From a virus: a stretch of DNA of 21,802 nucleotides. The number at the start of each line of letters is the position of its first letter. The first letter of the stretch is position 1. Location of the stretch: positions 1 through 21,802 of IMG/VR virus record IMGVR_UViG_3300034102_001412; one strand, 5' to 3'. The notes under the pieces were generated by a model. The model made no database searches. It worked only from the letters and a program-made list of their open reading frames with translations, and was not told the origin of the DNA. Positions 1-21,802 of this stretch are shown piece after piece. A program made the position numbers and the translations under genes.

Positions 1-548
1 ACGCTTCCTCAGGGTTAGGAAGGAAAGCCCATTCGTCAACAATAACTAAATAAACAGATTCACCACGAGCAGGGTCAGAACCACTAGGCAACGATTCAAT
101 AGCAGACTCATTCTCAAACATCATCTTCTGCTGATGGTCGCTAGTTTGTTTAGGTCCTCGTTCTTTCATCCACTGAGGAAGAAATCTGAAACCATATTTA
201 GATTTAGCAAGCAACTTAACAGATTCTCGTTCGGTACGGCTCAACATAACAACAAAACGGTCAGGTTGAAAAAACACTAACCAAAATGCGTATGCAGCAG
301 CCAAAGTGGAGAAACCAATTTGGCGTGCTTTTAAGACAATACTGTAGCGTTCAGACATCCAAGTTTCCATTGTTTCTGTTTGTGCTTCACGCATAGCGAA
401 TTTGATACGCCCTTTTTCGGGGTGTTTAATGTACCAGTAATTTTCGCAGAAGTAAACAAACGCTTCTAGTTGTTGTTCAACGGTTGCGTTTTCTGGTCCA
501 CGGCATAAACGCCATTCTCGTTCGTTAATTAATTGTTGTAAATCCATA
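1..548 (-). CDS. terL: Terminase large subunit, N-terminal part (3' end outside window)
   Basis: ATPase motor that drives DNA packaging into the procapsid. The reading frame begins at the ATG at 548-546 and stays open to base 1, giving about 182 residues of the N-terminal ATPase domain. Visible motifs are a Walker A-like KARQIGFST (residues 73-81), in the variant form common in phage terminases, and a Walker B strand ending VYLVIVDEW (165-173) with the Asp-Glu pair. The nuclease domain would lie beyond the left edge. No Shine-Dalgarno sequence is obvious before the ATG. The gene follows the 345-aa unknown protein with a 9-bp gap, and five other genes separate it from the small subunit. The family call rests on motif spacing and context. 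Confidence 0.85.
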
Positions 549-557
549 AGTTAATAT

Positions 558-1595
558 TTAAAAAATACCTGTTGTTGCTAGTTTGTTGTGTAATTCCATT
601 GTCCGTTGAATGTTTTGTTTTACAATATAAACGGCAAAAGGTTTATCTATTTTTTCCACTACAAACAAAACGCCATTATGGATGGAATCTAAGGCTTGTT
701 TTTCGTTGTCAATTATTTCTTGCAAATTCCAAGAATCGGGATACAAAGAAACTAAAGCAGACAAACAACGATATGCCATTTTCTTTTTAATAAACAAATC
801 AAGAGCAGCGTTTAATGGCTGTACAGTACTAGGTCGCACACGGGCGTTGGGGTTTCCTTTTATAAACTCAGCAACATACATATCTGTTTGATATTCAACA
901 AGAGACCAGTCAAAATCAAGTTTATTCAAAAACTCTTTAGCAGTATTAGAAATAGGTTGTGTGTTGCTAAATGGTTCTTCATTAACAACAGCCCATTCGG
1001 TAATTAATTTTAAGGCTTCAGATATTGTTGAACCAGTAAACGGCAATGTTGCTGCGTTTACATACCTAGAACCCTGTTCGTCGTGGTTCTTGTGTTGTAT
1101 GTAAAATAAATGTCCTACGCCTTCAACAGAAAAAATTGTTTCGTAAACAAGTATTTCAGAAAAACTATGAATAAATGCTTCTTCAACATTTTCAATAACA
1201 TTAAAACCCATAGGTCCAAAACGCGTGTTATCGCAACGCCATTCTTCTTCAAGAGCAATTACTGTTGAACCAGAAAAAACAAAAAAACCTTTGTCTTTGC
1301 CATCAACAGGAACATCGTAAACATTCATTATGTTTTCAAACATTTGAATGTTTACAACTTCTTCAACCCCGTCTGCAATAGCATACAAATTATGTTTTGC
1401 AGTAAATGAAATAAAGTTATTTATACCCAAAAGAATATGTCCGTCGTTCATTTTAAAACATTTGAATTTTAAAAATTGTTCGTCTCCTGCTGGTGTTCTA
1501 CGGACAAGAGATATCGGTCCTTGTTTAATTTTGTCCAACATAAACCACATTGAATAGTTGTTTAATTGCTCTATTGAAAAGTTTGTTAATTCCAT
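558..1595 (-). CDS. Hypothetical protein, 345 aa, between fibre gene and terL
   Basis: I do not recognise this protein. It is mixed alpha/beta with no signal peptide, membrane segment or clear catalytic motif. The N-terminal half is strand-rich with many aromatic residues. The C-terminal third (from about residue 215) is more helical and charged. The ATG is preceded by AAGGAT at a good distance, one of the few clear ribosome sites in the late operon. It lies 9 bp after the glycine-rich fibre gene and 9 bp before terL. That position suggests a virion, fibre-assembly or packaging accessory protein, but this is inference from location only. The coding strand is noticeably A-rich. Confidence 0.75.
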   Translation of the reverse strand: MELTNFSIEQLNNYSMWFMLDKIKQGPISLVRRTPAGDEQFLKFKCFKMNDGHILLGINNFISFTAKHNLYAIADGVEEVVNIQMFENIMNVYDVPVDGKDKGFFVFSGSTVIALEEEWRCDNTRFGPMGFNVIENVEEAFIHSFSEILVYETIFSVEGVGHLFYIQHKNHDEQGSRYVNAATLPFTGSTISEALKLITEWAVVNEEPFSNTQPISNTAKEFLNKLDFDWSLVEYQTDMYVAEFIKGNPNARVRPSTVQPLNAALDLFIKKKMAYRCLSALVSLYPDSWNLQEIIDNEKQALDSIHNGVLFVVEKIDKPFAVYIVKQNIQRTMELHNKLATTGIF

Positions 1596-1604
1596 TTTTT
1601 ATCC

Positions 1605-2671
1605 TTATGGTCCATAATATTTAAAAGCAATTGCGCCTGCAGAACCGTCTGGGTGATAAGTCGGGTCAAATGGTGAGTTATATGCTTGAGCCGATGCACC
1701 ATTGCCGAAACCTCCAGCACCAGCAGAACCAGCAAATTCAGAACCACCATCGTTGGCTGCTCCACCTCCTCCACCACCACCAACATAATAGCCGTATTGT
1801 GTTAAAGTGCCTATTCCACCATTACCACCATATGCAGTTCCTCCGAAAGTGTTTCCAGCAATGCTTCCGTTTCCACCACCACCACCAGAACCACCACCAC
1901 CACCACCAACAGTAGTAAAGGCAATAGATTTGGGGGCAGGGTCGTTAATGGTGTTGCCTGTCCCACCACCAAATCCAGAACCAGAAGAGCCACCAGTTGT
2001 TGAGTTGGCTGCTCCACCACCTGCACCAGAAATGCTAGTAAAAGCAGCCCCAGACAAAGTTGAAGCACTACCAGCAGTGGGTGTGTTTCCAAGTGCGCTT
2101 TGAAAAGAAACACCTCCACCACCTATGGTTCCACTGACAGTTAAATTGGATGAATTAATAAACGCCCTAGAAGAAACAAGGGTGCATTGTCCTCCTCCAC
2201 CACCACCTCTACCACAACCACCTCCACCACCAACAACAAAAATATCGTATAGCGATGGAATAATAGTAGAACTACCAGTAGGGGTAATGGTTGGAATAGT
2301 AATTGATGAGTTAGAAGTCCAACCAACATTTTTCAAACTCCAAGTAGTAAATGAAGTAGAAGAACTAATAACAGTTCCTATTCCGTTTGTGGCTACGGCA
2401 CGAACATCATAGGAAACTCCAGCAGTCGGTAAACTGGTTTGGTTTGAGTAAACGCTTTGGCTACCACCAGTCAAACCAGTAAGTGTTGAACCATCTGTCC
2501 AAGTGGAATCAACAGTTTTTTTAAATTGAAACTTAACGCTTGTTGTTTGTAGGTTTGGATTTACTGTTGCGTTGAATGTGGCTCGGTCTTGGTTAAAGTT
2601 AGTGACAGCATTAATGGTTATCGTAGGCAACGAAGTTATACTTGAAGCAACTATTCCTCGTCGGATAGGCA

Positions 2672-2672
<1 letters not shown>
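1605..2672 (-). CDS. Glycine-rich tail fibre/adhesin with fibronectin-III-like N-terminus
   Basis: Probable host-binding fibre tip, 355 residues. Residues about 14-110 form a beta-rich segment with a fibronectin-type-III-like pattern (VTNFNQDRATFNATVNPN, then YDVRAVATNGIGT near 87-100). From about 145 to 345 the protein is very rich in glycine, with runs of five to eight Gly separated by short Ser/Thr/Asn loops and a hydrophobic lead-in strand (YDIFVVGGGGG). Such glycine-run domains occur in known phage receptor-binding tips, such as T-even gp38 adhesins, where they pack as polyglycine helices. Its start codon overlaps the stop of the collagen-like gene (TAATG). The low-complexity DNA creates long proline-rich open frames on the other strand, which are not genes. 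Confidence 0.7.
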
Positions 2673-3703
<1,031 letters not shown>

Positions 3704-3705
3704 AA

Positions 3706-4041
3706 CTACCGAGTCACATCAGCAAGAATAGTACACTTTCCAGCAACCAAAGTGGTTACCACACCAGCCAAAGTCCGTTGCAAATCCCAATATGCTGTTC
3801 CAGCCGTCAAACCAGCAGAAGAAGCCGAACTAAGAGTCAAAGCAACCTGACCAGCAGCAGCATTAGTAATAGCGCAAGAAAAAGAAGCAGCAACAGTAGT
3901 AGAATCTCGTTCATAACGAATCTGAGACAAAAAGGTACTACCAGTCAAATCAATAGCAGCACTAGCCGAATCCGTCAAAGTAATATTAAAGACTTCGGTA
4001 TCTCCACGCATAATTGTAATATTTTGTTTTGCAGGAACCAT
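3706..4041 (-). CDS. BppU N-terminal-domain-like baseplate/fibre attachment protein
   Basis: A small beta-rich protein of 111 residues. The order [13 protein letters not shown], then [13 protein letters not shown], then [26 protein letters not shown], then a C-terminal strand [15 protein letters not shown], fits the beta-sandwich that begins Gram-positive phage baseplate upper proteins (BppU-type). In many phages this domain attaches receptor-binding fibres to the tail. It sits directly upstream of the collagen-like fibre, which supports a connector role. The ATG lacks a clear Shine-Dalgarno sequence, and its context TAGTATGG matches the terminase small-subunit start. The family call is from recalled pattern and is not verified. 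Confidence 0.6.
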
Positions 4042-4059
4042 ACTATTATGTAATCCGTT

Positions 4060-4182
4060 CTAATCCGTGTCTCTTAAACGCTGAATTTTGAGGGGTATAT
4101 CATTAAACCAACATTCAGGGCATTCCCGTAAATCATCAGGATACTCACACCCACACTCAAGACATTCAATCAGGCGAGCCAT
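4060..4182 (-). CDS. Small zinc-ribbon protein, 40 aa
   Basis: A short gene whose ATG lies inside the last codons of the small terminase gene, with a 17-bp overlap in another frame. The product begins MARLIECLECGCEYPDD and continues LRECPECWFNDIPLKIQRL before a TAG at 4062-4060. Two CxxC knuckles about 12 residues apart form a rubredoxin-type zinc ribbon. Zinc-ribbon miniproteins are common in phages, and its function here is unknown. Translational coupling to the small terminase is likely, since there is no separate ribosome site. Without this gene, 4042-4165 would be an unexplained gap in a tightly packed operon. Confidence 0.65.
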   Translation of the reverse strand: MARLIECLECGCEYPDDLRECPECWFNDIPLKIQRLRDTD

Positions 4183-4597
4183 TAGATTCCAACCTAGCAG
4201 CCTTCTCAGTAGAAGCGACGCTAGCAATTAACTCTTCCAAGTCCTTATCAGAGATTTCAGCCAAAGACTGCGTGTGAGTAATATTTACCTGTTGAGGAGC
4301 CAACTTATTAGTAGCCTGAAGATACAGTTGGGCTGCCTTATTGTCGCCACCGAGCGCACGCTGGTATATCGTGTCCATCAGTTTCTGGGTGCGTTCGGGG
4401 CTTCCTTGGAGTTCTTCCACTCGTTTTTGCCATTCAGCCTTAAAGTATGGTTTCTTCTGCCAGCGTCTTAGGGTTGCGCTGTCCACGCCTTCTTGCTTGG
4501 CATAGGCTTCCTGCGTGGCAGGCTGCCTCATTGGGGCAGGTACTACTAGCCAGTTTAGGTATTTTTCTTGGCGTTCATCTAGGTGGTTTGATTCCAT
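4166..4597 (-). CDS. terS: Terminase small subunit-like DNA-binding protein
   Basis: Probable packaging-initiation protein that recognises phage DNA and recruits the large terminase. The 143 residues show an N-terminal helix-turn-helix (about 28-50: TQEAYAKQEGVDSATLRRW followed by KKPYFKAEW), a pattern typical of phBC6A51-like small terminases and related insertion-type HTHs. A helical middle (QKLMDTIYQRALGGDNKAAQLYLQATNKL) fits oligomerisation, and the C-terminal tail is charged. It is the first gene of the leftward late operon, behind a sigma70-like promoter at 4662-4691. No Shine-Dalgarno sequence precedes the ATG. Another HTH regulator is the main alternative, but its position heading the late operon favours terS. 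Confidence 0.7.
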   Translation of the reverse strand: MESNHLDERQEKYLNWLVVPAPMRQPATQEAYAKQEGVDSATLRRWQKKPYFKAEWQKRVEELQGSPERTQKLMDTIYQRALGGDNKAAQLYLQATNKLAPQQVNITHTQSLAEISDKDLEELIASVASTEKAARLESNGSPD

Positions 4598-4661
4598 ACT
4601 ATTAGGGGTTTTGTTCTACTAGACCGTTAGTCTAGAATTTGGGTTTAGAACAACGGGGGGG

Positions 4662-4691
4662 ATTATAGGGGGGGTAAAGCATTACTGTGAA
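4662..4691 (-). promoter_or_regulatory. Sigma70-like promoter for the late operon
   Basis: On the minus strand a TTCACA -35 box (4691-4686, five of six consensus bases) is followed after 18 bp by a perfect TATAAT -10 box (4667-4662). Transcription would start near 4655, about 55 bases before the terminase small-subunit ATG. The -10 box is flanked on both sides by runs of C on the transcribed-sense strand, which is odd and may tune opening or start-site choice. Found by eye only. Confidence 0.55.
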
Positions 4692-4746
4692 CTTGCGTTC
4701 GTTAGATAAGCAAGTTCGTATAGTCCCTATAAAGGATAAGACTATT

Positions 4747-4771
4747 GTAAATCCACAATCTGTGGATTTAC
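4747..4771. promoter_or_regulatory. Perfect 11-bp inverted repeat (operator or hairpin)
   Basis: Arms GTAAATCCACA and TGTGGATTTAC are separated by ATC. The repeat ends 12 bp before the first rightward ATG (4784). Its perfect symmetry and location suit either a repressor operator or a 5'-leader hairpin. No T-run follows, so an intrinsic terminator is unlikely. Confidence 0.55.
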
Positions 4772-4783
4772 GGCTAGACTATA

Positions 4784-5107
4784 ATGCGTGGACAACCAAT
4801 GAGTATACAAGGGCAGATAGATGGACTTGCAGAATGGCAAGAGGTTAGGGTACGATGGCGAGATGCCTACAGTCCAGCCTCAGGTTGGCATACTACAGCA
4901 GATTATGAACCAGAAGATTCCGTTGCTACGACAATTGGCAGGGTATGGGTTGGATGTCAGGAGCATTACCTTACTGTTGTTGGTACTATTTTTGAGTGTG
5001 AGTTACCTAATCCCGAAACCGTTGGAGACATTAATCATATCCCTCTTGGTTGGATTCTCAGCGTTGACCCTATTACCCCCTATAGAAACTATACAGAAAG
5101 CATATAA
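4784..5107 (+). CDS. Conserved-looking phage protein, 107 aa
   Basis: I cannot assign a function. The protein is soluble and beta-rich, with a clear core VRVRWRDAYSPASGWH (about residues 21-36), then DYEPEDSVATTIGRVW and NHIPLGWILSVDPI. The W-x-DA-x-SP-x-x-GW pattern reminds me of small conserved proteins in phage genomes. The true start may be the second ATG at 4799 (MSIQGQ...). Neither has a clear Shine-Dalgarno sequence, and a TATAAT at 4780-4785 overlaps the first. Its stop abuts the next gene's ATG with no gap. A second open frame of holin-like character overlaps it almost entirely. Confidence 0.65.
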   Translation: MRGQPMSIQGQIDGLAEWQEVRVRWRDAYSPASGWHTTADYEPEDSVATTIGRVWVGCQEHYLTVVGTIFECELPNPETVGDINHIPLGWILSVDPITPYRNYTESI

Positions 5108-5135
5108 ATGGCTGCAAAGAAAGATTCCCGACTAA
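4821..5135 (+). CDS. Possible overprinted membrane protein (holin-like), alternative frame
   Basis: In the frame shifted against the 4784 gene, a 104-codon ORF encodes two strongly hydrophobic segments, about ITLLLLVLFLSVSYLI (49-64) and TLIISLLVGFSALTLL (70-85). They are joined by the short turn PKPLE and followed by a basic tail KAYKWLQRKIPD. Two membrane helices with a short loop and a charged C-terminus fit small holins, and overprinted lysis genes are known (phiX174 E, MS2 L). Against this, there is no ribosome site, the first 45 residues look like frame noise, and the ORF runs 28 bases into the next gene. It is kept as a low-confidence candidate. Confidence 0.25.
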   Translation: MDLQNGKRLGYDGEMPTVQPQVGILQQIMNQKIPLLRQLAGYGLDVRSITLLLLVLFLSVSYLIPKPLETLIISLLVGFSALTLLPPIETIQKAYKWLQRKIPD

Positions 5136-5395
5136 CCCGTGCAGGCGTATCAGGATATAACAAACCTAAAGCCACACCGACACACCCTACGAAGTCGCAC
5201 ATTGTCGTAGCCAAATCGGGTGGGCAAATTAAAACAATCCGATTCGGACAACAAGGTGTAAAAGGTTCACCCAAAAAACAAGGTGAATCGGCAGCCTACG
5301 CCAGTAGGCGTAAACGATTCCAAACACGCCACGCCTCCAACATAGCACGAGGACCGATGAGTGCAGCCTATTGGGCTAACAAAGTTAAATGGTAA
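5108..5395 (+). CDS. Small basic conserved phage protein, 95 aa
   Basis: A Lys/Arg-rich protein of a type I recall as recurring in marine and freshwater phage genomes. Its distinctive segments are AGVSGYNKPKATPTHPTKSH (12-31), VVAKSGGQIKTIRFGQQGVK (33-52) and a C-terminal region with RRKRFQTRHASNIA and MSAAYWANKVKW. No catalytic motif is visible. High charge and aromatic ends suggest nucleic-acid binding or a small virion role, but no function is established here. The ATG follows the previous stop directly, so translation is probably coupled. About 1 kb without a convincing gene follows it. Confidence 0.75.
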   Translation: MAAKKDSRLTRAGVSGYNKPKATPTHPTKSHIVVAKSGGQIKTIRFGQQGVKGSPKKQGESAAYASRRKRFQTRHASNIARGPMSAAYWANKVKW

Positions 5396-5411
5396 AATAA
5401 GGCGAGGACAA

Positions 5412-5544
5412 CCCACCCCACCCCCTAGTGCCACCCGTCACACAAGGGTATCCATAGCACCCCCCAAACCATCCCCGATAACGCATCGGCTCTCCATCCC
5501 CTAGTACTTAGACATACGCACGCCCGTACCCCCCCATGCCCCCC
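5412..5544 (-). other. G-quadruplex-prone tracts on the minus strand
   Basis: Plus-strand C-runs give minus-strand G-runs. At 5523-5544 the C-runs are three, seven and six long, separated by GTA and ATG, so the minus strand can offer four GGG tracts with loops of three, one and three bases. A looser set lies at 5412-5436. Formation is predicted from pattern only. Confidence 0.4.
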
Positions 5545-5784
5545 TAGCACGCAGGAGATTAGCCAACAATTATAGGTGTTATAGACCATAATCACCCCAT
5601 AATCGGCAGAAAATAGACTGCATTCAGTGCGCACGCTACCCAAGCGTGACCCGTGTGTGTCGTGATGCCTAGGTATGTGCGTGCATTATGCGTGATGTGA
5701 AACCGTGTGTGCATTATGCGCCTGTCAAGTTTCGCGTGTGCTGGTGTGACGGTGAAACCGTCGTGTGTGCGCTAGGCGTGGTCG

Positions 5785-5831
5785 TTGCGAGGCAAATTTT
5801 TTTTATTTTTTTTTCCCTTATGCCACAAGGG
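5785..5831 (+). other. T tract flanked by short hairpins
   Basis: Eight Ts, an A and nine Ts (5797-5814) follow a 4-bp hairpin TTGC-GAG-GCAA (5785-5795) and precede another hairpin with arms CCCTT and AAGGG (5815-5831). It could be a weak intrinsic terminator for rightward transcripts or an easily melted origin element. The stem is short for a terminator. Confidence 0.35.
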
Positions 5832-5985
5832 TTAGCCGATGACTGTTCGCAAATTGACTTGCAAGTTCCGAAAGTGTCGTTTACAGTGGTTGTCGTCGGG
5901 TCGCCGTTTCGGTGGCTCGGACTCAGTGTCACAGGATGAGTGCTGAGAGACCTAGTGTGTCGTGTCGGGATGACCGTTTACCTAG

Positions 5986-6022
5986 GCTATTGCGAATAGC
6001 GATTATGCGATATTGCGTTGCA
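5986..6022 (+). repeat. Short GCG-phased repeats and hairpin
   Basis: Four units beginning GCG follow each other at 7-8 bp spacing (GCGAATA, GCGATTAT, GCGATATT, GCGTTGC from 5992). The first is also the loop and arm of hairpin GCTATT-GCG-AATAGC (5986-6000). They are iteron-like but short and degenerate. Confidence 0.3.
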
Positions 6023-6040
6023 TTATGAGGTTCGCTCTTA

Positions 6041-6106
6041 TAACTATCTACGATAGTCACAGGGCATAATTGGTTGCCACGACTGTCACTTATCGTAGAT
6101 AAGTTA
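6041..6106 (+). repeat. Long inverted repeat with internally folding arms
   Basis: Arms TATCTACGATA (6045-6055) and TATCGTAGATA (6091-6101) pair perfectly. The outer TAAC (6041-6044) and GTTA (6103-6106) add four pairs past a bulged base. Each arm can also fold on itself, as CTATC-TAC-GATAG and CTTATC-GTA-GATAAG, so the element could switch between one long stem and two small ones. Confidence 0.55.
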
Positions 6107-6162
6107 CGACGCAAAAAGTTCGGCTGTTCTCACACGACTAAACGGTAAGCATTCTTACCGTT

Positions 6163-6289
6163 CTTGCGCTGACATCGCAGACACGGATTCCCTACGGGAA
6201 TTGGTTCAGTGTCCCTTACTGTCCTCGCTTGCGCTGACATCGCAGATACAGACCACCTTTGGTGGTTGGCTTAGTATCCATTACTGTCC
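6163..6289 (+). repeat. Two tandem 65-bp structured repeats with covarying stems
   Basis: Copies begin at 6163 and 6228. Each starts with the same 18 bases, containing hairpin TGCG-CTGACAT-CGCA. Each then has a second stem-loop that keeps its fold with changed sequence: ATTCCC-TAC-GGGAAT (6187-6201) in copy one and ACCACC-TTT-GGTGGT (6252-6266) in copy two. Outer pairs GACAC/GTGTC and GATAC/GTATC also covary. Both copies end in TTACTGTCC. The pattern suggests a structured RNA or DNA element upstream of the 6401 gene. Confidence 0.6.
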
Positions 6290-6308
6290 TTGGGGCAAGG
6301 CTAGTGCC

Positions 6309-6365
6309 AAGAACCTACGGTTCTTGCAAGTGCAATTCTTGCTTGTCCACCACTACTTCGTAGTG
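6309..6365 (+). other. Series of leader hairpins before the 6401 gene
   Basis: Three stem-loops follow the tandem repeat: arms CAAGAACC/GGTTCTTG with loop TAC, GCAAG/CTTGC with a 7-base loop, and CACTAC/GTAGTG with loop TTC (6351-6365). They lie in the presumed leader and precede the start-site hairpin by about 15 bases. Confidence 0.45.
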
Positions 6366-6379
6366 AAACTATCCCTATT

Positions 6380-6403
6380 ATAATTTACTGGAGGTAAATT
6401 ATG
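6380..6403 (+). promoter_or_regulatory. Start-site hairpin presenting Shine-Dalgarno in loop (1)
   Basis: Arms ATAATTTAC (6380-6388) and GTAAATTAT (6394-6402) enclose loop TGGAG (6389-6393). The GGAG(G) core sits in the loop and closing pair, and the first two bases of the ATG are in the stem. This decides the start of the 6401 gene. Confidence 0.7.
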
Positions 6404-6673
6404 TCCCTTACAATTACCCAACAACAAAAACTTGTAGAGCGAGCCACGGAGTGGCTCGGTCAGGACATCAAAAATGTCTCCGACATTTTTGTTCCACAGT
6501 CGGCTATTGACTGGGGTTTTTGCTTCCACCCTGAGTATTGTGACGAAGTCACCGAAGTTGAGGCTTATAACGCCGAAGGCGTTACTGTTTTGTTCCTCAA
6601 TGCTTCTTACGAAGTAATTGCTACGGAATTCGTAGAATACACCGTTGAAAACAACGCTTTTCTTTCCTACTAA
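6401..6673 (+). CDS. Hypothetical protein, 90 aa
   Basis: An unrecognised acidic protein with no membrane segment or known motif. The middle (EVEAYNAEGVTVLFLNASYEVIATEFVEYTV) looks like a small beta-sheet, and the N-terminus is helical. The start is fixed by the hairpin-displayed GGAGG. The coding sequence carries at least seven perfect hairpins, for example 8 bp with loop GGA at 6440-6458, 10 bp with loop TCC at 6469-6491 and 7 bp with loop GAA at 6568-6584. The stop codon lies in a perfect 22-bp palindrome (6663-6684). It is probably the first gene of the early module. Confidence 0.75.
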   Translation: MSLTITQQQKLVERATEWLGQDIKNVSDIFVPQSAIDWGFCFHPEYCDEVTEVEAYNAEGVTVLFLNASYEVIATEFVEYTVENNAFLSY

Positions 6674-6684
6674 TTAGTAGGAAA
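6663..6684 (+). other. Perfect palindrome over the stop codon
   Basis: Arms TTTCCTACTAA and TTAGTAGGAAA meet with no spacer, and the TAA stop (6671-6673) is in the left arm. It ends 19 bases before the next start-site hairpin. No T-run follows, so it is not a classic terminator. Confidence 0.6.
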
Positions 6685-6703
6685 TACATCATCCACCCAC
6701 AAG

Positions 6704-6724
6704 ATAATTACTGGAGGTAATTAT
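6704..6724 (+). promoter_or_regulatory. Start-site hairpin presenting Shine-Dalgarno in loop (2)
   Basis: Arms ATAATTAC (6704-6711) and GTAATTAT (6717-6724) enclose loop TGGAG. The stem is one base pair different from copy 1 yet still perfectly paired, and the ATG begins in its right arm. This decides the start of the 6723 gene. Confidence 0.7.
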
Positions 6725-7064
6725 GTCCCTAGAGACAAAAGCGAAACTTACGGTTTCTAAAGAAAAACGAAAAGTTGAATTTTCGTGGACAAACGAGGCT
6801 ATGACTCGTAGAGTCAAACTGTCGGTTTATCACTCACCTGAACGGAAGCATTTTTGGGCTTGTGTAAGTCGTTCCGACTTACGAATGTCGGGCAACTTTT
6901 CAGTTGAGGAATACGAACCGTTCCGTGACATTATGCAACTTGGCAAGGAATCTGTAGACAGATTCTCATTCGGCAAGTTGCAGAACTACGCTGGACAAGT
7001 CCTTATGGACTTCTTGGATTCCGACAACGAATGGAAAACCGAGGCAGAAGCCCTAGTTTCCTAG
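6723..7064 (+). CDS. Hypothetical protein, 113 aa
   Basis: I do not recognise this protein. It is strongly charged at the N-terminus (KAKLTVSKEKRKVEF) with alternating strands, followed by a helical half (EEYEPFRDIMQLGKESVDRFSFGKLQNYAGQVLMDFL). No cysteine pairs, membrane segments or catalytic motifs are present. The coding DNA is full of hairpins: 8 bp at 6864-6882 (loop TTC), 8 bp at 6948-6965 nested inside a second 8-bp stem (6935-6942 with 6974-6981), and 6 bp at 6997-7012. The stop codon lies in hairpin CTAGCC-TTT-GGCTAG. Confidence 0.7.
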   Translation: MSLETKAKLTVSKEKRKVEFSWTNEAMTRRVKLSVYHSPERKHFWACVSRSDLRMSGNFSVEEYEPFRDIMQLGKESVDRFSFGKLQNYAGQVLMDFLDSDNEWKTEAEALVS

Positions 7065-7089
7065 CCTTTGGCTAGTTTCATCTCAAGAT

Positions 7090-7150
7090 GTTGTGTCGCA
7101 ACACCACTAACGAAGTGGTGGTGTTGCTACACAACGACCATAATCGCCCC
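7090..7150 (+). promoter_or_regulatory. Large intergenic hairpin A plus GACCATA motif
   Basis: GTTGTGT and ACACAAC pair outside, then GCAACACCAC and GTGGTGTTGC pair inside after one mismatch, with loop TAACGAAGTG (7108-7117). GACCATAATCGCCCC follows directly. The stem-loop ends 20 bases before the start-site hairpin of the ATPase gene. The loop is identical to that of hairpin B at 10497-10542. Confidence 0.6.
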
Positions 7151-7155
7151 GATTC

Positions 7156-7172
7156 TTTACCTAGGAGGTAAA
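7156..7172 (+). promoter_or_regulatory. Start-site hairpin presenting Shine-Dalgarno in loop (3)
   Basis: Arms TTTACC and GGTAAA enclose loop TAGGA, with AGGAGG spanning loop and right arm. The ATG follows 4 bases later at 7177, so here the start codon is outside the stem. Confidence 0.65.
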
Positions 7173-7176
7173 CAAA

Positions 7177-8487
7177 ATGGCACTCAAAAAGCCCACAATT
7201 ATTTCTGTTGACACAGAAACCAACCGTGTGACCTACCGAGAATTCGGTAGTAGCACTAACAAAACAGACCGTTGGTCTTTTTTGTCCAAGAACGCCAAAA
7301 CGGCTACCTTGTCATTTATGGGACATAAATTTGTTGGTAAGCCACCAATGCATTTTACAAATGACGAAATTGACATGGCTTACATTGTAGCAAAACGGAG
7401 TTTTGTTCCAAGTCCTACTGGCTTTGAGCCAGTACCACCTAACACAGAATCGGAGATTCCAGTGCCACCAACACCAAAACCACAACCCAAGCCCACCAGT
7501 TCCACTGGTGGTTTGGATGACATCCTCCGTGGTGTCGTTGCCGAAGTCCTTGGGGACTTCGTTCCTGAGGTTGACCCTGCCAAGGTTGCTAGCATTGTGT
7601 CAACTTTGTTGACACCAACTCTCACCACAATGACCGAGGCAACATCCCAAGTTGCAGAACTTCGTTCTGCTATTGACCGACTTCGCCCCAAGGTGACTGA
7701 GATACATCTCAGTGACAACGAAATCATCAAGTTGGATGGAATCCAACATCACCAATTCCCTAAGGTACTTAGTGGAATTGCCAACGGTGAACACTTGTAC
7801 CTTGTAGGTCAAGCAGGAACTGGCAAGTCCACAATTGCCGAGAATGCCAGCAAGTCCCTTGGACTTGACTTTGCTTCTAAGTCTTGCTCTAGCCAGTCAA
7901 CTGAGGCTAGCCTTTTAGGCTATATGTCGGCTACTGGTAATTATGTCGGAACACAGTTCCGAGAGGCATACGAAAAAGGCTTCGTCTTTTTGTTGGATGA
8001 GGTTGACAACGGCAACCCGAACATTCTCACTGTTCTAAACAGTGCTTTGTCCAACACCTTTATGGCTTTCCCCGACGGTATGGTCAAGCGTCATAAGAAC
8101 TTCGTTCTTATTGCAACAGCCAATACCTTTGGTAACGGTGCAACTTCCGAGTATGTTGGTCGTAATGCTTTAGATAAAGCATTTATGGACAGATTCACCA
8201 CCATAACCGTTGGTTATGACAGTGATGTTGAGCAGGCTATGCTTGATTCCGTCAAGGGACTTGACGCTAATCTTGCTAGCAAGTGGCTAACTATCGTTCG
8301 TCGTTGTCGTGCCAATGTTGAGACCTATGGTCTCAAAGTTATTGTGTCGCCTCGTGCCACCCTAAAGGGTGCTAAGTTGCTTCGTGACAAGGATGTTTGG
8401 AACATCAATGATGTTCTTGACGCTACAGTGCTTGCTGGTTGCAAGGATGACCAACGAGCCAAGATTATGGAAGGCATCACCCTTTAG
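7177..8487 (+). CDS. CobS/MoxR-type AAA+ ATPase
   Basis: A 436-residue ATPase of the MoxR/CobS (AAA_5-like) group, which usually remodels a protein partner carrying a VWA domain. Residues 1-75 form a small N-terminal domain, 78-107 a Pro-rich linker, and 110-175 a helical region. The AAA+ core follows: Walker A GQAGTGKST (211-219), Walker B VFLLDEVD (270-277), sensor-1 region IATANTF (312-318), a likely arginine finger in FMDRF (336-340) and a sensor-2-like SPRA (391-394). Glu275 for hydrolysis is present. The following gene encodes a VWA-like protein, matching CobS-CobT, MoxR-VWA and RavA-ViaA pairings. The phage target is unknown. Confidence 0.85.
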   Translation: MALKKPTIISVDTETNRVTYREFGSSTNKTDRWSFLSKNAKTATLSFMGHKFVGKPPMHFTNDEIDMAYIVAKRSFVPSPTGFEPVPPNTESEIPVPPTPKPQPKPTSSTGGLDDILRGVVAEVLGDFVPEVDPAKVASIVSTLLTPTLTTMTEATSQVAELRSAIDRLRPKVTEIHLSDNEIIKLDGIQHHQFPKVLSGIANGEHLYLVGQAGTGKSTIAENASKSLGLDFASKSCSSQSTEASLLGYMSATGNYVGTQFREAYEKGFVFLLDEVDNGNPNILTVLNSALSNTFMAFPDGMVKRHKNFVLIATANTFGNGATSEYVGRNALDKAFMDRFTTITVGYDSDVEQAMLDSVKGLDANLASKWLTIVRRCRANVETYGLKVIVSPRATLKGAKLLRDKDVWNINDVLDATVLAGCKDDQRAKIMEGITL

Positions 8488-8507
8488 GGTGGTGCTGACC
8501 ATAGCCC
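8474..8507 (+). promoter_or_regulatory. Stop-codon hairpin plus GACCATA motif
   Basis: Arms GCATCACCC (8474-8482) and GGGTGGTGC (8487-8495) pair with one G-U pair around loop TTTA. The TAG stop (8485-8487) spans loop and right arm. GACCATAGCCC follows at 8497, matching the motif after hairpins A and B. Confidence 0.5.
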
Positions 8508-8522
8508 ATTCATTCCACTATC

Positions 8523-8543
8523 TAATTTACTGGAGGTAAATTA
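8523..8543 (+). promoter_or_regulatory. Start-site hairpin presenting Shine-Dalgarno in loop (4)
   Basis: Arms TAATTTAC (8523-8530) and GTAAATTA (8536-8543) enclose loop TGGAG, with the A of ATG closing the stem. The core is identical to copy 1 although the flanks differ. Confidence 0.7.
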
Positions 8544-9409
8544 TGGAAAACAAAAAACCCTACAAGGACATAACGCTTGCCGAGGGCAAGGGTGACCAAG
8601 TCACTATGTCGCTCTTTGAGTCGCTTGGTGATTATGCTCGCCTTGCTGGTAGCAACCCCAACCCAAGCAGAACTGGCAGTGACCAACCGTTTAGCCCTCG
8701 GTTTAATTACAGCAATTCACTTGCTGAATCAGTAGAATTATGCCAACAGGGTTGGCAAGCCGTGCGACCTGATGTTGACAAGTTGCTTGGCGTTCTAGAG
8801 GAACGCTTGACCGACGCTTTTGGTAGTTACTTTGTAACGGAATACCAAACAAGTGGTGCTGTTGTGGATATGGGGCGTTTCGTCACTGGTGAACCTGAAT
8901 GTATGTTGGAATTCGTACAAGAGCCACAAGCGAGAATGGGTCGTGTTGTCAAAATTGTTGTCAACGCTAGTTGTTCTTGGAACATTGACCAACAACTAAT
9001 TTTGAATCGTGGCGTAGCCATTCTAGCCCTCGTTGACACTATCCATAAAATGGGTGTCGGCATTGAGTTGTGGTGGGAGGAATCTGCTAGTGCGGCGATT
9101 CATTTTACCAATTTGGTAAAGTTGCACGACAGTTCAGAACCTATGGACATTGACGCTATTATGTTTGCTTTAGCAAATCCTGATATGCTTCGTCGTTTGC
9201 AGTTCTCGGTGCAGGAACAGCATCCGTTGGCGAACAAAATGGGTGTTGGTGCTGGCTATGGTTCACCTGCCGACCTTTGGTCGGTACGCCACAAGTTTAC
9301 CGATTATGATGTTGTAGTTGAGAAACTACAAAATGCCAATGACGAGTTGGCAAATAACCCATTGGAATGGGTTATGTCCACGATTACAGGCTTAGGGTTG
9401 GTGGACTGA
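8543..9409 (+). CDS. VWA-like partner of the AAA+ ATPase
   Basis: A 288-residue protein probably working with the upstream ATPase. The segment from 133 to 180 reads as a Rossmann-type strand-loop-helix-strand (RVVKIVVNASCSWNIDQQ, then RGVAILALVDTIHKMGVGIELWWEES). In VWA domains the first strand ends in the metal site DxSxS. Here the same place holds N141-A-S143-C-S145, so the metal-binding aspartate is replaced by asparagine. The N-terminal 130 residues are helical and the C-terminus resembles phage-specific extensions. A diverged CobT/VWA-like role is inferred from fold pattern and gene order. The stop overlaps the next ATG (TGATG). Confidence 0.55.
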   Translation: MENKKPYKDITLAEGKGDQVTMSLFESLGDYARLAGSNPNPSRTGSDQPFSPRFNYSNSLAESVELCQQGWQAVRPDVDKLLGVLEERLTDAFGSYFVTEYQTSGAVVDMGRFVTGEPECMLEFVQEPQARMGRVVKIVVNASCSWNIDQQLILNRGVAILALVDTIHKMGVGIELWWEESASAAIHFTNLVKLHDSSEPMDIDAIMFALANPDMLRRLQFSVQEQHPLANKMGVGAGYGSPADLWSVRHKFTDYDVVVEKLQNANDELANNPLEWVMSTITGLGLVD

Positions 9410-9678
9410 TGAGGTTTCCAAACACGGAGTGTTGTTATGAATGTGGTGAACCTATGTTTGACTTGCAAGAAGTCAATGGCGATTGGTTTTGTCTCTTATG
9501 TATAAGAGACAATAAAGGAAAGGAAAAAGAAATGGACTTATGTCCAGTATGTGATGATGAAATGACTGATAGTCATTCTAACTACCAACCTACTTGGTCG
9601 GATTATTATGACAACATAGTTTGTTGGTTGTGTTATACACAACAAAACGGAAAGGAAAATGAAAATGAAAACGAGTGA
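9409..9678 (+). CDS. Double zinc-knuckle protein, 89 aa
   Basis: The preferred start is the ATG at 9409, overlapping the previous TGA. The frame is open further upstream, but that part is a shadow of the VWA-like gene. The product has four CxxC pairs: YECGE (about 9-13), FCLLC (29-33), LCPVC (44-48) and VCWLC (71-75), forming two treble-clef or zinc-ribbon units. A C-terminal tail rich in Glu, Asn and Lys follows. It is likely a nucleic-acid or protein-binding adaptor, specific function unknown. The 3' end overlaps the next gene by 20 bases. Confidence 0.65.
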   Translation: MRFPNTECCYECGEPMFDLQEVNGDWFCLLCIRDNKGKEKEMDLCPVCDDEMTDSHSNYQPTWSDYYDNIVCWLCYTQQNGKENENENE

Positions 9679-10024
9679 TGATGTCGTTCTTGTAGAACGA
9701 CACTTTATGCAAGGTGCTTACGAGATACAGGAGGCTTCTAACGAAGGTCGGCTGTATCACCATTGGAATGGCAAAGCCATAATGCGAGGACAAAATGATG
9801 AATACATAATCGTTGATTTCAACGATTGTTCTCACCATTCGTTGTGTCGGTTTGTCATTGCACAACCTGACGATTCCACACGGGATTACTTCAAGCGTCA
9901 ATGGGCTAGCCCAAGTTTCTATACCGAATTACATTCGGAACAAGATGTCATTGCTTTCTATAGAAAGCAATATATGCAAGCCATTTTGGCTTCTGAACCA
10001 CCAAAAACAAAGGAGATAGCATAA
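9659..10024 (+). CDS. Hypothetical protein, 121 aa
   Basis: I do not recognise this protein. It is mixed alpha/beta with several His residues (VERHF, YHHWNG, DCSHHSLC) but no clear metal-site spacing. GGAAAGG precedes two closely spaced in-frame ATGs (9659 and 9665), so the exact start is uncertain by two codons. It overlaps the zinc-knuckle gene by 20 bases and its TAA overlaps the next ATG. Short hairpins recur in the coding DNA, such as GTTG-ATTT-CAAC and GCTTTC-TA-GAAAGC. Confidence 0.65.
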   Translation: MKMKTSDDVVLVERHFMQGAYEIQEASNEGRLYHHWNGKAIMRGQNDEYIIVDFNDCSHHSLCRFVIAQPDDSTRDYFKRQWASPSFYTELHSEQDVIAFYRKQYMQAILASEPPKTKEIA

Positions 10025-10242
10025 TGCTAGTGGAAACCCCAACCTATATAGGTTACAAAAAAGACGGTGAATTATGGGCTTTTAGCCCTAGCCCAATGCT
10101 CGGTTGTGATGTTGTTTACAACATCAGTAATTGGGCTTGGGAGGATGTGATGTCATTTATGAATGACATTCCTACTGCCGAGAAACTGGAATGGTTGCAA
10201 CACAACGCAATTTTGTACGACTACACTAGTTTGGAGAACTAG
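10024..10242 (+). CDS. Hypothetical protein, 72 aa
   Basis: An unrecognised small acidic protein rich in Trp and Tyr, with WAFSPSPMLGCDVVYNISNW in the middle and a helical C-terminus (EKLEWLQHNAILYDY). It has no membrane segment or known motif. An upstream AAAGGAG gives a good ribosome site and the ATG overlaps the previous stop (TAATG). Its TAG stop lies in an ACTAGT/ACTAGT hairpin and overlaps the GTG of the next gene. Confidence 0.65.
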   Translation: MLVETPTYIGYKKDGELWAFSPSPMLGCDVVYNISNWAWEDVMSFMNDIPTAEKLEWLQHNAILYDYTSLEN

Positions 10243-10469
10243 TGGAACGGCGCAATGCACAACTTGAAGTCAAGTTGTCCATAACGGCATTCGTATTCGT
10301 AAGTTTCTTTGTAGTGTTTACACTACAAGATTGGACTTCATCCGTCTTTTGGGCTAATGCGATTCCTGCAATTGCGTTTAGCCTTGTGTTCCATTTGTGT
10401 ATAATATACACTTGGATATCCACTATAAAGTGGATGATGAAATCATTGAAAAATCTAAATAGATTTTAG
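10242..10469 (+). CDS. Small two-helix membrane protein (GTG start)
   Basis: A 75-residue protein starting at a GTG that overlaps the previous TAG. Two hydrophobic segments, about LSITAFVFVSFFVVFTL (12-28) and FWANAIPAIAFSLVFHLCII (36-55), flank a short polar loop with TLQDWTSS, and the C-terminus is basic (KWMMKSLKNLNRF). This shape fits a holin or a superinfection-exclusion or membrane-anchoring protein. It lies in the early module, which argues mildly against a holin. The stop codon sits in hairpin TTTTAGCG/CGCTAAAA (10464-10488). Confidence 0.6.
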   Translation: MERRNAQLEVKLSITAFVFVSFFVVFTLQDWTSSVFWANAIPAIAFSLVFHLCIIYTWISTIKWMMKSLKNLNRF

Positions 10470-10496
10470 CGAACCCCCAACGCTAAAAAGCAAGAT

Positions 10497-10553
10497 ACTG
10501 TGTCGTACCATTCCTAACGAAGTGGGAATGGTACGATACAGTGACCAGAACCC
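10497..10553 (+). promoter_or_regulatory. Large intergenic hairpin B plus GACCAGA motif
   Basis: ACTGT/ACAGT, one G-U pair and the 12-bp stem TCGTACCATTCC/GGAATGGTACGA enclose loop TAACGAAGTG (10515-10524), identical to hairpin A while most stem bases differ. GACCAGAACCC follows directly. The stem-loop ends 21 bases before the start-site hairpin of the DUF3846-like gene. Confidence 0.65.
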
Positions 10554-10563
10554 TAAACCCTAA

Positions 10564-10584
10564 ATAATAACTGGAGGTTATTAT
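10564..10584 (+). promoter_or_regulatory. Start-site hairpin presenting Shine-Dalgarno in loop (5)
   Basis: Arms ATAATAAC (10564-10571) and GTTATTAT (10577-10584) enclose loop TGGAG. Compared with copies 1, 2 and 4 the stem differs at several pairs, each compensated on the other arm. The ATG begins in the stem. Confidence 0.7.
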
Positions 10585-11173
10585 GTCAATTAAAGTTGGA
10601 ATGTTCCTACCTACAGGTAGCAATGTTGAACCCGAACCCTTTTTCTTTCAGAACTATGAGGATTTGCAAAACGCCGTAGGTGGTGCTTTTGATGTTGTCC
10701 GTACCGACCTTGGTCGTGATGATGTTGCCTTGCTCGGTTATGTCAACGACATTGGCTTGCTCACTGACTTGGAATACAACTACCTTGCAACTGCGTTGTT
10801 CAAGCAGAATCTTGTCGGCAATGTCGTCGTCACTTGGGGTCTGTCACCTAACGGTGAATACGACGGTGACGATTATGACATTCCTGAGGCAATGGTTGAA
10901 TTTATTCAAGGTGAACTTGTTGCTTCAACAGCAGACGCTTATAACCTTTCGGTTATGTCTAGCCTTGCTTGCCAAATGGCTATTGAGTGTGGACTCAGCA
11001 CCGATGATGACATTATGGACATTGTTCGTGGTATGAGCAGTGGTGACCGTGACGAAGCCAATTCGTGGGCTAAGAAGTTGAATGAACTGCTGGAAGCAGT
11101 TATTGCGTTTGAGGCTAAGAACCCTGAAGCCTTTGGCGACGCTGTGCAGCGTCTGAACGAAAAGGGAGAGTGA
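10583..11173 (+). CDS. DUF3846-like protein
   Basis: A 196-residue protein. The N-terminal about 90 residues fit the pattern I associate with DUF3846, common in actinophages: NYEDLQNAVGGAFDVV (24-39), then VALLGYVNDIGLLTDLEYN (48-66) and GNVVVTWG (78-85). The molecular role of that family is not established. The C-terminal half is acidic and helical (DDIMDIVRGMSSGDRDEANSW) and may be a separate domain. The start is set by the hairpin-displayed Shine-Dalgarno. The stop TGA overlaps the next ATG. The family call is from memory of the pattern. Confidence 0.6.
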   Translation: MSIKVGMFLPTGSNVEPEPFFFQNYEDLQNAVGGAFDVVRTDLGRDDVALLGYVNDIGLLTDLEYNYLATALFKQNLVGNVVVTWGLSPNGEYDGDDYDIPEAMVEFIQGELVASTADAYNLSVMSSLACQMAIECGLSTDDDIMDIVRGMSSGDRDEANSWAKKLNELLEAVIAFEAKNPEAFGDAVQRLNEKGE

Positions 11174-11385
11174 TGAAACAAGCACCTTCGGTGCAACCCA
11201 AGAAAGCCGTGAAGCGTGGGGGGAGTAATCCCCCCACATACCACAAGGCTGGCACTTGGCGTTGTCCACGCTGTGCAAACACCATTGAGGTGTTTGTCAA
11301 GATGACCTTTCCCCCTGCGTGTTCTAATCACAAGGGACAAGGTTCTACAATTATGGAAATGGTAAAGAAAGAGAAAACAAAATGA
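11173..11385 (+). CDS. Zinc-ribbon protein, 70 aa
   Basis: Begins at the ATG overlapping the previous stop; a GTG one codon upstream is also possible. The product is basic at both ends with WRCPRCANTIEVFVKMTFPPACSNH in the middle: CxxC, then a beta strand, then a single Cys followed by His, giving a CCCH-type zinc ribbon. Proteins with this layout recur in actinophages. It may bind nucleic acid, but function is unknown. It overlaps the next gene by four bases (ATGA). Confidence 0.6.
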   Translation: MKQAPSVQPKKAVKRGGSNPPTYHKAGTWRCPRCANTIEVFVKMTFPPACSNHKGQGSTIMEMVKKEKTK

Positions 11386-11627
11386 GAAAATACCTATTGG
11401 TAACAGTTGAACATCCTGATGATGTTACACCACAGCACTTCATAGATATGTGCATAAAGCAACACCTAGTGCAGTTGCTTGCTGACTTGCCTGATGGTTG
11501 GGCAGTGTTCTGCGACGACCTGATTACGACAGAAGGCGACGAAGGTGGGGTAGTTTTATCCGACGAAGTAGAACCCGAAACAACAGATAATGTTATTCAA
11601 TTGAATAACTACAAGAAAGGAAAATAA
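11382..11627 (+). CDS. Hypothetical protein, 81 aa
   Basis: I do not recognise this protein. The N-terminus reads as a strand then helix (KYLLVTVEHPDDVTPQHFIDMCIKQHL), followed by a short strand (WAVFCDDLI) and an acidic, probably disordered tail ending NNYKKGK. Length and charge suit a small regulatory or inhibitor protein, which is only a guess. It is coupled to the upstream gene through an ATGA overlap. Confidence 0.6.
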   Translation: MRKYLLVTVEHPDDVTPQHFIDMCIKQHLVQLLADLPDGWAVFCDDLITTEGDEGGVVLSDEVEPETTDNVIQLNNYKKGK

Positions 11628-11628
11628 A

Positions 11629-11922
11629 ATGACATACATAAATGTACCATTTATTATGGAGGATATGCCTGAAGCAGTAGCCGTAGAATTGTTTTATGCA
11701 ATAAAACGGAAGTTGAATTGGGGTGTTATCGCTTTCACCAAAGCAGACATTGTGGATGTGCTTGAGGATAACGGTTATGATGTTACGGATGAGAACATTG
11801 AACTAGTTCAAACTAGTGGTGTTTGGAAAATGCTAGAACATTGTTGTGCTATTGAAGGAATGGATACCTTGGGGTATCTTGTCCGTGAGGTTATGACAAG
11901 CAAAGAAGCAAACGAGGAATAG
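11629..11922 (+). CDS. Hypothetical protein, 97 aa
   Basis: An unrecognised acidic, mostly helical protein. The segment FTKADIVDVLEDNGYDVTDENIELVQTSG looks like a winged-helix or EF-like helical pair, followed by WKMLEHCCAIEGMDTLGYLVREVM. No catalytic motif is seen. AAGAAAGGA gives a ribosome site at good distance, and the gene follows the previous stop by one base. Confidence 0.6.
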   Translation: MTYINVPFIMEDMPEAVAVELFYAIKRKLNWGVIAFTKADIVDVLEDNGYDVTDENIELVQTSGVWKMLEHCCAIEGMDTLGYLVREVMTSKEANEE

Positions 11923-11930
11923 GAGCAGTT

Positions 11931-12080
11931 ATGGCAACAGGATTTCGCCGTAGGCGTAAGAGAGTTCGTTTAGGTAAACCTAAAAAGGATTACTATACAA
12001 GTTCTCATCCACGCCCTGTAAAAATCACATATATGGAAGGCTTTGAGCCACCAGTAAAACAAGAAGCAACAACAGAATAG
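11931..12080 (+). CDS. Short basic protein, 49 aa
   Basis: A short gene fitting exactly between its neighbours. The ATG at 11931 is preceded by AGGAG at 8-12 bases upstream and the TAG is at 12078-12080. The product starts MATGFRRRRKRVRLGKPKKD and ends in a neutral to acidic tail (YMEGFEPPVKQEATTE). The Arg/Lys-rich N-terminus suggests nucleic-acid binding. No family is recognised. Confidence 0.55.
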   Translation: MATGFRRRRKRVRLGKPKKDYYTSSHPRPVKITYMEGFEPPVKQEATTE

Positions 12081-12088
12081 GAATAATT

Positions 12089-12862
12089 ATGGAAACAGAA
12101 CTAGGATGTGGCGTAGCCACACACGATAAGGCGTGTTTGTGTGATGTAATAATCACACAACCCTTGCCACCGTTGGAACAGTGCGTCAGGAATGGCGTAG
12201 ATGATTTGTTTATGGGGAAAGAACTGGTAGCCCTCAGGGGCTACTCTGCCCCTTGGAACAATCAGACAACCCTTGCCTATTTTGAGGATATGGTCAAGTT
12301 TTATGACGCTTATCACGACGGTCAAAAGGCTGGTTATACGGCTAAACATTTAGATGATGTTCCTTGTCTTGTGTATGGCGAATCTGATACGGCGTATGAG
12401 AAGTGGGGGAAGGTTCGTGAATGTGTTCAGTATTGTATGGATATGTTTGATACAACCCTTGTGGAAATTCTACTACATATCGGTGTCACTGCTGAGGAAT
12501 TTATGGATGCTGCCACTACTGCTAAAGCAGGTAAGGGCTGGAATTATGATGATGTGAACCATTTGGATGTGTTGTTTCAAAAGGAGAATTTGAACTTCAA
12601 TGATTTGGCTCGCCAGTCAGGTTTGACTTTGGAGGTTGTGCGTGGCATACGAAGGTATTGGGATGAACGCCGTAAACGGCTTGTAGGCTCGGACAATCCT
12701 GCCCGTGATTACTTCCACGATTTATGCCGTAACACGACCCTTGGTGGTGCTGTTATTGCTAGAATGGTAAAAGAAAGATACCCTGAAGTGAATTATCATT
12801 CATCCAGTGTATCTAAATATAGAAATAGAATGGTCAATAAATATAATGCAAAGACAGAATAG
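12089..12862 (+). CDS. HTH-containing protein, 257 aa
   Basis: A probable DNA-binding protein of unknown family. The C-terminal half contains a helix-turn-helix, LNFNDLARQSGLTLEVVRGI (about 169-188), followed by a basic helix (RRYWDERRKRL), and then a second helical region (GGAVIARMVKERYPEVNYHSSSVSKYRNRM) that also reads like an HTH. The N-terminus has clustered Cys/His (CGVATHDKACLC), possibly a metal site. It lies upstream of the nuclease-primase genes, so it could regulate them or act at an origin; this is inference. AGGAA precedes the ATG. Confidence 0.6.
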   Translation: METELGCGVATHDKACLCDVIITQPLPPLEQCVRNGVDDLFMGKELVALRGYSAPWNNQTTLAYFEDMVKFYDAYHDGQKAGYTAKHLDDVPCLVYGESDTAYEKWGKVRECVQYCMDMFDTTLVEILLHIGVTAEEFMDAATTAKAGKGWNYDDVNHLDVLFQKENLNFNDLARQSGLTLEVVRGIRRYWDERRKRLVGSDNPARDYFHDLCRNTTLGGAVIARMVKERYPEVNYHSSSVSKYRNRMVNKYNAKTE

Positions 12863-12931
12863 TAACTATTGCTATTTGTCCGTGTATTATTGTTATTGTA
12901 TTAGGACAACCCTTACAAGAAAGAATGCAAT

Positions 12932-13780
12932 ATGAGATTTGATTACACACGAGGTATTGTGTATGTTAGACAGTCGTGGCTGAACGATTTGATTATCTGC
13001 CCTGAAAGGGCTAGATTCAAATTGGCGAAGCCAGATATGTCTGGTGCTAGTGACGCAACCATTATGGGTACAGCACTGCATTATGGTATTGAGCAGGTTC
13101 TCGGTGGGGCTAACCCCACCGAAATGGCTGATATTGCTTTGCAACATTGGACTGAACTAAAAGAACAACCGTATAAACAGACAAACCTTGACCCTGAAAA
13201 GGGTGAACAGCATATCATCAGTATGGCTAAGGCTTTCACTGATGACATTATGCCTGAAGTCCAGTTCGGTGGGGATGTGGAATATAAATTCTCGTTCCCA
13301 CTTGGGATGACTGTTGGCGATTGGGGTGTTTGGTGCGAAGGCACTATGGATTATGTTCAACCTAACGGTGTGATTTGGGATTGGAAAACAGCATCTCGTT
13401 CGTATTATGCGAAAGAGAAACAGTCACAAAGTGTTCAGGCAACTGTTTATGCTGCTGCGCTTGTTCAACAGTTGAAAACAGGTTACCCTGTTGATTTCCG
13501 TTATGGCGTTATGGTTCGGCAAGACAAACCTAAATCACAGATTGTGTATTTGGAACGCACAGCAGAACATCAGCGTTGGCTGATGCACACCGTGAAGCCT
13601 GCCATTCTTATGGCGTTGCGTATCGGCGTTATGGAAGGTCCGTGGATTATGAACGACACAAGCGCGTTATGCTCGGACAAATGGTGTCCATACTGGTCGC
13701 TATGCAAAGGCAACTTCCTGTCCGAGCAAGCATTGCGTTTGCCTTTACAGGCACCGTCTATAGAAATTTTTGAGGCGTAG
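12932..13780 (+). CDS. RecB/Cas4-family PD-(D/E)XK nuclease with Fe-S cysteines
   Basis: A 282-residue nuclease of the RecB/Cas4/AddB type (PDDEXK_1), acting on DNA ends during phage recombination or replication. Visible motifs are His50 in GTALHYG, Asp140 in CEGTMD, the D150-W-K152 catalytic pair in IWDWKTA, and Q169 in VQATVYAAA (the QxxxY motif). Cys23 (IICPERA) plus C247, C252 and C258 (CSDKWCPYWSLC) match the four-cysteine Fe-S cluster that clamps these nucleases. Context with a DnaB-type ATPase, primase and RusA supports a replication-recombination role. The ribosome site (AAGAAAG) is weak. Confidence 0.85.
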   Translation: MRFDYTRGIVYVRQSWLNDLIICPERARFKLAKPDMSGASDATIMGTALHYGIEQVLGGANPTEMADIALQHWTELKEQPYKQTNLDPEKGEQHIISMAKAFTDDIMPEVQFGGDVEYKFSFPLGMTVGDWGVWCEGTMDYVQPNGVIWDWKTASRSYYAKEKQSQSVQATVYAAALVQQLKTGYPVDFRYGVMVRQDKPKSQIVYLERTAEHQRWLMHTVKPAILMALRIGVMEGPWIMNDTSALCSDKWCPYWSLCKGNFLSEQALRLPLQAPSIEIFEA

Positions 13781-13824
13781 TGACATTCTTGTCTCTACAT
13801 CTGATATCGTTATCAACGACAACC

Positions 13825-13839
13825 ACACCAAGGAGGTGT
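13825..13839 (+). promoter_or_regulatory. Start-site hairpin presenting Shine-Dalgarno in loop (6)
   Basis: Arms ACACC and GGTGT enclose loop AAGGA, with AAGGAGG spanning loop and right arm. The ATG follows four bases later. The stem is shorter and GC-richer than in copies 1, 2, 4 and 5. Hairpin CGTT-ATC-AACG lies just upstream. Confidence 0.55.
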
Positions 13840-13843
13840 ACCA

Positions 13844-14290
13844 ATGGTCAGTAAAGACCAATCCATCATTATGCAAGTATGCGCTAAAATTGCGTCAGAG
13901 TTGACTCCGAAAGGAGATGATGTCAACGCTAATATCGTTGCCTTTACAGAGGCATACGAAATGGTATGTGACATTATTCTGACAAGCCAAGGCATTGCCT
14001 CCAGCAATGCTGAAGCACCACACGCAGAATCACCACAGCAAGAAGAACAAGCGTTCACACAGGCTTTTCCTTCTGCTACACCAGCACCAACCCCGACAGC
14101 GACTGGTTTCCAAGTTCGCATCAAGGGCAAGCAACACGGACCAATTCCTGCTTGGTTGAACGACGCTTGTGCAGTCAAAGGTGTGAGTGAAGTGTGGGAC
14201 AACCGAGACACTCTCGGTGCAAACCCAAAGCGACCTTGGTTCAAATCAACCACAGGTAACGATGCCTTTTGGGCGCCTCGTGGCGCATAA
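13844..14290 (+). CDS. Replication-associated protein, 148 aa, function unknown
   Basis: Two parts joined by a Pro/Ala/Glu-rich linker (about 57-86). The N-terminal about 48 residues form a helical unit (IIMQVCAKIASELTPKG, then IVAFTEAYEMVCDIIL). The C-terminal domain reads FQVRIKGKQHGPIPAWLNDACAVKGVSEVWDNRD, then NPKRPWFKSTTGNDAFWAPRG, rich in aromatic and basic residues. Placement between a nuclease and a DnaB-type ATPase, with aromatic/basic content, would suit a single-stranded-DNA-binding or annealing accessory protein, but no OB-fold signature is clear. The call is deliberately weak. Confidence 0.65.
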   Translation: MVSKDQSIIMQVCAKIASELTPKGDDVNANIVAFTEAYEMVCDIILTSQGIASSNAEAPHAESPQQEEQAFTQAFPSATPAPTPTATGFQVRIKGKQHGPIPAWLNDACAVKGVSEVWDNRDTLGANPKRPWFKSTTGNDAFWAPRGA

Positions 14291-14309
14291 CTAAAAACAA
14301 AGGAACAAT

Positions 14310-15380
14310 ATGACTCCGAATTACTCGGAGCGTTGGAACGCACTTGGGCGTGGCGAGATAATCGCCACGCCTGATGTGTCTAACGCCTCAAAAAAACGAC
14401 ATTATTATGAACCACTGGAAGTCGCTGCCGACGACTTTGTTCATTGGGCGCAAAACCCAAACGAACGAGTCTATCTAGGCTTCCCTGATTTAGATAGCGA
14501 GATGCGTGGCATAGCCCCATCAGAGTTATGTATGATAAACGGTTATAGCCATTCAGGTAAAACTATGTTGCTTCTACAAATCCTGTTGGCAAACAGAAAT
14601 CTACCTGTGGTATATTTCTGCCCTGACGAACCACGCACCTTGACACTCATAAAACTGACCTGCATTATGCACGGCATAGATGCCCACGAACTGGAAATGC
14701 GTATCGCAGACAACGACCCCGAAGCAATCAAGTTGCTTCGTGAAACAGCAAACGAATCGTTTCCTCAGTTGGCTGTCTTTGACCAAATGATGACCCTCAA
14801 CGAAATGGAACAAGCACTTGGTGAAATCCGTGATATGTGGGGACAACCCTCGTTGCTTGTCTTTGACTACTTGGACTTGCTCAGTGGTGGAGGCGAGGAC
14901 ATTCCGTCTAAGGCGAACACCATAAAAGCGTTCGGTAAACGCCATAATATCCCTATGATTGTGTTGCATCAATCTAGCCGTACTGCTGGTGCAGACGGCA
15001 AAAAGCAAACAATCTCATCAGGTGCCTATGGTGGCGAGCAACAAGCGACCCACATTATAGGTGTACGCCGTAAGAAGTTTGAGATTGAGAACCACATCCG
15101 TGAATTAGAGGAACGACTGGATAAGTCTAACCAAACGGAACGCCTGCTGGAACGGCTGGATGCGTTGCGTTATGACTTGCGTATCCACCAAAACACGGTC
15201 ACAATCAACCTTGTCAAATGTAAACGCCCCTCATCTAGACTTATGGATGATGTGGACTTTGAGATTGAAGAAGGCACAGGTCGTCTGACACGGCTACCCA
15301 CAGGGCATCTAGGCACGATACCGACATTGTCTGAACCTGAACCTGAACAATTAGTTCTCGCTGACGATTGGGATTACTGA
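14310..15380 (+). CDS. DnaB/RecA-type replicative helicase ATPase
   Basis: A 356-residue RecA-fold ATPase, probably the replicative helicase. Walker A is GYSHSGKT (78-85), Walker B LLVFDYLDLL (182-191), and the H3-type sensor motif IVLHQSSR (217-224), as in DnaB-family proteins. No N-terminal DnaB primase-interaction domain is evident, and the first 60 residues are short and charged. A coiled-coil-like insertion (ENHIRELEERLDKSNQTERLLERLDALRYDL) follows the core. Its stop overlaps the primase start (TGATG). The DNA contains notable hairpins, including a 10-bp stem at 14347-14371. Confidence 0.8.
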   Translation: MTPNYSERWNALGRGEIIATPDVSNASKKRHYYEPLEVAADDFVHWAQNPNERVYLGFPDLDSEMRGIAPSELCMINGYSHSGKTMLLLQILLANRNLPVVYFCPDEPRTLTLIKLTCIMHGIDAHELEMRIADNDPEAIKLLRETANESFPQLAVFDQMMTLNEMEQALGEIRDMWGQPSLLVFDYLDLLSGGGEDIPSKANTIKAFGKRHNIPMIVLHQSSRTAGADGKKQTISSGAYGGEQQATHIIGVRRKKFEIENHIRELEERLDKSNQTERLLERLDALRYDLRIHQNTVTINLVKCKRPSSRLMDDVDFEIEEGTGRLTRLPTGHLGTIPTLSEPEPEQLVLADDWDY

Positions 15381-16276
15381 TGAACACAACAGATAGATTT
15401 ATAAAACTGTTTCGTGGTCGTGGAGATGTTTACGGCTCAGAAACAGGTGGATGCATAAAGATGCCTTTGACTCGTGAAGTGTTTGACGCTCACCTGTCAG
15501 GTGACACACCTATCGGTGTGTACCCAATGGTGCCACTCAAAGGCGACTGGTACACCGTATGGGGATGCTCGGACATTGACATAGAAGATATGACTGGTGC
15601 GTTCAATCTGCGAGAAGCCTTAGAGGCTGGTGGTGTCCACGCATTCGTAGAGAAATCTCGTAGCAAAGGTTACCACTGTTGGGTGTTTGCTAGTGAGCCA
15701 GTGCTTGCTAGCGATATGCGTCGTATGATGCTCGCAGCGCATCAGGTTGCAGACTACCCTGCTCGTGAGGTGAACCCTAAGCAGGAGCAACTCACATCCA
15801 TAATGCAGTACGGCAACTATGTGCGACTTCCATATCCGAACTATGCAGATATGTCTAAGGCTAATCGGCGTATAATCAACGCAGACGGCACAGCCGTAGC
15901 GTTGGAACAGTTCCTAGATATGGCAGAAGCCAACCTTAATTCTCCAGACACGATTGCTCGTCTGGCAACTTATTATAAGCCACCACAACCTGACTTCAGT
16001 ATGGTCACAGACCATCCTGAATCTGACGACTTCAAAGAGATTATGAAGCGTGTATCACCATTGGCTTATGTCATATGGCGTGACGGTCCATTGCCTAACA
16101 ATGACCGTTCACGAACCCTTGCACGCCTTGCTCACGAACTAGTCAGGTCAGGACTGCACCCTAGTGAAACCAAGATTGTGATTATGTCTGCTGACCAGCG
16201 TTGGGGTAAATACCATTTACGCCCAAATATGGAACTAGAGATTGATAAACTTGTTCAACGGGTTTATACAACCTAG
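15380..16276 (+). CDS. Archaeo-eukaryotic-type primase
   Basis: The start is taken at the ATG overlapping the helicase stop; a TTG further upstream in frame is less likely. The 298-residue product shows AEP primase motifs: motif I CSDIDIED with D65 and D67 for metal binding, motif II SRSKGYHCWVF (93-103) in the sxGxH form, and a later QYGNYVRLPYP segment typical of phage and TOTE-type primases. The C-terminal part (from PLAYVIWRDGPLPNNDRSRT) resembles a helical PriCT-like domain. Together with the preceding ATPase it gives a two-protein helicase-primase in place of a fused one. Confidence 0.75.
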   Translation: MNTTDRFIKLFRGRGDVYGSETGGCIKMPLTREVFDAHLSGDTPIGVYPMVPLKGDWYTVWGCSDIDIEDMTGAFNLREALEAGGVHAFVEKSRSKGYHCWVFASEPVLASDMRRMMLAAHQVADYPAREVNPKQEQLTSIMQYGNYVRLPYPNYADMSKANRRIINADGTAVALEQFLDMAEANLNSPDTIARLATYYKPPQPDFSMVTDHPESDDFKEIMKRVSPLAYVIWRDGPLPNNDRSRTLARLAHELVRSGLHPSETKIVIMSADQRWGKYHLRPNMELEIDKLVQRVYTT

Positions 16277-16288
16277 AACGGTGGCATT

Positions 16289-16630
16289 ATGCAACACACA
16301 ATCATTATAGAGGGCAGACCTGTACCTAAGGGTCGCCCACGATTAGGTCGCAGAGGTCGTGTGTTCACGCCTGAAAAGACTCTTGAAGCCGAGGCACGCA
16401 TCGCAGGTGCGTGGGCTATGTCTGACGGACCAATGTTTGAAGGTCCAGTGCAGATGCGTATTGAGTTCACACCCGAAGGTTGTGAAGTAACAGTTTTAGA
16501 TTATGAAGTTCCACCAAGTAAACTTCGTGGCGATTTAGACAACTACCTGAAAACTTTGATGGATGGTCTAAACGGAGTGGCGTGGACAGATGACAAGCAA
16601 GTCCATTATGTGGAGGCTTGGAAAAAATGA
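16289..16630 (+). CDS. rusA: RusA-like Holliday junction resolvase
   Basis: A 113-residue endonuclease of the RusA family, which cuts Holliday junctions and branched replication intermediates. Diagnostic features are the N-terminal GRPVPKGRPRLGRRGRVFTP (9-28), the acidic core RGDLDNYLKTLMDGLNGVAW (80-99) with D82 and D84, and D101/D102 in TDDKQV. Length and motif spacing are normal for the family. It overlaps the next gene by four bases (ATGA). The ATG has no strong ribosome site. Confidence 0.85.
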   Translation: MQHTIIIEGRPVPKGRPRLGRRGRVFTPEKTLEAEARIAGAWAMSDGPMFEGPVQMRIEFTPEGCEVTVLDYEVPPSKLRGDLDNYLKTLMDGLNGVAWTDDKQVHYVEAWKK

Positions 16631-17121
16631 CCGACAAACCCCCACCGAAAGGAAAGTTTTCAGATTATGATATTCCAGCGAAAAAGTTTAACTTTCACGA
16701 CGACCTTAAGTTTGGTCACAAGGGTGAAGCGTTGGTTACCGAGTTCCTCTCTGCAATGGAATCTGGTGCTTTTGAAGTTAAAACCGACAGATACCGTAAT
16801 GGCAAGATGGTCTTGGAGATGGAACATAATCCGAGGCTACGCAAAGACGCTGACGGCAAGGCTATTTGGGAAAAGTCAGGACTAAATGTGACGAAAGCAA
16901 TGTGGTGGGTTTATGTTTTAACATTAAACGGCAGCGAAGGTGCTTTCCACATTATAAGTGTTCCCCGATTGAAACGATATCTGAAACTAAACCCTGACAA
17001 GTACAACCGTAAAACAATGCAAAACTTTGCTGTACGCAGTGGAAACCCCTCACGAGGATTCCTGCTGCTACCCGAAGATGTGTTAGATGTTATGACAAAC
17101 GCAAATTATGATGAAGTATGA
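16627..17121 (+). CDS. PD-(D/E)XK endonuclease-like protein
   Basis: The start is the ATG at 16627, ten bases after GGAGG and overlapping the rusA stop. An upstream TTG is also in frame. The 164-residue product has GHKGEALVTEF (30-40) and FEVKTDRYRNGKMVLEME (49-66). E34 with E50-x-K52 gives a PD-(D/E)XK-type active site, followed by a strand with Glu. The WWVYVLTL strand is the usual hydrophobic beta strand. Similar small proteins in cyanophages and marine phages are annotated as endonucleases or resolvases. Two neighbouring junction-type nucleases would be partly redundant. Confidence 0.6.
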   Translation: MTDKPPPKGKFSDYDIPAKKFNFHDDLKFGHKGEALVTEFLSAMESGAFEVKTDRYRNGKMVLEMEHNPRLRKDADGKAIWEKSGLNVTKAMWWVYVLTLNGSEGAFHIISVPRLKRYLKLNPDKYNRKTMQNFAVRSGNPSRGFLLLPEDVLDVMTNANYDEV

Positions 17122-17434
17122 CCCACGCAAAAAACTAAACGAAAACTCAAGCGAATGGGAAATCTTAATGATGCCATTCGCATATGAAAACGAAGTTTCG
17201 GAGACAAACTGGAAAACCGTTGATATAGTTACCGAGTGTTTGTCCACGCTAAACGAAGAGGACCAGCGTGTGTTGTACGAAATCTTTTATGACCGTACAA
17301 CATACGAAGAACTGGCAAAGAATCTAAATATAAAAGCAAAGTCGCACGCTTGGCGTAAGACGAAAATAGCAATGGAAAGGCTAAAACAGAAAATTATGGA
17401 ACATCCCGATATGCAACACCTAAGGGATAAGTAA
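17108..17434 (+). CDS. Sigma-region-4-like HTH protein
   Basis: A 108-residue protein whose centre, VDIVTECLSTLNEEDQRVLYEIFYDRTTYEELAKNLNIK (about 38-76), matches the sigma70 region 4 pattern (L-x-x-L-x-x-x-x-R-x-V-L, then TYEELAxxL), followed by HAWRKTKIAMERLKQKI as the recognition and trailing helices. No region 2 is present. It may act as a small transcription regulator or partial sigma, perhaps for late genes. Two adjacent ATGs are possible starts. It overlaps the preceding gene by 14 bases and its TAA overlaps the next ATG. Confidence 0.6.
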   Translation: MMKYDPRKKLNENSSEWEILMMPFAYENEVSETNWKTVDIVTECLSTLNEEDQRVLYEIFYDRTTYEELAKNLNIKAKSHAWRKTKIAMERLKQKIMEHPDMQHLRDK

Positions 17435-17598
17435 TGGCTCATTGGACTAATATGTGTGAGGGTGGACACAAGAACCCTTACGGTTCTTGTGGATGCCACA
17501 GTGCCTCAGAAGAGCCGTGTCGCTGGTGTGACTGGCACGATTACCACGGTGATTGTGAACCACTGGAAGATGAAGAAGAAGATGACGAAGAGGATTAA
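17434..17598 (+). CDS. Cys/His-rich mini-protein with acidic tail, 54 aa
   Basis: A short gene whose ATG overlaps the previous TAA. The product contains MCEGGHKNPYGSCGCHSASE (7-26), then PCRWCDWHDYHGDC (28-41), giving seven or more Cys/His ligands for one or two zinc ions. It ends in a run of Glu and Asp (from EPLEDEEE). A perfect 10-bp hairpin (17467-17491, loop CTTAC) lies in its coding DNA. Acidic tails with zinc modules can mimic DNA or bind proteins, but no function is known. Confidence 0.6.
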   Translation: MAHWTNMCEGGHKNPYGSCGCHSASEEPCRWCDWHDYHGDCEPLEDEEEDDEED

Positions 17599-17599
17599 A

Positions 17600-17752
17600 A
17601 TGACAAACTTGGAAGAATTGCAGATTCTTCTAGTAACATTAGTGAAAGAAGCGAAGTCCTACGGACTTCCCAACGCAAGAATAAGTGACATAGAAAATGT
17701 GCAAAAATCAATACGAGCAGTGGAAAAATCAAGAGTTGAAAAAAACAAGTGA
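17600..17752 (+). CDS. Short helical protein, 50 aa
   Basis: Begins at the ATG one base after the previous TAA. The same frame is open further upstream, but that part is a shadow of the Cys/His-rich gene. The product (MTNLEELQILLVTLVKEAKS, then ISDIENVQKSIRAVEKSRVE) is almost entirely amphipathic helix. No family is recognised. It overlaps the next gene by 56 bases. Hairpin GAAGTCC-TAC-GGACTTC (17653-17669) lies inside. Confidence 0.5.
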   Translation: MTNLEELQILLVTLVKEAKSYGLPNARISDIENVQKSIRAVEKSRVEKNK

Positions 17753-17939
17753 TTATTTCATAAGCAAACAGAAACACCCATCCAGCCGTAATCCGTTGTC
17801 GGAAGTTAAATGGGAAACCGTAGCGCACGAACTAGCGTATGTACTAGACCTACTTGAAGATGACCCGAACGATTTGAAAACTTGGCGTAAAGTTTGGAAT
17901 GCCCTCAAAGTTTATGAAGGGGTAGCCAAAAGTGAATGA
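17697..17939 (+). CDS. Hypothetical protein, 80 aa
   Basis: An unrecognised helical protein. The clearest part is VKWETVAHELAYVLDLLEDDPNDLKTWRKVWNALKVYEG (about 37-75), two or three helices. The start at 17697 lies within the preceding gene and lacks a strong ribosome site, so the first about 20 residues are uncertain, but no later in-frame ATG exists. It overlaps the next gene by eight bases. Confidence 0.55.
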   Translation: MCKNQYEQWKNQELKKTSDYFISKQKHPSSRNPLSEVKWETVAHELAYVLDLLEDDPNDLKTWRKVWNALKVYEGVAKSE

Positions 17940-18177
17940 AGAAGATTTCAAACCTGAAGATATGAAAGAGATTGAAATGGCATTCGCCAAAACAATCTCC
18001 AACTCCAAAGTCGGTTATATCGTAGAGTTCCACATCAGCAGGCTGGCAGCCGAAGAGATGACAGCCGAATGGATACAAGCCCTACTAGGTGATGCAGACG
18101 CTATCCGTGCGTGTATGCAGAACTACAGTTTTATAGTTCAACAGATTATGGATGAACTTAAACTGGATTCCGAGTAG
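17932..18177 (+). CDS. Hypothetical protein, 81 aa (GTG start)
   Basis: The last rightward gene. It starts at GTG 17932 inside the end of the previous gene. The product is acidic and helical (MKEIEMAFAKTISNSKVGY, then AEEMTAEWIQALLGDADAIRACM and IVQQIMDELKLDSE) with no known motif. Its stop lies 20 bases inside the 3' end of the convergent endolysin gene. A weak hairpin ATAAC-GCTTT-GTTAT follows the stop (18178-18192) with three Ts beginning in the arm, possibly a poor terminator. Confidence 0.6.
   Translation: MNEEDFKPEDMKEIEMAFAKTISNSKVGYIVEFHISRLAAEEMTAEWIQALLGDADAIRACMQNYSFIVQQIMDELKLDSE
18158..18177. other. Convergent gene overlap
   Basis: The last early gene and the endolysin gene overlap tail to tail by 20 bases, so both strands code here. 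Transcription from both sides would collide; no strong terminator is visible, apart from weak stems at 18178-18192 and ACATTGA/TCAATGT around 18200-18223. Confidence 0.7.
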
Positions 18178-18616
18178 ATAACGCTTTGTTATTTCCCCAC
18201 ATTGACTTAGTAGTCTCAATGTGTATCCACGCAGCCCACGACTGACCCATACCGTGTGAGTTAGGTTCAGCCTTTTTCCATCCACGCTTTGGTGTCCAAA
18301 TGGTTCCACCAACATAATCTACAATCATCTGCACACCATACTGTGCAGAATTAGCCACTAGGTCTTTCATTGCTTTAACACCTACGGCTCGTGAAGGGTA
18401 ACGCCAATCTAGCGCAGCCCCATAATAATGCGTGGACAATGAACCACCACCACGAACTTCACGCTTGTTCACAATCCCCACGCTAGTGCCACCGTAACGC
18501 TTTAGTAGGTAATCTTTATAGGCTTCTACATTCGGACTAGCCTTGCCACCAAATCTAGCACGGTCAATCTTTGTGGCTTTCTGCCAGTTGTATTGTTCTG
18601 TTGTGTTTACGGTCAT
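18158..18616 (-). CDS. M15-type peptidase endolysin
   Basis: A 152-residue cell-wall hydrolase of the M15 D-Ala-D-Ala carboxypeptidase/VanY-like group, which would cut peptidoglycan peptide bonds at lysis. The zinc site is visible: SxHxxGxAxD as S61-T-H63-Y-Y-G66-A-A-L-D70, and a C-terminal WIHIE (130-134) supplying H132. No signal peptide or separate wall-binding domain is seen, so a holin would be needed for export. The ATG follows the stop of the large virion gene by one base, and the gene ends convergently against the early module. Confidence 0.75.
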   Translation of the reverse strand: MTVNTTEQYNWQKATKIDRARFGGKASPNVEAYKDYLLKRYGGTSVGIVNKREVRGGGSLSTHYYGAALDWRYPSRAVGVKAMKDLVANSAQYGVQMIVDYVGGTIWTPKRGWKKAEPNSHGMGQSWAAWIHIETTKSMWGNNKALSTRNPV

Positions 18617-18617
18617 A

Positions 18618-21600
18618 TTATGGTTCCTTTGCTATGTCGCCCGTACGGGTTAATTCTTTAATGAAGTCAGCCATAGTGAAATTACGGTTAATTAGTTCTC
18701 CACGCTGTTGGCGTGGACCAACCTTCCTTGCAGGCACACCAATCTCTGTTAAAAGGCTACTCAATGCTCGTTCCCCATATGAGGACTTACCACCTGCAAC
18801 ACCACCAGTTAAGCGTTCCACTTTGCCAATCACAGGAATTGCGTTACCAATTCCGTATGACAATGCAGGTGCCAACCCTATTTTTCCTTCAGCGTCACGG
18901 CGTGTTCCCACGCCCACTCGTTCCAACAGCAAAGCAGCCAGTTTGTCTATGCCTTTAGCCTCATCATATTTATCGGTAAACGGAATATCCGTAGCCAACT
19001 GTTTGTTTGCAAATATTTCTAATGGAAGTTTAATTTCAGGGTATGTCATACCGACCAAACGACTTGGATTGTATAACTGAGCAGCAGATGACTTTAATCT
19101 TGTCTGGGGAAGGTCTGGGTTCAAAATCCAACCTTCCTTATTAAGCCCCATAGGTCCACCTTCACGCAAATATGCAGGCATAATCAAGTCAGCCGAAACA
19201 GGGTTTCGCTGACGAATGTTTTCATACTGAACATAAGCCTTAGGGCGATAAATTTGTTCAGTCATCTGCAAAGGAATGTTGCGTGTAGTCCAAATCCAAA
19301 ACGGAATTACAGCACGCATTTTCTCATCTACCTTGGACAAATCGCTATAATCAAAATGGTAGCGTGTAATACGGTAGATAGCCTCATCATAAGACAATCC
19401 TCGTTCCAGCGTGTCCAACGCCATTGGGAAACGAGCAGATTGTTCCACAATGTCGTTACCCTTACCAAAGAACCGTGTAATAGGGTTGTTTGTTACCTTA
19501 TTATAAGCATCGGCAGCACGACCACCTTTAACCACAGGTTGCATAGCAATCTCAGTAGTTATACCACGACCTGTTGAATCAACAGCACGAAGTGCTGATT
19601 CATACATATCACGAACCACAGGGTCAACAATACCAAGTTCATCAAGCCACTTCTCAGGTCCGTGCTTACGCAACGCCTGCATAGCCGTAACACCCCTAGA
19701 TATGGTTGTTGCTGGTACACCAGCAACATAATTCATAAAGGTTGAAGAAATAGCGTTACGCATCATAAATCCAATAGACATAGTTGCCTGCTGTTTAAAC
19801 AAAGCGTGATACTGAGAAATAGCACGAGTAACTGGTCCTCTATTCGCCCTCTTCCTTAACGCATCAATTTGTGGTCTGGCAATATCATAAAAATCTTTAG
19901 GAACTTCAACACCCAAAGATTCACCAAGTTTTACCCAACCATCAGTAAAATCATCAACAAGGGTTCCACCGAGAGAACCGTCAATAGCCTTGGAAAGAAC
20001 GGCATCAGAATATGGAATCAAATAAGAATCCAAAAAAGCAAGTTGTGCCTCGTCGGCGTGAAGTTGTTTCACAACTTTTTCCCAAGTTTTAGCCTCAGGA
20101 GTATTGCCAAGACCCTGAATGTTGTTAATCCTGTCACGAACATCATCAGCCCAACGCCTAGACATAGTGCCAGCAGCCCCTGTAGGGGGGTCTGTGGCGA
20201 TAGCCTGACGCAACAAATCAATGTCCTGTTGCATAGCAACACCAGTCTCATCAGTCCAGCGTTCCAAAACTTTGCGTTGATTAAACAAAGTAGAAAGTCG
20301 TTCTTCCTGAACGGCTTTCCTCAGGTTTAACTTTTCAGCCTCAGCCTTACCAATGTTACCTATACGAACCTCAAGGTTCGCAACTAAATCAGTAACCTTC
20401 GTTTCTTTCTCGTTAAGAATCTTAATAGCCTTTTCACGAGTAACTTCAATCTTTTTACCCTTATAAGGAATGGTTACAGTACCAAAGTTTTCGTACTGCC
20501 TATAAGCAACTTCTGCTTCACGGACACGACGGGAAGCCTCACGCTTAACAGAACCAATCTTGCCACCAACAGACCTAGCCTCACCGACAGCAACCTCACG
20601 AGCCGTCAAAGCATCCTGCATTTGACGACCAGCAATAGCAATCTCATCCATTTTTTCAACAGCCCCAAGAGAAGCAGAAACATAATCTGAATTAGCAATA
20701 GACTGAACAAACTCGTCACTAGCAGGAAACACAGGACTCATCATTCCGTCAACCAAAGTGTTATCCACACTTTCTTTGCCGTACTGACCCACATAGGAAA
20801 ACCTGTCAGGAAGAATCAACGAATACGAATCTTCAGCCATTGGGTTGTCCAAGCCATAAATTACACGGCTAGGAACAAGCAGGGGTTTCCCTGATTGTTC
20901 CATTCCTTCTTCAGCCATAGCCCTCATAAAGTCATTCATCATTTGAACACCGACTTGGTCGGCGTTCTCTAAATTAAGGTCTGCTGCTGCGTGGACAAAA
21001 GTATCACGAATAGTGTCAAATGCTTCAACAAGGAAATCATCATCAACAACACCTAGTTCAAACTGGTGTGCGTGCATAGAACCAACAACAGTCATCAAAT
21101 CATCCAAAGCAGGATAAACCTGTTCAAACATAGGGTCGGTAGCACCGTCACGCAGAACATCATCCCACGCCGTCAAGAACACACCTTCAGTGTCTATACC
21201 TGACCTAGATAGTGCATAACCTACTGCTTCACCAACGCCACCTTCAGGGTCCCAGAAGTCATAATAATGTTCTGGTTTACGCATATCGTGAATCACATCA
21301 TTAGGGATTGCGTGCGCAGCAACGCTACGCCCGTCTTGCATAAACGCATTATGGGCAGCCATAATGTCATCCATAGTCATATTCTCATCACCAGCAACCA
21401 TAGGTCGGGTTGAGACAACCCTTGGCATAGGGTCAAGGTCAGGGTCAAATTGTCGTGGAACCAAATCATCATAGGTTCCATAAATAAAACCATCTTCGCT
21501 ATAATCAGCAGCGAAACGAACATCACCCAAAGTTGAGAAACCATCAATCTGTTGCACAAGATACGCTTCAGTGTCAATAAGGTCATTCATAATCTGACCA

Positions 21601-21802
21601 GCATCAGGTGGTGTATCAGCAATCTGCTGTTGCACCACTTTCAAGCGTTCCGTCAAAGTACGCACTTCAGCAATATTTTGGCGTGACATACCAGACTCAC
21701 GACTAATTTTATCAATCAAAACATCCACACTTTTAGGTACACGCCTAGAGTCAGGGAACATCTGCACATAAATTTCACGCAGTTTAATATAAGCAGCCTG
21801 TT
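18618..21802 (-). CDS. Very large virion-associated protein, N-terminus outside window
   Basis: The frame stays open through the right edge of the window. Before the GTG at 21767 the codons read QAAYIKLREIY, so that GTG is probably internal and the protein longer than the 1060 residues seen. Helical and coiled-coil stretches (about 380-530 after the GTG) precede a conserved-looking region with FMMRNAISSTFMNYVAG, NDIVEQSARFPMALDTLERG and MRAVIPFWIWTTRNIPLQM. Similar Trp/Pro-rich segments occur, as I recall, in large structural or ejection proteins of aquatic phages. Direct linkage to the endolysin marks it as a late gene. Specific role unproven. Confidence 0.6.
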   Translation of the reverse strand, partial: QAAYIKLREIYVQMFPDSRRVPKSVDVLIDKISRESGMSRQNIAEVRTLTERLKVVQQQIADTPPDAGQIMNDLIDTEAYLVQQIDGFSTLGDVRFAADYSEDGFIYGTYDDLVPRQFDPDLDPMPRVVSTRPMVAGDENMTMDDIMAAHNAFMQDGRSVAAHAIPNDVIHDMRKPEHYYDFWDPEGGVGEAVGYALSRSGIDTEGVFLTAWDDVLRDGATDPMFEQVYPALDDLMTVVGSMHAHQFELGVVDDDFLVEAFDTIRDTFVHAAADLNLENADQVGVQMMNDFMRAMAEEGMEQSGKPLLVPSRVIYGLDNPMAEDSYSLILPDRFSYVGQYGKESVDNTLVDGMMSPVFPASDEFVQSIANSDYVSASLGAVEKMDEIAIAGRQMQDALTAREVAVGEARSVGGKIGSVKREASRRVREAEVAYRQYENFGTVTIPYKGKKIEVTREKAIKILNEKETKVTDLVANLEVRIGNIGKAEAEKLNLRKAVQEERLSTLFNQRKVLERWTDETGVAMQQDIDLLRQAIATDPPTGAAGTMSRRWADDVRDRINNIQGLGNTPEAKTWEKVVKQLHADEAQLAFLDSYLIPYSDAVLSKAIDGSLGGTLVDDFTDGWVKLGESLGVEVPKDFYDIARPQIDALRKRANRGPVTRAISQYHALFKQQATMSIGFMMRNAISSTFMNYVAGVPATTISRGVTAMQALRKHGPEKWLDELGIVDPVVRDMYESALRAVDSTGRGITTEIAMQPVVKGGRAADAYNKVTNNPITRFFGKGNDIVEQSARFPMALDTLERGLSYDEAIYRITRYHFDYSDLSKVDEKMRAVIPFWIWTTRNIPLQMTEQIYRPKAYVQYENIRQRNPVSADLIMPAYLREGGPMGLNKEGWILNPDLPQTRLKSSAAQLYNPSRLVGMTYPEIKLPLEIFANKQLATDIPFTDKYDEAKGIDKLAALLLERVGVGTRRDAEGKIGLAPALSYGIGNAIPVIGKVERLTGGVAGGKSSYGERALSSLLTEIGVPARKVGPRQQRGELINRNFTMADFIKELTRTGDIAKEP

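Follow-up and report, generated by a model that had tools for sequence, protein, structure and literature searches.

A family of short hairpins in an uncultured phage lineage displays the Shine-Dalgarno (SD) sequence in an apical loop at the starts of particular early genes. We put at roughly 0.55 the probability that these hairpins are translation-initiation RNA elements, that is, self-folding modules within a highly folded early mRNA that would present the SD in a loop on a stem weak enough for the 30S subunit to open. The window, by which we mean the whole stretch of DNA analyzed, is a 21.8-kb phage record of IMG/VR (21,802 nt, IMGVR_UViG_3300034102_001412). Comparison with related loci establishes, at the level of sequence, that the hairpins exist, that they are tied to particular orthologous genes, that their pairing is kept through changes in both arms, that they belong to early-strand starts, and that their stems are on average weaker than the other hairpins of the same transcript.

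The window holds seven SD-display hairpins, all on the + strand. Six had been proposed by the sequence-only reading, and each was found where it had been placed. The hairpin of gene 6401 (6380–6402, ATAATTTAC(TGGAG)GTAAATTAT, 9 bp) takes the beginning of the start codon (6401–6403) into its 3′ arm. Those of gene 6723 (6704–6724, ATAATTAC(TGGAG)GTAATTAT), of the DUF7192 gene 8543 (8523–8543, TAATTTAC(TGGAG)GTAAATTA) and of the DUF3846 gene 10583 (10564–10584, ATAATAAC(TGGAG)GTTATTAT) have stems of 8 bp. The AAA ATPase gene 7177 has TTTACC(TAGGA)GGTAAA (7156–7172, 6 bp), with an alternative 7-bp form closing on an AGG triloop, and gene 13844 has ACACC(AAGGA)GGTGT (13825–13839, 5 bp), which on its own is marginal (P 0.043). 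The seventh, missing from that list of six, is CACTAGTT(TGGAG)AACTAGTG (10224–10244), in whose 3′ arm the preceding gene 10024 ends (TAG) and gene 10242 begins (GTG). The same reading had put the start codon itself in the stem in four copies; at 6401, 6723, 8543 and 10583, Watson-Crick pairing stops after one or two letters of the ATG, and at 6401 an extra outer pair given by RNAfold brings the whole AUG into the stem. In these folds a U·G pair closes inside the UGGAG loop and leaves a GGA triloop. When the seven leaders of the window were folded whole, three were strong (z −3.97, −4.99 and −6.01) and three weak (z −2.07, −1.82 and −1.46), and the leader of 6401 was not better than its shuffles (z −0.87, 41/200).

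The stems go with starts, and with one strand. Among GGAG-led starts of the window, a stem of at least 6 bp surrounds the SD in 6 of 12 on the + strand, where flank shuffles lead one to expect 0.20, and in 0 of 3 on the − strand. The census of GGAG-led starts in 14 family stretches gave stems of this length at 49 of 148 + strand starts (1.55 expected) and at 0 of 36 − strand starts. A translational regulon of early genes is plausible on these counts, because the stems occur at + (early) strand starts and at none of the 36 on the other strand. Start-associated GGAG motifs in the early region (window plus 41 loci) occupied the loop of a stem of 6 bp or longer in 74 of 203 cases, and other GGAG motifs of that region did so in 28 of 351 (Fisher P 2.8e-16).

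Distinct leaders of the six hairpin genes were compared with those of six control genes in the window and 35 related loci, each SD hairpin being scored against flank shuffles (cut-off P ≤ 0.05). The cut-off was reached by 55 of 75 hairpin-gene leaders versus 5 of 89 control leaders, with the caveat that related leaders are not independent. By gene, the counts were 20/21 for AAA, 16/19 for DUF7192, 8/18 for DUF3846, 6/12 for 13844 (whose orthologs have different arms of 3–5 bp), 3/3 for 6401 and 2/2 for 6723; no ortholog of gene 10242 was found among L003–L038. Control genes in the same operons manage without a hairpin. Held-out close relatives, separated from distant ones by a split drawn after the result was seen, reached the cut-off in 22 of 42 leaders (DUF7192 11/15, AAA 7/16, DUF3846 4/11) versus 0 of 32 for three control genes (0/12, 0/11 and 0/9). 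They agree with the leader test in part, as 9 of 16 AAA and 7 of 11 DUF3846 leaders lie above P 0.05.

At orthologous genes the SD-in-loop hairpin is mostly kept while the arm letters and loop size differ, with loops of 3 to 9 nt (GGA, AGG, GGAG, TGGAG, AAGGA and GGAGGATAA). In 42 distinct copies, which were chosen for pairing and for which the leader and held-out tests are the fairer measure, 90.8% of cells are paired versus 53.6% after shuffling, and the covariation score is 0.832 versus 0.177 shuffled and 0.08–0.17 slid. Two of five measures were not above shuffles (both-side changes, 7 versus 6.3; pair types, 15 versus 15.4), and G-U was no commoner than A-C at outer stem positions. Loci L012 and L013 (84% nucleotide identity) carry TATTTAC(GGAG)GTAAATA and TAATTAC(GGAG)GTAATTA, respectively, with one change per arm and the pairing kept; apart from these, hairpins occur in the two loci at close to the background density (0.4 and 1.3 per kb). 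Because this compensatory double change separates two loci that both lack a general excess of hairpins, selection appears the likeliest cause of the conserved pairing. The DUF7192 hairpin is lost in L012 (P 0.165) and in L013/L014 (P 0.44), and all of these still have an SD hairpin at both AAA and DUF3846. The earlier claim that structure is conserved over sequence is thus borne out: relatives covary, and flank-shuffled leaders with the same SD, the comparison that reading had itself proposed, seldom form such hairpins.

On its upstream side the SD hairpin borders an open, G-poor spacer and on its downstream side the gene, and additional hairpins often flank it in both directions. Those upstream lie, on the + strand, at 6351–6365 for the 6401 module and 6663–6684 for the 6723 module; larger ones at 7091–7134 (7177 module) and 10497–10542 (10583 module) share the loop-side letters TAACGAAGTGG. 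The first in-gene hairpin of the AAA gene lies near codon 11 (7202–7219, + strand) and is present at this place in 12 of 13 genomes compared, with differing arms. The 20 nt upstream contain 12.3% G (59 distinct) versus 22.4% in control leaders and 24% overall, and the predicted mean unpaired probability is 0.53–0.63 between 25 and 11 nt upstream of the loop, in a profile whose arm and loop values are partly so by construction. For five hairpin genes (95 distinct starts), cover by hairpins is 0.54–0.57 at −60 to −41, 0.17 at −30 to −21, 0.50 at −20 to −1, 0.03–0.05 at 0 to +19 and 0.48 at +30 to +39. The start zone is nearly as empty in control genes (0.08–0.12), and their cover rises up to 0.24 at +40. 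The +30 peak belongs chiefly to the AAA gene (0.89; DUF7192 0.37, DUF3846 0.09), and gene 13844 shows no such phasing. For stems of 6–8 bp, SD hairpins average −4.66 kcal/mol with a GC fraction of 0.30 versus −6.58 kcal/mol and 0.47 for in-gene hairpins (37 versus 270, P 5e-8); the difference does not extend to 6-bp stems taken separately (P 0.15), and individual SD hairpins can be as stable as −7 to −10 kcal/mol. According to the cited section of PMC3155529, the SD lets E. coli tolerate structures whose stability stays short of about −6 kcal/mol.

The module that we propose would begin with a hairpin about 40–75 nt upstream, followed by the open G-poor spacer of ~15 nt. Its core would be a mostly weak hairpin with the GGA of the SD in the apical loop and the remaining SD and start codon in or beside the stem; about 20 nt without hairpins would follow, and then an in-gene hairpin, above all in the AAA gene. 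Such local hairpins may fold during synthesis of the mRNA and keep the start site from pairing elsewhere in the heavily folded message, the loop would be the landing point for the 16S anti-SD, and a 30S subunit in standby on the open spacer could open the stem. Each copy would therefore act as an SD-dependent, locally insulated start, tunable by stem strength or temperature.

The early transcript region (6300–11300, + strand) is itself dense in perfect hairpins, with 70 distinct centers at a stem of at least 6 bp and a loop of 3–6 nt. Counted as perfect stems of at least 7 bp, the array reaches 11.3 hairpins per kb in the window and at least 5 per kb in 24 of 42 early regions, compared with 0.5–1.8 per kb in late regions (window plus 12 loci). 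The AAA gene alone contains 22 in-gene hairpins versus 1.84 expected, made by synonymous choice. In one-mismatch stems G-U exceeds A-C on the early strand (63 versus 33, P 0.011), a preference not seen in the late region (21 versus 18). The array is missing in L012, L013, L087 and L093 (0.4–1.3 per kb). These in-gene hairpins, which fill the same transcript, were not mentioned in the sequence-only reading. We raise tentatively the possibility that early mRNAs are a near-continuous string of small hairpins built by synonymous choice, in which the SD-display hairpins, at a near-fixed distance from the start codon, might be the ribosome entry points of a folded-message strategy that possibly shields against nucleases or RNA-targeting immunity and leaves the starts readable.

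Comparison with known systems places the hairpins near several. The start-associated sequences (SAS) of cluster K mycobacteriophages, as the cited excerpts describe them, likewise flank an SD core with two short arms, immediately ahead of the start codon in some of the non-structural genes, and their role is stated there as not known (PMC3203893, PMC11373665, PMC12699233). The likeness suggested by the sequence-only reading stands for the arm-SD-arm layout, the early genes and the placement a few nucleotides upstream of + (early) strand start codons. It does not extend to the sequence: SAS in these excerpts are one invariant 13-mer, 7 nt framed by GGG and CCC ends, whereas here the arms are mostly 5–9 bp and covary, with loops of 3–9 nt. 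The fixed 13-bp SAS GGGATAGGAGCCC has 0 matches in the window at up to 2 mismatches and 5 at 3 mismatches (chance mean 2.33), and the 3-bp ends with 7-nt interior are absent, window arms being 5–9 bp of other letters with 5-nt loops; SAS membership fails on these two tests. In the half of the TM4 genome examined, 0 of 24 GGAG-led starts had an SD-loop stem of at least 6 bp. Targets of CsrA/RsmE, in the cited part of PMC7366521, are likewise short hairpins whose apical loop presents GGA at the SD; here some copies display AGG or another SD part, and loop size and letters vary. Membership of a CsrA/RsmE regulon, to which the same reading had pointed, is not supported: among 20 phage records of the family, fragments included, CsrA (PF02599) was found in none by a search that exceeded its cut-off in 3 of 14 control genomes. 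GGAG in the SDs of early genes also recalls the T4 RegB targets, for which the cited pages report that RNA structure protects and that strong sites share GG*AGRAYARAA (PMC3014915). Membership there likewise finds no support: the nuclease (REGB_T4, PF10715) matched 0 of 20 family records in a search that also put 0 of 14 control genomes over the cut-off and so had no positive control. Ribosome standby (tisB and synthetic modules), in which the ribosome lands on unpaired RNA ahead of a structured start and unfolding follows, with an upstream hairpin, offers a further likeness according to the cited extracts (PMC7708055, PMC3936740), and the G-poor spacer, predicted open, would be such an accessible region. 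The differences from those extracts are that the spacer here is short and adjoins the hairpin, the SD core is exposed in a loop instead of being buried, and a similar module recurs at several genes with arms that covary; standby here would be our extension. At the gathering score Rfam gave 0 matches in the window and only four tRNAs in 10 relatives.

Among other explanations, it is conceivable, though we think it unlikely, that a phage or host RNA-binding protein recognizes the GGA loop and switches the early gene set on or off by a CsrA-like logic. The first U of TGGAG is not required for anti-SD pairing, and the loop letters are more conserved than the arms, TGGAG occurring in 28 of 47 distinct copies in the 5-nt register. 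L005, L007, L008 and L009 carry, shortly upstream of the SD hairpin, a 12–13 bp TGGAG-loop hairpin without a start codon that could be a binding or decoy site. Gene 11173, coding for a small protein with weak zinc-ribbon similarity, is present in 25 of 37 sequences searched, the window included, and GGA in an apical loop is the CsrA target shape in the cited part of PMC7366521. Against such a switch, loops vary from site to site as given above, the loop U is explicable by a U·G, C-G or U-A closing pair, and the CsrA search that succeeded in 3 of 14 control genomes gave nothing in the 20 family records. Less probable still is control by read-through as at T4 gene e, where the full hairpin would form only in long transcripts and damp translation, and a promoter at the 5′ arm would give mRNAs without that arm. 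The cited portion of PMC3014915 describes inhibitory start-site structures at T4 e, soc, 49 and I-TevI, with gene e documented to work in this way. A promoter-like score of at least 9 occurs in 7 of 63 leaders (11%) versus 4% of shuffles, a weak enrichment, with the −10 ending 3–5 nt before the loop in five of the seven; TATAAT overlaps the 5′ arm at 6401. But 56 of the 63 leaders have no such match, and a general promoter at the arm was not seen. The arms CAAGC, ACACC and TGAAAC, for instance, contain no −10, and the CCCTACTAT motif precedes the hairpin by about 19–20 nt in both L012 and L013. T4 structures resemble those here in setting phage starts within local RNA structure, yet by the same portion of text they sequester the SD and/or AUG in a helix, late gene e transcripts lacking the 5′ part, whereas in the present hairpins the loop presents the SD core.

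We consider it very unlikely that the start hairpins are merely the translation-compatible face of a selection for early mRNA that is folded throughout, such as might protect it from RNases that cut single strands or from RNA-targeting immunity. The density of the array relative to late regions, the synonymous excess in the AAA gene and the early-strand preference for G-U all speak for it. However, L012, L013, L087 and L093 lack the array, and L012 and L013/L014 still retain the AAA and DUF3846 hairpins; GGAG in a loop is far commoner at start-associated sites than elsewhere; and SD stems of 7–8 bp are weaker than array stems. The least credible account has no function at all: a template-switch mutation (quasi-palindrome correction) would copy arm changes across and create covariation without selection. 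Perfect palindromes with short loops are a product of template switching and abound in the early region, but this account leaves aside why hairpins sit on the SD of particular genes with a start-associated excess, and the compensatory change of L012 and L013 arose where general palindromes are lacking.

The reading of the hairpins as translation-initiation elements bears on how ribosomes enter structured messages. Structure at a start codon is usually viewed as a hindrance or a switch. Here selection seems to preserve an SD-in-loop hairpin at particular genes despite changes of letters. The relatives offer a natural data set on ribosome entry into structured mRNA and a possible reading for the unexplained SAS of cluster K, and the comparison has brought to light a phage early transcript filled with hairpins from synonymous codons. 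Because the pairing is kept while the letters change, the hairpins point to a built-in control of ribosome start on a heavily folded viral message.

By its open frames, the 21,802-base virus record carries − strand genes at both ends and a + strand early operon at about 6.4–18.2 kb; the early region of the window (6300–14300) has no near match among 50,697 phage records. In seven + strand genes of the window, a perfect hairpin adjoins the start codon and displays the core of the Shine-Dalgarno (SD) sequence in its loop (SD hairpin). The sequence-only reading had listed six such hairpins, and all of them were confirmed on the + strand; its set was incomplete, as there is a seventh at 10224–10244 (+ strand), inside which gene 10024 stops and gene 10242 begins with GTG (genes are named by start coordinate). 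Genes 6401, 6723, 10242 and 13844 encode unknown proteins, gene 7177 an AAA ATPase, gene 8543 a DUF7192 protein and gene 10583 a DUF3846 protein. Late in the operon a small protein (17108–17434) matches sigma-70 region 4 (Pfam E 1e-06), and the stretch just 5' of the operon (6166–6310) holds the repeats TTACTGTCCT and GCGCTGACATCGCAGA, each present twice. A single tRNA gene stands upstream of the early operon in five of the seven relatives scanned (tRNA-Asn at L006:5129, L008:5242, L013:5542 and L021:1460; tRNA-Lys at L016:5438; L-numbers are related or searched phage loci or contigs). The window has none.

An SD-loop stem of at least 6 bp is present at 6/12 GGAG-led + strand starts of the window, where flank shuffles expect 0.20. 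Across 14 family stretches (the window, L006, L008, L011, L013, L016, L017, L019, L021, L025, L028, L034, L036 and L047) the count is 49/148 against 1.55 expected, and none of their 36 GGAG-led − strand starts has such a stem; outside the family the count is 0/84 GGAG-led starts in six stretches (L038, L048, L049, L050 and parts of LeBron and TM4). Since these genomes abound in hairpins of all kinds, GGAG away from starts served as the control: the motif lies inside such a loop in 74/203 cases at starts and 28/351 elsewhere. Counted separately, hairpins with a GGAG loop closely precede an ATG in 48 of 64 distinct cases, and those with other loops in 170 of 1858.

With the AAA protein as query, 35 related loci were recovered. 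Orthologous leaders keep the hairpin with differing arms and loop sizes, which supports the earlier suggestion that structure is conserved over sequence; AAA-gene leaders include TTTACC(TAGGA)GGTAAA, TAATTAC(TGGAG)GTAATTA, TATTTAC(GGAG)GTAAATA, TGAAAC(GGA)GTTTCA, CATAATG(GGAGGATAA)CATTATG and TTACAAC(TGGAG)GTTGTAA. Against flank shuffles, proposed with that reading as a refuting check, leaders of hairpin genes mostly prevailed and those of control genes rarely did. Distinct leaders reaching P ≤ 0.05 numbered 3/3 (6401), 2/2 (6723), 20/21 (7177), 16/19 (8543), 8/18 (10583) and 6/12 (13844) for hairpin genes, and 1/10 (10024), 2/19 (11173), 0/15 (12089), 0/17 (12932), 0/15 (14310) and 2/13 (15380) for controls, L038 being excluded and the trials not independent, as the leaders are related. 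The held-out set comprised 44 newly fetched loci without any sampled 120-mer common to the earlier loci, and contained no leader for genes 13844 and 14310. Here the close relatives (L082–L121) gave 11/15 for 8543, 7/16 for 7177 and 4/11 for 10583, and the distant loci (L123–L143) 1/18 for DUF7192 and 0/19 for AAA, a close/distant division made post hoc; three control genes gave 0/12, 0/11 and 0/9. In both tests each distinct leader entered only once, those too close to a contig end were skipped, and the start-codon rule favours ATG and GGAG in the same way for hairpin and control genes.

The covariation check in relatives, also suggested earlier, gave a score of 0.832 for 42 distinct copies, where shuffled copies score 0.177 and slid ones no more than 0.165, and 90.8% of the cells of the 7-bp stem are paired; the number of pairs changed on both sides and the number of pair types do not beat shuffles. 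Because these copies were selected for pairing, the alignment is descriptive, and the main and held-out leader tests are the test. Between L012 and L013 (84% identical) the AAA leader has one change in each arm, and pairing is kept jointly. Comparing G-U with A-C within SD hairpins was uninformative.

RNAfold predicts a U·G pair within UGGAG, leaving an apical loop of GGA; at this loop-closing place 47 copies have 28 TG, 7 TA, 6 CG and 6 unpaired. The 20 nt upstream of the SD hairpin are poor in G (12.3%, where control leaders have 22.4% and the overall figure is 24%) and are predicted to be open, with lower openness farther upstream. Hairpin cover was taken over 95 distinct starts from five hairpin genes, regardless of SD hairpin presence; it is 0.54–0.57 at −60 to −41, 0.17 at −30 to −21, 0.50 at −20 to −1, 0.03–0.05 at 0 to +19 and 0.48 at +30 to +39, this in-gene peak coming mainly from the AAA gene; over 96 control starts it is 0.04–0.09 upstream and up to 0.24 at +40. 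Gene 13844 has no hairpin phasing at the stem length used. Stems of 6–8 bp average −4.66 kcal/mol in SD hairpins against −6.58 kcal/mol in in-gene hairpins, with no difference for 6-bp stems alone; the strongest SD hairpin reaches −10.0 kcal/mol. The spacer and energy analyses omit L037 and also 8-nt-loop hairpins, of which the spacer analysis omits only those with 7-bp stems. According to PMC3155529, E. coli tolerates structures weaker than about −6 kcal/mol because of SD pairing.

Large intergenic hairpins at window 7091–7134 and 10497–10542 differ in their stems and share an identical loop-side stretch, TAACGAAGTGG, with GACCA no more than about one base past the end of each. The motif CCCTACTA, a candidate promoter or spacer element, stands at L011:2865, 3177, 4541 and 6480, at L019:6609, 6977, 8339 and 10141 and, as the variant CCCTATTA, at window 6373, in each case shortly 5' of a start.

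The early genes hold a second layer of structure. The window has 81 perfect hairpins (stem at least 7, loop 3–8) against 8.0 in shuffles, distributed as 12, 14, 9, 10, 8 and 6 in the bins from kb 6 to kb 11, compared with 1.09 per kb in late parts. The early-gene excess of perfect short-loop hairpins is about tenfold in window 6300–11300, and many relatives show it in their early regions too: of the 42 regions counted, 24 have at least 5 per kb, and L012, L013, L087 and L093 are near background. These in-gene hairpins are made by synonymous codons. Counting stems of 6 or more, the AAA gene of the window has 22, where synonymous-codon shuffles give 1.84 and never exceed 5; those of L006, L011, L017 and L034 have 16–21 against 1.4–2.3, and that of L013 has 1 against 1.15. 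Among other window genes the excess ranges between that of 6723, which is clear (5 against 0.32), and that of 6401, which is slight (3 against 0.91). Hairpin positions coincide among ten orthologs more than under rotation (188 against 101, sd 9), to which shared ancestry contributes. The arms differ between hairpins at like codons, as near codon 11, where 12 of 13 genomes have a hairpin. One-mismatch stems favour G-U over A-C on the early strand (63 against 33, P 0.011), with no preference in the late region (21 against 18), and this bias fits RNA rather than DNA structure. L012 and L013/L014 lack the array, yet their AAA and DUF3846 genes retain SD hairpins, though their DUF7192 gene does not; the two layers are therefore separable.

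Exact searches with three arm versions matched 24, 13 and 0 stretches; of this total of 37, 25 belong to contigs that the AAA protein had recovered before. Six of the remaining 12 have a start hairpin of this kind: L164 and L170, resembling this lineage by eye, and L156/L166 and L174/L177, four stretches apparently from other phages. Distant AAA/DUF7192 carriers are mostly without the feature, L048–L050 and parts of LeBron and MW202803 showing no 6-bp stem at any GGAG-led start. The spring-water phage MW202803 (L038) shares the gene order ATPase, DUF7192-like, PD-(D/E)XK nuclease, DnaB, but none of the 6 GGAG-led starts in its scanned stretch has an SD-loop stem of 6 bp. Bacterial relatives, sought as a host clue, included none that is close (14 loci; AAA core 33–43% identity).

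The suggested likeness to the Start-Associated Sequences of cluster K mycobacteriophages holds for the arm-SD-arm layout and fails for fixed sequence and arm length, as given in PMC3203893. The suggested CsrA/RsmE regulon falls on the protein, with no CsrA homolog in the 20 records searched, and a RegB target family likewise, with no RegB homolog in 20 records. An Rfam search returned no family match to the hairpins and four tRNAs only, in relatives. A CTGATGA-like stretch 5' of some 10583 orthologs recalls the hammerhead ribozyme; its GAAA core is absent by eye, and Rfam gave no match in L029, L034 and L047. A DNA operator or repressor site is unlikely, because the arms differ between copies within one genome and the SD stays placed before the start. 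A different loop-binding protein may act here; in L005:1950, L007:3961, L008:6088 and L009:6098 a startless TGGAG-loop hairpin of 12–13 bp lies shortly 5' of an SD hairpin and could be a binding or decoy site. Read-through control of the T4 gene e type may also apply, or selection may favour a folded message in itself; of these explanations, an origin of the hairpins by mutation alone is the least likely.

Sequence comparison establishes the hairpins, their place, their covariation and their gene specificity; the open spacer and the mostly weak stems are predicted by folding. We propose that local folding would insulate the start site from pairing elsewhere in a heavily structured message, that the loop would present the SD, and that the stem would be opened by a 30S subunit standing by on the open spacer, a scheme resembling ribosome standby as described in PMC7708055 and PMC3936740. 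In the literature covered, with subscription papers mostly outside its scope and PMC2864571 available in part, covarying SD-in-loop hairpins at phage starts are not described. We class the SD hairpins with structured ribosome-binding sites, as a new variant outside any named family.

Follow-up and report, generated by a model that had tools for sequence, protein, structure and literature searches.

Leader hairpins that probably act as RNA upstream of early genes in a tailed-phage lineage

Start-associated elements of actinobacterial phages have been on record since 2011, with no mechanism assigned to them. In cluster K mycobacteriophages, start-associated sequences (SAS) are repeats at the ribosome-binding sites of some non-structural genes, and a 17-bp inverted repeat (ESAS) lies upstream of about half of the SAS copies (2011, PMC3203893). 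In ESAS the arms keep their sequence from copy to copy and include -35/-10 elements of SigA type (PMC11373665), and ESAS were judged not to be RNA hairpins (Pope et al.). In Microbacterium phages, SAS/ESAS-like motifs are described for cluster EF and the start-associated GATCAACCNNGGTTGATC for cluster EG (PMC7302621).

The DNA analysed here (the window) is a stretch of 21,802 nucleotides from IMG/VR virus record IMGVR_UViG_3300034102_001412, in which large hairpins precede start-site hairpins. As in cluster K, the upstream repeat is placed just 5' of a start-associated sequence at a subset of genes, and the arrangement shares with clusters EF and EG a conserved ribosome-binding-site motif that is linked to an element farther upstream, or an inverted motif close to gene starts. 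The EF and EG motifs are fixed sequences for which the passages of PMC7302621 covered here report no covarying hairpins, unlike the family of phages to which the window belongs. The cluster K SAS is one invariant 13-mer (GGGATAGGAGCCC, a consensus checked in Anaya), whereas the start-site hairpins of the window vary (TTTACCTAGGAGGTAAA, AATTTACTGGAGGTAAATT) with their pairing kept. The ESAS of Anaya carry TTGACATGCATACAG, whereas the leaders of the window have no consistent promoter pair, their stems differ between copies and relatives, and they are supported as RNA pairing. The right arm of Anaya contains 21 hairpins against 23 expected, that is, no excess. Of the parallel with ESAS drawn in an earlier note on this DNA, the position upstream of a start-associated sequence stands, while the likeness fails in sequence (near-invariant arms with a -35 element) and at the RNA level. 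The window phage family represents a version of such elements with clear covariation, which makes the question of DNA or RNA answerable by comparison, and its leaders come out as RNA.

Two leader hairpins, both on the + strand like all features described below, carry the same 10-base loop, TAACGAAGTG. Leader hairpin 1 (7090-7135; arms 7090-7107 and 7118-7135, loop 7108-7117) lies upstream of the gene for an AAA+ (AAA_5, MoxR-like) ATPase (7177-8487), and leader hairpin 2 (10497-10542; arms 10497-10514 and 10525-10542, loop 10515-10524) upstream of a DUF3846 gene. Each contains 17 Watson-Crick pairs and one exception (C×T in the first, G·T in the second), and both can be extended by an outer T·G pair. 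When both strands of the whole record were searched, TAACGAAGTG was found twice, each time as a leader loop; two random 10-mers would agree by chance with a probability of about 1e-6. Between the two leaders both partners are replaced in 5 of 9 upper-stem pairs, and 0 of 10 loop bases differ, which bears out the earlier claim of one loop on mostly different stems. AAGAT stands immediately 5' of both hairpins (7085-7089 and 10492-10496), and AAGAT or TAGAT is also found at the AAA leaders of relatives. GACCATA or GACCAGA adjoins the hairpins on the other side, and three of the four + strand matches to GACCAKA in the 21.8 kb are located at the leaders described here.

The spacer of leader 1 (7136-7155, GACCATAATCGCCCCGATTC), whose 5' end is the conserved GACCATAA, is G-poor and extends for 20 bases up to the start-site (Shine-Dalgarno) hairpin of the AAA gene (7156-7172, TTTACCT-AGG-AGGTAAA; ATG at 7177). 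The 21 bases following leader 2 (10543-10563, GACCAGAACCCTAAACCCTAA) consist of the conserved GACCAGAACCC and an unpaired stretch, and lead to the start-site hairpin of the DUF3846 gene (10564-10584, ATAATAAC-TGGAG-GTTATTAT), which overlaps the ATG at 10583. The GACCA tail directly after each hairpin and the spacing of 20 and 21 bases are thus as previously noted. Both leaders are preceded by a hairpin at the stop codon of the gene before: a small one over the stop codon of gene 6723-7064 (7061-7075, CTAGCC-TTT-GGCTAG), and one holding the stop codon of the gene upstream of leader 2 (10464-10488, TTTTAGCG-AACCCCCAA-CGCTAAAA).

Inverted repeats of 46 bp with arms of 17-18 bp, placed upstream of start-associated sequences, resemble ESAS in dimensions and in position, and could on that ground act at the DNA level, as an operator or a promoter; this has been suggested for the cluster K ESAS. 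A count over 38 distinct leader hairpins of the family, in which G·T was given no preference, yields 38 G·T mismatches against 7 A·C on the sense strand (p=3e-6), and this excess counts against a DNA site, at which the two should be symmetric. In the relatives L138-L142 the orthologous DUF3846 leaders keep 100% of their pairs, with four pairs changed on both sides and a G·U in each one-sided change; the covariation test that had been asked for shows compensatory changes with pairing kept. In addition, stem sequence varies between copies and no consistent -35/-10 pair is present at the leaders, whereas the ESAS arms in Anaya are near-invariant, with TTGACA. A candidate promoter at GTGACC...AATAAT was rejected: it matches leader 2 of the window only, and its spacing in relatives is inconsistent by eye. 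From covariation and the G·T/A·C asymmetry, a role as DNA elements is already largely refuted and very improbable, and the leader hairpins most probably function as a sense-strand RNA element.

Hairpins that act as RNA, lie between genes and often cover stop codons could also be terminators or attenuators between early genes, made of the hairpin only and read through under phage control. In one relative (L150) CTTTTT comes after the hairpin at the AAA site, terminator-like sites number 25 in 5300-18200 against 11.3±3.5 in shuffles, and termination by hairpin clusters is reported to occur (PMC8355165). The G+C-rich hairpin with a U-tract that defines an intrinsic terminator was, L150 excepted, not found: the 8 bases after each of the five window leaders contain 0-3 T, and those of nearly all relatives contain at most 4, which counts against ordinary terminators. 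Termination would also leave the fixed distance to the Shine-Dalgarno hairpin, the GACCA tail and the loop unexplained, and we regard it as unlikely.

The arrangement of hairpin, G-poor spacer, Shine-Dalgarno hairpin and ATG is found at five genes of the window and throughout the phage family. Where the AAA gene ends, a stop-codon hairpin (8474-8495, GCATCACCC-TTTA-GGGTGGTGC) precedes GACCATAGCCC (8497-8507) and the start-site hairpin of a DUF7192 gene (8523-8543, TAATTTAC-TGGAG-GTAAATTA; ATG at 8543); most relatives have a hairpin at this site with a different stem. The earlier description of this copy is right as to GACCATAGCCC and the start-site hairpin 27 bases later and needs correction as to the junction, since one base separates GACCA from the hairpin. 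The modules at genes 6401 (small upstream hairpin 6351-6365, start-site hairpin 6380-6402) and 6723 (6663-6684 and 6704-6724) have no GACCA at their upstream hairpins. Over the family, 105 of 141 Shine-Dalgarno hairpins have another hairpin 6-35 nt upstream, compared with 257 of 840 control ATGs. G makes up 12% of the spacer between the two hairpins. Predicted folds leave this spacer mostly unpaired, with occasional pairing in L138 and L142; as modelled, the architecture of an unpaired stretch adjoining a structured Shine-Dalgarno sequence, as at a ribosome standby site or a translational operator, is present. Phage structured leaders and translational operators place a hairpin near the ribosome-binding site, the classic operators binding a protein through the loop, and standby sites offer a single-stranded region to the 30S subunit. 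The window module differs from both in that it recurs at several genes, on stems that differ, within a hairpin-saturated operon, and its loop-binding protein is putative.

How far the loop itself is maintained can be seen in the relatives. In L138, L139, L141 and L142, whose AAA protein is 68% identical, the stem at the AAA site is unrelated, while nine loop bases (AACGAAGTG) and GACCATAACC are kept, so that further copies of the loop, which the earlier note had proposed to look for, do exist in hairpin context. In a broader collection, TAACGAAGTG and AACGAAGTG...GACCAKAA had that context, among the matches listed, only in the window phage species and these four relatives. GACCAKAA is invariant in 10 of 10 leaders at two genes. 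The invariance of the loop on a variable stem is not universal: the orthologous DUF3846 leaders of L138-L142 have GAAAAAAAA instead, the AAA leader of L140 is short and lacks the loop, and the related phages L145-L147 have no long leader hairpin in front of AAA or DUF3846. Read from these alignments, position, spacing and GACCA are conserved, and the loop is conserved in a subset. Recent duplication of the whole segment was rejected because matches between the leaders are limited to the AAGAT, TGTGTCG, CTAACGAAGTGG and GACCAKAA blocks.

The shared loop could be a functionless relic of sequence exchange among the leader copies of a genome, through recombination or copying. The leaders are indeed mosaic, as leader 1 of the window has TGTGTCG in common with DUF3846-type leaders and leader 2 carries the AAA-type loop and AAGAT; L148/L149 likewise has two leaders that share their lower stem and a GGA loop. 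However, most upper-stem pairs on either side of the loop are changed and perfectly compensated, so that a conversion tract would need to span the loop alone, and the orthologues at 68% protein identity keep nine loop bases on an unrelated stem; a relic is improbable. It is about equally doubtful that selection maintains the loop for the fold it adopts itself, a small capped AC-GAA-GU stem stabilizing a hairpin selected for stability alone. ViennaRNA predicts AC(GAA)GU within the loops of L138, L139 and L142, whereas the window copies are predicted to form an ACGAAG loop closed by U·G/A-U, and TTA, GGA, TTTA or TCT loops cap many leaders of the family that are just as strong. In the L138-type leaders the AC-GAA-GU stem would stand next to tandem G·A pairs.

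Kissing of the loop with mRNA was also considered. The AAA gene contains the loop complement ACTTCGTT three times, compared with 0.37 under codon shuffling; the complement is missing from the AAA genes of L139 and L142, and a conserved partner is therefore unsupported. A CCA-ended tRNA-like element came into question from the stem-G-ACCA order seen in this subclade's leaders, and was dropped, as no tRNA is predicted in the window and nothing else favours it. The window contains no Rfam match above gathering score, no relative of the AAA protein that would link the phage to a host was found in bacterial genomes, and no cultured member of the lineage was found in this analysis.

The RNA level of the leaders is well supported; from this pairing, the conserved spacing, GACCA and the recurrence at several genes we infer a mechanism in which the module sets translation initiation. 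An early-gene transcript of this tailed-phage lineage would carry, from 5' to 3', a strong hairpin whose pairing is maintained while its stem sequence is free to change, an unpaired G-poor stretch of 14-27 nt (with GACCA(U/G)AA...CCC in the window subclade), and, before the AUG, a short hairpin in which the Shine-Dalgarno sequence is either displayed or masked. The upstream hairpin would insulate the unpaired stretch from RNA on its 5' side and thereby provide a ribosome landing (standby) site beside the structured Shine-Dalgarno sequence; it may additionally mark or protect an mRNA end. For this explanation as a whole, an RNA leader acting in translation initiation, we see about an even chance, and the module may equally well or not serve translation initiation or mRNA stability. 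Tentatively, the AACGAAGTG loop and GACCA could be read by a putative trans-acting factor of phage or host, by which the AAA and DUF3846 genes would be co-regulated.

The early region around these leaders (5986-11300, from hairpin counts against shuffles) is saturated with hairpins. Between 5300 and 12000 there are 87 perfect hairpins (arms of at least 6, loop of 3-8) against 8.6±2.8 in shuffles, and the AAA gene alone has 23 internal ones against 3.0 with synonymous-codon shuffling. Over the early operons of 15 phages, coding sequence included, 483 perfect 7-bp hairpins compare with 22 expected (about 22-fold), and they are conserved and compensated in coding sequence too. Two related lineages, whose genes are largely the same, lack these hairpins. 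A signal of this kind makes it feasible to test the role of mRNA structure in a DNA phage; a gene confined to the hairpin-rich phages was looked for, and none was convincing. RNA viruses have genome-scale ordered RNA structure, with pervasive selected pairing in coding sequence. Pairing likewise pervades coding sequence here, where its RNA level is a candidate, and unlike in those viruses it occurs in a DNA phage, as discrete short perfect hairpins, in the early operon only, and is lost in some relatives.

Together, the leader module and the hairpin-packed operon point to a control layer at the level of phage mRNA. It is possible, if rather speculative, that RNA structure in the early operon encodes a further layer of information, within which a dedicated factor reads the leader loop and GACCA. 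If so, dozens of selected hairpins per transcript, the Shine-Dalgarno and long leader hairpins included, would jointly control translation and shield early mRNA from nucleases of host or phage or from RNA-targeting defence, and would be lost in lineages freed from that pressure. Strand asymmetry was rejected as proof of an RNA level for the coding hairpins: it is 60:39 against 952:878 (p=0.10), not significant alone, so that an origin by repeated copying errors (template switching) is possible for them, and the one-sided ratio for pooled early regions is 109:61 against 1969:1704 (p=0.007). The leader hairpins are the largest members of this hairpin-saturated early operon.

The leader element is, judged from sequence, most likely an RNA module adjoining the ribosome-binding site, in which an upstream hairpin is followed by a G-poor spacer, a Shine-Dalgarno (start-site) hairpin and the ATG. 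All five window genes with a Shine-Dalgarno hairpin (6401, 6723, 7177, 8543 and 10583) have an upstream hairpin, whose 3′ end lies 35-47 bases from the ATG. Across the family (the window phage and related uncultured phages), an upstream hairpin was detected 6-35 bases from 105 of 141 Shine-Dalgarno hairpins versus 257 of 840 control ATGs, an approximate contrast, as the 141 contain some chance matches and the strict scan overlooked the known case at 8543. The spacer has 12% G and 36% A, and is unpaired in the predicted fold of most leaders.

The two leader hairpins described in the earlier note were found on the plus strand at 7090-7135 (leader 1, upstream of the AAA gene; 17 Watson-Crick pairs, one C×T) and 10497-10542 (leader 2, upstream of the DUF3846 gene; 17 Watson-Crick pairs, one G·T), and an outer T·G pair, immediately 5′ of ACCA, can extend both stems. 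The loops were said to be the same and do agree at 10 of 10 bases (TAACGAAGTG), with no third copy in the record; chance identity of two random 10-mers is about 1e-6. Of the four plus-strand copies of GACCAKA in the record, three lie at hairpins that the note had named. The stated spacings (20, 21 and 27 bases) hold, and GACCA is present after all three hairpins, although one base intervenes at the stop-codon hairpin (8474-8495). When both leaders are aligned on their loops, the shared blocks are AAGAT, TGTGTCG, CTAACGAAGTGG and GACCA-AA, with hardly anything besides, and the upper stems (CAACACCAC versus TACCATTCC) differ at five of nine pairs, every difference being compensated. Recent duplication of the whole segment, raised earlier as a possible objection, is therefore ruled out by the alignment; the leaders would be either old copies that retained the loop while the stem drifted, or products of convergence. 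It has also to be considered that the loop identity could be an inert relic of recombination, or that the loop could fold on itself as a cap, AC(GAA)GU.

Relatives were taken from a viral collection as 35 loci carrying the AAA gene of leader 1, and more were added via the DnaB-like helicase and the DUF3846 protein. In L138, L139, L141 and L142, whose AAA protein is 68% identical to that of the window, the AAA-leader stem starts with ACCACACTACA, has an upper stem and loop of the type GTGGGGG-GAACGAAGTGA-CCCCCAC and ends with GTAGTTGTGGT, followed by GACCATAACC; nine loop bases and the tail are thus kept on a different stem. The AAA site of L140 has a short stem and then GACCAGAATCGCCC. The DUF3846 leaders of L138-L142 combine an 18-pair stem, the loop GAAAAAAAA and then GACCAGAACCC. 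Whereas ten leaders, belonging to two genes, share the GACCAKAA tail, the AACGAAGTG loop is confined to the AAA leaders and leader 2, and among the matches listed in pattern scans this loop family comprises three independent stems, a small number. In more distant clades these sites also carry strong hairpins, with loops TTA, GGA, TTTA and TCT and tails such as ACCTAATCCCTACTA.

An RNA stem accepts G·U but not A·C on the transcribed strand, whereas a DNA site is symmetric. Among 38 distinct leader hairpins, picked with a score penalising every mismatch type equally, 38 G·T stand against 7 A·C (p=3e-6, optimistic because the hairpins are partly related; all p-values here disregard shared ancestry). 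This asymmetry argues against the rival view of the inverted repeats as DNA operators. The window stems depart from Watson-Crick pairing by T·G, G·T and one C×T, with no A·C. Covariation was observed in the DUF3846 leaders of L138-L142, where all cells pair, four pairs have changed on both sides and every one-sided change involves G·U. The pairing pattern indicates that the leader stems act as RNA, on the sense strand.

As to function, a role in translation initiation is favoured: the upstream hairpin would hold the spacer single-stranded, and the open spacer would offer the 30S subunit a waiting place beside the hairpin-borne Shine-Dalgarno sequence. Protection or processing of mRNA ends comes close behind and is compatible with this role. 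The hairpins might instead be terminators; a U-tract 3′ of the leader hairpins is absent, except in L150 at the AAA site. The loop and GACCA, conserved in the window subclade, suggest that an extra, sequence-specific reader may act on the AAA and DUF3846 genes.

By position, the nearest known system is the start-associated and extended start-associated sequences (SAS/ESAS) of cluster K mycobacteriophages (PMC3203893), the parallel suggested earlier. The layout is alike; however, the authors found ESAS as RNA hairpins unsupported (PMC3203893), a later study (PMC11373665) interprets them as SigA-like promoters that bear an inverted repeat, and in Anaya, an example genome, the ESAS arms TTGACATGCATACAG are conserved and no hairpin excess was detected, which places the window element outside SAS/ESAS. 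Additional start-associated motifs are described for Microbacterium phage clusters EF and EG (PMC7302621). No Rfam family matches.

Hairpins also saturate the early operon (5986-11300), coding sequence included. Positions 5300-12000 hold 87 perfect hairpins (arms of at least 6, loops 3-8), where dinucleotide shuffles give 8.6±2.8; with arms of at least 8 there are 30 versus 0.5. The AAA gene has 23 versus 3.0 under synonymous-codon shuffling. The excess is greatest where the rightward operon begins and declines downstream. Most of the family has it, including the early regions of L139, L142, L144, L150, L154, L163 and L167, but L145-L147 and L174 do not, although their core genes are the same; 15 pooled early regions, with hairpin-poor L145 and L147 counted, contain 483 perfect 7-bp hairpins versus 22 expected. 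Between the AAA orthologues of the window and L139, nine hairpin centres coincide (0.8 expected), and changes are compensated, for example ATAAGAAC/GTTCTTAT, ACAAGAAC/GTTCTTGT and ACAAGGAC/GTCCTTGT. One-sided changes are rarer in stems than in control pairs (6.7% versus 16.6%), and double changes commoner (1.1% versus 0.58%). On the one hand, pooled early hairpins show a modest strand asymmetry (109:61 versus 1969:1704, p=0.007); on the other hand, it is not significant for coding hairpins alone, and their compensated changes are spread over all codon positions, so mutation, for example template switching in small palindromes, may contribute to them. No report of such an operon in a DNA phage was found in the open-access papers searched.

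Several minor observations concern other leaders and neighbouring genes. The AAA leaders of L161-L169 (e.g. L162, L166, L161) place different variable stems around a constant AATGG loop (GTCATAACC-AATGG-GGTTATGAC, GTCATTTCC-AATGG-GGAAATGAC, GACTCAGCC-AATGG-GGTTGAGTC), 3′ of which come a near-invariant hairpin, TGTCCG-TGAA-CGGACA, and GCCATT. L148, L149 and L153 carry two leaders per genome (stems L009:2825 and L009:3233) with a common lower stem TCGGAG.../...CTCCGA and loop GGA, the upper stems differing with compensation, as in leaders 1 and 2. The motif ACTTCGTT, complementary to eight leader-loop bases, occurs in the AAA gene at 7556, 7659 and 8099 (three versus 0.37 expected under codon shuffling), has no other plus-strand copy in the window and is not conserved in L139 or L142. 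The AAA gene (7177-8487) has a top PHROG named porphyrin biosynthesis, Pfam instead giving an AAA_5 (MoxR-like) ATPase; its neighbour (8543-9409) is DUF7192, common in Mycobacterium and Gordonia phages. Many relatives have a tRNA-Asn(GTT) gene 5′ of the AAA gene, close to where the early region begins (L139:6129-6204, L141:6242-6317, L154:1460-1534, L158:6853-6928, L174:3597-3671, L012:1727-1801), and the window has none. Among the leftward genes, 2672-3703 on the minus strand encodes a collagen-like Gly-X-Y repeat protein, probably of tail-fibre type. In L155, L157, L158, L163, L165 and L167, a leader hairpin of 14-17 bp with the 3′ arm CTACCTTGTTACACC lies 5′ of a Shine-Dalgarno hairpin, the gene behind it starting near 10047-10320 (L155, L158, L163, L167), 8777 (L157) or 3210 (L165); the arm resembles the complement of what we take to be a 16S rRNA segment near the 3′ end, GTAACAAGGTAG (universal 1492 primer region).
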